DNA of 64,000 nucleotides. It comes from Albidovulum aestuarii (lineage in GTDB: Bacteria > Pseudomonadota > Alphaproteobacteria > Rhodobacterales > Rhodobacteraceae). The stretch is from positions 186,001 through 250,000 of the forward strand of contig NZ_JASBQQ010000003.1 in the NCBI RefSeq assembly GCF_029961185.1, in the 5' to 3' direction. Both the position numbers and the translations under genes were made by a program. The first letter of the stretch is position 1. The number at the start of each line of letters is the position of its first letter. Shown piece by piece: positions 1 through 64,000 of this stretch. Below the pieces are notes generated by a model. That model was not told the origin of the DNA and did not search any database. It saw only the letters and a program-made list of their open reading frames with translations.

Positions 1-33
1 GGTCCACCCCGCCCGACTCTCATGCCGGGCCAT
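1..33 (-). CDS. Possible 5' end of next Tad gene (cpaE expected), cut by window edge
   Basis: An ATG on the minus strand opens a frame (M-A-R-H-E-S-R-A-G-W-T) that stays open to the window edge. In Rhodobacterales Tad loci the gene after the OmpA lipoprotein is usually cpaE, a ParA-like pilus-localisation ATPase, which is the only reason for suggesting that name. Eleven residues cannot identify a family and the upstream Shine-Dalgarno is weak, so this is an expectation from gene order rather than a recognition. Confidence 0.25.
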   Translation of the reverse strand, partial: MARHESRAGWT

Positions 34-125
34 TACTTTCAGGTTCAGAAACTCCCCGATAATGGTGGCAAGATTTGGGCTAAAAGATCGTAATTATGCG
101 TTCAATGGAGACGATCAAAAGAATT

Positions 126-153
126 GGGCGGCCTTTGTTGCCAAAGACCGCCC
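126..153 (-). terminator. Hairpin terminator/attenuator downstream of the OmpA lipoprotein gene
   Basis: A 12-bp stem with a 4-nt loop. The single C/A mismatch on the plus strand becomes a G-U wobble in minus-strand RNA, so the structure is complete only in the transcript of the pilus genes. It is followed on the minus strand by AATTCTTTT. It would end or attenuate transcription between the secretin/OmpA genes and whatever lies left of the window. Confidence 0.55.
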
Positions 154-178
154 AAAGTTGGAAACAATTCTGAGGTAC

Positions 179-850
179 TTAACCGCCGGTTGCGGCACCT
201 GATGAACCAGACACATCTGCCTGGGTGTGCGGCGGCTGTGCGCTCGTGACATATTCGCGCCAAATCACCGCCGCGTATTTACCGTTCAGCAATGCCGGGT
301 TTTTCTCAACAAATCCCGATACTTCTGTAACGGTGCGGCGGTTACGGCGTTCTTCGGTCTGGACGTAGACCAGAGGCTGCGTTTCGCCAAACGAGGCGAC
401 CGCCTCAAGCCGCGAGCGGCTGATGCCCTGGCTGGAGAGGAACGCGACAACCGCGTTTGCGCGCCGCAGGCCCAAGGACTTGTTGTAAGCATTGCTGCCG
501 ACAAGGTCGGTATGTCCGTAGACACGGAACCGGATTTCCGGGAATTGCCGGATCCAGTTTGCCTGCTGCATCAGGGCTGCCTGTGCCTCGCCATCCAGCC
601 TTGCGCTGTCGAAGGCAAAGTTGACGGTGTTCGGCACGTCCGAAGCAAATCGACGGGTCAAGTCCATGACATAGGACCGTTCACCGGACTGAACGAGCGT
701 GTTGTTCATCGTCGAATTGCCGAAATCACCCGTTTCGATTTCGGAACCTGCCTCGGAATAGAAGGCGCGGGCGATATTGGTTTCCTTCGAACAGCCCGCC
801 AATCCTGCAAGGCCGACCGAGAGAAGGAGAAGGCTTATGTGCTTTTGCAT
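179..850 (-). CDS. OmpA-family lipoprotein of the Tad/Flp pilus locus (CpaD position)
   Basis: Predicted outer-membrane lipoprotein of 223 residues. A signal sequence ends in the lipobox L-A-G-C with the acylated Cys at residue 20. The C-terminal half carries an OmpA peptidoglycan-binding domain, starting near residue 76 (VNFAFDSARL) with the GHTD...N..L...RA signature around 111-130. It lies 4 bp after the secretin gene, the place where enterobacterial and Caulobacter-type loci encode CpaD. In Rhodobacterales Tad loci an OmpA-like lipoprotein commonly takes this position, and it probably anchors or pilots the secretin to the cell wall. The role in pilus assembly is inferred from position; the lipoprotein and OmpA calls are direct. 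Confidence 0.88.
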   Translation of the reverse strand: MQKHISLLLLSVGLAGLAGCSKETNIARAFYSEAGSEIETGDFGNSTMNNTLVQSGERSYVMDLTRRFASDVPNTVNFAFDSARLDGEAQAALMQQANWIRQFPEIRFRVYGHTDLVGSNAYNKSLGLRRANAVVAFLSSQGISRSRLEAVASFGETQPLVYVQTEERRNRRTVTEVSGFVEKNPALLNGKYAAVIWREYVTSAQPPHTQADVSGSSGAATGG

Positions 851-854
851 CGTC

Positions 855-2258
855 TTACTCCATCACGTAGCCGTAGGAACCGGAATAGTCCTGCTTGGCG
901 ACCTCGCCAACAGCGCCTTTTCCGCTGCTGGAGGCCGTTTTGCCAAAGAGGAACAGCTCGGCTTCTGAAGGCGGTCTGACACGATCCGTAGGCAATGCCA
1001 GAGCTTCGCCGCGGGTCGGGCTTACCAGATGGGGTGTGACGATGATCACAAGTTCCGACTGGTTGCGTTTGTAGTCCGCGCTGCGGAACAGTGCCCCGAG
1101 GACAGGCAGGTCACCCAGCCAAGGCACCTGACTGTTCAGGTCCCTGAAATCGTCCTGCAGCAAGCCAGCGATGGCAAAGCTTTCACCATCGCGCATCTCG
1201 ACGGTTGTTTCCGCTTCGCGCCGGCTGAATGTAGGCAGGTTGATATCGCCCAAGTCGAACGTCTGAGTGGTGTCGATGGCTGATACGGCCGTGTTGATCA
1301 TCAGGTTAATCACGTCGCCGTCGACAACCCGTGGGGTGAACGCCAACTCCACGCCGAAAGGTTTATATTCGACAGTGACCTGATTGTCTTCAGATGACAC
1401 TGGAATAGGCACTTCGCCACCAGCGAGGAAGTATGCTTCCTGACCTGAGAGCGTCGTCAGGTTGGGTTCAGACAACGTTCTGACAAGACCCTTCGATTCA
1501 AGGGCCTCAAGCAACACATCAAACTCGAAACTGCCCAAGGTGAAACCGACCGTGGCCTGACCGATTGCTGTCGCCGACAAGGCGAGATCGGTCGCTCCGC
1601 CCCCGCCCGGCACAAGGAAACCACTGCCGAGACCGGTGGACGCATTCAGATCCGAGGTCGAACCGCCGGCAGTGAGACCGCCATTGAGTGCCTTGGAAAC
1701 CGAGCGGCTCATTTCAGCAATGCGGACCTTCAGCATGACCTGCTGAACGCCTCCGACCATCATCAGGTTGGAAACCCGATCAGGCGCGTAACGCTGAGCC
1801 AGATCAAGTGCGCGGTCGAGTTTCATCGTCGATGAAACCGTACCTGACAGAACGATGCCGTCATTTGCGGTGCGGACCTCGATCTGCTCGCCCGGCAGGA
1901 TCTGCTGGAGGCGTTCCTTGAATTCCGCCACGTCGAGCGAGACCTGAACGTCCACATTGGTGATGAGACGGCCATCCGGTGCAAGCAGGGTCAGCGTCGT
2001 GCGACCCGGCGCCTTGCCGAGAATATAGATCGATTTGTCAGACAGAGTGGAGATATCCGCAATGCCCGGGTTGGCGATCGAAAGTTCTGCAAATGGTTCG
2101 TCCGCTTCAACAACGACAGCGCGGTTCATCGGTACTGAAAGCGCGCTCGACACGGAACCCGTAACAATCTTAAGGGTTTCCGCATTGGCGGCTGGAATGG
2201 CGGTCATGGTGAGCGAAGCGCCCAACATCCCTGCCGATACTACTGTTCTTATATACAT
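855..2258 (-). CDS. cpaC: Flp pilus secretin RcpA/CpaC
   Basis: Outer-membrane secretin channel of the Tad (type IVb) pilus, about 467 residues from the chosen start. That start gives a clean signal peptide (MYIRTVVSAGMLGAS... cut after A-N-A) and a GGAAAGG ribosome site; an upstream in-frame ATG at 2351 would add 31 residues that look like leader sequence. An N-terminal pilus-assembly domain is followed by a BON-like segment (about 105-160), then the secretin core with the VRTLSEPNLTTLSGQEA motif and the closing VPWLGDLPVLGALFRS...ELVIIVTP signature typical of T2SS/T3SS/Tad secretins. Flanked by cpaB and the OmpA lipoprotein gene in the same direction. Confidence 0.93.
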   Translation of the reverse strand: MYIRTVVSAGMLGASLTMTAIPAANAETLKIVTGSVSSALSVPMNRAVVVEADEPFAELSIANPGIADISTLSDKSIYILGKAPGRTTLTLLAPDGRLITNVDVQVSLDVAEFKERLQQILPGEQIEVRTANDGIVLSGTVSSTMKLDRALDLAQRYAPDRVSNLMMVGGVQQVMLKVRIAEMSRSVSKALNGGLTAGGSTSDLNASTGLGSGFLVPGGGGATDLALSATAIGQATVGFTLGSFEFDVLLEALESKGLVRTLSEPNLTTLSGQEAYFLAGGEVPIPVSSEDNQVTVEYKPFGVELAFTPRVVDGDVINLMINTAVSAIDTTQTFDLGDINLPTFSRREAETTVEMRDGESFAIAGLLQDDFRDLNSQVPWLGDLPVLGALFRSADYKRNQSELVIIVTPHLVSPTRGEALALPTDRVRPPSEAELFLFGKTASSSGKGAVGEVAKQDYSGSYGYVME

Positions 2259-2471
2259 GTGACCTGCCTTTCCGATCACGCCTCTAGGAAGGGTTATTTG
2301 TACCCAATTGCCGCCAGAATGCGTGACGTGGCGTTTTATTGCAATAATCAACTGTTTGCGCAGGTCTCTTTATGTGGACCATGAGCAACACTAGGAAGTG
2401 GTTGCGACAAAAGATTGCGCCGACCACCATATGAAGTGGTCGGCGCGGATGATGCTGGAAGGTGGAACGGG

Positions 2472-3344
2472 TCAGTTCGTGCAGGGGATTTCCACCTCGA
2501 CCACTTCTCCACCCTTATTGGTGCGAATGGTGCAGGGCTTCTTTTCCTCTACGACTTCTTCCGGCGCGGCCTCGACAATACCGAGAAGCGCGTTGCGGTT
2601 GATCTCGACCACGCCCACCTCAGCACTGTCGCCGGTTCCAACCAGCGAGAGCGTGAGACGGCCCGTTCGCTGCGCCAGAGCGAAGGCCGCAACCTGCTGC
2701 GGTGTCGCTTCGATGGTCACAGTTTCGGCGATCATAGTCTCTTCGCTGCGATCGGCATCGGCACTCTGGTTTATGGCAATAAGCCGCACCGCTTCGTCGA
2801 TTAGTTTGGTCACGTCTTGACCGCCGATCGTACCGCTCCAATAGACATCCACGCGATCACCTGGCCGCAAAAAGCCCGACACGCCCGAGGTCACGTCCAC
2901 ATTGATGGTGAAGGCACGCATGCCGGCGGAGAGGTTCGCGTTGATGCCCGCATCGATGCCCGGTTCGGTAATCTTTGCGCCAAGGATCGGTTCAAACGGT
3001 TCGTAGCTGCGCAGGGCAGCACGCGGCCGGGTTTCACCTTCCCAAAAGACCGGCAGGATCGACTTGTCACCACTCTGAGGAGCAACAACGGTGTTGAACG
3101 CCCCCGCCGGAACCTTGTCGGCCTGCCACCTGATGATTTCAAGGTCGTCGCGGGTGAACCGGTCACCATATTTCATCGGCCTCTTGGCCACGACGACATT
3201 TACCAGCGGGGTCGCACGCGCCTGTTCCGCCGCAAGTCGGTCACGTTCGGCCTGTGTCTGTTCGATGAAGCCCTGGGCCATGTAAACGGCGAAACTCGCC
3301 AGCGCGATGCCGACGACCAAAACCAAACCAAATACCAACCGCAT
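2472..3344 (-). CDS. cpaB: Flp pilus assembly protein CpaB/RcpC
   Basis: Inner-membrane/periplasmic Tad assembly factor of 290 residues. One N-terminal transmembrane helix (about 4-25) is followed by a coiled Q/E/R-rich stretch, an SAF-type domain (about 47-120, VNVVVAKRPMKYGDRFTRDD...) and the RcpC C-terminal domain with 'SGFLRPGDRVDVYWSG'. The tail holds two cysteines (PCTIRTN... and EIPCTN) that could form a disulfide. It follows the pilin genes and precedes the secretin, the normal Tad order, although no prepilin peptidase gene (cpaA/tadV) lies between them here. Confidence 0.92.
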   Translation of the reverse strand: MRLVFGLVLVVGIALASFAVYMAQGFIEQTQAERDRLAAEQARATPLVNVVVAKRPMKYGDRFTRDDLEIIRWQADKVPAGAFNTVVAPQSGDKSILPVFWEGETRPRAALRSYEPFEPILGAKITEPGIDAGINANLSAGMRAFTINVDVTSGVSGFLRPGDRVDVYWSGTIGGQDVTKLIDEAVRLIAINQSADADRSEETMIAETVTIEATPQQVAAFALAQRTGRLTLSLVGTGDSAEVGVVEINRNALLGIVEAAPEEVVEEKKPCTIRTNKGGEVVEVEIPCTN

Positions 3345-3585
3345 GGCGCGTCCTTTCGTAGATTAGGCAACAGTCCCCATGGCGCAGCCAACGGGTTTGC
3401 CGCCTCCTTATCGCGGAATATCGGAATGGAATACGGCGAAATGGTGGTCAAAGCGAGCCCGGGTAGTGGAATCTTGCCGGTTTGAGAAACATTCAGCCGA
3501 TACCGTGCTCCGAATGCCGTTCGGCGCCCCGGAGGGACGCCGTAACGCAGCCGTTCAGCAGGCAGCGCGATCAGTGATCCGCAAT

Positions 3586-3783
3586 TCAGAACGTGGTGGT
3601 GATCGTCGCGGCCGAAAGATGGTCTTCGACCTGCTGACCGATACTGGTCATGTTGCCGCGAAGACCGGCCATCGCAATGCCAACCAATGCGCAGACAGCT
3701 GCGGTCAAAACAACCCAGTCTACGGTTACGGCGCCGGATTCTTCTGCGCGGAACCGTGAAAATAACCTCATGACTTTCATCAT
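3586..3783 (-). CDS. Flp-like type IVb pilin (third copy, divergent)
   Basis: A 65-residue pilin-like protein: a basic N-terminus (MMKVMRLFSRFRAEE), a processing-site-like S-G-AVTVDW, a hydrophobic helix (about 21-42) and a short tail ending in TITTTF. Either of two adjacent ATGs could be the start; GGAG sits 4 nt before the first and 7 nt before the second. It shares the AVTVDWVVLTAAV core and TI(S/T)TTF end with the two upstream duplicated copies, but the rest differs. The motif is a variant of the Flp G/XXXXEY signature (Asp-Trp in place of Glu-Tyr/Phe). Role as minor pilin or Flp subunit is inferred from size, topology and the cpaB neighbour. Confidence 0.75.
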   Translation of the reverse strand: MMKVMRLFSRFRAEESGAVTVDWVVLTAAVCALVGIAMAGLRGNMTSIGQQVEDHLSAATITTTF

Positions 3784-3953
3784 TCGCTCCGTTCTTTACC
3801 GGGCCAATTCCGCCGGTGCGTAAAAGCCCATGACTTTTTGTCTTCCCTGATAGCCAGCTAACGCCCGCAAGATGGCACGATTGCGGCACATGTCGTTCAT
3901 TTTCGCGCGATGGACGTTCCGATTGGAAACGACGCGTTTCCGATTCGTAAACG

Positions 3954-3979
3954 AAAAAGCCGCGCCTCATGGGCGCGGC
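3954..3979 (-). terminator. Rho-independent terminator after pilin copy 1
   Basis: 8-bp GC stem GCCGCGCC/GGCGCGGC with a 5-nt loop, followed on the minus strand by TTTTT. It lies about 25 nt after the pilin stop codon. Confidence 0.9.
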
Positions 3980-4004
3980 TTCTACGTGACTATTCGGCCA
4001 GGTC

Positions 4005-4196
4005 TTAGAACGTGGTCGAGATCGTCTGCTTGGAAAGGTAGCTGTTGATTTCGCCGGTGAGTTTGCCGGTGCCCTTCTTGACGGCGGCGAGCGCGGCAAC
4101 GCCGAGGCCGACGACAGCAGCGGTCAGCACGACCCAGTCAACGGTCACAGCGCCGTCTTCTTCGTTATGGAACTTCTTAAGCTTGAACAGTTTCAT
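4005..4196 (-). CDS. Flp-like type IVb pilin, duplicated copy 1
   Basis: A 63-residue protein with basic N-terminus (MKLFKLKKFHNEED), a G/AVTVDW cleavage-like site, one long hydrophobic helix (about 21-41) and the C-terminal TISTTF. Start supported by GGAGAG 6 nt upstream. Identical in protein and DNA to the copy 579 bp upstream. Each copy has its own terminator, so these pilins can be made as short abundant monocistronic messages, separate from the assembly genes. The Glu+5/Tyr+6 pair of classical Flp prepilins is Asp-Trp here. Assigned as structural pilin by size, motif and context. Confidence 0.82.
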   Translation of the reverse strand: MKLFKLKKFHNEEDGAVTVDWVVLTAAVVGLGVAALAAVKKGTGKLTGEINSYLSKQTISTTF

Positions 4197-4208
4197 TTTT
4201 CTCTCCGT

Positions 4209-4528
4209 TTGGTTCGCTCTTCAGGTTCATCCGCGAACCGTGTTGTAAGTCGGAGGGCCATTGCCAGTTCCCGACACCGTCGCGGCGTAAGGGTTTTTTG
4301 CCTGCGAATCGTGACCCAACTAGGGCGACGACAGTACATTTCCGTGCTTTTATGACTGACTTCGTAAACAGCCGATCGGGAATGTTTCTGATTTCGGATC
4401 AATCGGAGCGGGAGTTGCGAAGACCGTTCAGGTTGAAATCACGCCCTCGAGCAGGACCCGTACTGTTGCAGGAAATACGTATCACCCAGCTTCGCTGTTA
4501 CTAAGGCCCGGTGCGGTACGTTTGGGTC
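4209..4528. other. Unique spacer between the two pilin duplicates
   Basis: About 320 bp without a credible gene. It must contain the promoter of pilin copy 1 because copy 2 ends in a strong terminator just upstream. It looks visibly less GC-rich than its surroundings; no clear operator or dyad was recognised. Confidence 0.5.
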
Positions 4529-4532
4529 AACG

Positions 4533-4558
4533 AAAAAGCCGCGCCTCATGGGCGCGGC
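4533..4558 (-). terminator. Rho-independent terminator after pilin copy 2
   Basis: Same GCCGCGCC hairpin plus T-run on the minus strand as in copy 1. Confidence 0.9.
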
Positions 4559-4583
4559 TTCTACGTGACTATTCGGCCAGGTC

Positions 4584-4775
4584 TTAGAACGTGGTCGAGA
4601 TCGTCTGCTTGGAAAGGTAGCTGTTGATTTCGCCGGTGAGTTTGCCGGTGCCCTTCTTGACGGCGGCGAGCGCGGCAACGCCGAGGCCGACGACAGCAGC
4701 GGTCAGCACGACCCAGTCAACGGTCACAGCGCCGTCTTCTTCGTTATGGAACTTCTTAAGCTTGAACAGTTTCAT
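4584..4775 (-). CDS. Flp-like type IVb pilin, duplicated copy 2
   Basis: Protein identical to the other 63-residue pilin. The start is placed at MKLFKLKKF because GGAGAG lies 6 nt upstream and the pilin-type basic leader begins there; an in-frame ATG 78 bp further upstream would add a sequence absent from the duplicate. This is the promoter-proximal pilin gene of the locus. Its own promoter lies in a unique upstream region that is not shared with the other copy, so the two identical proteins could be expressed under different conditions. Confidence 0.82.
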   Translation of the reverse strand: MKLFKLKKFHNEEDGAVTVDWVVLTAAVVGLGVAALAAVKKGTGKLTGEINSYLSKQTISTTF

Positions 4776-4787
4776 TTTTCTCTCCGT

Positions 4788-5105
4788 AATTTTCGCCCGT
4801 TTCACATCCGCGGCCAGTCTGTTGTTGTGGCTCTTTTGCCAGTCCCAGACCAACGCGGGATGGGCATATCTGGCTGTTCAAACGTGGCAGGAGTTGGGCA
4901 GCCTTCGTACATTTTATAGTTGCCTTAACGTTTTTGCGTTTGGAGGCGTTTTCCGGTGTTTTTCTGGGTTTCTGCGTGATCAAACCCGTGCCCGCCGACC
5001 CTATTGTTGTTGCCTAAAGGACGATTCGATTCTGAAACACCGGAGCGTGACCTCTAAAGACTGGCTCTCGGACGCGGATTCTGAGAAAAAGGGCGCGCAA
5101 AAAGA
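4788..5105. other. Divergent intergenic region, pilin / lytic transglycosylase
   Basis: About 318 bp between divergent genes, comparatively AT-rich (for example ACATTTTATAGTTGCC). It must hold the promoters in both directions. No terminator, clear dyad or credible small gene was seen. Confidence 0.5.
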
Positions 5106-5993
5106 GTGGTCAGGCAGATGAGCAGCATGATGCAGGGCATCGTTTCGAGGGTGCTGCCGTGGTGCGTAGCGGTGGTGCTCGCGGCAGGAATGGCTGCGGC
5201 GGAGGAACCGCCAGCGGGCTATCCTGACTTTACCTTCAAGCGTATCGGTGCACCGAAGGCGAGCGCGGGAAAGCGCATCACCGTTCAGATCGACCCAGCG
5301 GAACAGGCACGTCGGCTTGCCGCCGGGCCGCTGCCGCCTGCGGAAAAACCGATCCCGCATGGAGGAGCTGCTCCGGGGCTTCGCCCGTCGGCGCCAGCAT
5401 CGCCATCCAAGTATGACTGGTACTGGGAAACCGTGTCACCTGCCTTGGCGGATGCGGACGGGCGGTTCCCCAAGGCCGTTGCGGCGCTAGTACAGGGGCC
5501 GGGCGGCACGGCTGTTCCTTCTCCGCGTTTGCAACATCTGCAGGATATCGCGACCGTCCACGGCACCGAGATATTGAAGGCGACGATCGGAACTGATGTC
5601 TCGCCAGCGCTGGTCCTGGCTGTCATAGGCATAGAAAGCGCGGGCCGGTCCAATGCCGTGTCGTCGGCGGGCGCGGTCGGCCTCATGCAGCTTATTCCGG
5701 CCACGGCGGATCGGTTCGGCGTGTCAGACAGTTCCGATCCGGTGCAGAATATCAAAGGGGGCGTCGCCTACCTCGACTGGCTGATGAAAGAGTTCAACCG
5801 AGATCCCCTTATGGTGCTGGCGGCCTATAACGCGGGCGAGAATGCCGTGAAATCGAATGGCGGCGTGCCGCCCTATGCCGAAACGCGGGCCTATGTCCCA
5901 AAAGTGCTGGCCGCCTGGACCGTGGCGCGGGGGCTTTGCGTGACGCCGCCGGAACTGGTGACCGACGGTTGTGTATTCGCCGTGAAAGGATGA
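5106..5993 (+). CDS. Lytic transglycosylase, SLT (GH23-like) domain
   Basis: Periplasmic peptidoglycan-cleaving enzyme of about 295 residues. N-terminal signal peptide (GIVSRVLPWCVAVVLAAGMAAA), a proline-rich linker, then a C-terminal SLT domain: catalytic Glu in 'AVIGIESAGRSNAVS', followed by 'GAVGLMQLIPATA' and 'VLAAYNAGENAV'. The start is uncertain: GTG at 5106 and ATGs at 5118, 5127 and 5130 are in frame and all leave the signal peptide intact. Divergent from the pilus locus, so a role in opening the wall for pilus or secretion machinery is possible, though general cell-wall turnover is equally compatible. Confidence 0.9.
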   Translation: MVRQMSSMMQGIVSRVLPWCVAVVLAAGMAAAEEPPAGYPDFTFKRIGAPKASAGKRITVQIDPAEQARRLAAGPLPPAEKPIPHGGAAPGLRPSAPASPSKYDWYWETVSPALADADGRFPKAVAALVQGPGGTAVPSPRLQHLQDIATVHGTEILKATIGTDVSPALVLAVIGIESAGRSNAVSSAGAVGLMQLIPATADRFGVSDSSDPVQNIKGGVAYLDWLMKEFNRDPLMVLAAYNAGENAVKSNGGVPPYAETRAYVPKVLAAWTVARGLCVTPPELVTDGCVFAVKG

Positions 5994-6003
5994 GTTTCCC
6001 CAG

Positions 6004-7437
6004 ATGACGGAAGTTAAGCCGCTCGTCCTCGATGTCGATGGGACGTTCCTGAGGACAGACATGCTCTTCGAAACCTTCTGGGCGGGGTTGGGGCGTGATC
6101 CGGTCGCCACGCTACGGGCCGCGGCCTTGTATTTCCGCGATCCGGCGCGGCTGAAATCCGAACTTGTCGCGATCGCACCCATTCGCACCGATCTTCTGCC
6201 GGTCAATCCCGAGATCGCCGATCTGGCTTTGCAGTCGCGCATGGCGGGTCGCGAAGTTGTTCTGGCCTCGGCCTCCGACAAGCGCCTCGTCGAACAACTC
6301 GCGGCCGATTATGGCCTGTCGGACCAGATTTTTGCATCCGATGGTAAAATCAACCTGAAGGGGAAGAAGAAGGCCGAGACTTTGGTGGCGGCCTATGGCG
6401 CAAGGGGATTCGACTATGCCGGAGATTCGGCGGTCGATCTGCCGGTCTGGGAACAGTCGGAAAATGCCCTCGTCGTCGGAGGTGTCGCATCGGCCCGTGA
6501 ACTTACGGCGCGAGGGCACAACGTCGTCGAGATGCCGGGCGGATGGTGCTGGCGGGCACTTTTCAAAGCTCTGCGGCCCCATCAATGGGTCAAGAACGTG
6601 CTTCTGGTTCTCGCGATGATCGCGGCGCACCGCTTCGATCTGGAAACCCTGGTGCCGATTCTCTGGGGTATCGTCGCGTTTTCCGCCGCAGCCTCCTCTA
6701 TATATATCGTCAACGATCTGCTCGATCTGGAAGCAGACCGCCTGCATCCGACGAAATGCCGCCGCCCGTTTGCCAGTGGTGATGTGCCCATCGTGGTCGG
6801 CATGGCCACGTTCGGCCTGCTTGCCGTTCTGGCGCTCGGTGTTGCCGTGTCGCTGAACTGGGCATTCTTCGGGGTTGTTGTCCTTTATATGATCACGTCG
6901 CTGGCCTATTCGCTGAAGCTTAAACGAATGCGCTGGGTCGATGTGGCAACTCTTGCGGCGCTCTATACGATCAGGGTCGTTGCCGGCGCGGCGGCGGGCG
7001 AGGTCGATGTCTCCGTCTATATGCTGATCTTCATCTTCCCGATCTTCATTACGCTCGGCTGCGTGAAGCGGCTGACCGAACTTACGCTTGCCACCAATGA
7101 TGATCCGCTGCCCGGACGCGGCTATGGCCGCAAGGACCGGAGCGATCTTCTCAATGTCGCGGGGCTCGGTATCTTCGGGGCGCTCCTGATCTTCTTCCTC
7201 TATTCGGTCAGCGAACAGGGGCAGGAGCTTTACCCGACCACATGGCTTCTCTGGGTTGCGATGATCCCGATGGCAGTCTGGCTGATCCGCATGGTTCTGC
7301 TCGGCTGGCTCGGCAAACAGGATTACGACCCGATCGTCTTCGCGATGCGCGACAAGTTCGGCATCGGCCTTTTAATGATCACGCTGTCGCTGATGTTCTG
7401 GGCGGCCGGCCTCTGGTCTCAGTGGTTCGGCGGCTGA
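6004..7437 (+). CDS. HAD phosphatase - UbiA prenyltransferase fusion (DPPR-synthase-like)
   Basis: A 477-residue two-domain protein. Residues 1-175 form a HAD-type phosphatase-like domain with nucleophile motif DVDGT (10-14), 'LASASD' (87-92) and 'YAGDSAVDLPVW' (138-149). Residues 185-477 form a multi-spanning UbiA-superfamily prenyltransferase with both Asp-rich motifs, the first being NDLLDLEADRLHPTK (237-251). The DRxHPxK form is characteristic of the decaprenyl-phosphate phosphoribosyltransferase branch rather than quinone or heme biosynthesis. It probably transfers a sugar phosphate to a polyprenyl phosphate and dephosphorylates the product, supplying a lipid-linked pentose for cell-surface glycans. 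Follows the transglycosylase gene by 10 bp, likely co-transcribed. Confidence 0.85.
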   Translation: MTEVKPLVLDVDGTFLRTDMLFETFWAGLGRDPVATLRAAALYFRDPARLKSELVAIAPIRTDLLPVNPEIADLALQSRMAGREVVLASASDKRLVEQLAADYGLSDQIFASDGKINLKGKKKAETLVAAYGARGFDYAGDSAVDLPVWEQSENALVVGGVASARELTARGHNVVEMPGGWCWRALFKALRPHQWVKNVLLVLAMIAAHRFDLETLVPILWGIVAFSAAASSIYIVNDLLDLEADRLHPTKCRRPFASGDVPIVVGMATFGLLAVLALGVAVSLNWAFFGVVVLYMITSLAYSLKLKRMRWVDVATLAALYTIRVVAGAAAGEVDVSVYMLIFIFPIFITLGCVKRLTELTLATNDDPLPGRGYGRKDRSDLLNVAGLGIFGALLIFFLYSVSEQGQELYPTTWLLWVAMIPMAVWLIRMVLLGWLGKQDYDPIVFAMRDKFGIGLLMITLSLMFWAAGLWSQWFGG

Positions 7438-7440
7438 GCC

Positions 7441-7677
7441 TCAGCCCTTCGGCTTCAGCCGATAGACGCCTTCCGGCAGGTTGAGCGCGGCGGCCAGTTC
7501 GCGCACCTGCGCCATCGACATCACGATCTTGCAAACCTCGTCCCTGCGCGCATCGTATTGCTCGATCGTGACGCATTCGGCAAAGCCCTGAATGGTCACA
7601 TCCTCTTCCAGATGCGTGCTGCCCTCATCGACGAGGGTAATGACGGTAGCGTCGAAATCGTGCTCGATGGTGAACAT
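7441..7677 (-). CDS. Conserved hypothetical protein, 78 aa
   Basis: Small acidic soluble protein without signal peptide or membrane helix; predicted beta-rich N-terminal half (FTIEHDFDATVITLVDEG) followed by a helix. I do not recognise the family. It is convergent with the HAD-UbiA gene (3-bp gap) and divergent from the M48 lipoprotein gene. The codon usage looks native and the frame is clean, but the coding call rests only on that. Confidence 0.55.
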   Translation of the reverse strand: MFTIEHDFDATVITLVDEGSTHLEEDVTIQGFAECVTIEQYDARRDEVCKIVMSMAQVRELAAALNLPEGVYRLKPKG

Positions 7678-7827
7678 GGGATCACACTAGCGCGGGGCGC
7701 AGGCAGGCTCAATGGCCCCCAAGCTATCACGACCCGGAGAGGTGGTTGGGTGCCCCTTCCGTCGGGTACGGTGGAGCGTTATCCTGAGGCAGGCGGATCG
7801 ACGCAGTCAAAGGGCCCGGAGAGGCAC

Positions 7828-8532
7828 ATGAAGAAGTCACTTGTCATCGTATTCCTTGCACTCGCGGCATGTGTGGAACAGGGGCCGGTCGCACCGGTAT
7901 CGGGCCCGCCGCCAGTAACGTCAGGACCGGCGCTCGGACCCGAGGTCGCGGCACACAATTTCGTTTCAGTCGTGACCCGTATGGAACCGGTGATCGAGCG
8001 GGAATGCCGCGCGCGGCAGGCCCGCGCGAATTGCGATTTCCAGATCGTCGTTGATGACCGGCCCGGCCAGCCGCCGAACGCCTTTCAGACTGTGGATCGC
8101 TCCGGCCGCCCGATCGTCGCCTTCACGCTGGCCCTGATCGCGGATGCCCGCAATACCGACGAACTGGCCTTTGTCATGGGCCACGAGGCCGCGCATCACA
8201 TTGCAGATCATCTGCCAAGGCAGCAGCAGGAGGCGATGACAGGGGCGCTGATCCTTGGCGGGCTGACGGCGCTCACCGGTGGTGGCGATACGGCTATCAG
8301 GGAAGCGCAGCAGATCGGCGGCACGCTTGGTGCGCGGCGTTATGCCAAGGATTACGAACTGGAGGCGGATGCGTTGGGGACGATCCTGGCCTGGCAGGCC
8401 GGATACGACCCGGAACGCGGGGCCGCTTTCTTCACGCGCATTCCCGATCCGGGCAACCGGTTCCTCGGAACCCATCCGCCCAATGCCAGCCGGATCGATA
8501 CGGTGCGCCGGACACTGGCGACGCTTCGCTGA
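7828..8532 (+). CDS. M48-family metallopeptidase lipoprotein
   Basis: A 234-residue lipoprotein with a zinc peptidase domain. Signal sequence with lipobox A-L-A-A-C (Cys15), zinc motif HEAAH at 119-123 and the downstream third ligand in 'YELEADALGTILAWQAGYD', the ExxxD arrangement of M48/BepA-like (Oma1/LoiP) proteases. Start chosen at the lipoprotein signal, with GGAGAGG about 6 nt upstream; the frame is open further upstream but that stretch lacks coding character. Likely anchored in the outer membrane and used in envelope protein quality control. Confidence 0.9.
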   Translation: MKKSLVIVFLALAACVEQGPVAPVSGPPPVTSGPALGPEVAAHNFVSVVTRMEPVIERECRARQARANCDFQIVVDDRPGQPPNAFQTVDRSGRPIVAFTLALIADARNTDELAFVMGHEAAHHIADHLPRQQQEAMTGALILGGLTALTGGGDTAIREAQQIGGTLGARRYAKDYELEADALGTILAWQAGYDPERGAAFFTRIPDPGNRFLGTHPPNASRIDTVRRTLATLR

Positions 8533-8574
8533 ACCCTTTGTCGTATTGGCGGGGGCAAGGCTACGTCGAACGGC

Positions 8575-8588
8575 TTGATCTGGATCAA
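8575..8588. promoter_or_regulatory. FnrL/FNR-type box
   Basis: Perfect TTGAT-N4-ATCAA palindrome (TTGATCTGGATCAA), the consensus of FNR/FnrL oxygen-responsive regulators. Its 3' end lies 64 nt before the start of the DUF6455-like gene, a distance suited to activation of that gene and perhaps the following ones. Box is seen; binding is inferred. Confidence 0.75.
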
Positions 8589-8652
8589 GGCATTTAACCC
8601 CGTTGCGTGGCGATCTTGCTGGCAGGAGCATCGCTGCGAGAGGAACGCCGCT

Positions 8653-8937
8653 ATGAGCGAGGTTGTCAGATTCAAGACCCATCGCACGGGGGTTCGACCG
8701 GATATGCCCTATTTCCTGACCGATGCCGAAACCCGCCGCCACGGCGTCGATATCGGTCGGGCGATTCAATCGGGCATGCTGACCGCTGAAGATTTCCGCG
8801 AAATTCTCGCCTTCTGCCGCGATTGCCACGAGGGGCCAGCGGTCCGCCGTGAACCGGGCCATGACCGGCTGGCCGATTGTGCGCCTGACTGGTGCGCCAA
8901 CCGGGCGATCCTCGAAGGCCTGCGCGGTTTGGTCTGA
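8653..8937 (+). CDS. DUF6455-like small cysteine protein
   Basis: A 94-residue soluble protein. The C-terminal half carries Cys-x2-Cys (CRDC), a further Cys, then 'CAPDWCANRAILEGL', close to the CxxC...C...FCPNAxxxxxL pattern I associate with the DUF6455 family of Rhodobacteraceae; metal or redox cofactor binding is plausible. Start set at MSEVVRFK with GAGAGGAA upstream. An FNR-type box lies in front, so expression probably rises at low oxygen. Function unknown. Confidence 0.7.
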   Translation: MSEVVRFKTHRTGVRPDMPYFLTDAETRRHGVDIGRAIQSGMLTAEDFREILAFCRDCHEGPAVRREPGHDRLADCAPDWCANRAILEGLRGLV

Positions 8938-8989
8938 AACCGCCCTTTCCCGGCGCAGGTTTCCCCGATACATCGGGGCCGGAGGCGCC

Positions 8990-9352
8990 ATGCGGATTAT
9001 TGAAAACATCATTTCGGATCGGGGCTCGCGTTATGCCGTGTCCGGTGGGCCGGTCGCAGATCGCGCTGCGGCGGATGCCTTCATCCGCGATCTGACGACG
9101 ATCAAGAAATTCGCGAAGGCGACGCATAACAGCTGGGCCGTGCTGTTCGAGACGGATGGCCAGCCGGAGCCGCTGAAGAACGATGACGGCGAAGCGGGCG
9201 CGGGTGCTGTCATCCTGCGGATGCTGGAGCGCGAAGGGCTGACCAACCACATCGTCGTCGTCACCCGCTGGTATGGTGGCGTAAAGCTGGGAGGCGACCG
9301 CTTCCGCCATGTGACTGCCGCGGTCCGGGCCTATCTGGCCGAAAGGAGCTGA
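8990..9352 (+). CDS. YigZ/IMPACT family protein (UPF0029)
   Basis: A 120-residue protein that is essentially the IMPACT N-terminal domain: 'KKFAKATHNSWAVLF', a D-DGEAGAGA segment and the signature 'VVVTRWYGGVKLGGDRFRH'. Start chosen at the ATG with GGAGG 4 nt upstream, not the earlier in-frame ATG inside the preceding gene. Bacterial YigZ proteins are longer (about 200 aa) with a second domain, so this is the short single-domain form. Suggested link to translation or ribosome rescue is from eukaryotic IMPACT and remains unproven. Confidence 0.85.
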   Translation: MRIIENIISDRGSRYAVSGGPVADRAAADAFIRDLTTIKKFAKATHNSWAVLFETDGQPEPLKNDDGEAGAGAVILRMLEREGLTNHIVVVTRWYGGVKLGGDRFRHVTAAVRAYLAERS

Positions 9353-9474
9353 TCGGCCCGGCCTGTGGCATTTCCGTCAATCCCAACAACTCAGTCCAGC
9401 GACGCAGCACCCGCAAAGCTGGCGATGCTGGTGCGCCACCGGTAGTCTCGCCTGCGAACAGACGGGAGGAGGCG

Positions 9475-9837
9475 ATGGCTTTGGACATTGCTGCGGAGTT
9501 GCGGCGCTTTGTGAACACCGCCACTTGGTCATGGCAGGGTTTCGCATCGGCCTGGGCGACCGAGAAATCTTTACGCCAGTGGGTTGTTGTGAATGTCCTT
9601 TCGGCCGGACTTGCCTTCTGGCTGGACCTGACTGCGGGCGAACGGGCGCTGATCGTCGCGCTTGGGCTAATCATTCTTGCGGCCGAACTCTTCAATACCG
9701 CGATTGAGGAGATCGTCGATCTGGCCTCACCCGAACGCAATCCCCATGCGGGCAAGGCCAAGGATTGCGGTTCGGCGGCGGTGGCGCTGACCGCACTTGC
9801 GGGCGGGTTCGCGTGGCTGATTATCCTTTTGGGGTAG
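9475..9837 (+). CDS. dgkA: Diacylglycerol kinase (DgkA)
   Basis: Small integral membrane kinase of 120 residues that phosphorylates diacylglycerol to phosphatidic acid, recycling lipid from periplasmic glucan or LPS modification. It has the DgkA core: an amphipathic N-terminus, three membrane helices and the signature 'AAELFNTAIEEIVDL...P..G.AKDCGSAAVAL', where the Glu/Asn and Lys-Asp residues form the active site. GGGAGGAGG lies just before the ATG. Followed by a terminator. Confidence 0.93.
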   Translation: MALDIAAELRRFVNTATWSWQGFASAWATEKSLRQWVVVNVLSAGLAFWLDLTAGERALIVALGLIILAAELFNTAIEEIVDLASPERNPHAGKAKDCGSAAVALTALAGGFAWLIILLG

Positions 9838-9937
9838 GGGATACCGGTATCGGCGGCCCTTGGATGTCGTGATAGTCTTGGTCTACGGTGCTTGGGTGGG
9901 TGGCCCGCAGCACGCGAGACATCCGACGTGATGCGAG

Positions 9938-9971
9938 AAACCCGTCGCCGTGCTCCCCGGCGGCGGGTTTT
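9938..9971 (+). terminator. Terminator after dgkA, possibly bidirectional
   Basis: 11-bp stem ACCCGTCGCCG/CGGCGGCGGGT with one T-G pair that is a wobble in plus-strand RNA, followed by TTTT. On the minus strand it lies just after the stop of the COX1-like gene and is followed by TTTCTC, so it may also serve that gene. Confidence 0.75.
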
Positions 9972-9977
9972 CCGTTG

Positions 9978-10352
9978 TCAGGTGCTTTTCCACAAATTGA
10001 AGGCAAAAGTGCCGGTGCCGAGCAGGACCATCAACTCTGCTATGGGCGCCAGAGGCGCCATTGCCGCCTCAGTAATCTTGCCGGAGAAGAGCAGCCACAG
10101 CATCACTAGAAGAATCAAGGCGCCGATCTGGTGCAGCCAGAAATGAGCCTTGGCGAGCGTCGTGCCCGCCATGGCCGGGATTATCCTGTATATGATCCCG
10201 AAGACGGTCATCAGCGCGAAGCCGAGCAGGTTGATATGGGCATGCAGCGGTGCCAGCGAATGATCGCCCGAACCGCCCATATACATACCGATGAGAATAC
10301 CGAGCAAAAGATACAGTGACCCGATCACCAGAAAACTGCGAGAAATTTGCAT
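9978..10352 (-). CDS. Small four-helix membrane protein resembling the start of heme-copper oxidase subunit I
   Basis: 124 residues with about four transmembrane helices. The segment 'GDHSLAPLHAHINLLGFALMTVFG' resembles the part of COX1/NorB-type oxidase subunits that carries a heme-ligand His, but the protein is too short to be an oxidase and lacks the CuB site. Such stand-alone proteins occur in alphaproteobacteria without known function. Start placed at MQISRSF because GGGGAAC precedes it by 3 nt; an ATG four codons upstream is the alternative. Confidence 0.7.
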   Translation of the reverse strand: MQISRSFLVIGSLYLLLGILIGMYMGGSGDHSLAPLHAHINLLGFALMTVFGIIYRIIPAMAGTTLAKAHFWLHQIGALILLVMLWLLFSGKITEAAMAPLAPIAELMVLLGTGTFAFNLWKST

Positions 10353-10509
10353 TTCGTTCCCCATTGAATGCCACGGTCTTATGCCGCGCAGGCGAACGAT
10401 ACTCCGGCCGATCTGATTCTTGATCACGGAATCGTGAGGATTTCGCGGCAGTCTGCAACCGAAGCGGTCGTGGTCAGGCTCCGTCACCATTTTTAGACAT
10501 TATTGTGTG

Positions 10510-11880
10510 TTAGAGCCGCCGTCCCCACAGGTCGTATTCACTGGCCTCCTCGACCTCGATGGTCAGGATATCTCCGGGGGAGAGGGCCGCGAAATCCTCG
10601 TCGATAAAAAGATTACCGTCGATTTCCGGCGCGTCCGCTTTGGTGCGGCAGGTCGCGCCCTCATCGCCCACCGTATCGACGATCACCTCAATCCGGGTGC
10701 CGACCTTGGCCGCGAGCTTCGCCTCGGAAATCGCCTGCGCCTTTTCCATGAACCGTTCCCAGCGGTCCTGCTTGACTTCGTCGGGAACATGATCGGGCAG
10801 AGCATTCGACCGCGCGCCGTCCACGTTTTCGTACTGAAAGCAGCCGACCCGGTCGAGTTGCGCCTCGTCCATCCAGTCGAGCAGGGTCTGGAACTCTTCT
10901 TCCGTCTCGCCGGGATAGCCGACGATGAAGGTTGACCGCAGCGTGATGTCCGGGCAGACGGCGCGCCACGCGGCGATTTCGTCCAGCGTCTTCGCCGCCG
11001 CCGCAGGCCGCGCCATCCGCTTCAGCGTGTCGGGATGGGCATGTTGGAACGGGATGTCGAGATAGGGCAGGATCAGCCCCTCTGCCATCAGCGGAATGAG
11101 GTCGCGCACATGGGGGTAGGGATAGACGTAGTGCAACCGGATCCAAGCGCCGAGCGACCCAAGATCGCGGGCAAGATCGGTGATGTGCGCGCGGTGGCCA
11201 TTTTTTTCTGCATGTTTCAGGTCCAGCCCGTAGGCTGAGGTATCCTGGCTGATCACCAAGAGTTCGCGCACACCCGCCTCGACCAGCTTCTCGGCCTCGC
11301 GGATGACCGCGTGGGCGGGACGCGAGACGAGCCGTCCACGCATATCAGGGATAATGCAGAAACGGCATTTGTGGTTACAGCCCTCGGAGATCTTCAGATA
11401 GCTGTAGTGGCGGGGTGTCAGCTTCACCCCCGCCGCAGGCAGAAGGTCCACGAAGGGATCGGGCGCGGGTGGCACGGCCACATGCACCGCATCCAGCACC
11501 TGTTCGTATTGATGCGGGCCGGTTACGGCCAGAACCGAAGGGTGGGCACCGGTTATATAGTCGGGCTCAGCCCCGAGGCAGCCGGTGACGATGACGCGGC
11601 CGTTTTCCGTCAGTGCCTCGCCAATCGCCTCAAGGCTCTCGGCTTTGGCGCTGTCGAGAAAGCCGCAGGTATTGACGATGACCGCATCCGCTCCCCGGTA
11701 GTCGGGGCTGATCGCGTAACCTTCGGCGCGCAGGCGCGTCAGGATGCGCTCGCTGTCCACGAGCGCTTTTGGGCAGCCGAGCGAGACCATGCCGATCCGG
11801 GGCTGGCCGGGACGGGCAGGGCTGTCGAAGACGGGCTTCGGCGCGAGGTCGGGGCGGAGGTTGGGCGGGTTCTGGCTCAT
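10510..11880 (-). CDS. rimO: Ribosomal protein S12 methylthiotransferase RimO
   Basis: Radical-SAM enzyme that adds a methylthio group to the conserved aspartate of ribosomal protein S12. From the chosen start ([10 protein letters not shown], 456 aa) the N-terminal UPF0004 domain supplies Cys36 ([10 protein letters not shown]), Cys72 (NTCGF) and Cys101 (GCLGA) for one [4Fe-4S] cluster; Cys168, Cys172 and Cys175 (GCNHKCRFC) bind the SAM cluster; a TRAM domain closes the protein ([11 protein letters not shown]...). '[10 protein letters not shown]' separates RimO from MiaB. The frame extends 35 codons further upstream but that part is poorly conserved in character. Confidence 0.94.
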
Positions 11881-12078
11881 CCGCGGCATATAGCCTAACG
11901 CGTGAGGCGCGTGAATGGGGTCCGGGTGAATCTCGATCTCGGCCATACCCGGCATTTTCAAGGGCCGTGACATGATGCTGGTCAAAGAGCGTGGATGTCC
12001 GATGTGCCAGCATATGCAAAGCGAGTGGGTCGGAGCGGGAAGGGCTATGATCGTCGAAACTTATATTACACGCCGCGA

Positions 12079-12106
12079 ATATTCCGACAGGCAGGGGCCG
12101 GAATAT
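12079..12106. repeat. Inverted repeat ATATTCC-N14-GGAATAT
   Basis: 7-bp perfect arms upstream of the SqrR-type dyad. The arms contain ATTC/GAAT half-sites but at wider spacing than the primary site, so this could be a secondary regulator site or chance. Confidence 0.4.
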
Positions 12107-12125
12107 CTTGCAATTCGGAAAATAC

Positions 12126-12141
12126 ATTCATAAATGTGAAT
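12126..12141. promoter_or_regulatory. ATTC-N8-GAAT operator (SqrR/BigR type)
   Basis: ATTCATAAATGTGAAT, extended to ACATTC-N8-GAATGT. ATTC-N8-GAAT is the reported binding motif of the sulfide/persulfide-responsive repressor SqrR of Rhodobacter capsulatus and related BigR proteins. It ends 25 nt before the DUF2892 start codon, the position expected of a repressor site over the core promoter. Confidence 0.65.
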
Positions 12142-12166
12142 GTGAAAGAAACATTTGAGGTGCACT

Positions 12167-12367
12167 ATGACTCTCGATCGCTCTGTTCTTGCTTTTGCCG
12201 GTATCATGGTCCTGCTTTCGGTGGCGCTGACCGTCTGGGTTTCGTCCTACTTTGTCTGGTTCACCGTCTTTATCGGTGTGAACATGCTGCAATCGGCCTT
12301 TACCGGTTTCTGTCCGGCGGCCTCGATCTTCCGCAAGCTGGGGATCAAGCCCGGCACAGCATTCTGA
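12167..12367 (+). CDS. DUF2892 (YgaP-type membrane domain) protein
   Basis: A 66-residue protein with two transmembrane helices and the DUF2892 hallmark 'FTGFCPAASIFRKLG' (Cys in a loop next to the membrane). DUF2892 forms the membrane part of YgaP-like rhodanese proteins and is often found in persulfide-responsive operons. GAGG precedes the ATG by about 7 nt. First gene of the operon with the RND adaptor and pump; 11 bp to the next gene. Confidence 0.85.
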   Translation: MTLDRSVLAFAGIMVLLSVALTVWVSSYFVWFTVFIGVNMLQSAFTGFCPAASIFRKLGIKPGTAF

Positions 12368-12378
12368 AAGGCATTCCG

Positions 12379-13341
12379 ATGCGCGCGCTTTTGTTCGTCA
12401 CTTTCCTTGTGGTTGCCGGACCGGCCTTGTCCGAGACGGTGACGCTTTCGCCCGTGATGCTTCCCGAATGGAAAGCCGTCTACGGCCGGATCGAGACGAA
12501 GGAGACGATTCCTGCCCGCGCGCGCATCGGCGGCACCATCCGATCGCTCTCGGTCAGCGAGGGCGACACAGTGACCGAGGGGCAGGAGATCGCGGTCGTC
12601 CATGACGACAAGATCGAGTTTCAGATCGCCGCCTATGATGCCCAGATTTCGGCTTTGAAAGCCCAGCTTGAGACGGCGGAAACAGAGCTTAAGCGCGGTG
12701 AGACGCTGGTGGAACGCGGCGTGGCGACGGTACAGCGGCTGGATCAACTGCGCACGGCGGTCGATGTGGTGCGCGGTCAGATCACCGCAACCGAGGCACA
12801 GCGCGACATCTCGGTCCAGCAGGCGACCGAAGGGCGTGTCTTGGCCCCCGCTGCGGGAAAGGTTCTGACTGTTCCTGTCACACCGGGTGCGGTGGTCCTG
12901 CCCGGCGAACCCGTGGCAACCATTGGTGGGGGCGGGTTTTTCCTGCGTCTTTCTGTGCCGGAACGTCACGCGACCGCTCTGGCCGAAGGCGATGCGATCC
13001 GCATCACCACTGACAGCGGTGAAAACGAAGGCCGTATTGCCAAACTTTACCCCCAAATCGACAACGGTCGCGTGACGGCAGATGTCGAAGTCGCCGGTCT
13101 CGCTACGGCCTATGTCAATGCCCGCGTTTTGGTTGAACTGCCGGTCAGCGAGCGCGAGGCCTTGCTTGTTCCCGTAGCGGCCGTTTTGACCCGCTCGGGC
13201 ATCGATTTCGTGACCGTCAGCGAGGCCGAGCACGAGGCTGAGCGCGCTGTCGTCACCGGTGAAACCGTCGTGACCGACAGTGCAGAAATGGTCGAGATCC
13301 TCTCGGGCCTCGCTGCTGGCGATATAGTGGTCACGCCATGA
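12379..13341 (+). CDS. RND efflux periplasmic adaptor (membrane fusion protein)
   Basis: A 320-residue HlyD/AcrA-family adaptor. Signal peptide (MRALLFVTFLVVAGPALSE), barrel-sandwich half 'ARIGGTIRSLSVSEGDTVTEGQEIA', an alpha-hairpin (about 80-150) with 'LVERGVATVQRLDQL', second lipoyl half 'GRVLAPAAGKVLTVPVTPGAVVLPGEPVATI' region and a beta-barrel/MP domain. It has no lipobox, so it is probably not lipidated. Its stop overlaps the start of the pump gene by 4 nt, and no outer-membrane factor gene lies in the operon. Confidence 0.92.
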   Translation: MRALLFVTFLVVAGPALSETVTLSPVMLPEWKAVYGRIETKETIPARARIGGTIRSLSVSEGDTVTEGQEIAVVHDDKIEFQIAAYDAQISALKAQLETAETELKRGETLVERGVATVQRLDQLRTAVDVVRGQITATEAQRDISVQQATEGRVLAPAAGKVLTVPVTPGAVVLPGEPVATIGGGGFFLRLSVPERHATALAEGDAIRITTDSGENEGRIAKLYPQIDNGRVTADVEVAGLATAYVNARVLVELPVSEREALLVPVAAVLTRSGIDFVTVSEAEHEAERAVVTGETVVTDSAEMVEILSGLAAGDIVVTP

Positions 13342-16300
13342 GCGACGCCACCAAACTTGGCATCGCGGGTGGTCTGACCCGCGCCTTCATCGGTTCGCCG
13401 CTGACGCCGCTTTTCCTGCTTGCCGCCTTTGTCTTCGGCCTCGTCGCGCTCGTCTCGCTGCCGCGCGAGGAAGAGCCGCAGATCTCGGTGCCCATGGTCG
13501 ATATCATGGTGCGCGCCGACGGGCTGAAGGCCGCCGATGCGGTCAAGCTGATCACCGAACCCTTGGAGACCATCGTCAAGGGCATCGACGGGGTCGAGCA
13601 TGTCTATTCGCAAAGCCGCGATGATCAGGTCATGGTCACGGCGCGCTTTCTTGTCGGCACCTCGTCTGACGCGGCGGTGCTGCGGGTCCATGACAAGGTG
13701 CGCGCGAACATGGATCGCATTCCCGTCGGTGTGCCGGAACCCCAGATCATCGGGCGTGGCATCGACGATGTGGCCATCCTGTCGCTGACGCTCTCGCCGA
13801 CCGAAGCGGCCGCCGACCGGATCAGCGCAAATGACCTGACCCGCATCGCCCGCGAACTGCGGACCGAGATCGCCAAGATCCCGGATGTGGGCCTGACCTA
13901 TATCGTCGGCGAGACATCTGAACGCATCCGCATCGCGCCCGATCCGGCACGGCTGGCGCTTTACGGCGTCACGCTGCAACAGCTTGCGGGCAAGGTGCAG
14001 GGCGCGAACCGCGCATTCCCCGTGGGCAATATCCGCGATCAGGGCCAGCAGATCGAGGTCATTGCGGGCGAAACCCTGTCCTCTCCGCAGGAGATCGGCA
14101 ATCTTCTGATGACCACGCGCGACGGACGTCCGGTCTATGTCCGCGACGTTGCCGATGTCAGCTTTGTCTCAGGGGCCGAGGAGCTCCGCGTCGCGACCGT
14201 CACCAAGACCGAATCCGGACTTGTCCTCCGTCCCTCCGTGACGCTCGCCGTCGCCAAGCGGGCAGGCTCCAACGCCGTTACCGTGGCCGAGGCAATCCTG
14301 CACAGGGCGCATGCTCTGGACGGCAGGCTGATCCCGCATGATATCGAGGTCGAGGTCACCCGCGATTACGGTGAAAGCGCGAATGAGAAGGCGAACGAAC
14401 TGCTCTATCACCTCGCGCTCGCCACGGTGTCGATCATCGCGCTGGTCTGGCTTGCCATCGGTCGGCGCGAGGCGGTCGTGGTCGCCGTCGTCATCCCGGT
14501 CACGATCCTGCTGACGCTCTTCGCCTCCTGGCTCATGGGCTACACGCTCAACCGCGTCTCGCTTTTCGCGCTGATCTTCTCCATCGGTATCCTCGTCGAC
14601 GACGCCATCGTGGTGATCGAGAACATCGCCCGGCACTGGGGGATGAAGGACGGGCGCGACCGCCGGACAGCGGCCATCGACGCCGTGGCAGAGGTCGGCA
14701 ACCCGACCATCGTCGCGACGCTGACCGTGGTCGCCGCGCTTCTTCCGATGCTCTTCGTTTCGGGCCTGATGGGTCCCTATATGTCGCCCATCCCGGCCAA
14801 CGCCTCTGCCGCGATGATCTTTTCCTTCTTTGTTGCGGTCATGGTCACGCCCTGGCTGATGCTGAAGGTCGCAGGCAAGGCTGCGACCCACGGCCATGAG
14901 GAAGGGCAGGGCGGGCCGCTCGGCCGCGCCTATTCGGCGGTGGCGAAGCCTATCCTCGCGTCGAAGGCGCGCAGCTGGGGGTTCATCGGGGCGGTGCTTG
15001 TCCTGACCTTCGGTTCGCTTGCGCTCTTCTATACCAAGGATGTGACGGTCAAGCTTCTGCCCTTCGACAACAAGTCGGAGTTGCAAGTCACCATCGACCT
15101 GCCCGAAGGATCGTCGGTCGAGGCGACCGATGCCGTGGCGCAGGCAGTTGCCCGCGCGGTGCTGGACCTGCCCGAGGTGCGGTCGGTCCAGACCCATGCC
15201 GGAACAGCGGCGCCCTTCAACTTCAACGGTCTTGTGCGGCATTCCTACCTGCGGTCCATGCCCGAAATGGGCGAGGTCGCGATCAACCTGTTGCCCAAGG
15301 GTGAACGCGACCGGACAAGCCACGATATCGCGCTGGAAATCCGCGAACGGATCATGGCGCTGCCGGTGCCTGAGGGCACGTCACTGAAAACCGTTGAGCC
15401 ACCGCCGGGCCCACCGGTGCTGGCCACGCTTCTGGCCGAGATCTATGGACCGGACCCCGAAACACGCAGGCAGGTTGCTGAAAAGGTCGAAGACGCGTTC
15501 CGTTCGGTCCCGTTCATCGTTGACGTAGACAATTCATACGGGCAGCCCGCACGGCGGCTGCGCGCGACGATCTCGACCGACAATGCCGAGTTCTTCCAGG
15601 TCCAGGAATCCGATGTCTTTGATACGATCGCAATCCTGAACGGCGGCACGACCATCGGTTATTCCCATCGCGGCGAGGGTCGCCAACCGATCCCGATCCG
15701 GGTCGAACGGCCCAAGGGTGAGCGCACGCTTGACGAGACGTTCCTCACGACGCCTATCCCGGCGAACGTGCTTCCGGGCGCTCGCGGCGTGGTCGAACTG
15801 GGCGACGTTGTCGAAGTGACCGAGGAAACCGCTTCTTTCCCGGTCTTCCGCCACAACGGCCGTGAGGCCGAGATGGTGACAGCCGAACTGGCGGGCGATT
15901 TCGAGGCCCCCTTGTACGGAATGCTCGCCGTGCAGGATGCGCTTGATGCGCAGGACTGGACCGGATTGCCGAAACCGGACATTTCGCTCCATGGACAGCC
16001 CGAGGACGAAACCGGACCAACGCTTCTCTGGGACGGGGAGTGGGAGGTCACCTGGGTCACCTTCCGCGACATGGGCGCGGCCTTTGGCGTGGCGCTTCTG
16101 GGCATCTACATCCTCGTCGTCGCGCAGTTCGGATCGTTCAAGGTGCCGCTGGTGATCCTGACGCCGATCCCGCTGACCTTCATCGGCATCCTCGGTGGTC
16201 ACTGGGCCTTTGGTGCGCCGTTCTCTGCGACGTCGATGATCGGCTTCATCGCGCTTGCGGGGATCATCGTGCGGAACTCCATCCTTCTTGTCGATTTCAT

Positions 16301-16532
16301 CCGCCACGCCCCGAACCGCGATAGGCCGCTGACCGAGATCCTGATCGAGGCCGGCGCGATCCGGTTCAAACCGATCCTTCTGACCGCGCTTGCGGCGATG
16401 ATCGGCGCGGCGGTGATCCTGACCGATCCGATCTTTCAGGGCCTCGCCATCTCGCTCCTCTTCGGGCTCGCATCGTCGACGCTGCTGACCGTCCTTGTGA
16501 TTCCGGCGGTCTACCGCGTCCTCAGAACCTGA
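13338..16532 (+). CDS. RND efflux transporter, AcrB/HAE1-like permease
   Basis: Inner-membrane proton-driven pump of 1064 residues with the duplicated RND architecture: TM1 (near 20-40), a large porter loop (about 45-345), TM2-6, a second porter loop (about 560-860) and TM8-12. TM4 carries the proton-relay acids in 'GILVDDAIVVIENIARHW', and the C-terminal repeat has 'IALAGIIVRNSILLVDFIRH'. The short periplasmic loops resemble the HAE-type family common in alphaproteobacteria. Substrate unknown; the operon's sulfide-type operator suggests export of a sulfur-related or reactive compound. It must borrow an outer-membrane channel encoded elsewhere. Confidence 0.93.
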   Translation: MSDATKLGIAGGLTRAFIGSPLTPLFLLAAFVFGLVALVSLPREEEPQISVPMVDIMVRADGLKAADAVKLITEPLETIVKGIDGVEHVYSQSRDDQVMVTARFLVGTSSDAAVLRVHDKVRANMDRIPVGVPEPQIIGRGIDDVAILSLTLSPTEAAADRISANDLTRIARELRTEIAKIPDVGLTYIVGETSERIRIAPDPARLALYGVTLQQLAGKVQGANRAFPVGNIRDQGQQIEVIAGETLSSPQEIGNLLMTTRDGRPVYVRDVADVSFVSGAEELRVATVTKTESGLVLRPSVTLAVAKRAGSNAVTVAEAILHRAHALDGRLIPHDIEVEVTRDYGESANEKANELLYHLALATVSIIALVWLAIGRREAVVVAVVIPVTILLTLFASWLMGYTLNRVSLFALIFSIGILVDDAIVVIENIARHWGMKDGRDRRTAAIDAVAEVGNPTIVATLTVVAALLPMLFVSGLMGPYMSPIPANASAAMIFSFFVAVMVTPWLMLKVAGKAATHGHEEGQGGPLGRAYSAVAKPILASKARSWGFIGAVLVLTFGSLALFYTKDVTVKLLPFDNKSELQVTIDLPEGSSVEATDAVAQAVARAVLDLPEVRSVQTHAGTAAPFNFNGLVRHSYLRSMPEMGEVAINLLPKGERDRTSHDIALEIRERIMALPVPEGTSLKTVEPPPGPPVLATLLAEIYGPDPETRRQVAEKVEDAFRSVPFIVDVDNSYGQPARRLRATISTDNAEFFQVQESDVFDTIAILNGGTTIGYSHRGEGRQPIPIRVERPKGERTLDETFLTTPIPANVLPGARGVVELGDVVEVTEETASFPVFRHNGREAEMVTAELAGDFEAPLYGMLAVQDALDAQDWTGLPKPDISLHGQPEDETGPTLLWDGEWEVTWVTFRDMGAAFGVALLGIYILVVAQFGSFKVPLVILTPIPLTFIGILGGHWAFGAPFSATSMIGFIALAGIIVRNSILLVDFIRHAPNRDRPLTEILIEAGAIRFKPILLTALAAMIGAAVILTDPIFQGLAISLLFGLASSTLLTVLVIPAVYRVLRT

Positions 16533-16554
16533 CCTTCGGGCGATTGATTCCTCT

Positions 16555-16575
16555 CCGCCCCCAGTCCGGGGGCGG
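16555..16575. other. GC hairpin after the RND gene
   Basis: 8-bp stem CCGCCCCC/GGGGGCGG, loop AGTCC, about 22 nt after the stop. No T-run follows, so it is at best a weak terminator or a 3'-end stabiliser. Confidence 0.5.
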
Positions 16576-16720
16576 GAGGGCGTATTAGGGATGCAACGTG
16601 TGCAATCGCCTCAACTGTCGCGAGAAATCCCCTGAATATCCCACAACGCGCCACTTTTCGGACACGGTGCGCGGCAAAGACTTCACTTACGGGGCGCACG
16701 CTAAAAGGCAGGACAGGAAG

Positions 16721-16891
16721 ATGAAACTCGCAAACGCCATTCTAAGCCGCTTGTTCCGCAACCGTTCCGACAAGCAGGACGCGTTCGAAAGCCGCCTCGT
16801 GACCATGGGCAGCGAAGTTAACCGGACCCGCCGCCCGGTGACGACGGCGCGCCCGCCGCTCTTCGTCCGTCAGGCCCGTCAGATCGCCTGA
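16721..16891 (+). CDS. Small basic hypothetical protein, 56 aa
   Basis: Starts MKLANAILSRLFRNRSD with AGGAAG about 1-6 nt before the ATG; rich in Arg, no membrane helix. Family not recognised. It stands alone between the RND operon and the convergent mipZ gene. The evidence for being real is a plausible ribosome site and native-looking codon use only. Confidence 0.45.
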   Translation: MKLANAILSRLFRNRSDKQDAFESRLVTMGSEVNRTRRPVTTARPPLFVRQARQIA

Positions 16892-16921
16892 CCACAGCTG
16901 ATATTCTGAACATGGTAACGG

Positions 16922-17731
16922 TCAGAAATTGACCGTTACACCCGGCAGGTTCAATTCGCGAACCAGATCACGCACTTCCTGCCGCGCGGCCACGTTGGAG
17001 ATGTTGAGCTTCTCCACCCCCACATCCTTCAGATCGAGAAGCGTGAGACCCCGCGGGAACAGCTCGCGGAAGATGACGCGCTCGGAAAATCCGGGCGCTA
17101 CGCGGAAGCCGATCCGCTTGGACAATTGCTCAAGTGCGCCGCCGACCTTGCGCTTGTTGTGCATCTGCTGCGCGCCAAGACGGTTCCTCAGCACGATCCA
17201 GTCGATGGGCTTCAACCCGGCGCGGGCGCGCAACTGGCGGGCATGCCACACCATTTCAGAATAGATCGACGGGCCGATGACCCGGCTGGTATCGGGATCG
17301 ACACGCGCCAGAAGGTCGAAATCAATGAAGCTGTCGTTCAGCGGCGTGATCAGCGTGTCGGCCAGCGAATGGGCGACCTGGCTAAGGCGCGTATGCGATC
17401 CGGGGCAGTCGATGATGATGAACTCGGCATCCTTCTCCAGCCCGGCGACGGCGGCAGAGAGGCGACGGTCATAGACGTTCTCACCGGCGGCGAGCGTCGA
17501 CTGATCCACCTCGGGCAGGTCGCGGTAGTCCGGGATCGGCAGGTCCAGCCCCTCTTTCCGGGCGAAAGCGCGGCGGTTTTCGACGTAACGGCCGAAGCTG
17601 CGCTGCCGCAGGTCGAGGTCGAGCGCGCCAACCTTGTGTCCCATCCGCGCCAAGGCCGTCGCCACATGCATGCAGGTCGTCGATTTCCCCGACCCGCCCT
17701 TTTCGTTGCCCACGACGATGATATGCGCCAC
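16922..17731 (-). CDS. mipZ: Division-plane positioning ATPase MipZ
   Basis: ParA/MinD-superfamily ATPase of 269 residues that forms gradients from chromosome poles and inhibits FtsZ polymerisation in alphaproteobacteria. Deviant Walker A at 8-18 (GNEKGGSGKST), 'DLDLRQRSFGRYVENR' after switch I and 'FIIIDCPGSH' as the Walker B region; these are MipZ rather than ParA features. Full length, single domain. Lies downstream of rpmE in the same direction but beyond a terminator, so it is probably transcribed separately. Confidence 0.93.
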   Translation of the reverse strand: MAHIIVVGNEKGGSGKSTTCMHVATALARMGHKVGALDLDLRQRSFGRYVENRRAFARKEGLDLPIPDYRDLPEVDQSTLAAGENVYDRRLSAAVAGLEKDAEFIIIDCPGSHTRLSQVAHSLADTLITPLNDSFIDFDLLARVDPDTSRVIGPSIYSEMVWHARQLRARAGLKPIDWIVLRNRLGAQQMHNKRKVGGALEQLSKRIGFRVAPGFSERVIFRELFPRGLTLLDLKDVGVEKLNISNVAARQEVRDLVRELNLPGVTVNF

Positions 17732-17769
17732 GTGTCTGTCCCTGTATCTCGTTCCGTGTTCCCGGAATC

Positions 17770-17796
17770 AAAAAGGCGCGCCGTCCCCAGCGCGCC
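17770..17796 (-). terminator. Rho-independent terminator after rpmE
   Basis: Stem GGCGCGC/GCGCGCC with an 8-nt loop, followed on the minus strand by TTTTTGATT. Located about 45 nt after the rpmE stop. Confidence 0.9.
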
Positions 17797-17839
17797 TCTA
17801 CTATATGTTGCGCCCCCACTCTTGGGAAGCGCAAGGGGC

Positions 17840-18061
17840 TCAGAATCCGAGGCCCGCGTACTTGTTCTTGAACTTCGACACGCGGCCGCCGGTATCCATC
17901 AGCTTGGCCGAACCGCCGGTCCAGGCCGGATGCACCGAGGGATCGATGTCGAGCGACATGGAGTCGCCTTCCTTGCCCCAGGTCGAGCGAACCTGGAAGG
18001 TGGAGCCGTCGGTCAGCTTGACCTCGATCATGTGGTAGTCGGGATGGATGTCTTTTTTCAT
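17840..18061 (-). CDS. rpmE: 50S ribosomal protein L31
   Basis: A 73-residue L31 protein: '[10 protein letters not shown]' start, '[19 protein letters not shown]', '[30 protein letters not shown]' end. It lacks the zinc CxxC pairs, so it is a zinc-independent (C-minus) form. GAGGAGCGGG lies 4 nt before the ATG; an upstream in-frame ATG five codons earlier is unlikely. Follows rplS by 11 bp. Confidence 0.95.
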
Positions 18062-18072
18062 GGTCCCGCTCC

Positions 18073-18450
18073 TCACGCTTCGGCTTTGGGCTTGTAATTG
18101 GTGACTTCGGCGATCCGGGCGGATTTACCACGACGGTCGCGCAGGTAGTAGAGCTTGGCGCGGCGGACGCGGCCGCGGCGCACGACCTCGATCGAGTCGA
18201 TGTTGGTCGAGTAAAGCGGGAAGACGCGCTCGACGCCTTCGCCGAAGGAAATCTTGCGGACGGTAAACGAGGCGGCAATCGTGTCGCCACCCTTGCGGGC
18301 GATGCAGACGCCTTCGTACATCTGGACGCGCGAACGCGTGCCTTCCGTCACCTTGTAGCCGACACGGACGGTGTCGCCCGCCTTGAAGTCCGGGATGGAC
18401 TTGCCGAGCGCGGCGATCTGCTCGGCCTCCAGTTGCGCGATCAGGTTCAT
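18073..18450 (-). CDS. rplS: 50S ribosomal protein L19
   Basis: 125-residue ribosomal protein at the 30S-50S interface. Typical L19 features are '[35 protein letters not shown]' (split by normal loops), '[37 protein letters not shown]'. Part of the rpsP-rimM-trmD-rplS-rpmE block, although a methyltransferase gene and 346 bp separate it from trmD here. Confidence 0.96.
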
Positions 18451-18796
18451 CGCGTGATCCTTTCAATGTGCTCGCGGTGGTTCCGCGATGGTGTTCGCGC
18501 CTCAGAGCTCCGTGTCTTCATCGGGTCCGCATGCCGCGCCCGCCGGAGATCAGGTCATCGTTCCTTGTTCTTGCCGCCGCTCGCCGCCCCAGCCGAAGAA
18601 AACAAAGGGCATGGGCGAACAGACAACAGGCCCGGCCGACTCGATTGAGCCCCGGACGGGCGGGGTATAGTGGGGGCGAACGGGTGGGTCAAGGGGAGCG
18701 TGGTGCACCAGCACTATGAGTCTGCTTGGAGCCCTTCCACGACAGTCGTGCGTGGCGGAGCAGCCCCGTCCGAGGATGCTTGTAACTCTCACATGG
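18451..18796. other. Intergenic region upstream of rplS
   Basis: 346 bp between the methyltransferase stop and rplS. It probably holds a separate rplS-rpmE promoter and leader. No terminator with a T-run, riboswitch fold or small gene was recognised. Confidence 0.5.
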
Positions 18797-19522
18797 CTAC
18801 TGCATCAACGATGAAGTCCCGAGGACGTATATCGCAATCGGTGACATCTTCGTTTCGTCGCGCCACTCTATTCCTTCGCCAGTTCGACCGAGCGGTTTGT
18901 GAAGCTTGGCAACGTCGAGGCCGGCGCGGCGGGCGGCTCCGACGTAATCCTCCTCAGTCCAGAAATAGTCGTACAAGACGACGTCTATCCCTTGGATCAA
19001 CAGTTTCACCGTGTCGCCGCTTTGAAGCAATTTGTCATTCTCGGGAAAAGCGTAAGACAATGATACCCAGTTCCCTTCGGTCGCTTCTGTCGAGGAGGTC
19101 ACAAGGATTATTATTCCATCTTTTCTCAAAACCCGCTTCAGTTCCTTCAGGATATTCTCGATCTCTGCGATGCGCGAGACTTCCAGGAACACGTAGCTGG
19201 CGAAGATCAGATCGAAAGCGGAGTCTTCGAATGGTAGGCGTCCACTGGGAACATGGTGATACTCACCCGCCTCATCTCTGGAGCGAGCTTGCCTGAGCAT
19301 ATCGTGACTGATGTCCACGCCGACCGCATCGTAGCCAAGGCGCTTCAGAAATCGTGTCGAGCGCCCCGCGCCACAGCCATAATCGAGCACGGATGCGACG
19401 GAACTTGCGTACTCATCAATCAGCATGGGTATGTCGCGAAAGGCCAGGTATTGTGTCCCTTGCATCTCGAGGTCAGCAAATGCGTCCGCGTGTTTTTCGT
19501 AGTCGTGAGTTTTGATGCTCAT
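18797..19522 (-). CDS. Class I SAM-dependent methyltransferase
   Basis: A 241-residue methyltransferase of the Methyltransf_11/25 type: motif I 'VLDYGCGAGRS' (45-55), motif II 'YDAVGVDIS', 'FDLIFASYVFLEV' and 'LKELKRVLRKDG'. Start placed at MSIKTHDYEK because GGAG lies about 8 nt upstream; longer in-frame starts read through improbable sequence. Substrate unknown. Codon choice is less GC-biased than the ribosomal genes around it and it interrupts the usual trmD-rplS order, which suggests insertion by transfer. Not a translation gene by any feature seen. Confidence 0.82.
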   Translation of the reverse strand: MSIKTHDYEKHADAFADLEMQGTQYLAFRDIPMLIDEYASSVASVLDYGCGAGRSTRFLKRLGYDAVGVDISHDMLRQARSRDEAGEYHHVPSGRLPFEDSAFDLIFASYVFLEVSRIAEIENILKELKRVLRKDGIIILVTSSTEATEGNWVSLSYAFPENDKLLQSGDTVKLLIQGIDVVLYDYFWTEEDYVGAARRAGLDVAKLHKPLGRTGEGIEWRDETKMSPIAIYVLGTSSLMQ

Positions 19523-19765
19523 CGAAGCCATCTCCGCGAAAATGTGGCCATATTCGCCATCCGGAGCGGTCTCGCCGACCGCAAGGCCCAAACCCATGGT
19601 GCACAAAGACTGAACCGGCCCACCCAATTGGAGCAATCTACCGATCCTAGCCGATCTGTGAATTTGAGTGAATGCAGCATCGTCCGAACGGCAGCGCCTT
19701 CTGTCCGGCCCCAGATTGAGTAGGCCTCCAACGTCAGCGTCGTCCACGTTGCTGACGCTTGGTAG

Positions 19766-20578
19766 CTATCGTTCGGATTTAGCTTTTGTCGCCGCCCATA
19801 GATCCGGCCGCCTTTCCCGCGTCAGCCGTTCCGCCTCCGCCCGCCGCCATTTCTCGACTTCGGCGTGATTGCCCGAGGTGAGGACGGGCGGGATCTCGCG
19901 TCCCTCCCAGACTGCCGGGCGGGTGTATTGCGGATGCTCCAGAAGGCCGTGGGAGTGGCTTTCCTCTTCCGTGGAGGCCGCGTTGCCGAGGACACCGGGC
20001 AGAAGCCGCACGACTGCATCCAGCAATGCCTGCGCGGCGATCTCACCGCCGGTCAGGACGAAGTCGCCGAGGCTCACCTCCTCGACCGCGTAGTGATCGA
20101 GCACACGCTGGTCGACGCCCTCGAACCGGCCCGCAAGCATCGTGATGCCTTGCGTGGTTGCCCAGCGGCGGGCCATCGCCTGATCGAAGGGTTTGCCGCG
20201 CGGCGACAGGTACACGACCGGCCATTTTGCACGGTCGGGCGGTGTGCCGATGGCTGCCTGATCGAAAGCCGCGCCCACCACATCGGCGCGCAGCACCATG
20301 CCCGCGCCGCCACCTGCCGGCGTGTCGTCGACATTGCGGTGCTTGCCAATGCCGAAGGGGCGGAGCGGAATCGTCTCCAGATGCCAGAGTCCGGCCACCA
20401 GCGCCTTTCCGGTCAGCGAAAGGCCGAGCGTGCCCGGAAAGGCCTCCGGGAAAAGCGTGATGATACGGGCGGTCCATGCACCTTTAAGGCGTGGGGTTTC
20501 CGCCATCAGGTCACGGGGTTTGAGAGAGGCCGAGACGGACAGCCGCCCGTGGGATTTGGGTTTATCTTCGCCCGTCAC
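19766..20578 (-). CDS. trmD: tRNA (guanine37-N1)-methyltransferase TrmD
   Basis: SPOUT-fold enzyme, about 270 residues, making m1G37 in tRNAs reading CNN/CGG codons and preventing frameshifts. Seen: '[14 protein letters not shown]', '[17 protein letters not shown]', '[14 protein letters not shown]', '[16 protein letters not shown]', '[23 protein letters not shown]' and 'SFSH-like [18 protein letters not shown]'. GTG start overlaps the rimM stop as GTGA. The first 30 residues are an extension before the conserved core; an internal ATG (MAETPRLK) is an alternative start. Confidence 0.95.
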
Positions 20579-21081
20579 TCCGTCTCCTCCGGCGGGTCCG
20601 CGATGATCCGGCCAGTCGTCAGGTCTACGGTCGGGACGACAGCGCGGGTGAAGGGCAGAAGGAGCGCGGTCTTCCGGCCCGGCGTGAAGATTTCCAGAAT
20701 ATCGCCCGCGCCATGATTGTGGACCGCGCGGAGTGTGCCGAGCTTGGCGCCGCCGGTGTCATAGACCTCGAGTCCGATCAGATCGGCATGGTAGAACTCG
20801 TCATCCGGCAGGTTGGGCAGCATCGACCGGTCGGCATAGAGGTCTGTTCCGCGCAGGGCGTCGGCCTCTTCCTTGGTTGAGACGCCCGAGAGGCGCGCGG
20901 CGAAACCGTTATTGATGCTGCGGGTGATGCGGAGGGTAAAGCTGCGTTTGCCGTCCTCGGTCCAGAGAGGCGCGTAAGCGGCAATCGCCTCGGGTTGGGC
21001 GCAATAGCTTTTCAGCCGCACCTCACCCCTGACGCCGAAGGCGCCGCCAATGGCGCCGACGCAGATACGGTCAGTTGCCAT
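20575..21081 (-). CDS. rimM: 16S rRNA processing protein RimM
   Basis: 168-residue 30S maturation factor that binds S19. N-terminal barrel '[21 protein letters not shown]' and C-terminal PRC-barrel '[15 protein letters not shown]...[18 protein letters not shown]' with closing '[14 protein letters not shown]'. Its ATG overlaps the stop codon of a 50-aa ORF lying between it and rpsP; downstream it overlaps trmD. Confidence 0.95.
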
Positions 21082-21223
21082 CTGTCACCTCCGGACACTC
21101 GGCCGCCACCGTGGTGGCGGCCGGTTTCGGGACCAGTATGCGATCGGTCTTCATACCCAGCCAGAACGACCCCGCACACAGCGTGAGGGTGACGATCCGG
21201 CGCAGGAAAAAGCCGATCAGCAT
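21071..21223 (-). CDS. Small single-helix membrane protein, 50 aa, between rpsP and rimM
   Basis: Begins [13 protein letters not shown] and has one hydrophobic stretch (about 3-23, interrupted by R-R), then a polar tail containing a second Cys and ending E-V-T-D-G-N. Its TGA lies inside the rimM start region (ATGGCAACTGA), a translational-coupling arrangement, and its ATG is 15 nt after the rpsP stop. The Shine-Dalgarno is weak (GAAAAGA). Family not recognised; the tight fit between two conserved genes is the main evidence. Confidence 0.6.
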
Positions 21224-21237
21224 GTCTTTTCAGCGCC

Positions 21238-21651
21238 TTATTCGGACGCAGCTTCGTCGGCCGCAGCCTCTTCGGCCGGGGCTTCAGCAGGGGCGGCAGC
21301 GGCTTCAGATGCCTTGGCCGACTTCGCGGCCTTTTCTTCGGCGCGCTTCTTGGCCTTGTCGCCCGGCTCGGCTTTTTTCATGTTGGCGCGGGTGGCTTTT
21401 TCCTTGACGCCGGCGGCTTCTAGCATGCGGGCGATGCGGTCAGTCGGCTGGGCGCCTTTGGACAGCCAGTGCTGCACGCGCTCCATGTCCATCTTCACGC
21501 GGTCTTCGGAGTCCTTCGGCAGCAGCGGGTTGTAGGTGCCGAGCTTTTCGAGGAAGCGGCCGTCGCGCGGCATGCGGCTGTCGGCTGCGACGATCGAATA
21601 GAACGGACGCTTCTTGGAGCCCCCACGGGCGAGGCGGATTTTCATAGCCAT
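21238..21651 (-). CDS. rpsP: 30S ribosomal protein S16
   Basis: 137 residues: the S16 core (about 1-80) '[20 protein letters not shown]', '[20 protein letters not shown]', then a low-complexity Ala/Glu/Lys-rich tail of more than 40 residues, as often found in alphaproteobacteria. Start fixed by GGAG about 9 nt upstream. First gene of the rimM-trmD block. Confidence 0.95.
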
Positions 21652-21705
21652 TTGAATGTCTCCTTTACTTGGCTTTGAAACAGGCACGTGCCTGTTATTC
21701 CTTGG

Positions 21706-22002
21706 TTATTTCTGCAGTTTCTCGTGATGCCTGATGACTTCCGATATGATGAAGTTCAGGAATTTCTTGGCGAATTCGGGGTCGAGATCGGCCTCCAGCG
21801 CCATGCGCTGCAACCGCTCGATCTGCTGGCTTTCACGCAGGGGATCGGAGGCGGGCAGGTCGTGTTCGGCCTTCAGCCGACCCACCGCCTGGGTGTGCTT
21901 GAACCGCTCGGCCAGCGTGTAGACGAGGATTGCGTCGAGCCGGTCGATGCTCTCGCGGTGGCCCTTCAGCAAGGACGCGGCAAGGGTCGTGGGATCACTC
22001 AT
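21706..22002 (-). CDS. Chorismate mutase, AroQ type
   Basis: 98-residue all-helical AroQ-class mutase converting chorismate to prephenate for Phe/Tyr synthesis. Helix 1 'HRESIDRLDAILVYTLAERFKHTQAVGRLKAEHDLP', then 'DPLRESQQIERLQRMA' and 'FLNFIISEVIRHHEKLQ', matching the catalytic Arg, Lys, Asp/Glu and Gln-region layout of the family. The hallmark R-x2-ID-x2-D is present except that Arg is at RESID. Lies 54 bp upstream of rpsP, same direction. Confidence 0.9.
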   Translation of the reverse strand: MSDPTTLAASLLKGHRESIDRLDAILVYTLAERFKHTQAVGRLKAEHDLPASDPLRESQQIERLQRMALEADLDPEFAKKFLNFIISEVIRHHEKLQK

Positions 22003-22155
22003 GCGGACCTCCGATATGGGCGAAAGGGCGTCTGGCGGCTGTATGGCAGGCGTATGGCATCCGTCCCGACACTGTCCCGACAGTGATGCGGGACCGCAGC
22101 GCCGGGGCGCTGCCCCGGACCCCGGGGTATTTCGGCAATGAAGAAGCAGGTCGGG

Positions 22156-22731
22156 TCATGCGTTTCCCTCCCGGCGGTGGCGGTAGACGAGGACTGGCTC
22201 GTCGAAGGCGGCCTCGGCCGCGTGGTCGCGGGTGGCGCCGAGCCGTTCGGCAAGCCGGACGGAGCGGTCATTGCCATGGTCGATATAGCTGACCTGCGTG
22301 TCCCAACCGAGCGCGCCGAAGGCATGGGCACGGGCCGCCAGCGCGGCCTCGTGCGCAAGGCCCTTGCCCTCGGCCGCAGCGGAGAAGAGATAGCCAAGCT
22401 CCGGCTCGCGGTCGCCGGGTTCGAACCCGAGAAGGACGAAGCCAAGGAGCGCGCCGTCGGCCTTCCCCTCGACGGTCCAGAGCCCGTGCCCGCGCAGGAG
22501 CCAGGTCGCGGTCGCCTGGGTGAAGTCGAGCCAGGCATCCTCACGCGACATCGGCCCGCCGATGTAACGCCCGCGTTCGTCGCATTCGATCGCCGCCCAG
22601 TCGTCGAAATCGCAGATGCGTGGGGCGCGGAGGCGGAGCCGCGCGGTCTCGATCACCGGGATCAGGGCGGAAAGCGCGCCTGCTAGCGCGGCGGCCGGGC
22701 CGGTCGGGGGCTGTTCCCATGGGCGAATCAT
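22156..22731 (-). CDS. GNAT N-acetyltransferase (copy 1 of 3, last in the row)
   Basis: 191-residue acetyltransferase of the RimJ/RimL (Acetyltransf_3) kind: 'IETARLRLRAPRICDFDDWAAI', 'ELGYLFSAAAEGKGLAHEAALAARAHAF' as the acetyl-CoA loop (normally Q/RxxGxG/A; here EGKGLA) and 'DHGNDRSVRLAERLGA'. Overlaps the next GNAT gene by 4 nt. Substrate unknown; RimJ/L-like proteins acetylate protein N-termini or small amines. Confidence 0.85.
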   Translation of the reverse strand: MIRPWEQPPTGPAAALAGALSALIPVIETARLRLRAPRICDFDDWAAIECDERGRYIGGPMSREDAWLDFTQATATWLLRGHGLWTVEGKADGALLGFVLLGFEPGDREPELGYLFSAAAEGKGLAHEAALAARAHAFGALGWDTQVSYIDHGNDRSVRLAERLGATRDHAAEAAFDEPVLVYRHRREGNA

Positions 22732-23267
22732 GCGCGCGCCTCCGGAGCCGGGTGGCGGTAGACGTAGCAGGTCTTGTCGCCGCCGGGATGGGTGGCCTTG
22801 TCGTCGCGGACGGCGCCCATGCGTTCGGCGAGCGCGATGGAGCGGGTGTTCTCCGGCACCACGTAGCTGACGGCGGTGTCCCAGCCGAGTGTATCAAAGG
22901 CATGGGCGCGGGCGGCGATTGCGGCCTCGCAGGCATAACCTTTGCCTTCGGCCCCGGCTGACCAGACCGCCCAGCCGATTTCGGTTTCCGGCCAGCCTGC
23001 GGGGAACCATGGCCCGGCCATGCCCAGCACCTTGTCCGCGCCCTTGGCCGTGAAGATGAACATGCCAAAGCCGCGCATCACCCAATGGCCGATGAGGTGG
23101 CCGAACGCACGCCATTTCTTGCCCTCGTCCAACTCGCCGTCGCGCACGAACTGCGAGCGGGGGGTGGCGAGGAAGGCGGAAAAGGCGGGCCAGTCCTGCG
23201 GCGCGGGCGCGCGGAGCGTGAGGCGGTCTGTGGTCAGGACGGGCGTGTCGGCCAGATGCGGGGTCAT
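22728..23267 (-). CDS. GNAT N-acetyltransferase (copy 2 of 3)
   Basis: 179 residues, RimJ/RimL-like: 'VLTTDRLTLRAPAPQDWPAFSAFLAT', 'EIGWAVWSAGAEGKGYACEAAIAARAHAFDTLGW' and 'PENTRSIALAERMGA'. Clearly paralogous to its two neighbours, sharing the 'EGKG(L/Y)A.EAA.AAR' loop and the '(N)xRSI/V.LAE/GxxGA' motif. Overlaps both by 4 nt, so the three are translationally coupled. Confidence 0.87.
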   Translation of the reverse strand: MTPHLADTPVLTTDRLTLRAPAPQDWPAFSAFLATPRSQFVRDGELDEGKKWRAFGHLIGHWVMRGFGMFIFTAKGADKVLGMAGPWFPAGWPETEIGWAVWSAGAEGKGYACEAAIAARAHAFDTLGWDTAVSYVVPENTRSIALAERMGAVRDDKATHPGGDKTCYVYRHPAPEARA

Positions 23268-23773
23268 GCGAGCCCCCTGATGTCGTGTACGATCACCACG
23301 TCGCCGGGATCGGTGCCGGGGATCGTGGGGTCTATTGTGCCGCCAAGCTTCAGCCCGAGCGCGATGGAGCGGTCATTGGCCGGGTCGATGATGTTGATCA
23401 GGCGGTCCCAGCCGAAGCTCTTGCGCGCCCATACCATGACGGCTCGGGCGGCCTCGGCGGCGTAACCCTTGCCCTCTGCCTCTGGCACGGTGAACCAGCC
23501 AAGCTCGGGTTCGGGATAACCCATGAATTCATAGATGCCGACCTCGCCGACATAAGCGCCGGTTTCACGGTCATCGAGGCCGAAGGCGCCGTAGCCCTTG
23601 AGCTGCCAGAGCGCCACATCGGCGGCCCATTTCTTCCACGCCTCTTCCCGGCCCATCATGCCCCGTTCGTGGATCGAGCGGGGGGAGGCGAAGAATGCCG
23701 CCCAATGCTCGAAATCTGCGAGTTTGGGGGCGCGGAGGGTGAGGCGGTCGGTGTGAAGGTTCGGAGGAATCAT
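23264..23773 (-). CDS. GNAT N-acetyltransferase (copy 3 of 3, first in the row)
   Basis: 169 residues from the ATG at MIPPNLHTDRLTLRAP; a longer frame reads into the intergenic inverted repeat and is rejected. Motifs: 'LADFEHWAAFFASPRS', 'ELGWFTVPEAEGKGYAAEAARAVMVWA' and 'DPANDRSIALGLKLGG'. First gene of the coupled GNAT row. Function unknown beyond acetyl transfer. Confidence 0.87.
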   Translation of the reverse strand: MIPPNLHTDRLTLRAPKLADFEHWAAFFASPRSIHERGMMGREEAWKKWAADVALWQLKGYGAFGLDDRETGAYVGEVGIYEFMGYPEPELGWFTVPEAEGKGYAAEAARAVMVWARKSFGWDRLINIIDPANDRSIALGLKLGGTIDPTIPGTDPGDVVIVHDIRGLA

Positions 23774-23832
23774 GCGGTACCGCCTTGGGTGCGGGCATGC
23801 CGGGAGAGCGCGGTCGAGAAACCGGACGTGGT

Positions 23833-23871
23833 CCCCCCACCCCCATCCCCTCCCCACGAGGGGGAGGGGAG
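23833..23871. repeat. Left arm of a 39-bp perfect inverted repeat
   Basis: C/G-rich sequence of the type CCCCCCACCCCCATCCCC-TCCCCACGAGGGGGAGGGGAG, whose reverse complement occurs at 23919-23957 with 47 bp between. Looks like a dispersed intergenic element: spurious translations of it read like 'PHPHPLPTRGRG', a string familiar from false small genes in many GC-rich proteobacteria. Confidence 0.9.
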
Positions 23872-23918
23872 GCTCCCGGAGTGTCGATGCCGGTCGTCAT
23901 GACAGCGGGCGGACGCGG

Positions 23919-23957
23919 CTCCCCTCCCCCTCGTGGGGAGGGGATGGGGGTGGGGGG
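23919..23957. repeat. Right arm of the 39-bp perfect inverted repeat
   Basis: Exact reverse complement of 23833-23871. The pair lies about 40 bp after the ffh stop codon on the ffh strand and can form a very stable hairpin there. Confidence 0.9.
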
Positions 23958-23993
23958 CCACCCGCGCTTGGCGCCGATATGTCCGCGCTGCGA

Positions 23994-25514
23994 TCACTTC
24001 TTCTTGCCCAGACCGCCGAGGCCCGAAAGCCCCGAGGGCAGCTTCATGCCGCCAAGACCGCCCGGCAGACCCATGCCGCCCGGCAGCTTGCCGCCGCCGA
24101 TGCCTTCCTGCATGCCCTTGGCCATGGCTTCCATCTCGGCCGGGCTCATCTTCGAGGGGTCGGGCATGCCGCCTTTCCCCATCATCTGCCTGATGGCCTG
24201 TTTCATCATGCCGCCCTTGCCCATCTTCTTCATCATGTCCGCCATCTGGCGGTGCATCTTCAGAAGCTGGTTGAGTTCGCTGACCTCAAGCCCCGCACCG
24301 GCGGCGATGCGCTTCTTGCGGCTGGCCTGCAGGAGGGCGGGATTGGCGCGCTCTTTCTTGGTCATTGAGCCGATGAGCGCGATCTGGCGGCGGAGGATGG
24401 AGTCGTCGAAACCCGCCGCCTCCATCTGTTTCGCGGCCTTGCCCATGCCGGGCAGCATGCCCATCATGCCCTGCATGCCGCCCATCTTGATCATCTGTTC
24501 AAGCTGGGACTTGAGGTCGTTCATGTTGAAAAGGCCCTTGGCGAAGCGCTTGGCCATGCGCTCGGCCTGTTCGGCCTCCAAGGTCGCCTGCGCCTTTTCG
24601 ACAAGGGCCACGATGTCGCCCATGCCGAGGATGCGGCCCGCGACGCGCTCGGCCTCGAAGGTCTCAAGGGCGTCCATCTTTTCGCCCAAGCCAACGAAGC
24701 GGATCGGCTTGCCGGTGACCGCGCGCATCGAAAGCGCGGCACCGCCGCGGCCGTCGCCGTCCATCCGGGTCAGGACGACGCCGGTGATGCCGACCTTGGC
24801 GTCGAATTCCTGCGCGACCTCGACGGCGACCTGACCGGTCAGGCCATCGACGACGAGAAGCGTTTCGCGGGGCTTGGTGACGGCGGCGACCTCGGCCACC
24901 TCGTCCATCAGGACCTGATCGATCTGCAACCGGCCGGCGGTGTCGAGCATGTAGACGTCGTAGCCGCCGAGCGTCGCCTGCTGCTTCGCACGCTTGGCGA
25001 TCTGGACGGCGCTTTCGCCCTTGACGATCGGCAGTGTATCGACGCCGATTTGTGTCCCGAGGATTGCAAGCTGCTCCATCGCCGCCGGGCGGTTGGTGTC
25101 GAGCGAGGCCATGAGGACGCGCTTCTTCTCGCGTTCCTTCAGGCGTTTGGCGAGCTTGGCGGTGGTGGTGGTCTTGCCGCCACCCTGAAGGCCGACCATC
25201 AGGATCGGGGCGGGCGGGTTGTCGATTTTCAGCGTGCCGGGATCTTCGGCACCGCGAAGGACGTCGATCAGCGCGTCATGGACGATCTTGACGACCTGCT
25301 GGCCGGGGGTGATCGATTTGGTGACGGCGGCGCCGGTGGCCTTGCCCTCCACCGCCTTGATGAAATCGCGCGCGACGGGCAGCGAGACGTCGGCCTCCAG
25401 CAGCGCCACGCGGACCTCGCGGAGCGCGGTTTTGACGTCGTCCTCAGAGAGGGCGCCCTGTTTCGTCAGCCGGTCGAAGACGCCGCCAAGGCGTTCTGAC
25501 AGGTTCTCGAACAT
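23994..25514 (-). CDS. ffh: Signal recognition particle protein Ffh
   Basis: 506-residue SRP GTPase that targets nascent membrane proteins together with 4.5S RNA and FtsY. N domain (1-90), G domain with G1 'GLQGGGKTTTTAKLAKRL' (108-125), 'DTNRPAAMEQL', 'LDTAGRLQID', 'LTRMDGDGRGGAALS', 'FVGLGEKMDALETF', and a methionine-rich M domain (about 330-450) with 'GSMTKKERANP'. A 60-residue Gly/Met/Leu-rich tail ends the protein. All expected motifs intact. Confidence 0.96.
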   Translation of the reverse strand: MFENLSERLGGVFDRLTKQGALSEDDVKTALREVRVALLEADVSLPVARDFIKAVEGKATGAAVTKSITPGQQVVKIVHDALIDVLRGAEDPGTLKIDNPPAPILMVGLQGGGKTTTTAKLAKRLKEREKKRVLMASLDTNRPAAMEQLAILGTQIGVDTLPIVKGESAVQIAKRAKQQATLGGYDVYMLDTAGRLQIDQVLMDEVAEVAAVTKPRETLLVVDGLTGQVAVEVAQEFDAKVGITGVVLTRMDGDGRGGAALSMRAVTGKPIRFVGLGEKMDALETFEAERVAGRILGMGDIVALVEKAQATLEAEQAERMAKRFAKGLFNMNDLKSQLEQMIKMGGMQGMMGMLPGMGKAAKQMEAAGFDDSILRRQIALIGSMTKKERANPALLQASRKKRIAAGAGLEVSELNQLLKMHRQMADMMKKMGKGGMMKQAIRQMMGKGGMPDPSKMSPAEMEAMAKGMQEGIGGGKLPGGMGLPGGLGGMKLPSGLSGLGGLGKKK

Positions 25515-25634
25515 ATGGCCCTCCTTGGCCTTTTGACTTCATTGCCCCTGACATAGCGACAGGAGCGTCCAAACGCAAAACGCACCAGTGGGCGCAACGC
25601 GCTGACTGGTGGCGATCCCCTGACATTCCGGGGA

Positions 25635-25656
25635 CCGGAAGTTTTGTCACTTCCGG
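25635..25656. other. Hairpin CCGGAAGT-N6-ACTTCCGG between sqr and ffh
   Basis: Perfect 8-bp dyad within a 195-bp intergenic stretch, downstream of sqr and upstream of ffh. No T-run on either side, so it is not a classical terminator. It may be a protein site or a weak 3'-end structure. Confidence 0.5.
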
Positions 25657-25709
25657 GATCCGGGCGGGTTTAGGCGAGGGGGCGCTGCGAGTCAAGCCGG
25701 GTCGGGGCT

Positions 25710-26996
25710 TCAGCCCTTGTGGACCTCTTTCAGCTTGTCGATGCCGAGCATCTTCATCATGGCTTTTTCGTAGTAGGGCTCGGACGTGCCCTTCTTAACC
25801 TTGCGGATGAAGTATTTCTCGAACCCGATCTTTGCCAGATGGACCCATTTGCCCGACGACGACCAGTTGACGTTGCGCGGCGGAATCTGCGGCTGGGCGA
25901 CGAAGGCCACGCCGCCATCGCCGAAATCGGCGAGGCAGACGGCGTTCCAGGTGCCGACATTGTCGGGTTCCTGCCCGCGCAGAACCTGCCCGAGGTTGTG
26001 GGCCGTCGCGGTCACCATGGATTCAATCATGAAGCCGGTCTTGGGCACGCCGCAGGGCACGGGCGTCGGCCCCATCGGCGGGATCGCGACGCAGACGCCG
26101 ACAGCGAAGATGTTGGGGTATTTCGGATTGCGCTGGTGCTGGTCGACGATGGTGAAGCCGCGCGGGTTCGACAGGCCCTCAATACCGGACACGGCCTTGA
26201 TGCCGCGGAACGCGGGCAGCATCATTGCGAAACCGAAGGGCAGGGCCTTTTCCGCCTTGACCGATCCGTCCTCGGCGATCTCCTCGACCACCATTTTGCC
26301 GTCCTCGACCTTCTTCACGCGGGCCGAGGTCATCCATTTGATGTGTTTGCCACGCATCTCGCCTTCGAGAAGGCCCTTGGTGTCGCCCACCCCGTCCAGG
26401 CCAAGATGGCCGATATAGGGTTCGGACGTCACGAAGGTCATCGGCACCTTGTCGCGGATCTTGCGGCGGCGGAGTTCGGTTTCCAGGATGAAGGTGAATT
26501 CGTAGGCCGGACCGTAGCAGGACGCGCCCTGCACCGCGCCGACGATGATCGGGCCGGGGTTCTTGCAGAAGGCTTCGAACTTTTCAGCGGCCATCTCAGC
26601 ATGGTCGACATGGCAGATCGACTGGGTATGGCCACCATGCGGGCCGAGGCCCTCGATCTCGTCGAAAGCAAGTTCAGGCCCGGTTGCGATGATCAGGTAA
26701 TCGTAGTCGATGGAAGTGCCGTCCACGAGGTCGAGCCGGTTTTCTTCAGGATGCAGTTTTTCCGCCGCGACTGGCTTGAAGTCGATCCCCTTTCTGTTCA
26801 GCGGCTGGGTCAGGTCGACCGTGATGTCGTCTCGCTTGCGCCAGCCGACCGCGATCCATGGATTGGACGGGACGAAGTGATAGAGGGGGTCCTTGGTGAC
26901 AATGGTGATCCGATCCTCTGGCCGGATCTGGTCGGCCAGTTCATAGGCCATGATGGAGCCGCCAAGCCCGGCCCCCAGAACGACGATATGTGCCAT
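25710..26996 (-). CDS. sqr: Sulfide:quinone oxidoreductase (type I-like)
   Basis: 428-residue FAD enzyme that oxidises sulfide to polysulfide/sulfane sulfur and reduces quinone at the cytoplasmic membrane. FAD dinucleotide motif 'VVLGAGLGGS' (5-14). All three redox cysteines of classical SQR are found: Cys128 (QSICHVDHAE), Cys160 (GASCYGPAYEF) and Cys354 (NAVCLADFGDGG). 'PTPVPCGVPKTGFMIE' supplies the quinone-site Lys/Gly. The C-terminal amphipathic helix (HLAKIGFEKYFIRKVKKG) suits monotopic membrane binding. Start at MAHIVV follows GGAGGAGCAG. The upstream region is AT-rich. Confidence 0.92.
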   Translation of the reverse strand: MAHIVVLGAGLGGSIMAYELADQIRPEDRITIVTKDPLYHFVPSNPWIAVGWRKRDDITVDLTQPLNRKGIDFKPVAAEKLHPEENRLDLVDGTSIDYDYLIIATGPELAFDEIEGLGPHGGHTQSICHVDHAEMAAEKFEAFCKNPGPIIVGAVQGASCYGPAYEFTFILETELRRRKIRDKVPMTFVTSEPYIGHLGLDGVGDTKGLLEGEMRGKHIKWMTSARVKKVEDGKMVVEEIAEDGSVKAEKALPFGFAMMLPAFRGIKAVSGIEGLSNPRGFTIVDQHQRNPKYPNIFAVGVCVAIPPMGPTPVPCGVPKTGFMIESMVTATAHNLGQVLRGQEPDNVGTWNAVCLADFGDGGVAFVAQPQIPPRNVNWSSSGKWVHLAKIGFEKYFIRKVKKGTSEPYYEKAMMKMLGIDKLKEVHKG

Positions 26997-27106
26997 TTCC
27001 TGCTCCTCCCAGAGCATCGGCTGGCCATTTTGGGCAGCCTGATAGCACACACATATAATGAAAATGGAATATGATAATGATCTGTGTCAATTTCACGCAA
27101 CGAAAA

Positions 27107-27134
27107 GAAAAACCCCGCGCCGGGTGGCGCGGGG
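27107..27134 (-). terminator. Rho-independent terminator of the xdh-ABC operon
   Basis: Stem CCCCGCGCC/GGCGCGGGG, loop ACCC, followed on the minus strand by TTTTTCTTTT. Sits 29 nt after the stop of the BMP-family binding protein. Confidence 0.93.
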
Positions 27135-27162
27135 TCTGACGTTCAGGCCGAAATTCCCGGAA

Positions 27163-28251
27163 TTACTTCGGAATTTCGCCGGTGATGCCTTCAACATAGA
27201 AGCCCATGCCGAGAAGATCGCCATCCGGTGCGGTCTGGCCTTCAGCCAGCCAGGCCGAGCCGTCCTGCTTGTTGATCGGGCCGGTGAACGGGTGGTAGCT
27301 GCCCGCCGCGATGGCGTCGCGCATCGCTTCCGCTTCGGCCTTCACCTCGGCCGGAACCGCGTCCGTGATGTCGCCGATCAGCACTTCGCCGCCCGAAATA
27401 CCTTCCCATGCATCACCGGACTCATAGGTGCCGTCGAGAAGCTGGCCTACCCGCTTCACATAGTAGGGACCCCAGTTGTCGATGATCGACGAGACGCGCG
27501 GCGAGGGCGCGTATTCCGACATGTCGGAAGCCTGACCGAAGCCGATCACGGCACCGTTAGACTTGGCGGCCTCGGCCAGAGGTGCGGTCGAGTCGGTGTG
27601 GGCGGCGATCACGTCCACGCCCTGCTCGATCATCGCTTTGGCGGCATCGGCCTCTTTCGCCGGGTCGAACCAGGTATAGGCCCAGACCACGGTCAGTTCG
27701 ACATCCGGGTTCACCTTCTTGGCGTGCAGGTAATAGGAGTTGATGCCCATCACCACTTCGGGGATCGGGAAGGAGGCGATGTAGCCAATCTTGTTTGTCT
27801 TGGTCATGCGGCCCGCGATCGTGCCCTGCACCGCGCGGCCCTCATAGAAGCGGGCGTTGTAGGTGGAGACGTTCGGATGATCGCGCTTGTAGCCCGTGGC
27901 ATGTTCGAACATCACGTTCGGGAACTTGGCGGCGACCGCATTGGTCGGGTCCATGTAGCCGAAGGAGGTGGTGAAGATGATGTTGCAGCCCGACAGCGCC
28001 ATCTGGGTCAGCACGCGTTCGGCATCGGCACCTTCCGGCACGTTTTCCTGAAACGCGGTTTCAACCCTGTCGCCGAAGGCGGCCTCCACATCCTGACGGC
28101 CGACATCGTGCTGATAGGTCCAGCCGCCGTCGCCGACGGGGCCGACATAGACGAAGCAGGCCTTGACCTTGTCCATCTGGGCATTGGCCGCGCCGCTGAA
28201 GGCAAGGCCGAGGCCGAGCGCTGCAGAGGCAAGTAGATGTCTTCTTTTCAT
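27163..28251 (-). CDS. BMP-family ABC transporter substrate-binding protein (purine/nucleoside)
   Basis: 362-residue periplasmic binding protein of the Bmp/PnrA/TmpC family. Signal peptide MKRRHLLASAALGLGLAFSGAANA. Family features: 'KACFVYVGPVGDGGWTYQHDVGR', 'NIIFTTSFGYMD', 'KIGYIASFPIPEVVMGINSYYLHAK', 'DVIAAHTDSTAPLAEAA'. Family members bind nucleosides or purines; linkage to xdh genes points to (hypo)xanthine or a related purine. Start at the ATG at the signal peptide; a far longer frame upstream is not coding. Last gene of the operon, where a more highly expressed binding protein is unusual. Confidence 0.92.
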   Translation of the reverse strand: MKRRHLLASAALGLGLAFSGAANAQMDKVKACFVYVGPVGDGGWTYQHDVGRQDVEAAFGDRVETAFQENVPEGADAERVLTQMALSGCNIIFTTSFGYMDPTNAVAAKFPNVMFEHATGYKRDHPNVSTYNARFYEGRAVQGTIAGRMTKTNKIGYIASFPIPEVVMGINSYYLHAKKVNPDVELTVVWAYTWFDPAKEADAAKAMIEQGVDVIAAHTDSTAPLAEAAKSNGAVIGFGQASDMSEYAPSPRVSSIIDNWGPYYVKRVGQLLDGTYESGDAWEGISGGEVLIGDITDAVPAEVKAEAEAMRDAIAAGSYHPFTGPINKQDGSAWLAEGQTAPDGDLLGMGFYVEGITGEIPK

Positions 28252-28295
28252 ATTACACTCCCGGTTGGTGGGGCTTCGCGCCCCGATGGTTGGCC

Positions 28296-29231
28296 TCAAT
28301 GCGAGGCGTGGAAATTCTGACCAAGGCTTGCAGGCGCGTTCAGAGACGCCTTTCCACGGCCAGAGGACATGATGACCAGCACAAGGATGGTTACCAGATA
28401 GGGCGCCATCGACAAGTACTCGACAGGGATGGCAGAACCAGCAGCCTGCAGATTGAGCTGCAGAACCGTGATGCCGCCGAAGAGATAGGCGCCGATGAGT
28501 ACCCGCCAGGGCCGCCAGCTGGCAAAGACCACGATCGCGAGCGCGATCCAGCCCGCGCCGGAGGTGATGCCGTCGACCCATTGGGGCACGCGGACAAGGC
28601 TGATATAGGCCCCGCCCATTCCGGCCATGGCGCCCCCGAACATGATGCAGCCGATGCGGACGCGGGTGACCTTGTAGCCCAGCGAATGTGCGGCCTCATG
28701 GTTTTCGCCGACCGCGCGGATGATGAGGCCGAGGCGCGTGGATTTCAGCACATACCAGGTGACGGCGACCATCAGGATGGAGAAATAGACCATCCAGTCA
28801 TGGGCAAAGAGAACCCGGCCGAGGAAGGGGATATCGGCCAGGGGGCCGAAGGGTACGGCATTCGTGGGCGGCGGCTTGATCCCGTTGTAGCCTTGCCCCG
28901 CGAGAGAGGAGAGGCCGAGGCCGAAGAGCGTCAGCGCTAGACCGGTTGCCACCTGATTGGTCAGGAGGAACTGGGTCAGGAAGGCGAAGACGAGGCTGAG
29001 CGCCGCACCGGCGACCGCGCCGCCGATGAAGCCGATGACCGGGCTGCCGGTATTGACCGCCACGATGAATCCGGCAATGGCGCCGATAATCATCATCCCC
29101 TCGACCCCGAGGTTCAGGACGCCCGATTTCTCGACGATCAGCTCGCCGAGCGCGGCCAGCATGATCGGAACCGCCGCCACCATCAGCGAGGCAATCAGAA
29201 CGGCCGGGTTAATTGATCCGAAATCCATCAC
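28296..29231 (-). CDS. ABC transporter permease, BMP/nucleoside type (subunit 2)
   Basis: 311-residue inner-membrane permease of the BPD_transp_2 family with 8-9 helices. Seen: 'LAALGELIVEKSGVLNLGVEGMMIIGA', 'LSSLAGQGYNG', 'RAVGENHEAAHSLGYKVTRVR' (coupling EAA-like loop). Overlaps the other permease gene by 4 nt and precedes the binding-protein gene by 44 bp. Confidence 0.92.
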   Translation of the reverse strand: MMDFGSINPAVLIASLMVAAVPIMLAALGELIVEKSGVLNLGVEGMMIIGAIAGFIVAVNTGSPVIGFIGGAVAGAALSLVFAFLTQFLLTNQVATGLALTLFGLGLSSLAGQGYNGIKPPPTNAVPFGPLADIPFLGRVLFAHDWMVYFSILMVAVTWYVLKSTRLGLIIRAVGENHEAAHSLGYKVTRVRIGCIMFGGAMAGMGGAYISLVRVPQWVDGITSGAGWIALAIVVFASWRPWRVLIGAYLFGGITVLQLNLQAAGSAIPVEYLSMAPYLVTILVLVIMSSGRGKASLNAPASLGQNFHASH

Positions 29232-30307
29232 TTGGCCCCCATGAACATGCGGATGCGGTAGTTGGACAGCACGTCCACCCCGAGCAGGAAGAATAAGAGC
29301 ATTCCCTGGAAGACCTGGATTGCCGCCGAAGGCAGGCCGAGATTGGTCGCGGCCATCTCACCCCCGACATAGGTCAGCGCCATCAGGAGCCCGGCAAAGA
29401 CGATGCCGATCGGATTGAGCCGTCCGAGGAAGGCCACGATGATCGCGGTGAAGCCATAGCCCGAGTTGAAGTCGATGGAGATCTGGCCTGCGGGCCCGGT
29501 CACCTCGAAAAGCCCCGCAAGACCTGCCAGCGCACCCGAGACCCCCATGCAGAAGACAACGAGCCTTGTGGGGTTGACCCCGTGGAACCGGGCCGCGCGC
29601 GGCGCCTGACCGGCCAGCTTGATCTGGAAGCCGAGGATATGGCGTTGCAGAAGGATATAGACGAGGATCGCCGTCACCAAAGCCGCGACGCCACCCCAAT
29701 GCAGCCCGCTGCCCGCAATCAGTTCCGGGTTCGATGCTGCCTTGTAGGATGAAAAGTTGCGGCTGCCGGGGAAGCCCGCGCCGTCCGGGTTGCGCAGGAA
29801 GCCGGTCGCGGCCTTGGCGAGGATCGTTTCGGCCACATAGACCAGCATCAGCGAGACGAGGATCTCATTGGTGTTGAACCGCGTCTTCAGGATCGCCGGG
29901 ATCATCGCCCAGAGCCAGCCGCCAAGCGCCCCCGCGATCACCATTACCGGATAGATCAGCCGGGTTTCGGTCGGATAGACCGCCAGCCCCACCGAAGCGC
30001 CGATCACAGCGCCCATGATGTACTGACCTTCCGCGCCGATATTCCAGATGCCCGCCCGGAAACCGAGTGCAAGGCCGATGGCGATCAGGATCAGCGGCCC
30101 CGCCTTCACCAGCAACTGGCCGCGCAGGTAGAAGGCAAACTCGCCAAAGATCGGGTCCCAGAAGATCGTCCGGATCACCGCGATGGGGTCCTTGCCGAGC
30201 ATGGCAAAGAGGATGCCGCCCACGATCATCGTCAGGAGGACGGCGACGATCGGCGTACCGTATTGCCAGAATTGCGAGGGTGTTGGACGTTTCTCAAGCC
30301 TCAGCAT
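29228..30307 (-). CDS. ABC transporter permease, BMP/nucleoside type (subunit 1)
   Basis: 359-residue permease with about 9-10 helices, partner of the shorter permease. 'LILIAIGLALGFRAGIWNIGAEGQYIMGA' and 'LAGQAPRAARFHGVNPTRLVVFCMGVSGALAGLAG' match the BPD_transp_2 pattern. Overlaps the ATPase gene by 14 nt at its start. Confidence 0.92.
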   Translation of the reverse strand: MLRLEKRPTPSQFWQYGTPIVAVLLTMIVGGILFAMLGKDPIAVIRTIFWDPIFGEFAFYLRGQLLVKAGPLILIAIGLALGFRAGIWNIGAEGQYIMGAVIGASVGLAVYPTETRLIYPVMVIAGALGGWLWAMIPAILKTRFNTNEILVSLMLVYVAETILAKAATGFLRNPDGAGFPGSRNFSSYKAASNPELIAGSGLHWGGVAALVTAILVYILLQRHILGFQIKLAGQAPRAARFHGVNPTRLVVFCMGVSGALAGLAGLFEVTGPAGQISIDFNSGYGFTAIIVAFLGRLNPIGIVFAGLLMALTYVGGEMAATNLGLPSAAIQVFQGMLLFFLLGVDVLSNYRIRMFMGAK

Positions 30308-31823
30308 GATGCGCGACCTCCATTCCGTGGGCGCCGCCCATCATCAGCCCGATCTCGTCGATCGTCAGGCCCTTCACCGGGCGTGGCTTCGAGAGCCGTC
30401 CCTCGTTCAACACCGCGAACATGTCCGCGATTTCCAGAAGCTCATCGAGGTCCTGGCTGATCACCACGACCCCGGCACCTTCCGCCGCGCGGTTCAGGAT
30501 CGCCTGCCGGATCGCCGCCGCAGCGGCGGCATCAACGCCCCAGGTGGGCTGGTTGATGACGATGACTTCCGGGGTCTGGTCAAGTTCGCGCCCGATCAGG
30601 AATTTCTGCAGGTTGCCGCCCGACAATGCCCGGGCGGCGACATGGTTGCCGGGTGTGCGGACGTCATAGGTGGCAATGACCTCATCGGCGAAGGCGCGGG
30701 TTGCGGGCCAGTCGATGAAGCCCTTGTTCGACAGGTTGCGCCGCAGATATCCGCTGAGGAAAGCGTTTTCCACTAGGGACATATCCGGCGCGGCGGCATG
30801 GCCATAGCGGTCTTCGGGGGCGGCCACCAGACCGGCATTGCGCCGTTCGCTCGGGCCGTAATCGCCCGCCGCATGGCCGTTCAGCCGCACCTTGTCCGGT
30901 GCGCTCTTCAACTCACCCGACAGCGCCAGCAACAATTCGTCCTGCCCGTTGCCGGCAACACCGGCGATGCCAAGCACTTCACCCCGTGCGACGGTGAAGC
31001 TGACATTCTTCAGCGACGTGCCGAACGGGATCGGCGAGTCGACCGAGAGGTCTGTCACGCCAAGGACCACCTCGCCCTTGTCGGCAGCCTTGCGTTCGGG
31101 CGGTGTCAGGGTTGCGCCGACCATCAGTTCGGCGAGTTCCCGCGCCGTGGACTGTTTCGGATCGGCGGTGCCGACGACCTTGCCGCGACGAAGGATCGTG
31201 GCGGCATCGCAGAGCGTCCGGATTTCCTCAAGCTTATGCGATATATAGAGGATCGCCGTGCCCTCCGCCGACAATTGCCGGAGCGTCCGGAACAGGATCT
31301 CCACCTCCTGCGGCGTCAGCACGCTTGTCGGCTCGTCCATGATCAGCAGCTTCGGGTCCTGCAGCAGGCAGCGGACGATCTCGACCCGCTGACGCTCCCC
31401 GGCCGACAGGTCGCCGACCATGCGCGACGGGTCCAGGGGCAGCCCGTATTCCTCGCTGACCGCCCGGATGCGTGCGGCAAGCTCGCGCATCGGGGGCGGG
31501 TTTTCCATACCAAGGGCGACATTCTCGGCGACGTTCAGCGCCTCGAAGAGCGAGAAATGTTGGAACACCATCGCGACGCCCAGTTCGCGCGCCATGCTCG
31601 GCGCGGTCGGTGCGAAGGCTTTGCCGCGCAACGTCATCCGCCCCTCGTCGGGTTTGACCAGCCCGTAGATCATCTTGACCAGCGTCGACTTGCCCGCGCC
31701 GTTTTCACCCAAGAGCGCGTGAACCTCTCCGACGCCGATCTTGAACGAGACATCCTCGTTCGCTTTCACCCCGGGATAAGATTTACTTATCCCATTGATA
31801 TCGAGAAGAATTTCCCCCGTCAT
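30294..31823 (-). CDS. ABC transporter ATP-binding protein, two nucleotide-binding domains
   Basis: 509-residue double ATPase like YufO/RbsA/MglA. First domain: Walker A 'GENGAGKST' (39-47), 'DLSAGERQRVEIVRCLLQDPKLLIMDEPTSVLTPQEVE' region. Second domain has the degenerate P-loop 'GIAGVAGNGQDELLLALSG' typical of the second half of such proteins and 'ALSGGNLQKFLIGRELDQ'. Energises the BMP-type importer; coupled by 4-nt overlap to xdhC. Confidence 0.94.
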   Translation of the reverse strand: MTGEILLDINGISKSYPGVKANEDVSFKIGVGEVHALLGENGAGKSTLVKMIYGLVKPDEGRMTLRGKAFAPTAPSMARELGVAMVFQHFSLFEALNVAENVALGMENPPPMRELAARIRAVSEEYGLPLDPSRMVGDLSAGERQRVEIVRCLLQDPKLLIMDEPTSVLTPQEVEILFRTLRQLSAEGTAILYISHKLEEIRTLCDAATILRRGKVVGTADPKQSTARELAELMVGATLTPPERKAADKGEVVLGVTDLSVDSPIPFGTSLKNVSFTVARGEVLGIAGVAGNGQDELLLALSGELKSAPDKVRLNGHAAGDYGPSERRNAGLVAAPEDRYGHAAAPDMSLVENAFLSGYLRRNLSNKGFIDWPATRAFADEVIATYDVRTPGNHVAARALSGGNLQKFLIGRELDQTPEVIVINQPTWGVDAAAAAAIRQAILNRAAEGAGVVVISQDLDELLEIADMFAVLNEGRLSKPRPVKGLTIDEIGLMMGGAHGMEVAHHAEA

Positions 31824-32770
31824 CCCGCGCGTTCCTTATGTGAGTTCTGGGCGGTTTTTTCGTTCAGTAGTTCGGTGGCGACACCCACGGCGATTGCCTG
31901 CGGGTGCTTTCCGAGACTTGGGTCGCCGATCGGGCAGCGGATGCGGTCGATCTGGCCTTCCCCGTGGCCAAGGGCCTTCAGCCGCGACCGGAACCGCGCC
32001 CATTTCGTCGCCGATCCGATCAGCCCGGCCCTGCCAAATCCGTGGCCGAGAAGCTGGTGGCAAATCTCCAGATCGAGCGCATGGCTGAAGGTCAGGACCA
32101 GATGTTCGGCATGAGAGGGCGCGTCCGCCACCAGTTCGGCCGGATTGGCGGCGATCCTTTGCACGACGCCTTCCGGCACCTCCGGAAACCGCGCGGCATC
32201 GGTGTCGATCCAGGTCAGGCGCAGGCCGGGCAGGGGGGCGAGGACAGAAACCAGCGCCCGGCCGACATGGCCCGCGCCCCAGATCCAGATGTCGCGCATG
32301 GGCGCGGTGACCGGCTCCACCATCCAGCCATGCAGGATGCGCGGCACAGGCCGGAAGCCCTCACCGCGTGCACGGTTGAGAATGCGGCGCACGGAAAGCG
32401 GCATGTCGCCCGAAGTGCCGGGCCGAGGCCGCGCCAGAATGCTGGCATCGCCAAGCGCGGCGAGTTTTTCGGCATCCCAGACCTCGGACAACAGCACGAC
32501 CGCCCCCCCGCAGCATTGGTTCAGCGCCGGGCCGAGCGGCATCCGGTCGAGCCGGTCGGTCCGGCCTTCGGACAGCATGACCCGAGCCTTGGCTGCCGCT
32601 TCGTATTCCAAAGCGCCGCCACCGATCGTGCCGCACTGGCCATCCGACCAGACCAGCATCGCCGCACCCGCCTCGCGCGGGGCCGAGCCCTTGATCTCGG
32701 CCACGACCACCCGCACCACGGCGCCGTGGTCGGCCACCGCGCGGGCCAGTGCTTCACGGTCAAAGCTCAT
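31820..32770 (-). CDS. xdhC: Xanthine dehydrogenase accessory protein XdhC
   Basis: 316-residue molybdenum-cofactor chaperone that sulfurates and inserts the cofactor into xanthine dehydrogenase. N-terminal XdhC/CoxI domain 'VVRVVVAEIKGSAPREAGAAMLVW...GTIGGGALEYEA' and C-terminal Rossmann domain 'IWIWGAGHVGRALVSVLAPLPG', 'VLTFSHALDLEICHQLL', 'FIGSATK-like LIGSATKWARFRSRL'. Coupled to xdhB and to the ABC ATPase gene. Confidence 0.94.
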   Translation of the reverse strand: MSFDREALARAVADHGAVVRVVVAEIKGSAPREAGAAMLVWSDGQCGTIGGGALEYEAAAKARVMLSEGRTDRLDRMPLGPALNQCCGGAVVLLSEVWDAEKLAALGDASILARPRPGTSGDMPLSVRRILNRARGEGFRPVPRILHGWMVEPVTAPMRDIWIWGAGHVGRALVSVLAPLPGLRLTWIDTDAARFPEVPEGVVQRIAANPAELVADAPSHAEHLVLTFSHALDLEICHQLLGHGFGRAGLIGSATKWARFRSRLKALGHGEGQIDRIRCPIGDPSLGKHPQAIAVGVATELLNEKTAQNSHKERAG

Positions 32771-35082
32771 TGCTTCGTCCCCCGGGCGCGCTTCACCGCC
32801 GCCAGCACCGCCTCGGCGGTCGCGGGGGCCTGAAGGTCGGGATAGTTCGGGCCGCAGGCGGCGCAGGCATCCGAGAGCGCCGAGAAGACAGATATCCCGT
32901 GCATGAAGGGCGGTTCGCCCACGGCCTTCGACCGGTAGATTGTCTCCTCACGGTTTGCCCCGTCCCAGAGCGCGACATTGAAGATGCGTGGCCGGTCGGA
33001 ACAGGCGGGGATCTTGTAGGTCGAGGGCGCATGGGTGCGCAGCCGCCCCTTGTCGTCCCACACGAGTTCCTCGGTCGTCAGCCAGCCGGCACCCTGCACA
33101 TATGCCCCTTCCACCTGCCCAATATCGAGCGCGGGGTTCAGGCTGGCGCCGGCATCATGCAGGATATCGGCGCGCAGGATGCGGTTTTCACCCGTCAGCG
33201 TGTCGATCACCACCTCGCTGACCGCCGCGCCATAGGAAAAGTAGTAGAACGGCCGCCCGCGCCCCGCCTTGCGGTCCCAGGTGATCTTGGGCGTGGCGTA
33301 AAAGCCGGTGGAGGAGAGGCTGACGCGGCCCATATAGCAGCGGGCTGCGGCCTCGGCGAACGTCATCTCCTCGCCGCCGACAAAGACCTTGCCCTCTTCG
33401 AAATGCACTTTCGCGGGCACCGTCTGATGCTCGCGCGCCAGATAGTCGGCCATGCGGTCGCGGATCGTGTCGCAGGCGGCTTTGACCGCCATGCCATTGA
33501 GGTCGGACCCCGATGAGGCCGCCGTGGCCGAGGTGTTGGGCACCTTCGCCGTATCGGTTGCGGTGATCGCGATAGAGGAGACATCGACACCGAAGGAGGC
33601 AGCCGCAACCTGGCTGACCTTGCGGAACAGGCCCTGACCCATCTCAGTCCCGCCATGGTTCAGATGGATCGAACCATCGGAATAGACGTGCACCAGCGCG
33701 CCTGCCTGATTGAGATGGGTGAGCGTGAAGGAAATGCCGAACTTCACCGGCGTCAGTGAGATGCCCTTCTTCAGGATCGCATTTTCCGCGTTCCACCTGG
33801 CAATCGCCGCCTTGCGGGACGCAAATTCCGCCGAGGCCTCCAGCTTCGCCACCAGCCCGTTCAGGATGAAGTCCTCGACCTCCATATGGTAGGGGGTCGT
33901 CTGCTTCTTGTTGGCCGAAATACTCCCGCCGGAGGCGTCCGGCATATCGGCATAGAAATTCGCCTTGCGGACGGCGAGCGGTTCAAGCCCGAGCTGATGG
34001 GCGATATGATCCATCGCGCGTTCGATCCCGAGCATCCCCTGCGGGCCGCCAAAGCCGCGATAGGCGGTGGCGGACTGGGTGTTGGTCTTGAGACGATGGC
34101 TTTCGATCCGAACGTGTTCCAGATTGTAGGCATTGTCGGAATGCAGCATCGCGCGGTCGGCGACCGGCAGGGAAAGGTCCATGGCCCAACCGCAGCGGGC
34201 GAGTTGCAGGAACTCGATCCCGAGGATGCGGCCGGTATCGTCCACGCCCGCACGGTATTCGATGCGGAAATCGTGGCGCTTGCCGGTGATGACCATGTCG
34301 TCGTCGCGGTCATAGCGCATCTTGGCCGGGCGACCCAGAAGCCGCGCCACCAGTGCGCAGGACACGGCCAGCGCATTGCCCTGGCTTTCCTTGCCGCCAA
34401 AACCGCCGCCCATGCGGCGGATCTCGACCCGGACCGCGTTCATCGGCAGGCCGATCGCCTCGGCCACCTTGTGCTGGATCTCGGTCGGGTGCTGGGTCGA
34501 GGACTGGACGATGACGCCACCCTCGGCGGGCATCGCAAGGGCCGCCTGACCTTCCAGATAGAAGTGTTCCTGCCCGCCCATCTCGAACCGGCCTTCGACC
34601 ACACGGGGCGCGCCCGCAATGGCCTTCGCCGCATCGCCCTTGGTCCAGATGACCGGCCCGCCTTCGAAGCGGCTGCCCGCCGCCATCGCATCATCGACGG
34701 TCAGAAGCGCGGGGCGTTCCTTGTATTGGATCCTGCCCATGCGCGCGGCTTTCCGGGCGGCGAGGTGGCTGTCGGCGATGACGAGGAAGATCGGCTGGCC
34801 GACATAGTGAACTGTGCCGGTGGCCAGCAAAGGTTCGTCATGGATCGAGGGCGAGACATCGTTGGCAAAGGGCAGGTCGTCTGCGGTCCAGACCGCGATG
34901 ACGCCCGGCGCGGCACGAACCGCCGAGAGGTCGAGCGATGCGATCTCGCCATGCGCTACGGTCGAGAGGCCGAAAGCCAGATGCGCGGTGTTTGCGGGCA
35001 GGGGCACGTCGTCGATGTAACGCGCGGTGCCCGAGACATGGAGATGGCCGGAATCGTGGGTGACGGGTTTCGCGACGCTCAT
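32767..35082 (-). CDS. xdhB: Xanthine dehydrogenase molybdopterin-binding subunit XdhB
   Basis: 771-residue large subunit binding Mo-pterin and carrying the hydroxylation site for hypoxanthine/xanthine. '[24 protein letters not shown]' starts the a/b hammerhead domain; '[16 protein letters not shown]', '[10 protein letters not shown]', '[18 protein letters not shown]' contact the cofactor; '[12 protein letters not shown]' near the end contains the region of the catalytic Glu (usually GxGEPP). It fits the XdhB bipartite bacterial enzyme. Coupled on both sides by 4-nt overlaps. Confidence 0.95.
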
Positions 35083-36446
35083 GCCTCTACCTCCAGCACC
35101 GAAACGGCACTCCCCGACCGTTCATGGAAATACCGCAGGAGCATGTTCTGAGCCGTCTCCAGCCGGTAGGCGGCGGACGCCCTCATGTCAGTCAGGGGGG
35201 TGAAATCCGTCGCAAAGGCGGGCAGGGCGGCCTCGATCGTCGCGAGTGTCCAGTCGCGTCCTGTCAGCGCGGCTTCGACCGCCGAAGCGCGTTTCGGGAT
35301 ACCCGCCATACCGCCGAATGCAATCCGGGCATTTTCAACTTTCGAACCGTTTAGCTCGATATCGAAGCATCCGCAGACCGCAGAAATGTCCTGATCGAAC
35401 CTTTTTGAGAGTTTGTAGCAGGCAAGCCCCGGCGCGGTGTCGGGGATGGTCACCGCTTCGACAAACTCCCCCTTCGCGCGGTCCTGCTTGCCGTAGTCGA
35501 GGAAGAAATCCTCCAGCGCGATCTCGCGCCGTGTGGTCCCCTTACGCAGATGCAGCCGTGCGCCCATTGCAATGAGCGCGGGCGGCGCGTCGCCGATGGG
35601 CGAGCCGTTGGCGATATTGCCGCCGATGGTGGCCGCGCCCCGCACCTGTTCCGAGGCGAAGCGGCGCAGAAGTTCGGCGAAGGCCGGATGCGGGTCCGCC
35701 ATCGCACGGCGCAGGGCCGCGATGGTCACGCCCGCGCCGACACGCCAGCCGCCCATCACCTTCTCGATCTTCTGAAGATCAGTGCAGGCGTGAAGGAAGG
35801 CGACCTCTGGCAGGTCGCGGAGCTGCTTGGTCACCCAAAGCCCGACATCGGTCGCGCCCGCGACAAGAACCGCGTCGGGATGGCTTTCATACCATTCCGC
35901 GAGTGCGTCCGATGTCGCGGGCGCGAAGGGGGCGGCATCCCCATTCAACGCCCCCAGATTCTCATTCATCCAGTCCGGTACCGGCGCGGTCGCGGCGGCT
36001 TCGGCCGCGCGGATGATCGGCGCATAGCCGGTGCAGCGGCAGAGATTGCCGGCCAACTGATCGTCGAAATCAGAAGCCCCGTTCTTCTGTGCGACGGCCA
36101 TCGACATGACAAAACCCGGCGTGCAGAAGCCGCACTGGCTGCCATGCTTTTCGACCATTGCTATCTGAACCGGATGAACTTCGCCCTTTGGACCGGTCAG
36201 GCCCTCGACCGTGCGGAGGGCTTTTCCGTGAAGCTGCGGCAGAAAGAGGATGCAGGCATTCAGCGCGCGCGTCCCGCCCGCGTCGGTCACCATGACCGTG
36301 CAGGCGCCGCAATCGCCCTCGTTGCAGCCTTCCTTGGTACCCGTCAGCCCGCGCACCTCACGCAGCCAATCCAGTAGAGTCCGCGTCGGGCTTTCGCCTG
36401 ATACGGTCACCGGCGTTCCGTTCAGCAGAAACGCAATCTCGTTCAT
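35079..36446 (-). CDS. xdhA: Xanthine dehydrogenase FAD/[2Fe-2S] subunit XdhA
   Basis: 455 residues from the ATG at [10 protein letters not shown]. Two [2Fe-2S] sites: Cys41, 46, 49 (CNEGDCGAC) and Cys65; then Cys105, 108 (QCGFC), 136, 138 (CRC). A FAD-binding domain follows (about 190-455) with '[15 protein letters not shown]' and '[21 protein letters not shown]'. Transfers electrons from XdhB to NAD+. First gene of the xdhABC-transporter operon, whose promoter should lie in the 265 bp upstream. Confidence 0.95.
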
Positions 36447-36711
36447 CGAATGAACCCGCCGCCTTCTCCTCTTTCCGGCCAGTTGCGCATCCGCCCGATG
36501 CGGCGTAAAGCGGATGTCGCGCGCCTCCCTGCATCCATGAAGCGCCGAACGCCTCCTCAAGGCAAGCTAAACCTTTTTCAAAAACCGCTGAGCAGTTTCT
36601 TGGATTCCAAGATAATCGCAGGAAATCCACCGGTCGGGTAACCCTTACTGGCATTGCGGCCCGCGCCCGGTCATACTCGCCCGAAGGGTGGTTTCGAATA
36701 CCGGGTAGGGC

Positions 36712-37533
36712 ATGGAAACGGCGCTCTATGTGCTTGTGCTGGTGTCTTTGGCTCTGATCGTGGCGCAGGTCACGGCGAGCCGGCGGCATCGTGCACATGT
36801 TCTCGACCTCGCGCGGCGGTTACAGGACAGCGCGCCGACCCGGGATGTCGAGGCGACATTGCCGCCGATCGTCGCGGATTTTGCCCGCCGCAACGGTGCA
36901 AATCTAGACCGGATGCCAAGGGTGGCGTCGTTCCACCAGGCCGGCGAACTCCGCATCCGCAAGGGGGGGGCGTTCCGGTCGTTTCTGGCCTGGCAGGTCG
37001 TGGCGCTTGGCCGGGCCGGGTTCCTTTGGGAAGCACGCCAGACCGGTGCGTCACCGGTCTGGGTCAGGGTGCTTGATGCCTATATCGGCGCGGAGGGATG
37101 GCTGGAGGTCTGGCTGTTCGGGACGATCCCGCTGAAGAAGGCCGAGGGCGATGCGGTTTCACTGGGTGAGGCCTATCGCTATCTTGCCGAACTGCCCTGG
37201 GCACCGGATGCGATCCTAGGCAATCCGGATCTGGCCTGGCGGGTGACCGGACCCGATGCAGCCGAGGTGCGGATGACGGTACAGGAGGGCATCGCCCGGG
37301 TGCGGTTCGGTTTCGATGCGGCGGGCGATATCGTGACCATGGAGGCGGACGGGCGACCGGCACTGGATGAGAGTGGCAGCACCGTCAATCGAGACTGGCG
37401 CGGGCGCTTTGACGACTACGCGTGGATCGGTGGCAGGCGGGTGCCGCAGACCGGTGAGGTGGGTTATGTCTATCCGTCGGGCTACGAGGCTTACTTCCGT
37501 GGCCGGATCAGCGACTACGAGATCTCTTCCTGA
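36712..37533 (+). CDS. DUF6544-like protein with N-terminal membrane anchor
   Basis: 273 residues. One N-terminal transmembrane helix (about 4-20, TALYVLVLVSLALIVAQVTA), then a soluble domain with 'FHQAGELRIRKGGAFRSFLAWQVVALGRAGFLWEARQ', 'YRYLAELPWAPDAILGNPDLAWRV' and 'GRFDDYAWIGGRRVPQTGEVGY', a pattern I associate with the DUF6544 (formerly DUF6920) family. Biochemical role unknown. Divergent from xdhA and about 100 bp upstream of dnaE. Confidence 0.7.
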   Translation: METALYVLVLVSLALIVAQVTASRRHRAHVLDLARRLQDSAPTRDVEATLPPIVADFARRNGANLDRMPRVASFHQAGELRIRKGGAFRSFLAWQVVALGRAGFLWEARQTGASPVWVRVLDAYIGAEGWLEVWLFGTIPLKKAEGDAVSLGEAYRYLAELPWAPDAILGNPDLAWRVTGPDAAEVRMTVQEGIARVRFGFDAAGDIVTMEADGRPALDESGSTVNRDWRGRFDDYAWIGGRRVPQTGEVGYVYPSGYEAYFRGRISDYEISS

Positions 37534-37633
37534 TGGCCGCTGCGGTTGAGCTGGCCCAGACGCCAGCAAGCAGGTGACGGGGCGGCCGGATTGGGTCTTT
37601 CCGGGGCCGTCGCCGATGGGCTAGGGTCAGGCC

Positions 37634-40600
37634 ATGGCGACCGCTCCCCGATTCATCCACCTTCGCACCCACACCGAATACTCGCTTCTTGAAGGAGCGG
37701 TGCCGGTCAAGAAACTCGTCGGCTTCTGCGACAAGATGAAGATGCCCGCGATCGCGGTTACCGACACGAACAACATGTTCGCGGCGCTGGAATTTTCGGT
37801 TCTGGCGAAGGGGGCGGGGGTGCAGCCCATCGTCGGCTGCCAGATCTCGCTCGATGCCGATCCGGTTCAGCAGGGCGAACGCCCGCGCCCACCCGCGCCT
37901 GTTGTCCTTCTGGCGCAGAACGAAGCCGGGTACATGAACCTGATGAAGCTCAATTCCTGCCTTTACCTGCGCGGCGACGGATCGCTGCCGCATGTGACGG
38001 TGGAGGAGCTGGAGGCGCATTCGGATGGCATCATCTGCCTGACCGGCGGGCCCGACGGACCGGTTGGCCGCTTCTTGCAAGCCGGGCAGGGGCCGAAGGC
38101 TGAGGCGCTGATGCGCCGCCTTGCCGCCGCCTATCCCGACCGGCTCTATGTCGAGTTGCAGCGCCATCCGGGAGAGGGCGGACAATATACCGAGGCCGAA
38201 CGCCTGACCGAACGCGGCCATGTCGAGATGGCCTATGCGCTGGGCCTGCCGCTGGTGGCCACCAACGATGTCTATTTCCCGAAACCGGACATGTACGAGG
38301 CGCATGATGCGCTGATCTGCATCGCCGAGGGCGCTTATGTCGACCAGCAGGAACCGCGCCGCCGTCTGACGCCGCAGCATTACCTGAAGACGCCGGAAGA
38401 GATGGCGGCATTGTTCGCCGATCTGCCGGAGGCGCTGGAAAACACGGTCGAGATTGCCAAACGCTGCGCCTTCGCCGCCTATAAACGTGCGCCCATCCTT
38501 CCCAAGTTCGCCGATGACGAGGTGCAGGAACTGCGCCGTCAGGCGAATGAGGGACTTCAGGCGCGGCTTGCCGTCATCCCCCATGCGGTCAGCGTGGAGG
38601 AGTATCAGGAACGGCTCGATTTCGAACTGGGCATCATCGAACAGATGGGGTTCCCGGGTTATTTCCTGATCGTTGCCGACTTCATCAAATGGGCCAAGGA
38701 TCACGATATTCCGGTCGGGCCGGGGCGGGGCTCTGGCGCGGGCTCGCTCGTGGCGTACGCTCTGACCATCACCGACCTTGACCCCCTGCGCTATTCGCTG
38801 CTGTTCGAACGCTTCCTGAACCCGGAAAGGGTGTCGATGCCCGACTTCGACATCGACTTCTGCATGGACCGGCGGGAAGAGGTGATCCGCTATGTGCAGG
38901 ACCATTACGGACGCGACAAGGTGGGCCAGATCATCACCTTCGGCGCATTGCTGTCAAAGGCCGCCGTGCGCGATGTGGGCCGGGTCTTGCAGATGCCCTA
39001 TGGGCAGGTGGATCGGCTGTCGAAGCTGATCCCGGTCGAGGGGGTGAAGCCTGTCTCCATCGAAAAGGCGCTGGCGGATGAGCCGCGCCTGCGCGAAGCG
39101 GCGCGGGCCGAGGAGGTGGTGCAGCGGTTGCTGGATTACGGCCAGAAGGTCGAGGGGCTGTTGCGCAATGCCTCCACCCATGCCGCCGGGGTGGTCATCG
39201 GCGACCGGCCGCTGGACGAGTTGGTGCCGATCTACCGCGATCCGCGCTCGGACATGCCCGCGACCCAGTTCAACATGAAATGGGTCGAACAGGCGGGGCT
39301 GGTGAAGTTCGACTTTCTCGGGCTGAAGACCCTGACGGTGATCCAGAACGCCGTCGATCTGATCCGGGCGGGCGGGCGACATCTGCACGAAGCTCCCGAC
39401 GGGCGGCGGCTTTACGATCCGCCCGAAGGGGCCGAGGACCAGATCAACGCGGTCCCCCTGGATGATGAGCCGACCTACAAGCTCTATGCCGCGGCGAAGA
39501 CGGTGGCCGTGTTCCAGGTGGAAAGTTCGGGCATGATGGACGCGCTCCGGCGCATGAAGCCAACCTGTATCGAGGATATCGTGGCACTCGTGGCGCTTTA
39601 CCGGCCCGGCCCGATGGAGAACATCCCGGCCTATTGCGAGGTGAAGAACGGCCTCAAAGACCTTGAATCCATTCACCCTTCCATCGACCATATCCTAAAA
39701 GAGACGCAGGGCATCATCGTCTATCAGGAACAGGTGATGGAGATCGCGCAGGTCATGGCGGGCTATACGCTCGGCGGCGCCGACCTGTTGCGCCGCGCCA
39801 TGGGTAAGAAGATCGCCGAGGAGATGGCCAAGGAGAGGCCGAAGTTCATCGACGGGTCGGTCGCAAATGGCGTTGACAAGAAGAAAGCCGGAGAGGTCTT
39901 TGATCTTCTTGAGAAATTCGCCAATTACGGCTTCAACAAATCGCACGCCGCCGCCTATGCCGTCGTCAGCTATCAGACCGCCTGGCTGAAGGCCAACCAT
40001 CCGGTGGAATTCATGGCGGGCGTCATGAACTGCGATATCCATCTGACCGACAAGCTCTCGATCTATGCCGAGGAGGTGCGGCGGGGGCTTGATATCACCA
40101 TCGTGCCACCTTGCGTGAACCGGTCCGAGGCGACGTTCTCGGTAGCGGATGGCCAGATCGTCTATGCCTTGGGTGCGCTGAAGAATGTCGGCGTCGAGGC
40201 AATGAAGATGATCGTCGAGGCGCGCGGCGCGAAACCCTTCGCCACGCTCTTCGATTTCGCCCGCCGCGCGGATCTGAAGCGCATCGGCAAGCGGCCGCTG
40301 GAGATGCTGGCGCGGGCCGGGGCCTTCGATCAGCTCGACCCCAACCGCGCCCGGGTCTTCGGCGCACTCGACGCGCTTTCGGCCTATTCGGCGGCGATCC
40401 ACGAAGGCCGCGCCTCGGCGCAGGTCTCGCTTTTCGGCGAGGCGGGGGATGACCTGCCTGAACCGCGCCTGCCGAATTGCGACGACTGGCTGCCCGCCGA
40501 GCGACTGGCGCAGGAACATCAGGCGGTGGGCTTCTACCTCTCGGGTCACCCCTTGGACGACTACGCCCCGGCGCTGAAGCGCAAGGGGATGCTGACGCTT

Positions 40601-41143
40601 GCAGAGTTGCAGGCCAAGGCCGAGCGCGACGGCGCGGCAGTGGCGCGGGTGGGCGTCCTCGTCTCGGGCCTGCAAGACCGCAAATCGGCACGCGGCACGC
40701 GGTTTTTCCGCATGAACATCTCGGACCCGACCGGGCAGGTCGCGGGCATAGCGCTCTTCACCGAAGATTTCGACGCTTGCCGCCGGGTCTTCGACGGAAC
40801 CAATCAGGTGGTAATGTCGCTTGAGGCGCGGTTCAACGAGGGCCAGTTCGATCCCGTCGGACGGGGCGTGACCCCGATGGAAGGCGCGGTGGCGGATGCG
40901 GGCGGCGCGGGCCTGCGCATCCATATCGAGGACGAAGGCGCTGTCACCTCGGTCGCATCGCTTCTGACCCGGATGATGGAAGAGGCCAAGATCCGCACCC
41001 GCGGCCCGATCAGTTTCTGCATCGCCAATCGCGACACGGGCGAGGAGGTGGAGGTCGAGGCCGGTCAGGACTATCCGGTCAACCCACAGGTCAAGGGCGC
41101 GATCAAGGCGATGCCGGGCGTGGTTCTGGTCGAAGAGGTCTGA
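37634..41143 (+). CDS. dnaE: DNA polymerase III alpha subunit DnaE
   Basis: 1169-residue replicative polymerase. N-terminal PHP domain ('FIHLRTHTEYSLLEGAV', 'GCQISL'), palm with catalytic acids in 'MPDFDIDFCMDRREEVIRYVQ', 'GPGRGSGAGSLVAYAL' in the fingers/PHP junction, 'SGMMDALRRMKPT', helix-hairpin-helix region, and a C-terminal OB-fold (about 1000-1080, 'VARVGVLVSGLQDRKSARGTRFFRMNISDPTG'). Length and motif order are those of DnaE1, not DnaE2. It ends 4 bp from the convergent FMN oxidase gene, leaving no room for a separate terminator. Confidence 0.96.
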   Translation: MATAPRFIHLRTHTEYSLLEGAVPVKKLVGFCDKMKMPAIAVTDTNNMFAALEFSVLAKGAGVQPIVGCQISLDADPVQQGERPRPPAPVVLLAQNEAGYMNLMKLNSCLYLRGDGSLPHVTVEELEAHSDGIICLTGGPDGPVGRFLQAGQGPKAEALMRRLAAAYPDRLYVELQRHPGEGGQYTEAERLTERGHVEMAYALGLPLVATNDVYFPKPDMYEAHDALICIAEGAYVDQQEPRRRLTPQHYLKTPEEMAALFADLPEALENTVEIAKRCAFAAYKRAPILPKFADDEVQELRRQANEGLQARLAVIPHAVSVEEYQERLDFELGIIEQMGFPGYFLIVADFIKWAKDHDIPVGPGRGSGAGSLVAYALTITDLDPLRYSLLFERFLNPERVSMPDFDIDFCMDRREEVIRYVQDHYGRDKVGQIITFGALLSKAAVRDVGRVLQMPYGQVDRLSKLIPVEGVKPVSIEKALADEPRLREAARAEEVVQRLLDYGQKVEGLLRNASTHAAGVVIGDRPLDELVPIYRDPRSDMPATQFNMKWVEQAGLVKFDFLGLKTLTVIQNAVDLIRAGGRHLHEAPDGRRLYDPPEGAEDQINAVPLDDEPTYKLYAAAKTVAVFQVESSGMMDALRRMKPTCIEDIVALVALYRPGPMENIPAYCEVKNGLKDLESIHPSIDHILKETQGIIVYQEQVMEIAQVMAGYTLGGADLLRRAMGKKIAEEMAKERPKFIDGSVANGVDKKKAGEVFDLLEKFANYGFNKSHAAAYAVVSYQTAWLKANHPVEFMAGVMNCDIHLTDKLSIYAEEVRRGLDITIVPPCVNRSEATFSVADGQIVYALGALKNVGVEAMKMIVEARGAKPFATLFDFARRADLKRIGKRPLEMLARAGAFDQLDPNRARVFGALDALSAYSAAIHEGRASAQVSLFGEAGDDLPEPRLPNCDDWLPAERLAQEHQAVGFYLSGHPLDDYAPALKRKGMLTLAELQAKAERDGAAVARVGVLVSGLQDRKSARGTRFFRMNISDPTGQVAGIALFTEDFDACRRVFDGTNQVVMSLEARFNEGQFDPVGRGVTPMEGAVADAGGAGLRIHIEDEGAVTSVASLLTRMMEEAKIRTRGPISFCIANRDTGEEVEVEAGQDYPVNPQVKGAIKAMPGVVLVEEV

Positions 41144-41147
41144 TCCG

Positions 41148-42281
41148 TCAGCTTTGCGTGCCGGACGTGGTCGCTCCGGCCAGTTCCGAAGCCGACAGAC
41201 CGGTAATGCCGGTCTGCGCCATCGCGATGCTGAGTTCGTCGCTGATTACATCCCAAAGGCGATGCAGGCCTTCCTCGCCTGCGGCGGCGATGGCGAATTG
41301 CAGGATGCGCCCGAGAAAGACGAAATTTGCGCCCGAGGCGTAGGCTTTCAGCACATCTTCCCCCGACCGGATACCGCTGTCGTAATAGAGCGGGAATGAC
41401 GCGCCGAGCGCGGCCCGGATTTCGGTCAATGCGTGGATTGGCGCGGGTGCGCTTTCCAGTTGCCGCGCGCCGTGGCTGGAGACCTGGATCGCATCGGCCC
41501 CCGCCGATTTCAGCTGCATCGCGTCCTCAGGATCGAGCACGCCTTTCACGACCAGCCGGCCCGGCCAGAGGTCGCGCAACCGTTTCAGTGTGGACCAGTC
41601 AGCCTTTGCCCGGCTTTCAGTGCGATCGAAGGTAAAACCCTCCATCTCGAAATTCGCCATCTGCGGGCGTCCGGCGAAAAGGGTGCTTAGCGACCAGCGC
41701 GGGTGCAGTGCGAAGTCGACGAACTGGCGCGGTCCGATCCTGAAGGGCATGGTGAAGCCGTGGCGCAACTCGCGCGGGCGGCGGCCGACCTCGGGCACAT
41801 CGACCGTCAAAACCAATGTTTTATATCCCGCCGCCTGCGCGCGTTCGACCAGCCGGAAGGTTCCAGATCCGTCGCCGCTGAAATAGAGCTGGAACCATGC
41901 GTTCCCTTCGGCCACCTCGATCAGCCGTTCCATCGGGGTCGAGGCGACAGTCGAGACGCCGAGCGGCACCGCGTCACGCGCCGCGAGCCGGGCCAGCATC
42001 AGGTCGGCGCCGGGGCCTGAAAGATTGCACATGCCCATTGGCGCGATGCCGAAGGGGCGACCGGTTTTCCTGCCGAAAAGTGTCGATGCCAGCGACCGTT
42101 CACTGACATCGCAGAGGATGCGCGGGCGCAGGCAAATCGCGTCGAGCGCCGCCCGTTGCCGCGCCGCGCCGGTCTCGTTCCCCGCCGCGCCGTCGATATA
42201 GTCAAAGACCATCCATGGCAGGCGACGCCGCGCGAGGCGGCGGGCATCGCCGCTGGAGTGGATGTGCCGGGCGGCAGACAT
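41148..42281 (-). CDS. FMN-dependent alpha-hydroxyacid oxidase/dehydrogenase; candidate sulfolactate dehydrogenase
   Basis: 377-residue TIM-barrel flavoprotein of the LldD/glycolate-oxidase family, which oxidises 2-hydroxyacids to 2-oxoacids. Seen: 'RRLPWMVFDYIDGAAGNE', 'FGIAPMGMCNLSGPGADLMLARLA', 'LVVKGVLDPEDAMQLKSAGADAIQVSSHGARQLES' with the catalytic His-Gly-x-Arg, and 'YYDSGIRSGEDVLKAYASGANFVFLGR' for the phosphate. Family consensus 'SNHGGRQLD' reads 'SSHGARQLE' here. It is the last gene of the DHPS-type operon, 3 bp after comE-like, so the likely substrate is 3-sulfolactate giving sulfopyruvate. Substrate is inference from context. Confidence 0.88.
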   Translation of the reverse strand: MSAARHIHSSGDARRLARRRLPWMVFDYIDGAAGNETGAARQRAALDAICLRPRILCDVSERSLASTLFGRKTGRPFGIAPMGMCNLSGPGADLMLARLAARDAVPLGVSTVASTPMERLIEVAEGNAWFQLYFSGDGSGTFRLVERAQAAGYKTLVLTVDVPEVGRRPRELRHGFTMPFRIGPRQFVDFALHPRWSLSTLFAGRPQMANFEMEGFTFDRTESRAKADWSTLKRLRDLWPGRLVVKGVLDPEDAMQLKSAGADAIQVSSHGARQLESAPAPIHALTEIRAALGASFPLYYDSGIRSGEDVLKAYASGANFVFLGRILQFAIAAAGEEGLHRLWDVISDELSIAMAQTGITGLSASELAGATTSGTQS

Positions 42282-42284
42282 GGT

Positions 42285-42839
42285 TCAGGCCTTCACCGCC
42301 TCCATGAAGCGGTGCCGGATGACGACCGGATCCAGCGTGATCACCGGCATCTTGGCATTGCCGCTTTCGCATTTGCTGACGATCACGGTCATGCGGTCGC
42401 CTGCCAGCGCCTCTTCCAGAACCTTCTTGGTGTCCTCCGCCCGGCATTCGATGACGTTGTCGCAACCGCAGGCTTTGGCCACAGCCGTCAGCGATGTTTT
42501 CTTGCCAGCATAGGTCGGCTGGTCGCCGGTCGAACCGTAGGACCCGTTGTCGATGATCAGCAGGATGTAGTTGTTGGCCGAATTGTTGGCGATGGTCGGC
42601 AAAGTTCCGAGATTGGTCAGGACCGAGCCGTCGCCGTCGATGGCGATGACCTTCTTCGGCTGCGCCAGCGCAAGGCCAAGGCCGATCGATGAGGCGAGCC
42701 CCATCGTGCCGAGCATATAGAAATTCGTCGGCTGATCGTCGATGGCGTGCAGTTCCTGGCTCGGGATGCCGATATTGCAGACGACGAGGTGGTCGCGGAT
42801 GACGGGGGCGATTTCGCGCAGGATTTCAGAACGGATCAT
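42285..42839 (-). CDS. comE: Sulfopyruvate decarboxylase beta subunit-like (ComE)
   Basis: 184-residue thiamine-diphosphate C-terminal (pyrimidine/diphosphate-binding) half of a split decarboxylase. 'NIGIPSQELHAIDDQPTNFYMLGTMGLASSIGLGLAL' and the ThDP motif 'IDGDGSVLTNLGTLPTIANNSANN' are typical of ComE and phosphonopyruvate decarboxylase. Start overlaps the comD stop by 4 nt; a longer frame upstream lies inside comD and is rejected. Decarboxylates sulfopyruvate to sulfoacetaldehyde with ComD. Phosphonopyruvate is the main alternative substrate, but no phosphonate genes are near. Confidence 0.85.
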   Translation of the reverse strand: MIRSEILREIAPVIRDHLVVCNIGIPSQELHAIDDQPTNFYMLGTMGLASSIGLGLALAQPKKVIAIDGDGSVLTNLGTLPTIANNSANNYILLIIDNGSYGSTGDQPTYAGKKTSLTAVAKACGCDNVIECRAEDTKKVLEEALAGDRMTVIVSKCESGNAKMPVITLDPVVIRHRFMEAVKA

Positions 42840-43342
42840 TGGTCGCCATAGCCTCCCCAGAAATTGGCATCGGTCAGGATCGCAACCGGTTTCGAGCACA
42901 TGAAGGTGTATTTCAGGATGTTGTCGAGTTCCTCGACATCCTTCTGCCAGTGGAAGTGGTAGGTCGGGATGTTGAGCTGTGCCAGAAGCGCCTTGGTATG
43001 GACCGCCATTTCCACCTGACAGGCGACCGGCTCGCGCAGTTCGCCACGGTAGGAAATCAGCATCGGCAGCGGCATCCGGTAGAACTGGGTCAGCGTCGCC
43101 AGAGTGTTGATCGTCACGCCGATGGCGGTGTTCTGCATGATGATCGCGGGCCGTTTGCCGCCCATGAAGGCACCTGCGCAGAGGCCCATGCCCTCGTCTT
43201 CCTTGTTCGAGGGCACATGCATGATCTCGGGCCGCCGGTCGACCTCGTCGATCACGTCGGCAAGCTGTTTGCACGGGACCGTTGTCACGAACGATATGCC
43301 GTTCGCGACAAGGTCGTTTACGATGCGGGAGTCGATGGACAC
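42836..43342 (-). CDS. comD: Sulfopyruvate decarboxylase alpha subunit-like (ComD)
   Basis: 168-residue N-terminal ThDP (PYR) half: 'ISFVTTVPCKQLADVIDEV', 'VPSNKEDEGMGLCAGAFMGGKRPAIIMQNTAIGVTINTLATLTQFYRMPLPMLISYRGE', where the Glu in 'NKEDEG' would activate ThDP. Partner of the downstream comE-like gene. Split alpha/beta organisation is typical of sulfopyruvate decarboxylase of methanogens (ComDE) and of roseobacter organosulfonate pathways. Confidence 0.85.
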   Translation of the reverse strand: MSIDSRIVNDLVANGISFVTTVPCKQLADVIDEVDRRPEIMHVPSNKEDEGMGLCAGAFMGGKRPAIIMQNTAIGVTINTLATLTQFYRMPLPMLISYRGELREPVACQVEMAVHTKALLAQLNIPTYHFHWQKDVEELDNILKYTFMCSKPVAILTDANFWGGYGDQ

Positions 43343-43408
43343 GGGTTTCGGTCTCCTGATTGATGGTGGCGCAACGCGACGCGCTACGAGTTGGCCGCGT
43401 GGCGGGCT

Positions 43409-43813
43409 TCAGCGCAAGACATGAACGGAACAGGACGCGTGGCGGACGACCCGCGCCGCCGTCGATCCCAGAAAATAGTCCTTCAGACCGGGTTTGTGCG
43501 ATCCGATCACGATACAGTCGGCGCCGATTTCATCCGCATAGTCGGCGATCGTGCGTCCCGTATGGCCGGCAAGAATGACGGGGGTCACATCCTTTTGGTC
43601 GGCGACCCGCTGTTCCAGCCGGGCGCGGGCGGCCTTGAAGGCCGAGTTGACCGTCTCGTCATCGAGATAGGTCCGGACGGAACCCTGGGGTGCTTCGTAC
43701 ACATGAAGCGCAACCATCTCTCCACCCTCGTCAAGAAGCTGTCGGGCGACGCCGATCGCGGAAATGCCGATGCCGTGATCGAGCGCCATCGGGATCAGGA
43801 TCTTTTTATACAA
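43409..43813 (-). CDS. Universal stress protein (UspA family), TTG start
   Basis: 134-residue UspA-fold protein. The TTG start (L/M-Y-K-K-I-L-I-P) is chosen because GGAGAGG lies 6 nt upstream and the family begins with '[10 protein letters not shown]'; an ATG 14 codons upstream would overlap less likely sequence. ATP-binding-type end '[34 protein letters not shown]'. Strongly similar to the second Usp (51503-51937), which lies beside another TRAP transporter. May tune the transporter as TeaD does for TeaABC; inferred. Confidence 0.88.
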
Positions 43814-43847
43814 AGGCCTCTCCTTGTGTCTTGGGACAACGGTGCCG

Positions 43848-44843
43848 TCAGGCACCGGGTGTCAGTATGATTTTCGGTGCGGGCGACTTGCCTGACCGGA
43901 TCTCGCCGAAACTCGCTGCGCCGTCGCTGAGTGGCCTTTGGTCGAGCCAGTCGAGCGGCCCCAGGCGGCCGTCGAAGATCGCGGCCGCGGTCTGACGGAA
44001 ATCTTCAGCGGTATAGGTATAGGTGCCGATGAAAGTGATCTCCTGCAAAGTCATGCGCCGGATATCCAGCCCGCCGGTATTCTCGCCCAGTCCGATATGG
44101 AGGATCACGCCACCGGGTCGGGTATGTCTGGACGCGGTTGCGCGTGTCGCGGCGAAGCCCACACCGTCAAGGACGATGTCGAACAGATCGCCCGCGCCAA
44201 GCTGATCCGGAGCGATGGCATTCTGGCCGCAGCGCTCGCGCAGATAGGTCCGGCGGGTCGGGTTGGGTTCGACCACCGTGACATCCGTGATGCCCTGCGC
44301 GGAAAGGCTGAGCGCGCCGCCAAGACCTATCGCGCCGCCGCCAAGCACAAGGGCCCGTGCCGATGTCGCCGCATCACCCAAAGCGGCGCGACCGAGTCGC
44401 ACGGCATGCCAGCCACAGCCGATCGGTTCGGCCAAAGCGGCCTTGGCGAAGGACACGTCGTCCGGAACCGTGACGAGATTGCGGGCAGGCATCGCTACCC
44501 ACTCGGCGAAGGCGCCTTCGCGCGGCGGCATCGAGATGATCTGACGGCTGGCGCAGAGGTTATCGCGCCCCGCCTGACAGGCCGGGCAGGTGCCGCAGGT
44601 CACGAGCGGATTGATCGTCACACGCTCGCCATCGCGCGGCCCGCCGGTGATCACGCCGGATGCTTCGTGGCCGAGGATCAGGGGCGCGGGCCGCCGTTCG
44701 TCATGGCCAAGATAGGCATGCATGTCCGAGCCGCAGATGCCGACCGCCTCGATCCGGATCAGTTCTTCGTCCGGGCCGGGCGTGGGGTCGGGCATGTCGC
44801 GGTAGGCGAGTGTCTCGGGGGCTTCGTAGACGAGCGCTTTCAT
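43848..44843 (-). CDS. Zinc-dependent alcohol dehydrogenase (MDR family), DHPS pathway
   Basis: 331 residues. Catalytic Zn ligands Cys37 (GICGSDMH) and His in 'ILGHEASG'; structural Zn lobe with four cysteines '[15 protein letters not shown]'; Rossmann motif '[17 protein letters not shown]'. Oxidises a secondary or primary alcohol with NAD(P)+. In DHPS operons two extra dehydrogenases (HpsO, HpsP) interconvert DHPS enantiomers; this and the neighbouring SDR fit that pair, but which is which cannot be told from sequence. Confidence 0.85.
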
Positions 44844-45607
44844 TTCGCGGTGAACCCTCCGTCGACCATGAGGACCTGCCCGGTTACATAGGCCGAGGCT
44901 TCCGAACTTAGGAACAAAAGCGGGCCGTCGATATCCTCCGGCTCGCCATTCCGGCCGATGCAGGTCTGAGCGGCGTTGCGCGCGGTACGTTCGGGATCGG
45001 CGAAGACCGGGGCGGTCAGTTCGGTGCGGAAAAAGCCCGGGCCAATGGCGTTGGCGGTGATGCCATGGCGTGACCAGGCCTCGGCCATGGCACGGGTCAG
45101 TTGGGCGATCCCGCCCTTGGAGGCACCGTAGGCCAAACCGCCAGCAAAGGCGCGCGTCGTCTGCAGCGAGGCGAAGGTGACGATGCGCCCCCAGCCTTTC
45201 TGCTTCATCGCGGGCACCAGCGCCTGACTTAGGAAGAACGGTGCCGCAAGATTGAGGTTCAGCGTCACGTCCCAGCCTTCGGGTGTCACGTCGTCTGCGG
45301 TCTGCCTTGTGTTGATTCCGGCCGCATGGACGACGATATCGGGCGGGCCGAACGGTCCAGCCACGTCACCCGCGATCCCGGCCAGCGCCGAGCGGTCGGA
45401 GAGGTCCGCCTGTACGGCGGCGGTTTCGCCCGCTGCCTCGGCCTGCCAGTCCGCCAGCGCGTCGGCGCGTCGGGCGACGCCCACCACCCTTGCACCCGCC
45501 GCCCCGAGGACGAGGGCCGCGCGGCGACCAAGGCCCGAACTGGCCCCGGTGACACAGGCGACCTTGCCCCTGAGATCGAACAGCGAGGAAGAATGAGGCT
45601 CAGCCAT
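44840..45607 (-). CDS. Short-chain dehydrogenase/reductase, DHPS pathway
   Basis: 255-residue classical SDR: TGASSGLG (19-26) nucleotide loop, 'HAAGINTRQ' (NNAG equivalent), catalytic Ser-Tyr-Lys with 'YGASKGGIAQLTRA', and 'ANAIGPGFFRTELT'. Overlaps hpsN by 8 nt and the zinc dehydrogenase gene by 4 nt, so it is made with them. Likely the second DHPS 2-dehydrogenase/racemising enzyme; the assignment is contextual. Confidence 0.86.
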   Translation of the reverse strand: MAEPHSSSLFDLRGKVACVTGASSGLGRRAALVLGAAGARVVGVARRADALADWQAEAAGETAAVQADLSDRSALAGIAGDVAGPFGPPDIVVHAAGINTRQTADDVTPEGWDVTLNLNLAAPFFLSQALVPAMKQKGWGRIVTFASLQTTRAFAGGLAYGASKGGIAQLTRAMAEAWSRHGITANAIGPGFFRTELTAPVFADPERTARNAAQTCIGRNGEPEDIDGPLLFLSSEASAYVTGQVLMVDGGFTAK

Positions 45608-46907
45608 TGGCGGTCAGGTCGAATTCTTCATCGGGGAAATACTTCGCCAGACGCACATCTGCGGCGCGGGCGTGACCCTCCATCCCCTCCAGCCGCGCGA
45701 TGCGGGCGGTTGCCTCGGCCACGGGTTTCGAGCCTTCGCGGGTTGCCCGCTGCCATGTGACGATCTTCATGTATTTGTGGACGCTGAGCCCGCCGGTATA
45801 GGAGGCGGCGCCCGAGGTCGGCAGCACATGGTTGGTCCCTGCCGCCTTGTCACCGTAGGAGACGGTCGTTTCTTCACCGAGGAAGAGCGACCCATAGCAG
45901 CTCAACCGCGCCAGCCACCAATCGAGATCTTCGGCCTGCACCGTCAGATGCTCAGGCGCATAGTCGTCCGAGGTGGCGGCCATTTCCTCGCGGTCGGCGC
46001 ACAGGATCACCTCGGCATAGTCACGCCAGGCGGCGGTCGCGTTTTCGCGATTAACATCCGGCAGGTCGTCGATATAGGTCGGGACCAGTTCCATCACCTT
46101 TTCCGCCAACGCGCGGTCATCGGTGACGAGCCAGACCGGCGAGTTGTAGCCATGCTCGGCCTGGCTGACGAGGTCGGTCGCCACGATATGGGCATCCGCC
46201 GTCTTGTCGGCGAGGATCAGGCTGTCGGTCGGGCCCGCGATCATGTCGATGCCGACGCGTCCGAAGAGCATGCGCTTGGCCTCGGCCACGAACTGGTTGC
46301 CGGGACCGACGAGGATCTTGGCCCTGGGCAGGCCGAAGAGGCCGAAGGTCATCGCCGCAACGCCCTGCACTCCGCCCATCGCCATGATCTTGTCCGCCCC
46401 GCAAAGATGGGCGGCATAGACGATGGCGGGGGCGATGCCGACGCCGGGACGCGGCGGCGAACAGGCGGTAATATGTTGGCAGCCCGCGACCTTGGCGGTG
46501 GTCACCGTCATGATGGCGCTGGCGATATGGCTGTAACGCCCGCCGGGCACATAGCACCCCGCCGCATCGACCGGGATCGTCTTCTGTCCGACGATCAGGC
46601 CGGGCACGACCTCGTATTCGATATTGGCGACGGTTGATTTCTGCTGCTCGGCAAAGCGGCGCACGTTGTCGTGGCTGAACTGGATGTCGCGCTTGAGCTT
46701 TTCCGGTACCAGCGCGCAGGCGGCCTCGATCTCTTCCGGTGTCAGGATGATCGTCCCGTCGTACTTGTCGAATTTCGCGGCATATTCCATCGCTTTTGCA
46801 TCACCGCCCGCCTCGATGTCGTCGAGGATCGCACGCACGATCTTCTTGGTTTCCGAGGCGTCCGACTTGGAGGTCAGGCTGGCTTTCTTGAGATATTCAC
46901 GGGGCAT
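45600..46907 (-). CDS. hpsN: Sulfopropanediol 3-dehydrogenase HpsN (histidinol-dehydrogenase-like)
   Basis: 435-residue HisD-family protein that in DHPS degraders oxidises (R)-DHPS to (R)-3-sulfolactate in two NAD+ steps. HisD-type zinc ligand motifs are all present: 'SQAEHG', 'GDKAAGTNHVLPTSG', 'GGLSVHKYMK'. 'YVPGGRYSHIASAIMTVTTAKVAGC' replaces the histidinol enzyme's 'YVPGGxAxYPSSVLM'. No his genes are nearby; it sits between a TRAP transporter and alcohol dehydrogenases, the classical hps arrangement. Biosynthetic HisD is the rejected alternative. Confidence 0.87.
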   Translation of the reverse strand: MPREYLKKASLTSKSDASETKKIVRAILDDIEAGGDAKAMEYAAKFDKYDGTIILTPEEIEAACALVPEKLKRDIQFSHDNVRRFAEQQKSTVANIEYEVVPGLIVGQKTIPVDAAGCYVPGGRYSHIASAIMTVTTAKVAGCQHITACSPPRPGVGIAPAIVYAAHLCGADKIMAMGGVQGVAAMTFGLFGLPRAKILVGPGNQFVAEAKRMLFGRVGIDMIAGPTDSLILADKTADAHIVATDLVSQAEHGYNSPVWLVTDDRALAEKVMELVPTYIDDLPDVNRENATAAWRDYAEVILCADREEMAATSDDYAPEHLTVQAEDLDWWLARLSCYGSLFLGEETTVSYGDKAAGTNHVLPTSGAASYTGGLSVHKYMKIVTWQRATREGSKPVAEATARIARLEGMEGHARAADVRLAKYFPDEEFDLTANG

Positions 46908-46917
46908 GCGAAGAATC

Positions 46918-48249
46918 CTACTTGTAGATATCGGGCAGAAGCGTCGTTGAAATCACCGGCAGGTAGGCGATCATAAGCGTGACGATCAGCATGAAGATGA
47001 CGAAGGGCACCGCGCGCCACGCGATCTTGAGGATCGACTCGCCGGTGAGGCCAGAGACAACGAAGAGGTTGAGGCCAAGGGGCGGCGTGATGAAGCCGAC
47101 GCCCAGCGCTGTGATCATCATGATGCAGAACTGAATCTCGTTCATGCCGATGTTGTCGGCCAAGGGCTTCAGGATCGGGGCAAGGATCACGATGTTCGGA
47201 GTTGTCTCCATCACGCAGCCCGCCGCGATGAGAATCCCGACCATCATCAGGATCAGTACCCAGGGTTCATCGCTTACCGAAGTGGCGGCAGAGACGAAGC
47301 CCTGCGGCACGCCCAGGATTGCCAGCGCCTGCGCGAGCGGCAGCGAGAACGCGATGATCGGCAGTATGACGCCGTTCACCTTGGCGGAGCTCACGAGCAT
47401 TGCGGGAAAGTCCGAGAGCTTCAGCGTGCCGAGGATGAACCCCATGATGATGGTGACGACGACCGCGGTCGCGCCGGCTTCAGTGGGTGTCAGACGGCCC
47501 GAGAAGATGCCGTAAAAGATGATCCCGGGAACGATGAACGCGTACCAGCCCGACTTGAGCGAGGTTCCGAGCTGGCTGGCCCATTCCGAGAAGGCCATGT
47601 TGCCGCCGCCTTCCCAGCCGTAGAGCCGGTTCATGATGATATTCGTCGCGAGGATCGAGACGAGGATCGCAATGCCGGGGATCACGGCAGCGAGGAATAG
47701 TGTCGATGCCGAGATGCCCAGAACTAGACCGATAATGATGTAGGCAATCGACGGCGGGATGAGGATGCCTGTGCAGGCACCTGCAGCGACGAGCGCGCAG
47801 GCATAGGGCCTCGGGTATCCGGATTCCACCAGCCGGTCGATGGTCATCCGTCCGACCGCAGCGGCACCGGCCGCGTCTGAGCCGGAAATTGCTGCGAACA
47901 TTCCGCAGACGAGCACCGTCGCCGAACCGAACCCACCCTTGGCGAATTGCGTCAGCGCCTCGGCGACATCAAGGAACTTGCGGCTGAGGCCTGTCCGGAC
48001 CAGAACGTCGCCTGTCAGGATGAAGAGGGGCACCGCTGTCAGTGCGAAGTGGTCGATCCCGTGAAAAAGGCTCTCGCCGACGAGCGACAGAGGCAGCGCG
48101 CCCGAAATGAGCAGCATGAGGATGGCCGACGCGCCGATCGCCGCCCAGACAGGCACGGCGAGCGCCACAAGCAGGATGAAGAGAAGGACTGGACCGTAAA
48201 AGTCCCATCCAAGCTCGATGGTCTGTTCCTGAATTTGGTTCCAAAGCAT
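46918..48249 (-). CDS. TRAP transporter large permease (DctM), probably HpsM
   Basis: 443-residue DctM-family permease with about 12 helices: 'LVALAVPVWAAIGASAILMLL', 'GSDAAGAAAVGRMTIDRLVESGYPRPYACALVAAGACTGILIPPS' (split here), 'EAGATAVVVTIIMGFILG', 'ALGVGFITPPLGLNLFVVSGLTGESI'. Sodium-coupled import of a sulfonate or organic acid delivered by DctP. Lies 10 bp downstream of dctQ and 10 bp upstream of hpsN. Confidence 0.94.
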   Translation of the reverse strand: MLWNQIQEQTIELGWDFYGPVLLFILLVALAVPVWAAIGASAILMLLISGALPLSLVGESLFHGIDHFALTAVPLFILTGDVLVRTGLSRKFLDVAEALTQFAKGGFGSATVLVCGMFAAISGSDAAGAAAVGRMTIDRLVESGYPRPYACALVAAGACTGILIPPSIAYIIIGLVLGISASTLFLAAVIPGIAILVSILATNIIMNRLYGWEGGGNMAFSEWASQLGTSLKSGWYAFIVPGIIFYGIFSGRLTPTEAGATAVVVTIIMGFILGTLKLSDFPAMLVSSAKVNGVILPIIAFSLPLAQALAILGVPQGFVSAATSVSDEPWVLILMMVGILIAAGCVMETTPNIVILAPILKPLADNIGMNEIQFCIMMITALGVGFITPPLGLNLFVVSGLTGESILKIAWRAVPFVIFMLIVTLMIAYLPVISTTLLPDIYK

Positions 48250-48259
48250 CGGCTGGCCC

Positions 48260-48775
48260 TCAATCGAACAGTTTGTCGCCCTCGTACACGGAACGTCCGT
48301 GACGAAGGTCTGATAGGTCGCGAAGGAACGACTGGACGAGGCGGAAGCAGACCAGTGCGAAACCGATCGGCACCGCCGACAGGAACCAGACCTGGCTGAT
48401 GCGAAGCCCGTGCGTCACCGATCCGAATTTCGCGGAAACGATGACCGTCTCGAATGACCAGTAAAGCGCAACCAACGCGACAGCGAACATCACGATGTCA
48501 CCGAAGATGTAGAGCAGCGCCTTCACCCTCCGCCCGACATATTGAAGGATCACGTCGATCCGGATATGGCCGCGCTCTCGCACCGCCGAGGCCGCGCCGA
48601 TCCAGGCGAGGTAGATGAAGGAATAGCGCACGATTTCCTCGCCCCAGATCGAGGAATAGGACAGGATCTCGCGCCGGAGCACCTCGATGAACATCGTGAT
48701 CACAAGCATCACGTAGAAGACAAGCAGCGCCCATCGCTCCGCATTGCGGTTGAGGGCATCAAGAATGCGCGGCAT
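48260..48775 (-). CDS. TRAP transporter small permease (DctQ), probably HpsL
   Basis: 171 residues, four transmembrane helices, with the DctQ signature 'WGEEIVRYSFIYLAWIGAASAVRERGHIRIDVI'. Partners the DctM subunit. Separated from dctP by 120 bp that include a very stable hairpin. Confidence 0.93.
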   Translation of the reverse strand: MPRILDALNRNAERWALLVFYVMLVITMFIEVLRREILSYSSIWGEEIVRYSFIYLAWIGAASAVRERGHIRIDVILQYVGRRVKALLYIFGDIVMFAVALVALYWSFETVIVSAKFGSVTHGLRISQVWFLSAVPIGFALVCFRLVQSFLRDLSDLRHGRSVYEGDKLFD

Positions 48776-48852
48776 GTACTCCTCCCCTCGCCAGCGGCCT
48801 CAGGCGCGCTGGCGCTTTGTCCCGGTCGCTGTCTGTTGGATATTGGCCCGGA

Positions 48853-48881
48853 CCGGACCGGCGCCTATGGCGCCGGTCCGG
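48853..48881 (-). other. Intercistronic hairpin between dctP and dctQ
   Basis: Perfect 13-bp stem CCGGACCGGCGCC/GGCGCCGGTCCGG with a 3-nt loop, no T-run. It lies just after the dctP stop and would protect the 3' end of a processed dctP message, allowing more binding protein than permease. Confidence 0.75.
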
Positions 48882-48895
48882 CATCATGTTGGTGG

Positions 48896-50044
48896 TCAGG
48901 CGTCGTGGACGTAGAACCGTCCCTGGGTGTTCGCCGCCTCTTCGAGCTTGGCGAAAATATCCATCGACCCGGCCAGATCGGTCTTGAACTTGTCCCATTC
49001 GGGACGCTGGTAGCCGCCAGCCTCCTGCCATTCGGCAAGCTGATCTGCCGAGAGTGTATGGAATTCCACGCCGGCCTTGCGGAGTTCCGACATCGCGTAG
49101 TTGCGCGCTGCGGGCACTTTGGCGAGGTTCTGTTGGCGGGTGATCGAGCCCGCGAACATGATGCCTTCCTGTACGTCGCCCGGCAGGCCGTTGAACCATT
49201 CAAGATTCATCGAATAGATCTGGCTGTCCGGCACCGCCTGGGTGAAGGTGACGTGGCTCAGGATGTCCTTGAAGCCGAAGACGTAGAGTGCGCCCACGGC
49301 CGGGTCGAGCGCATCGGCGACACCCTGCTTGATCGCCGACGGTGTTTCACCCCAGGCGACCGGTGTCGGGTTGGCACCGACCATCCGGTAGTACTGCTGA
49401 AGCATTTCGGACCCCGGCACCCGGAACTTGACGCCCGACAGGTCGGATGGCGACAGGACCGGTCCGGCCCCGCCTTTCCGCATCGCGACGACGCGCGGAT
49501 CGATGTTGACATAGAACAGAGCCTTGAAGCCCGAAGCCTCGACCTTCGGATTGACTTCGGCCTTCCAGGCCTCGGAAGAAATGAGGTTCTCGAAGCGTTG
49601 GTTTGACCCGCAGAAGTAGGGCAGATTGATCAGGTCGACCACGCTGGCAAACGGCGCGAAGTTCGACAGCGAATGCTGCGCGCACTGGATCGTGCCGGTT
49701 TGCACGCCCTGAGCCAGCGCACCACCGGCACCCAGCTGGCCACCCGGCGCGAGTTTAACATAGACCTTGCCGTCGGTGGCGTTCTGGATGTTCTCCTTGA
49801 GATCGAGCTGCATGATCGGATAGCTGCGGTCTGCCGTCAGAACATAAGCCGTCGCCAGAGTCATGATGTGCTCGGCCGCCGCCTCGCGCTCTTTCTCTTC
49901 ATTGGCTGTCTGGGCCACGGCCTCGGATGACCAGAGCGTCCCCCCGGCCCCGGCGACCACAGCGGCGGTAAAGCCTCCGCTTGCCGTGAGTTTCAGGAAA
50001 TTGCGGCGTTCGGCCGATTCCACTTCCTTGCGGTCTTTATCCAA
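48896..50044 (-). CDS. TRAP transporter substrate-binding protein (DctP), Tat-exported, probably HpsK
   Basis: 382-residue periplasmic binding protein with a twin-arginine signal 'ERRNFLKLTASGGFTAAVVAG' (split: RR then NFLKL) ending near AVAQ. DctP core: 'KVYVKLAPGGQLGAGGALAQGVQTG', the ligand-carboxylate/sulfonate Arg in 'LSGVKFRVPGSEM', 'GANPTPVAWGETPSAIKQGVADALD'. First transporter gene, after a 61-aa membrane protein gene. Ligand DHPS or a relative is inferred from the operon. Confidence 0.93.
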   Translation of the reverse strand: MDKDRKEVESAERRNFLKLTASGGFTAAVVAGAGGTLWSSEAVAQTANEEKEREAAAEHIMTLATAYVLTADRSYPIMQLDLKENIQNATDGKVYVKLAPGGQLGAGGALAQGVQTGTIQCAQHSLSNFAPFASVVDLINLPYFCGSNQRFENLISSEAWKAEVNPKVEASGFKALFYVNIDPRVVAMRKGGAGPVLSPSDLSGVKFRVPGSEMLQQYYRMVGANPTPVAWGETPSAIKQGVADALDPAVGALYVFGFKDILSHVTFTQAVPDSQIYSMNLEWFNGLPGDVQEGIMFAGSITRQQNLAKVPAARNYAMSELRKAGVEFHTLSADQLAEWQEAGGYQRPEWDKFKTDLAGSMDIFAKLEEAANTQGRFYVHDA

Positions 50045-50066
50045 ATCTCGTCCTCCCGTTGGACTG

Positions 50067-50252
50067 TCAGCCGCCGGTTTTGGCTTTCTGTGCGGCTTCC
50101 CGTTTCAGAATGGCCGCGACGAACAGCACCGACGCGGCGAACAGAACCAGCATTTCCCCGACATCGCTCAGGAAGGCATTTCCAGTCGCTGCGCCCAGCG
50201 TGACGTTGGCGGTAAAGACCACGAACATGACGAGAGAGGCGACGAGAAACAT
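50067..50252 (-). CDS. Small two-helix membrane protein, 61 aa, first gene of the DHPS-type operon
   Basis: Two hydrophobic helices (about 2-22 and 33-50) and a basic tail KREAAQKAKTGG. AGGAG lies 8 nt before the ATG and the gene directly follows the LacI-type operator region, so it is the promoter-proximal gene of the operon and likely real. No family recognised; a small accessory subunit of the TRAP transporter is possible. Confidence 0.72.
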   Translation of the reverse strand: MFLVASLVMFVVFTANVTLGAATGNAFLSDVGEMLVLFAASVLFVAAILKREAAQKAKTGG

Positions 50253-50283
50253 TGTGAGACTCCTGTCGGAATGATTCTGCTAA

Positions 50284-50303
50284 CAATGTAAGCGCTTACA
50301 TTG
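50284..50303. promoter_or_regulatory. LacI-family operator O1, perfect 20-bp palindrome
   Basis: CAATGTAAGC-GCTTACATTG, a fully symmetric site with a central CG pair (AGCGCT), the hallmark of LacI/GalR operators. It lies between the divergent LacI-type regulator gene and the operon for TRAP transport and sulfonate catabolism. Confidence 0.85.
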
Positions 50304-50306
50304 CGT

Positions 50307-50326
50307 GAATGCAAGCCTTTACATTG
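50307..50326. promoter_or_regulatory. LacI-family operator O2, imperfect
   Basis: GAATGCAAGCCTTTACATTG matches O1 at 16 of 20 positions, centre-to-centre distance 23 bp (about two helical turns), so two regulator dimers could bind side by side. Confidence 0.65.
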
Positions 50327-50394
50327 ACTGCCCGGGCAGATTACTTTTTGAGCATGAAACAACGGCACCCATCGTTGCATCTGTCGGGCAAGTT

Positions 50395-51435
50395 ATGACA
50401 TTTCCGCGTTCCGCCCCCACATTGAACGATGTTGCGCAGGCGGCAGGCGTTTCCACGGCGACGGTGTCCCGGTGCCTGAACACGCCCGAACGCGTCATCG
50501 ACAGCACGCGGGAGCGGGTGATGAAAGCCGTTCAAGAACTTGGGTACACGCCGAATTTCGGCGCCCGGGTCATGGCGGCGCGGCGCACCAATACGATCGG
50601 TGCGATTATTCCGACCATGGAAAACGCGGTCTTTGCGCGGGGGCTGCAGGCCTTTCAGGAGGGGCTGCGGGAAAGCGGCTTTACGCTTCTGGTGGCAAGT
50701 TCGTCCTACCGGTCGGACATTGAAGAGGAACAGATCCGTGCGCTCATAGCGCGCGGGGCCGATGGCCTGTTGCTGATCGGCCATGACCGCGATCCGGCCA
50801 TCCTGGACTACCTTCAGGCGCAGAACATCCCGGTTCTGGTCGCGTGGAGTTTCGACCCGGGCGCGCCGCTGCCGTCGGTCGGTTTCGACAATCGCCGGTC
50901 CATGCAGGCCCTCGCCGATACTGTCATCGGGATGGGTCATCGCCGCATCGGTGTCATCTCGGCGATGACGCGCGGCAACGACCGCGCGCGGCTGCGGCTG
51001 GCCGGGATTCGCGATGCGGTTGCTCTGGCTGGGCTCGGTGAGGATGCGGTTACCGTGATCGAAACCACCTATGCGATCGAGACCGGCGCGGAGGCCTTCG
51101 AGACGCTGATGACATCGGATAGCCCACCGACCGCGGTCATGTGTGGAAACGACGTTCTGGCTGTCGGCGCCATGAAGAAGGCCCGTGAGCTTAGCCTTGA
51201 CGTGCCGCGCGATGTGTCGGTCACGGGGTTCGACGATATCGAACTGGCAAGCCTCGTCGATCCGGCGCTGACCACCGTGCATGTGCCCCACCGGGAGATG
51301 GGGCGGCGGGCGGCGCGGGCGCTGGTCGAGATGGTCGATCACGGCCGGTCCGTGCCGAGCGAGGAACTGGCCGCCCATGTCCGCATGAGGGGGTCGGTCG
51401 CCCCGCCCGGTCGCGACACCGGCGCAAAAGCCTGA
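50395..51435 (+). CDS. LacI/GalR-family transcriptional regulator of the DHPS-type operon
   Basis: 346 residues. N-terminal helix-turn-helix 'TLNDVAQAAGVSTATVSRCLN' with hinge helix 'NFGARVMAARRT', then a periplasmic-binding-protein-like effector domain ('TIGAIIPTMENAVFARGLQ', 'RGADGLLLIG', 'TGFDDIELASLVDPALTTV'). Start at MTFPRSAP, the first ATG that gives the usual spacing to the HTH. Divergent from the operon across two palindromic operators, so it is likely its local repressor and controls itself; inducer unknown, presumably DHPS or a pathway intermediate. Confidence 0.93.
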   Translation: MTFPRSAPTLNDVAQAAGVSTATVSRCLNTPERVIDSTRERVMKAVQELGYTPNFGARVMAARRTNTIGAIIPTMENAVFARGLQAFQEGLRESGFTLLVASSSYRSDIEEEQIRALIARGADGLLLIGHDRDPAILDYLQAQNIPVLVAWSFDPGAPLPSVGFDNRRSMQALADTVIGMGHRRIGVISAMTRGNDRARLRLAGIRDAVALAGLGEDAVTVIETTYAIETGAEAFETLMTSDSPPTAVMCGNDVLAVGAMKKARELSLDVPRDVSVTGFDDIELASLVDPALTTVHVPHREMGRRAARALVEMVDHGRSVPSEELAAHVRMRGSVAPPGRDTGAKA

Positions 51436-51502
51436 CCAGCGCTGGGCGCGCCGTTTAGCGAGCCGGAAAAGCAGGACTGGATCTATCCCGGCGAAGCCGT
51501 CG

Positions 51503-51937
51503 TCAGCTTCTGATCACATAGACCGAACACTTGGCGTGGCGCACCACCCGTGCGGCGTTCGGCCCCAGGAAATAGTCGCGGAAATCCGGGCGATGCGCGC
51601 CGATCACGATGAGGCTGGCGTCCACCTCGTCGGCGGTGGCAAGAATTTCCTGATAGGCCGTGCCGTGCCGGACGATATGGGTGATGTTCTTGTCCTCCGG
51701 CGCGCCAAGGCATCCCGCTATCGCGGCATGAAGCGATGTCGCCGCCTCCTTCAGCGCGCGCTTTTCAGCGTCCTCGCTGAAATAGGTGCCCACGATGCTC
51801 ATGCCGAAATCCGGAATGACGGTCACCACCGCCAGCGACGCGCCGTCCACCCCGGCCAGTTTCTGGGCCTGTGTCAGAATGTCGGCATGATGCTCGGGAT
51901 GAGAGAGGTCGATCGCAACCAGAACTGTATTGGTCAT
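51503..51937 (-). CDS. Universal stress protein next to a TAXI TRAP transporter
   Basis: 144-residue UspA-fold protein: 'VLVAIDLSHPEHHADIL', '[58 protein letters not shown]' (in pieces). Overlaps the TRAP permease stop by 4 nt, so translated with it. Its end is nearly the same as that of the other Usp in the sulfonate operon. TeaD of the Halomonas ectoine TRAP system is the precedent for a regulatory role. Confidence 0.9.
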   Translation of the reverse strand: MTNTVLVAIDLSHPEHHADILTQAQKLAGVDGASLAVVTVIPDFGMSIVGTYFSEDAEKRALKEAATSLHAAIAGCLGAPEDKNITHIVRHGTAYQEILATADEVDASLIVIGAHRPDFRDYFLGPNAARVVRHAKCSVYVIRS

Positions 51938-54528
51938 ACCGCAACTCCTTGGGCTTCCAGCGCAAGCTTTCGCCGACGCTGCATGAACGCGACACCGGCG
52001 AGGAGGATGAATGCCGGGATGTAGAAGATCTCCTTGCGCATCCGGTTCGCCGAGACTTCAAGTTCAGCAACCTCCCAGTCGAAGTCGATGCCAAGCTGTT
52101 CAGCCGTCCCGCCGAAATTCAGGTTGTCGACAAAGATCTTGCCGTCTTCCTCGCGGAACTCGATACCGGCCGCATCCATCAGACGGGTCTGGCCGTCGGC
52201 TCCTGCCGCCCCGAGGGGCAAGAGGTACCTGGCATCGACCGGATCGCCATAAAGGTCTTCCCCCATCATTCGGACACGTATTGATGTGCCATCTCCGGCT
52301 TGTTCGGCCCGCTCAAAGAGTTCGATGCCCGGGCGTGCCTCGAATTTCGGGGTGATCTGATCCATGAAGAAGCCGGGCCGGAAGAGCATGAGCGCCACCA
52401 GCAGCAGGATCGCGCTTTCCCACAGTTTCGAGGGCACGATGAAGTAGTTCATCGTCGCTGCGGCGAAGAGCAGCATCGCAATTGTCGCCACGATGAAGAC
52501 CACCACAGCATGGGCTGGACCGACATTGATCAGCAGAAGGTCGGTGTTGAAGACGAAGAGGAACGGCAGAAGCGCCGTTCGAATCGAGTAGAAGAAGGCC
52601 TGGAAACCGGTCTTCAGTGGGTCCGCCCCGGAAATCGCGGCGGCCGCGAAGCTCGCAAGGCCAACGGGCGGTGTCACATCGGCCATGATGCCGAAATAGA
52701 AGACGAACATATGCACCGCGATCAGCGGTACGATCAGCCCCGATTGCGCGCCAAGCTCGACCACAACACCGGCCATGAGCGACGACACGACGATATAGTT
52801 GGCCGTCGTCGGCAGGCCCATGCCGAGGATGATCGAGATGAGGGCGACGAAGAAGAGCATCGCCATCAGGTTGCCGCCGGACAGGAATTCGACGAATTCC
52901 GCCATGACCTGACCGATCCCGGTCAGAGTGACGGCCCCAACGATGATACCCGCGACACCCATGGCGGCCGCAAGACCGACCATGTTGCGCGCGCCGTCGA
53001 TGAGCCCTTCGGCGATCTCTACGACTCCCCGTTTCGCCTCGTCCATCACGTCGGCAGTCTTGCGGAAGAACGCCTTGATCGGGTGCTGCGTCGCCAAGAT
53101 GATCAGCATGAAGATCGCCGACCAGAAGGCCGAAGCGCCGGGCGATTTCCGCTCGATCATCAAAAGATACATCAGAAGCAGGATCGGCATGATGTAGTGG
53201 ATGCCGGTCTTGAAGATTTCCTTGGTCGGCGGCAGATGCTCCATCGATTCAAGGCTCATCTCCAGATCCGGCTGGCGGGCGGCATAGGCAAGCGCCGCCA
53301 CATAGGACACCGCGATCAGTACGAGGATGACCCAGATCGACGGATCGCCAAGCGCGGTGTTCAGGACGCGGACGATGAAACCGCAAAGCCAGAGCGTTCC
53401 ACCCGCGATGATGATCGAGATTGCGATCATAAAGACTGCGCCTAGCATGAACTTCACCGGGTGCATTTTGCTGGTGCCGGGCAGCTTCATCTTCAGCGCC
53501 TCGAGATGGACGATGTAGATGAGCGCGATATAGGAAATCGCTGCCGGGACGATGGCGGTCTTGACGACCTCGACATAGGAGACGCCGACATATTCGGTCA
53601 TGAGGAAAGCGACCGCGCCCATGACGGGCGGCGTCAGCACGCCGTTGACCGAGGAGGAAACCTCGACCGCGCCCGCCTTGGTGGCCGGGAAACCGACCTT
53701 CTTCATCAGCGGGATGGTGAAGGTACCGGTCGTTACCACGTTGGCGATGGAGGAGCCGGAAATCAGTCCCGTCGCCGCCGAGGCGATGACGGCGGCCTTT
53801 GCCGGTCCGCCGCGCAAATGGCCAAGTGCAGCAAAGGCGAGTTGCAGGAAGTAGTTGCCGGCACCCGCCTTGTTCAAAAGCGCGCCGAACAGAACGAAAA
53901 GAAAGACAAAGCCGGACGACACGCCGAGCGCCACGCCATAGACGCCCTCGGTCGTCAGCATCAGGTGGCTCATCGCCTTTTCAAAGGACGCGCCTTTCCA
54001 GCGCACGACCTCGGGCAGGCCGTCCCACGATCCGAAGAAGACGTACGCGAGGAAGAACAAAGCCACACCCATCAGCGGGAAGCCGAGCGACCGCCGCGCG
54101 GCCTCCATCAGCAGGACGATGCCAATGCCGGCCATGATGAGGTCGGTGGTGTTGGGAATGCCGGTGCGCGCCGCGACACCGGAATAGTCCCACCACTGGT
54201 AGGATGCTGCTGCCGCCGCGACGATTGCCGTGATCCAGGTGAGTACCGGAATATGGTTGCGCGGGCTGGATTTGAAGGCAGGGAACAGAAGAAAGGCGAG
54301 CAGAACCGCAAAGCCAAGGTGAATGGCGCGGGTCTGGGTGTCGTTCCAAAGGCCGACGCCCAGAAGGAAGGGCAGGGGTGAGGCGATCCAGAGCTGGAAC
54401 AGCGACCAGATCAGCGGCGTCCACCAGAGCAGGCGTCGGGCATAAAGCTGATCGGGATTGCGACCGCCGGAATCCGCCTGCGCGACGAGGTCTTCCAGTT
54501 CGCTGGTTCCTGTCACCTTGTCAGTCAT
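51934..54528 (-). CDS. TRAP transporter fused permease (DctQM type) with DUF3394-like tail
   Basis: 864-residue TAXI-TRAP permease with fused small and large membrane subunits. N-terminal DctQ-like part (about 40-180), DctM-like part (about 180-680) with 'AKAAVIASAATGLISGSSIANVVTTGTFTIPLMKKVG', 'EVSSSVNGVLTPPVMGAVAFLMTEYVGVSY' and 'GLPTTANYIVVSSLMAGVV'. The last about 150 residues form a soluble domain (FEARPGIELFERAEQ...) plus a final membrane helix, resembling DUF3394. Works with the binding protein encoded just upstream. Confidence 0.92.
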   Translation of the reverse strand: MTDKVTGTSELEDLVAQADSGGRNPDQLYARRLLWWTPLIWSLFQLWIASPLPFLLGVGLWNDTQTRAIHLGFAVLLAFLLFPAFKSSPRNHIPVLTWITAIVAAAAASYQWWDYSGVAARTGIPNTTDLIMAGIGIVLLMEAARRSLGFPLMGVALFFLAYVFFGSWDGLPEVVRWKGASFEKAMSHLMLTTEGVYGVALGVSSGFVFLFVLFGALLNKAGAGNYFLQLAFAALGHLRGGPAKAAVIASAATGLISGSSIANVVTTGTFTIPLMKKVGFPATKAGAVEVSSSVNGVLTPPVMGAVAFLMTEYVGVSYVEVVKTAIVPAAISYIALIYIVHLEALKMKLPGTSKMHPVKFMLGAVFMIAISIIIAGGTLWLCGFIVRVLNTALGDPSIWVILVLIAVSYVAALAYAARQPDLEMSLESMEHLPPTKEIFKTGIHYIMPILLLMYLLMIERKSPGASAFWSAIFMLIILATQHPIKAFFRKTADVMDEAKRGVVEIAEGLIDGARNMVGLAAAMGVAGIIVGAVTLTGIGQVMAEFVEFLSGGNLMAMLFFVALISIILGMGLPTTANYIVVSSLMAGVVVELGAQSGLIVPLIAVHMFVFYFGIMADVTPPVGLASFAAAAISGADPLKTGFQAFFYSIRTALLPFLFVFNTDLLLINVGPAHAVVVFIVATIAMLLFAAATMNYFIVPSKLWESAILLLVALMLFRPGFFMDQITPKFEARPGIELFERAEQAGDGTSIRVRMMGEDLYGDPVDARYLLPLGAAGADGQTRLMDAAGIEFREEDGKIFVDNLNFGGTAEQLGIDFDWEVAELEVSANRMRKEIFYIPAFILLAGVAFMQRRRKLALEAQGVAV

Positions 54529-54559
54529 GTCCGCCCTCCGCGTACTGAACCGTCAATAT

Positions 54560-54588
54560 GCCGCAACCCCGATAACCGGGATTGCGGC
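54560..54588 (-). other. Intercistronic hairpin between TAXI binding protein and TRAP permease genes
   Basis: 12-bp stem with a 5-nt loop; the only mismatch on DNA becomes a G-U wobble in minus-strand RNA, so it is complete in the transcript. No T-run. Same arrangement as between dctP and dctQ. Confidence 0.65.
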
Positions 54589-54610
54589 CTCTTAAGTTCA
54601 TATGGCGGGC

Positions 54611-55582
54611 TTACATCCAGCCGCGTTCCTTGTAGTACTTCTCGGCGCCCGGATGCAGCGGCGCGGTCAGACCGTCCTTGATCATCTCGGACTCGACCAA
54701 GCTTCCGAAGGCCGGGTGCAACTGCTTGAAATCATCGAAGTTTTCGAATATCGCCTTGACCACGGCATAGACCACGTCATCGGGCACGTTCGCCGACGTC
54801 ACGATGGTTGCCTTCGGACCCCAGGAGGGGATGTCGTCAGCGTTGCCCGGATACATGCCGCCCGGAATGGTCGCCTTCGCATAGGCGGGGTTTTCGGCCA
54901 GAAGAGTGTCGATGCCCGGGCCGGTGAGCGGAATGATCTTCACGTCACAGGTCGAGGTGGCTTCCTGGCTGGAACCATTCGGCAGACCCGCTGCCCAGAT
55001 CGTCGCGTCGATATTGCCATCGCAAAGTGCGGCTGACTGTTCCGACGACTTAAGCTCTGCCGTGAGTGCGAAGTCTGATGTGCTGATCCCTTCGTATTGC
55101 AGAAGCGTTTCCGCCAGCACCCGCGTCCCCGAGCCGGGGTTGGCGATGTTGACCTTCTTGCCCTTGAAGTCAGCCGTCGTGTTGATCCCCGCATCAGCCC
55201 GCGCCATGACGTGCAGCGGTTCGGGATGGACTGAGAAGAGCGAGCGGAGTTCCGGGTAGGGACCATCTTCCGCGAAGGCGCCGGTGCCTGCGATCGAAGC
55301 CGACTGGACGTCCGACTGGACCACGCCGAAATCGAGTTCTGCCTGCCGGATCGTGCGGGCGTTGTAGACGGAGCCACCCGTGGATTCGACCGAGCAGCGG
55401 ATGCCGTGTTCCTTGCGGTCCTTGTTGACCAGACGGCAGATGGCGCCCCCTGTCGGATAGTAGACGCCGGTGACGCCGCCAGTCCCGATCGTGATGAAAC
55501 GCTGTTCCTGGGCTGAAGCCCCCGCAGCAAACGAAACTGCGGCAGCAGCGGCCATACCGAACAATAGCTTGTTCAATGTCAT
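54611..55582 (-). CDS. TAXI-family TRAP transporter substrate-binding protein
   Basis: 323-residue periplasmic protein. Sec signal 'MTLNKLLFGMAAAAAVSFAAGASA'. TAXI family pattern: 'ITIGTGGVTGVYYPTGGAICRLVNKDRKEHGIRC', 'ESTGGSVYNARTIRQAELDFGVVQSDVQ', 'VNIANPGSGTRVLAETLL'. Feeds the fused permease. TAXI ligands are poorly known (glutamate or glutamate-like substrates in a few cases). Confidence 0.93.
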   Translation of the reverse strand: MTLNKLLFGMAAAAAVSFAAGASAQEQRFITIGTGGVTGVYYPTGGAICRLVNKDRKEHGIRCSVESTGGSVYNARTIRQAELDFGVVQSDVQSASIAGTGAFAEDGPYPELRSLFSVHPEPLHVMARADAGINTTADFKGKKVNIANPGSGTRVLAETLLQYEGISTSDFALTAELKSSEQSAALCDGNIDATIWAAGLPNGSSQEATSTCDVKIIPLTGPGIDTLLAENPAYAKATIPGGMYPGNADDIPSWGPKATIVTSANVPDDVVYAVVKAIFENFDDFKQLHPAFGSLVESEMIKDGLTAPLHPGAEKYYKERGWM

Positions 55583-55670
55583 GAGGTCCTCCGAGTTGAG
55601 TAAGATCGTGGTTGGTCACACGTTATATGGCTGAGGGTTGCGTACCTGATCGCCTCTTGTCATCTGAAAA

Positions 55671-56558
55671 CTAATGTTTTTTTTGCGCGACCCAGTAGGC
55701 GTTATGGTCGACCCGCAAATCCTCGTATTTCTTGATTCGCGTTTCTGTCGTCTGGTCGCCGCCTTGGAAGATCATCGCGAGCAGGATTTCCAGAACCGCC
55801 ATGGCCCCTGAATTGCACGCGAAATGGTGTGTGCTGTTGGTCGAAACCAGAAGCGAGATATCGGGTTTGAAATGCGGGGCGACCACTTCGGAATCGGTGA
55901 CGAACACCACGGTCGCGCCGCGCGACTTGGCGAACATCGCCGCCTCGATCGTTTCCCGCGAATAGGGCGTGAAGGTCACCGCGAGCACGACATCCCCCGG
56001 TCCCGCATCGCTCAGTTCGTCAATCGCGCTGCCGACGTGACTTGGGGCTAATTGTATGGATTTCAAAGCCATTTTTGCGATGTAGTGAAAATGGAATGCA
56101 AGCCCGTAGCTGGCCCGCATCGCGGTCACATAGACCGTCCGAGCTTGCAGCAGCAGCTCCGCGACCCGTTCCAGTTTCTCGGTCGACTGGCGCTGCAACG
56201 ACCTTTGAACCACGGCCAGAGAGTTCAGGGTCGCGGTGGCATGGGTGACGCCTGTTGGGCCGTTTTCCCGCAGGGCATCGACCCATTCCCGACCGTCCAC
56301 ATCCTCGGTCGACGATACCAGCGCATGACGGAACGGTTCGCGCATATCATCATAGCCTGCGAACCCCATCTGATGCGCCATCCGGACAAGTGTGAATGTG
56401 CTGACGCCCGATTTCCGGGCGGTTTCGCGGATCGAGTCCAATCCGAACTCCGCCGGATTATCGAGAATGTATTTCGCGACTGTTTTCAGGCGCGGCGAAA
56501 GTGCCGGTGTGACTTCCTTAAGCCTTGAAATCGTTCTGGTTCTTAGCGTTGGGTCCAT
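55671..56558 (-). CDS. MurR/RpiR-family transcriptional regulator
   Basis: 295 residues. N-terminal HTH_6 domain (about 1-80, 'VTPALSPRLKTVAKYILDNPAEFGLDSIRETARKSGVSTFTLVRMAHQMGF' region) and C-terminal SIS domain with 'GPGDVVLAVTFTPYSRETIEAAMFAKSRGATVVFVTDSE'. Start placed at MDPTLRTRT; an ATG 13 codons upstream lacks a ribosome site. Head-to-head with the flavoprotein cassette and upstream of the TAXI TRAP genes, so it may regulate both. Confidence 0.88.
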   Translation of the reverse strand: MDPTLRTRTISRLKEVTPALSPRLKTVAKYILDNPAEFGLDSIRETARKSGVSTFTLVRMAHQMGFAGYDDMREPFRHALVSSTEDVDGREWVDALRENGPTGVTHATATLNSLAVVQRSLQRQSTEKLERVAELLLQARTVYVTAMRASYGLAFHFHYIAKMALKSIQLAPSHVGSAIDELSDAGPGDVVLAVTFTPYSRETIEAAMFAKSRGATVVFVTDSEVVAPHFKPDISLLVSTNSTHHFACNSGAMAVLEILLAMIFQGGDQTTETRIKKYEDLRVDHNAYWVAQKKH

Positions 56559-56690
56559 TCGATTCGTGCCCGTTTCCTGACCGATTGATAATATCATATG
56601 TTATTTTTGGCTGACATTGACCAGCAATGTGATTTCTCAAATGCTTGGGTGGCCGATTGATTGCGGCCAGCCCATGTGACGGGAAGCACC

Positions 56691-59084
56691 ATGTCCAAGC
56701 CTCTTCCAGCCCACGCCTCGGTCGTCGTGATCGGCGGCGGCATCATGGGCTGTTCGACGCTCTACCATCTGGCCAAGATGGGGGTGGGTGATGCAATCCT
56801 GCTGGAACGCAACAAGCTGACATCGGGCACCACCTGGCATTCCGCAGCACAGGTCCGCGCGTTGCGCCACTCGCGCAACCTGACGCGGATGATCCAGTAT
56901 TCGGTCGACCTCTACAGCCAGTTGGAAAAGGAGACGGGCCAGAGCGTCGGCTGGATCCAGAAGGGATCGCTGTCGATCGCCACGACGCCTGATCGCCTGA
57001 CCCATATCAGGCGGCAGGAGGCGCTGGCCCGTGCCTTCGGGATCGAGGTGCGCCCGGTCAGTGCGGGTGAGGCGAAGGAACGCTGGCCGCTGATGAATGC
57101 CGATGACGTGCTCGGCGCGGTCTGGTCGCCGCAGGACGGGCGTGTCAGCCCGTCCGATGTCTGCGCGGCTTTGGTCAAGGCTGCCCGCGGTCTCGGCGCG
57201 GCGATCTTTGAAGGTACCGGGGTGACCGGCATCCTGACCGAACGCGGCCGGGTGCGCGGGGTGGAGACAAGCCGGGGCGTGATCATGTGCGACGCCATAG
57301 CGATCTGCGCGGGGCTCTGGTCGAGAGAGGTGGCGGCGATGGCCGGGGCCGAGGGGCCGCTTCTGGCCTGCGAGCATTTCTACCTGCTGACAAAGCCCAT
57401 CGACGGCATCACCGGCAACATGCCGACCCTGTCGGACCATGACAGCCACCTGTACATCCGCGATGACAGCGGCGGCCTGCTCGTCGGCTGCTTTGAGCCG
57501 ATGGGTAAACCCATCGCCCCCGGTGTTCTCGATCAAAGCTTCCAGTTCGGGCTGTTGCCCGAGGATTGGGACCATTTCGAACCGATGATGGTCAACGCGT
57601 TGCACCGGTTGCCGGCACTGGAGACGGCCGAGGTGAAGATGCTTCTGAACGGACCGGAGAGCTTCACGCCGGATGGTACCTTCATGCTGGGCGAGGCGGC
57701 TGAGACACGGGGACTTTTCTTCGGCTGCGGCATGAATTCGGTCGGGCTTGCCTCGGGCGGCGGCGCGGGCATGAACCTCGCGCATTGCATCGTGCATGGT
57801 CGCACTGCCTATGACCTGACCGAAGCCGATGCCAAACGCTTCGCACCGGTCTTCAACTCGGTCGAGAATCTGATGGCGCGGGCGCCCGAGATCCTCGGAA
57901 CCCACTACGACATCGCCTATCCGGGCAAACAACTGAAGACTGCCCGTGATCTGCGCAGACTGCCGCTCGATGCCGAGTACCGACGTGCCGGGGCACATTT
58001 CGGGCAATTCTTCGGCTGGGAGCGCCCGCTCTATTTCCATAAGACGGCCGAGCCGCGCCTGACCTTTGAGCGACCAGACTGGTTTGAGAACGTCGCCGCC
58101 GAGGTGCGGGCAGCGCATGAAGGCGCCGCGATCTTTGACGCCTCGCCCTTCGGCAAGATCGAGATCACGGGGCCGGATGCCGAGGCCTTCCTGATGAAGA
58201 CCTGCGCGGGGCACATGAACTGCGCGCCGGGATCGGTGATCTATTCCGCCGTTCTGAATGACCGTGGTACGTTCGAGGCCGATATCACCGCACAGCGGAT
58301 CGCGGCGGACCACTATCGCATGTTCACCGGTGCAGCCTCCATCAAACGCGACCTCGCCTGGTTCCGGCGCCATGCCGAGGGCTTCGACGTAGACCTGGCC
58401 GACAGCACCGAAGACTACGCCGTCCTGTCGCTCATGGGCCCCGAGGCGGCGCGGATCGTTTCGCAATGCGGCGCGCCTGAATTGAACGATCTGGGGTATT
58501 TTAAGGTCGGCCCCGCCCATATCGCGGGCAAACATGTGCGCGCAGCCCGGATGTCCTATGTCGGCGAGGCGGGGTGGGAGATCACCTCCAAGGCGGAAAA
58601 CGCCGCGATCATCTACGCGGCTTTGGTGGCAGCAGGGGCAACACCGGCGGGCCTTTACGCGCAGACATCCATGCGGGTCGAGAAGGGCTTTCGCGCGATG
58701 GGTCATGAGCTCGACAGCGATGTCTCACCGATCGAGGCCGGGCTTGACTTCGCGACGCGGAAGTCGGGCGGTTTCATCGGCTCGGACGCGCTGGAGGACC
58801 GCCGCGCGCGAGGGGTGAAACCCAGGATCGTGTCGCTGGTTCTGGACGATGGTGATGCTGTGGCGCTTGGTCACGAGCCCGTCGCTTTGGGCGGTGCTAT
58901 AATAGGCCAGACCAGTTCCTGCGCGTACGGATACCGGGTGGGGAAGCCTGTTGCGCTTGCGCATATCCGAGACCCGCTTGCCGATGGAACAAAGGTCCTG
59001 ATCGACATCGCGGGGCAGAACTTTGCTGCGCGTGTGGTCAATGGTCCGGTTTTCGATCCGGACGGCTTGAGAATGAAGGGGTAG
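56691..59084 (+). CDS. Dimethylglycine/sarcosine dehydrogenase-like FAD-GcvT protein
   Basis: 797-residue bifunctional flavoprotein. N-terminal DAO-type FAD domain 'VVVIGGGIMGCSTLYHLAKMG', then 'TSGTTWHSAAQVRALRHSRN', where the Trp-His is the covalent FAD site in mammalian DMGDH. The C-terminal half (about 420-797) is a GcvT/aminomethyltransferase-like domain ('FGKIEITGPDAEAFLMKTC', 'YVGEAGWEITSK', 'KGFRAMGHELDSDVSPIEAGLDFATRK') that binds folate. Oxidatively removes an N-methyl group and captures C1. GGGAAG precedes the ATG. Downstream BKACE and aminotransferase genes define the pathway. Confidence 0.92.
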   Translation: MSKPLPAHASVVVIGGGIMGCSTLYHLAKMGVGDAILLERNKLTSGTTWHSAAQVRALRHSRNLTRMIQYSVDLYSQLEKETGQSVGWIQKGSLSIATTPDRLTHIRRQEALARAFGIEVRPVSAGEAKERWPLMNADDVLGAVWSPQDGRVSPSDVCAALVKAARGLGAAIFEGTGVTGILTERGRVRGVETSRGVIMCDAIAICAGLWSREVAAMAGAEGPLLACEHFYLLTKPIDGITGNMPTLSDHDSHLYIRDDSGGLLVGCFEPMGKPIAPGVLDQSFQFGLLPEDWDHFEPMMVNALHRLPALETAEVKMLLNGPESFTPDGTFMLGEAAETRGLFFGCGMNSVGLASGGGAGMNLAHCIVHGRTAYDLTEADAKRFAPVFNSVENLMARAPEILGTHYDIAYPGKQLKTARDLRRLPLDAEYRRAGAHFGQFFGWERPLYFHKTAEPRLTFERPDWFENVAAEVRAAHEGAAIFDASPFGKIEITGPDAEAFLMKTCAGHMNCAPGSVIYSAVLNDRGTFEADITAQRIAADHYRMFTGAASIKRDLAWFRRHAEGFDVDLADSTEDYAVLSLMGPEAARIVSQCGAPELNDLGYFKVGPAHIAGKHVRAARMSYVGEAGWEITSKAENAAIIYAALVAAGATPAGLYAQTSMRVEKGFRAMGHELDSDVSPIEAGLDFATRKSGGFIGSDALEDRRARGVKPRIVSLVLDDGDAVALGHEPVALGGAIIGQTSSCAYGYRVGKPVALAHIRDPLADGTKVLIDIAGQNFAARVVNGPVFDPDGLRMKG

Positions 59085-59088
59085 GGTG

Positions 59089-59859
59089 ATGGCACCGGCT
59101 TTCATCATGGTGGCACCCACGGGCGCGCGGCGGACACCGGCGGACCATCCGGCACTGCCGGTTACGCTTCCCGATATCGTTGAGACCGCCCGCGCTTGCC
59201 ATGCCGCCGGCGCGGCGGCCCTGCACCTGCATATCCGCGACGATCAGGGCGTTCATTCGCTCGATCCGGGCCGATACCGCGAAACGCTGGCGGAGCTGGC
59301 CCAAGCGGTGCCAACGATGCGCGTTCAGGTGACGACGGAATCGGCAGGGATCTTCTCGGTCGGGGATCAGCTCGCCACCCTCGCCGACTTGCAGCCCGAA
59401 TGGGTCAGCCTTTCGATCCGCGAGGTCTCGCGGGAGCCGGATCTTGCCGACAGGGTTTACGGCACCTGCGCGGCTGCCGGGACGGAGATCCAGCATATCC
59501 TCTACGATGCCGAGGATATCCGCCTGCTAACCGACTGGACGTCGAAGGGCATTGTGCGACCGGATCAGACCAGCGTCATTCTCGTCCTTGGGCGCTACAG
59601 CGTCTGGCAGATGTCCAGCCCGGCCGATCTGCCCCCCTTTTACGCGCAACTGCCGACCGGGCACCGCTGGATGCTGTGCGCTTTCGGTGCGCACGAGCAT
59701 GAATGCCTGCGCGTAGCAAATGCACTGGGTGGCGATCTGAGGGTCGGTTTCGAAAACAGCCTGACGGATGCAACCGGCACGCCCCATGCGTCGAATGCCG
59801 CATCCGTCGCCGCACTGATCACATCTCTTGGCCAACAGACCGAAAGGAACACGGTATGA
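59089..59859 (+). CDS. BKACE / 3-keto-5-aminohexanoate cleavage enzyme (DUF849)
   Basis: 256-residue Zn-dependent TIM-barrel enzyme. BKACE proteins condense a beta-keto acid with acetyl-CoA to give acetoacetate and a new CoA ester. Zn ligands 'ALHLHIRDDQG' (His-x-His), 'VTTESAGIF', 'SLSIREV' and the distal 'VGFENSL' Glu are visible. Starts 4 bp after the flavoprotein gene, with AAGGGG upstream, and its stop overlaps the aminotransferase start. Substrate unknown; beta-keto acid from transamination is the obvious candidate. Confidence 0.9.
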   Translation: MAPAFIMVAPTGARRTPADHPALPVTLPDIVETARACHAAGAAALHLHIRDDQGVHSLDPGRYRETLAELAQAVPTMRVQVTTESAGIFSVGDQLATLADLQPEWVSLSIREVSREPDLADRVYGTCAAAGTEIQHILYDAEDIRLLTDWTSKGIVRPDQTSVILVLGRYSVWQMSSPADLPPFYAQLPTGHRWMLCAFGAHEHECLRVANALGGDLRVGFENSLTDATGTPHASNAASVAALITSLGQQTERNTV

Positions 59860-61190
59860 GCCACGTTTTCCCCCGCCATTGTCATGGCACCTTTCCTACC
59901 GCGACCGGCGGTGATGGGTGCTTTCTGATCGACTCAAGCGGAATGCGCTATTTCGATGGGTCGGGGGGCGCTGCGGTGTCCTGTCTTGGTCATTCGAACG
60001 AGCGGGTCAAACAGGCGATCAAGGATCAGGTCGACCAGCTTGCCTTCGCCCATACCGGGTTCTTCACCTCGGGGCCCGCCGAAGAGCTTGCCGATCTACT
60101 GATCGCGAATGCGCCGGGTGACCTTGACCGGGTTTATTTCGTTTCGGGAGGGTCCGAAGCGACCGAAGCGGCGATCAAACTCGCGCGCCAGTACTTCGTC
60201 GAGCGGGGCGAGCCGCAGCGCCGCCACCTGATCGCACGGCGGCAAAGCTACCACGGCAATACGCTTGGCGCGCTTGCGGCAGGCGGCAACGAATGGCGGC
60301 GCCAGCAATTCGCGCCACTTCTGATCGAGGTGAGCCACATTGCGCCCTGTTACGAATATGTCGAGAGGGCAGAGGATGAAACGCCGGAGGACTACGGGTA
60401 TCGGGCCGCGCAGGAATTGGAGAAAGAAATCCTGCGGCTGGGGCCGGATACGGTCATGGCGTTCATGGCCGAGCCGGTCGTGGGCGCAACCATGGGCGCA
60501 GTGCCGCCCGCGCCCGGTTATTTCACGCGCATCCGCGAGATCTGCGACAAGTACGGGGTTCTCCTGATCCTCGACGAGGTTATGTGCGGGATGGGGCGGA
60601 CCGGTCATCTGTTCGCCTGCGAGGCCGAGGGCATCGCCCCCGATATCCTCTGCATCGCCAAGGGGCTTGGCGCGGGGTATCAGCCGATCGGGGCCATGCT
60701 GTGTTCGTCCGGTGTTTACGACACGATCGCGGGCGGTACGGGGTTCTTCCAGCACGGGCATACTTATATCGGCCATCCGGTCGCCGCAGCGGCGGGTCTG
60801 GCGGTGGTGCGGGAGCTTCTCGACCGGGGATTGGTGGCGCAGGCGCGTGAACGGGGAATGTACCTTGGCGAACAGCTCCGTGCGCGGTTTGCCCAGCATC
60901 CGCATGTCGGGGATATCCGCGGACGCGGCATGTTCTGGGGGCTGGAATTCGTCGCCGACCGCGATACCAAAACACCCTTCGATCCAAAGCTGGGGGTCGC
61001 CGGGAAACTGAAAAAGGCCGCTTTTGCGGAGGGACTGATCTGTTACCCGATGCCGGGGACGCGCGATGGCAAGCATGGCGATCACGTCCTCCTGGCGCCG
61101 CCGTTCATCGCCTCGGAAGCGGAGCTTTCGGATGCGCTCGATGCACTCGGGCGGGCCGTATCGTCGGTGATTGGGGCTGCTACCGCGTGA
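59856..61190 (+). CDS. Class III pyridoxal-phosphate aminotransferase
   Basis: 444 residues. PLP lysine in 'CIAKGLGAGYQPIGA', preceded by 'LLILDEVMCGMGRTGHLFACE'; 'YFVSGGSEATEAAIKLARQYF' binds the phosphate; 'FQHGHTYIGHPVAAAAG' closes the site. Fits omega-amino-acid or beta-alanine:pyruvate type enzymes. Start ATGA overlaps the BKACE stop. It could convert a beta-amino acid to the beta-keto acid used by the BKACE enzyme. Confidence 0.92.
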   Translation: MSHVFPRHCHGTFPTATGGDGCFLIDSSGMRYFDGSGGAAVSCLGHSNERVKQAIKDQVDQLAFAHTGFFTSGPAEELADLLIANAPGDLDRVYFVSGGSEATEAAIKLARQYFVERGEPQRRHLIARRQSYHGNTLGALAAGGNEWRRQQFAPLLIEVSHIAPCYEYVERAEDETPEDYGYRAAQELEKEILRLGPDTVMAFMAEPVVGATMGAVPPAPGYFTRIREICDKYGVLLILDEVMCGMGRTGHLFACEAEGIAPDILCIAKGLGAGYQPIGAMLCSSGVYDTIAGGTGFFQHGHTYIGHPVAAAAGLAVVRELLDRGLVAQARERGMYLGEQLRARFAQHPHVGDIRGRGMFWGLEFVADRDTKTPFDPKLGVAGKLKKAAFAEGLICYPMPGTRDGKHGDHVLLAPPFIASEAELSDALDALGRAVSSVIGAATA

Positions 61191-61214
61191 GGCGGATAGT
61201 GAGCCAGGACGGTT

Positions 61215-62108
61215 CTATGTAGTTATGGCAGGCGGTCTGTGGCGCATGCCGGTGGCGGCATTGAAGGCAATGGCGGCAAGCAGGATGGCTCCGCCGACGA
61301 AGGTTCCGGTGCTTGCGCTTTCGGCGAGGATCAGCCAGACCCAGACCGGAGCCAGCATCACCTCGACCATGGCCAGAAGGCCAAGCTCGGCTGCCCCGAC
61401 CACCCGGCTGCCGACGGTGTAGATCGACAGGCCCAAAGCCAGAAGGGCGGCCCCCATCAACATCGCGATGGCGATGGAGCGGGGGGGCAGGGCGAAGCTT
61501 TCACCGCGCGCGGCGATGACGGCACCTGCGACGATCACTGACAGGACCCCGCCGATCAGGACTGACGGCAGCATGTTGGCGACCCGGCCCCAGCGCAGGG
61601 CGATGGTGAAGGCCGAAAACCCCGCAGCCGAAGCGATGGCCGCAAGGTTGCCCCAGCCCGCGCCGATGGCGAGCCCCTCGCGCACCATCACGAACATGCC
61701 GATCCCGGCGAGTGCGATGGCGCCCCAGGTGGCGCGGCGTACCGGTTCCTTCAGTACGAGCCAGGCCATGATGGCGGTGAAGAGGGGTGCTGCGGCGAAG
61801 AGGAAGACGGCATTGGCGACCGTGGTGGCCTGAATCGCATAGATCGCGCCCGCGAAGGCGAAGACGAGCCCCGTGCCGCCGATCACACCGGGCAGGCCTG
61901 CCGTGCGGATCCGGGCGATAGGATGGCCGCCCGATCGGATCGTGACCGTCAGAAACAGGACCGGGGCCATGCCGAGCGAGCGGTAAAAGAGCACCTGCCA
62001 GGTTCCTGCATCGCCCAACATGCGGATCGCGAGCCCCATGAGCGACCAGAGCACGGCGGCGAACAGCACGAGCCCGACGCCCGTCCGGTAGCTGATTTCC
62101 CGTTCCAT
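61215..62108 (-). CDS. EamA/RhaT-family (DMT) transporter
   Basis: 297 residues with ten predicted helices in two EamA repeats: 'LFAAVLWSLMGLAIRMLGDAGTWQVLFYRSLGMAPVLFL' begins repeat 1, 'AAIASAAGFSAFTIALRW' begins repeat 2. Start set at MEREISYRTG, preceded by AGGGAGGCGCGG; the longer upstream frame is unlike membrane protein. Convergent with the aminotransferase gene. Probably exports an amino acid or metabolite; substrate not predictable. Confidence 0.9.
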   Translation of the reverse strand: MEREISYRTGVGLVLFAAVLWSLMGLAIRMLGDAGTWQVLFYRSLGMAPVLFLTVTIRSGGHPIARIRTAGLPGVIGGTGLVFAFAGAIYAIQATTVANAVFLFAAAPLFTAIMAWLVLKEPVRRATWGAIALAGIGMFVMVREGLAIGAGWGNLAAIASAAGFSAFTIALRWGRVANMLPSVLIGGVLSVIVAGAVIAARGESFALPPRSIAIAMLMGAALLALGLSIYTVGSRVVGAAELGLLAMVEVMLAPVWVWLILAESASTGTFVGGAILLAAIAFNAATGMRHRPPAITT

Positions 62109-62196
62109 CCGCGCCTCCCTTTGGGCGCAGACTGGGCGGTGGGCGGGCGCTGCGTCTGTTCCGTTGCCGACCTCGTTTGGCGTCGGTTTCGGGCAC

Positions 62197-63399
62197 TCAG
62201 CCGCGCAGCCACCCGTCGGCGAAGCTGAGGTTGCGGCAATCGGTGAACTGGCCGAGGCGGGTGAGTTCCGCCTCAAGCCGCGCCAATCGTCCTGCGCCCA
62301 TGCTGATGCCCGGTTCCGGCCAGAACGCGCGGATGGCAAGCACACCTTCCCCCCGCTGGCACTTCGCGTCGATCCGGCCGATCAGCCGGTCGCGCTCCAT
62401 CACCGGGAAGACGTAGTAGCCGTATTGCCGCTTGGGCTCCGGCACGAAAACCTCGATCCGGTAGTAGAAGCCGAAGAGCCGCTCGGCCCTTTTGCGGTCG
62501 CGCAGAGCCGGATCGAAAGGCGACAGGATGCGGATGCGGTTTGGCGGCTCCGGCACCGTCGTCGCCTCTTCAGCAAGGCCGGGCCGGGCGAAGGAGCGGC
62601 GCAACGCGCCCTCAGCGCCTTCGATCTGGATTTCTTCGATTTCGCCGCGTTTCAGTGCCGAAGCGCACCAGTCCTTGGCCTCGACCGGTGTGATCAGGTC
62701 CAAGAACGCCGCGATTTCACCCGATGTCGCAAATCCCAGCCGGTCGAGTGCCGCGTTGCAGGCCCAGTCCACGGTCTCAGCTTCACCCGGACTCGGCAGG
62801 GCGTGGTGGTCGGGCAGGACGCGTTCCGTCAGGTCGTAGATCTTGGCGAAGTTTTTTCGGTGGCAGATCGACAATTCCCCAGACCGCCAGAGATATTCGA
62901 GTGCCGTTTTAGACGGGTGCCATTCCCACCAGCCGCCTTTGCCACGCTTCTCGTCCTCGCCCACATCGCCTGACCCGCAACAGCCGTTTTCACGCACATG
63001 GGCCCGCACATCCTCGATCTTGGCGTGAAACTCCGATCCGTGCCAATTGGCCCAGCGGGCGCGGATGCGGGCGGCATCGCGGCTAAAGCGCAGTTTCCAA
63101 TAGGGAAAGAAATCGGCCGGAATGACCGAGGCATCATGGGTCCAGTGTTCGAAAAGCGAGCGGTCCTTTTCCAGAAGGACCGCGAGGTTTCTTGGCCGGT
63201 AGCTCTGCCGCCGCGACCAGAGGATCATGTGATGCGCGCGTTCGACCGTGTTGATGCTGTCGACCTGCACGAAACCCAGCCGGTGGATGAGCGACAGAAG
63301 GTCATCGCCCTTCGCCGGTCCCGTCGGCGGCTCGATCAGCGCGTGTCGGTGCAGAAACAGCCTGCGCGCAGCTGGATTGTCGAGAATTGGCAGGCTCAT
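62197..63399 (-). CDS. YcaQ-like winged-helix DNA glycosylase family protein
   Basis: 400 residues. YcaQ/AlkX family: 'LLSLIHRLGFVQVDSINTVERAHHMILWSRRQSYRP' N-terminal helix-turn-helix part with the QVDSI motif, 'WTHDASVIP', and C-terminal 'SPFDPALRDRKRAERLFGFYYRIEVFVP', 'YYVFPVMERDRLIGRIDAK'. E. coli YcaQ unhooks interstrand DNA crosslinks. Start at MSLPILD, whose ATGA overlaps the dipeptidase stop. Full length. Confidence 0.88.
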   Translation of the reverse strand: MSLPILDNPAARRLFLHRHALIEPPTGPAKGDDLLSLIHRLGFVQVDSINTVERAHHMILWSRRQSYRPRNLAVLLEKDRSLFEHWTHDASVIPADFFPYWKLRFSRDAARIRARWANWHGSEFHAKIEDVRAHVRENGCCGSGDVGEDEKRGKGGWWEWHPSKTALEYLWRSGELSICHRKNFAKIYDLTERVLPDHHALPSPGEAETVDWACNAALDRLGFATSGEIAAFLDLITPVEAKDWCASALKRGEIEEIQIEGAEGALRRSFARPGLAEEATTVPEPPNRIRILSPFDPALRDRKRAERLFGFYYRIEVFVPEPKRQYGYYVFPVMERDRLIGRIDAKCQRGEGVLAIRAFWPEPGISMGAGRLARLEAELTRLGQFTDCRNLSFADGWLRG

Positions 63400-64000
63400 C
63401 CGCCCCATGTCCGTTCAAGCACCCTAAGCCAGTTTTCATGCGCGATCCTCGTGATCAGGGCCTCGTCATAGCCATGCGCCTTTAGTGCTTCGATCAGACG
63501 GGGCAGGCCCGCCGCATCGCCAAGTGCCTTTGGCACGGACACCCCATCGAAATCCGAACCAAATCCGACGCGGGTTTCACCGAGATGTTCCACAAGATGG
63601 TCGAGATGCCGCAGCAGCGGGTCCCAGCCCTCGAAGGAGGTATTCCTGCCGTCCGGATTCAGAAAAACCGTGCCGAAGTTGAGGCCGACCATACCGTCGC
63701 TTTCCCGGATCATCGCGAGCTGGCGGTCCGTCAGGTTGCGGGTGGACGGGGTGACGGCGTAGGCGTTGGAATGGGTGGCGACGAGGGGCGCATCCGAGAT
63801 CGCGGCGATGTCGTTGAAGCCCTTTTCGTTCAGATGGCTGAGGTCGATCATGATCTTCAGCGCGTTGCATTCCCTGATGAGCCGCTTTCCCGTCTCGGTC
63901 AGTCCATCGCCGGTATCGGGCGAGCCGGGGAAACGGAACGGAACACCATGACCGAAGATCGTCGGCCGCGACCAGACCGGCCCGACCGAACGGAGACCCA
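63396..64000 (-). CDS. Membrane dipeptidase (peptidase M19), C-terminal part, cut by the window edge
   Basis: About 200 residues of the C-terminal part of a zinc dipeptidase. The frame stays open to the right edge: '...SVGPVWSRPTIFGHGVPFRF', 'DTGDGLTETGKRLIRECNALKI', 'MIDLSHLNEKGFNDIAAISDAPLVATHSNAYAVTPSTRNL' (in pieces) contain the family's 'IDLSH' and 'P(L/V)(V/I)ATHSNA' zinc-site motifs and 'GFGSDFDG'. The ATG at 63851 is internal, not the start. Coupled to the YcaQ-like gene by a 4-nt overlap. Confidence 0.9.
   Translation of the reverse strand, partial: GLRSVGPVWSRPTIFGHGVPFRFPGSPDTGDGLTETGKRLIRECNALKIMIDLSHLNEKGFNDIAAISDAPLVATHSNAYAVTPSTRNLTDRQLAMIRESDGMVGLNFGTVFLNPDGRNTSFEGWDPLLRHLDHLVEHLGETRVGFGSDFDGVSVPKALGDAAGLPRLIEALKAHGYDEALITRIAHENWLRVLERTWGG

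Follow-up and report, generated by a model that had tools for sequence, protein, structure and literature searches.

The question raised by this locus is which compound is taken up and broken down by the products of eleven packed minus-strand genes (41148-50252) lying opposite a divergent LacI-family gene, the whole feature spanning 41148-51435 of the window, i.e. the entire 64,000-nucleotide stretch of DNA that was analysed. The earlier note had read it as an operon for the import and breakdown of 2,3-dihydroxypropane-1-sulfonate (DHPS), and that interpretation is supported: the span is correct, all twelve genes were found in the order given, and the parts match solved HpsN, HpsO, HpsP and DHPS TRAP receptor proteins and the curated models of ComDE. 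Of the outcomes that the earlier note had named as refuting, the two open to computation, a HisD affiliation of the HisD-like protein and a genome lacking xsc and suyAB, both turned out opposite. DHPS is described in PMC11131964 as an abundant algal sulfonate, by which phytoplankton carbon and sulfur reach bacteria. Judged from its sequence, the locus is very probably an operon of the roseobacter hps type, inducible by its substrate, for DHPS catabolism through the Xsc branch.

Organization of the operon

The features, with coordinates in the window, are as follows.

50395..51435, plus strand: hpsR, LacI-family regulator (PF00356, PF13377; 65% identity to the Ruegeria pomeroyi-strain gene, L037)
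50310..50323, minus strand: second, degenerate HpsR operator (predicted), TGTAAAGGCTTGCA; the partner site is close to TGTAAGCGCTTGCA in relatives
50284..50303, no strand assigned: main HpsR operator (predicted), perfect 20-bp palindrome CAATGTAAGCGCTTACATTG, with a 14-bp core at 50287-50300
50067..50252, minus strand: operon gene 1, 61-aa two-helix membrane protein, proposed fourth DHPS TRAP transporter component
48896..50044, minus strand: hpsK, TRAP receptor DctP (PF03480; 648 bits to 24gc, "DHPS TRAP transporter")
48260..48775, minus strand: hpsL, TRAP small permease DctQ (PF04290)
46918..48249, minus strand: hpsM, TRAP large permease DctM (TIGR00786 above cut-off; PF06808)
45600..46907, minus strand: hpsN, predicted DHPS 3-dehydrogenase, R-DHPS to R-sulfolactate (799 bits to 8wwe; GRYSH; zinc and catalytic columns; tree)
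44840..45607, minus strand: hpsO, predicted R-DHPS dehydrogenase of the SDR type (447.5 bits to 8wwf, the (R)-DHPS dehydrogenase HpsO)
43848..44843, minus strand: hpsP, predicted S-DHPS dehydrogenase, zinc MDR (502 bits to 8wwd, deposited as DsHpsP)
43409..43855, minus strand: hpsQ, universal stress protein (PF00582; SPO0597 annotated UspA, hpsQ)
42836..43342, minus strand: comD, predicted sulfopyruvate decarboxylase alpha (TIGR03845, 153.0 bits, cut-off 147.95)
42285..42842, minus strand: comE, predicted sulfopyruvate decarboxylase beta (TIGR03846, 246.1 bits, cut-off 221.5)
41148..42281, minus strand: slcD, last gene, predicted FMN-dependent sulfolactate dehydrogenase (PF01070; 71% identity to the syntenic R. 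pomeroyi-strain protein, L037)

From the coordinates, neighbouring genes of the operon overlap by 4-8 bases or are separated by gaps of 3-120 bases. DctP, DctQ and DctM are all present, completing a TRAP transporter gene set, and the uptake system, assigned as such by homology, adjoins the catabolic genes together with the regulator; hpsN, hpsO and hpsP likewise occur together. The identical eleven-gene order with divergent hpsR is shared by 26 of the 60 relatives with full flanks among the best 80 loci, which is beyond chance, in a sample that is biased because these loci are the ones most like the query HpsN. A promoter and terminator scan of the locus gave counts no higher than those of shuffles (2 versus a mean of 2.1; 6 versus 6.6). 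Beyond the last gene, a convergent dnaE-like gene begins 4 bases from slcD.

HpsN and the DHPS dehydrogenases

The HisD-like protein was taken by the earlier note for HpsN, and this identification holds on several counts. It scores 799 bits against RpHpsN (8wwe) versus 255 against the best solved HisD, and is 83-98% identical to HpsN of roseobacter hps loci among the best 80 loci listed. In HpsN the motif GRY[AS]H replaces the GSAPL of HisD, as stated in PMC11382572, and the window protein carries GRYSH. The residues of CpHpsN that bind zinc or act in catalysis (His126, Gln248, His251, His411, Glu318, His319, Asp352 and Lys353) are all kept, as read by eye from an ungapped alignment with the letters checked at 127, 249, 252, 412, 319, 320, 353 and 354, the chain numbering being that of CpHpsN plus 1; Ser226 of CpHpsN is replaced by Thr. 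An alternative reading, with the protein as a second histidinol dehydrogenase in an operon unrelated to sulfonates, is suggested by its passing the TIGR00069 (hisD) cut-off, but the genome encodes its own HisD elsewhere (C23), which is 38% identical to the window protein and lacks GRY[AS]H, the HpsN score is three times higher, and the neighbours are HpsO, HpsP and ComDE. In a 19-row tree, which took in this own HisD as its single HisD row, the 11 hps-locus HpsN rows including that of the window form one group (99/100), with HisD outside it on a very long branch and no grouping of the two. A biosynthetic HisD identity was rejected on the scores, the separate HisD and the tree, and the corresponding reading of the operon is left with a vanishingly small probability.

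The roles of HpsO and HpsP as additional dehydrogenases, and of HpsKLM as a DHPS transporter, were also supported, the former by matches to the solved proteins 8wwf and 8wwd, which are named for DHPS or come from a DHPS study, the latter by the match of the receptor to the solved DHPS TRAP receptor 24gc. In R. pomeroyi, an hpsK mutant is reported to show impaired growth on DHPS and impaired drawdown of the compound (PMC10130141).

Proposed pathway from DHPS to sulfite

The reactions, as we infer them, would begin with import of DHPS by the TRAP system HpsKLM, probably assisted by the 61-aa protein as a fourth component that stabilises or regulates it. HpsO is predicted to act on R-DHPS and HpsP on S-DHPS, so that both enantiomers would be used, and HpsN would convert R-DHPS via sulfolactaldehyde to R-sulfolactate; a sulfolactaldehyde dehydrogenase, GabD-2, is named for the roseobacter pathway in PMC11131964. 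The FMN enzyme SlcD would then oxidize R-sulfolactate to sulfopyruvate. R-sulfolactate shares its spatial arrangement with L-lactate, a substrate of the enzyme family to which SlcD belongs. Decarboxylation of sulfopyruvate by ComDE would yield sulfoacetaldehyde, from which Xsc would form acetyl phosphate and sulfite, with Pta providing acetyl-CoA from the former and a SoeABC-like enzyme and a TauE-type exporter dealing with the latter.

SlcD is an FMN 2-hydroxyacid dehydrogenase and the syntenic ortholog of SPO0598, its assignment being one by synteny and homology; the best match to a curated model scored 264.5 bits, short of the cut-off of 376. ComD and ComE, as anticipated, both pass the curated cut-offs for sulfopyruvate decarboxylase. 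Both also match TIGR03297, which could make them a split phosphonopyruvate decarboxylase in a route for phosphonates, but at 75.8 and 137.9 bits these scores fall under the cut-off of 312.5, whereas those of the sulfopyruvate models are exceeded; this identity was rejected for ComDE on the curated cut-offs, and a phosphonate route is hardly credible.

Xsc had been expected to be encoded elsewhere, and indeed xsc (934.5 bits, cut-off 676.4) is located on another contig, adjoining pta and SoeABC-like genes; a TauE-type exporter gene is also present elsewhere in the genome. Of the further genes that the earlier note had named (xsc, pta and suyAB), the first two were thus found, while a SuyB-type protein (PF20629) gave 0 matches in this genome, the same model finding a SuyB-like protein in a relative (L066). 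Because the genome also encodes CuyA, a D-cysteate sulfo-lyase (NF052482, 536.2 bits, cut-off 450), desulfonation may be shared by Xsc and CuyA, the latter offering a second exit from sulfopyruvate via cysteate.

Since SlcD, ComDE and CuyA all catalyse steps from sulfolactate onward, and promiscuity has been reported for SAR11 homologues, the operon could serve mainly sulfolactate or another C3 sulfonate, with DHPS as a side substrate. HpsNOP and the receptor are, however, DHPS-specific parts that match solved DHPS proteins, and the roseobacter HpsNOP are reported to be specialised for DHPS and DHPS-induced, which makes such a role improbable.

HpsR and its predicted operators

In the proposed regulation of the DHPS operon, HpsR would repress at the tandem operator between hpsR and the first operon gene as long as neither DHPS nor a product of it is present. 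The regulator's counterpart in R. pomeroyi, SPO0590, is annotated as LacI family, hpsR. As listed, the hpsR ORF opens at GTG 50305, but ATG 50395 is the likelier start, and with it the operators fall outside the gene. In 63 of 68 relatives the operator is doubled in tandem, with 21-23 bp between the two sites, and the exact 14-bp core has a single occurrence in the 4.24 Mb genome. Two further places match the core with 2 mismatches, neither of them at xsc, and such near-matches are meaningless because a reversed control pattern gave 13 places within 2 mismatches. Co-regulation of xsc through the HpsR operator was considered and rejected: the xsc cluster, on a different contig, lacks the operator, so the last steps are not co-regulated by this means. 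The regulator adjoining xsc exceeds the cut-off of the PdxR model (339.2 against 320 bits), which is not a sulfonate-specific model. The operator pair offers a ready sequence handle for HpsR regulons.

A small membrane protein encoded before hpsK

The first gene of the operon encodes a conserved two-helix membrane protein of 61 aa, belonging to a family of 57-77 aa. In an even draw of 295 family genomes, it lies directly upstream of hpsK in 58/58 genomes in which both were found, and a small hydrophobic ORF precedes hpsK in all 60 hpsK genomes, 58 being recognized by profile and two divergent ones by inspection. Of the 59 profile matches, G302 (E = 0.0079), which lacks hpsK, was excluded; a single internal stop appears in four of the 59, and in the three with examined loci it is the natural gene end. 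A general TRAP-associated small ORF was rejected, since in this genome the 500 bases before each of the ten DctP matches other than hpsK, one of them a fragment, contain no ORF of 35-110 aa that starts with ATG and has a hydrophobic stretch.

It is about an even call, from conservation and gene position, whether the DHPS transporter departs from the tripartite scheme, having a dedicated two-helix fourth part that would be associated with HpsLM in the membrane and would stabilise or gate the transporter. Small hairpin or single-helix subunits do likewise in other membrane complexes. The gene may instead be a translated leader, or encode an independent small membrane protein outside the transporter, to which we give a somewhat lower, still appreciable chance: its position, after the promoter and ahead of hpsK, is typical of a leader, and in two hpsK genomes it is represented only by very divergent forms. 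Against this, dN/dS is low (median 0.17 over the 467 pairs used out of 1485; 476 pairs were saturated, the remainder fell outside 0.1-1.5, and L037 was omitted for a gap), the membrane-hairpin residues are conserved, and profile matches in the 295-genome draw are confined to the hpsK neighbourhood except for one weak one. If uptake depends on the small protein, this would be an exception to the textbook three-part view of TRAP transporters, one testable with the existing mutant library of R. pomeroyi. It has to be noted that a literature search of largely open-access scope found no paper on this protein or on the HpsR operator, which is weak evidence of absence; these are the two details for which no published account was found.

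Comparison with known systems

In R. pomeroyi DSS-3, the hps-slcD cluster (SPO0590-0598) has hpsR, hpsKLM, hpsNOP, hpsQ and slcD in the same order as the window, SPO0597 and SPO0598 being annotated UspA/hpsQ and slcD, respectively; comDE is missing there, whereas in the window it is inserted between hpsQ and slcD. Protein identities to a strain of the same species (L037) are 51-87%. Cupriavidus pinatubonensis JMP134 (hpsRNOUP-suyAB) has HpsN, HpsO and HpsP in common with the window but employs MFS uptake (HpsU) and SuyAB, in contrast to TRAP uptake and comDE-slcD in the window and a genome with no SuyB-type family match. A bifurcated sulfolactate route was reportedly described by Denger in 2009 for Roseovarius nubinhibens, with both Xsc and CuyA exits, as in the window genome. 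In strain ISM (L040), hpsR adjoins hpsN, and hpsKLM and comDE are absent from the stretch examined; no common replacement transporter was seen by eye among the ORFs around 16 loci of relatives without hpsKLM.

The Xsc pathway of DHPS breakdown is already published for Jannaschia sp. CCS1 and Ruegeria sp. ANG-S4 in PMC11382572, which finds hpsNOP, slcD, comDE and xsc together in 37/272 genomes, and the window operon therefore adds to a known arrangement. The window genome resembles those genomes in combining hpsNOP, slcD, comDE and xsc, its xsc cluster with pta and the SoeABC-like genes being on a separate contig, and Ruegeria sp. ANG-S4 (L085) has the same twelve genes as the window. The known DHPS gene set is now found in a less-studied genus, the full TRAP-hpsNOP-comDE-slcD module being present also in a Paracoccaceae genome close to Defluviimonas (now Albidovulum), outside the roseobacters where it has been studied.

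Gene Order and Enzyme Identities

The operon predicted in the earlier note to import and break down 2,3-dihydroxypropane-1-sulfonate (DHPS) comprises 11 genes on the minus strand of the window, from 50252 down to 41148, with a LacI gene (hpsR) opposite, and the gene order proposed there is confirmed: small membrane protein, DctP, DctQ and DctM (hpsKLM), HisD-like (hpsN), SDR (hpsO), MDR (hpsP), Usp (hpsQ), ComD, ComE, and FMN enzyme (slcD). Adjacent genes either overlap by 4-8 bases or lie 3-120 bases apart, and the last stops 4 bases short of a convergent gene, named by eye as DNA polymerase III alpha-like.

The HisD-like protein is HpsN, as had been proposed. It scores 799 bits against 8wwe, 516 against Cupriavidus HpsN (8v35), and 255 against the best histidinol dehydrogenase; in a 19-row tree it clusters with 10 HpsN proteins of hps loci, apart from the HisD of its own genome, and it keeps the GRY[AS]H motif and the zinc and catalytic columns by which an extract of PMC11382572 describes HpsN, with Ser226 replaced by Thr. 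The structures 8WWE, 8WWF, and 8WWD are RpHpsN, RpHpsO, and DsHpsP (PMC11131964); the window SDR scores 447.5 bits against 8wwf and the MDR 502.2 bits against 8wwd. The TRAP receptor reaches 648 bits against 24gc, named as a DHPS TRAP transporter, with the runner-up chain at 81 bits, and ComD and ComE exceed the sulfopyruvate decarboxylase cut-offs. HpsO and HpsP are presented in an extract of PMC11382572 as 2-dehydrogenases interconverting enantiomers, and in one of PMC11131964 as gateway dehydrogenases, each specific for one enantiomer, that act upstream of GabD-2.

Elsewhere the genome encodes a second HpsN-like protein (contig C17, 393750-395033; 13751-15061, minus strand, in locus L100), which is 60% identical, also carries GRYSH, and is located some 7.5 kb away from xsc. 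Its gene cluster, flanked by a LysR gene, also encodes an ABC transporter of the oligopeptide type and a member of the enolase superfamily. Six proteins of this second kind from other genomes share GRY[AS]H and their neighbors differ, so that the motif alone may not prove a DHPS substrate.

Known Counterparts

In Ruegeria pomeroyi, SPO0590 is hpsR (LacI), SPO0591-0593 are hpsKLM, and SPO0594-0598 are hpsN, hpsO, hpsP, hpsQ (Usp), and slcD (PMC4334477, in part). Another locus of this species among the relatives, that of strain L037, has the identical hpsR-slcD order, with 51-87% identity to the window genes. An SPO0591 mutant, serving as positive control, lost 78.6% of growth yield and 64.8% of drawdown on DHPS (extract of PMC10130141), and the Xsc pathway is given as hpsNOP with slcD, comDE, and xsc (37/272; PMC11382572, section 2.8). 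Because this pathway and the SPO0590-0598 counterpart are already published, the DHPS system is not new; the operon is, on good support, ordinary in kind, in a less-studied genus, and only the small protein might be new to a specialist.

Desulfonation Genes Elsewhere in the Genome

Desulfonation by Xsc had been expected to be encoded outside the window, and it is.

C17, 402507-404336: xsc, 934.5 bits (cut-off 676.4)
C21 (the window's own contig), 514518-515465: CuyA, D-cysteate sulfo-lyase, above cut-off

Following xsc are a TauE-type exporter, pta (TIGR00651, 344.8 bits, cut-off 311.2), which the earlier note had suggested seeking, a molybdopterin enzyme, a ferredoxin-like protein (245 aa, assigned by eye), and a DmsC-type anchor; we infer that the last three are SoeABC-like. 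The regulator adjoining xsc is of the MocR type and passes the PdxR model, and a nearby aminotransferase (407796-409232) reached no model cut-off. CuyA would provide a second desulfonation exit. Of the suyAB pair, SuyB was sought by its family, PF20629, which has 0 matches in the genome; the single ComD match above cut-off is the window copy.

Predicted Operator and Distribution

Two putative HpsR sites lie in the hpsR-operon gap.

50284-50303: first site, CAATGTAAGCGCTTACATTG
50310-50323: second site, TGTAAAGGCTTGCA

Of the relatives with divergent hpsR, 66/68 carry TGTAAGCGCTTACA with at most one mismatch, and 63/68 a second site 21-23 bp off (2 mismatches allowed for this one); base-shuffled gaps gave the first site in 0/1360 cases, and the genome contains a single copy of the exact core.

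Among the best 80 loci by likeness to the window HpsN, 60 have full flanks; of these, 42 carry hpsKLM (all 42 with the small gene), 45 comDE, 38 slcD, and 26 all eleven genes in precisely the window's order with hpsR divergent. A SuyB-like gene (family assigned from L066) occurs in 5 of the 80: in L010, L027, L042, L066, and L073 it lies downstream and replaces comDE-slcD. At twelve further loci (L022, L023, L040, L048, L049, L052, L053, L064, L070, L082, L086, and L088) hpsR and the operator directly precede hpsN; hpsKLM and the small gene are absent there, and no DHPS transporter was found within the locus stretch examined. Of 295 genomes drawn evenly from the family, 60 have hpsK and 149 have HpsN-like proteins (E up to 1e-140), a count that takes in the second, roughly 60% identical kind.

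Small Membrane Protein

The first operon gene (50067-50252, minus strand) has a good ribosome site, AGGAG, and encodes 61 aa with two helices in the predicted structure (mean pLDDT 84.6) and no significant match in Pfam, NCBIfam, or PHROGs. A profile built from 18 rows gave 59 matches in the 295 genomes, one per genome, 58 of them at E <=5e-15, and every one of these 58 directly precedes hpsK in the same orientation, at a distance of 29-139 bases; the remaining, weak match is in a genome without hpsK (G302). Two genomes (G199 and G107) have hpsK and no profile match, and in both the small gene's position is occupied by a short ORF with a hydrophobic product (70 and 77 aa). The dN/dS of the small gene has a median of 0.17 and a maximum of 0.54, and among 11 DctP matches in the own genome, only hpsK is preceded by such a gene. 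The counterpart in L037 is 55% identical; the consecutive tags SPO0590 and SPO0591 suggest that the original R. pomeroyi annotation omitted the gene.

Adjoining hpsR, at 51503-56597, are a Usp gene, a fused TRAP permease, an apparent TAXI-type receptor, and an RpiR-like regulator; with the last two named by eye, this looks like a second TRAP system.
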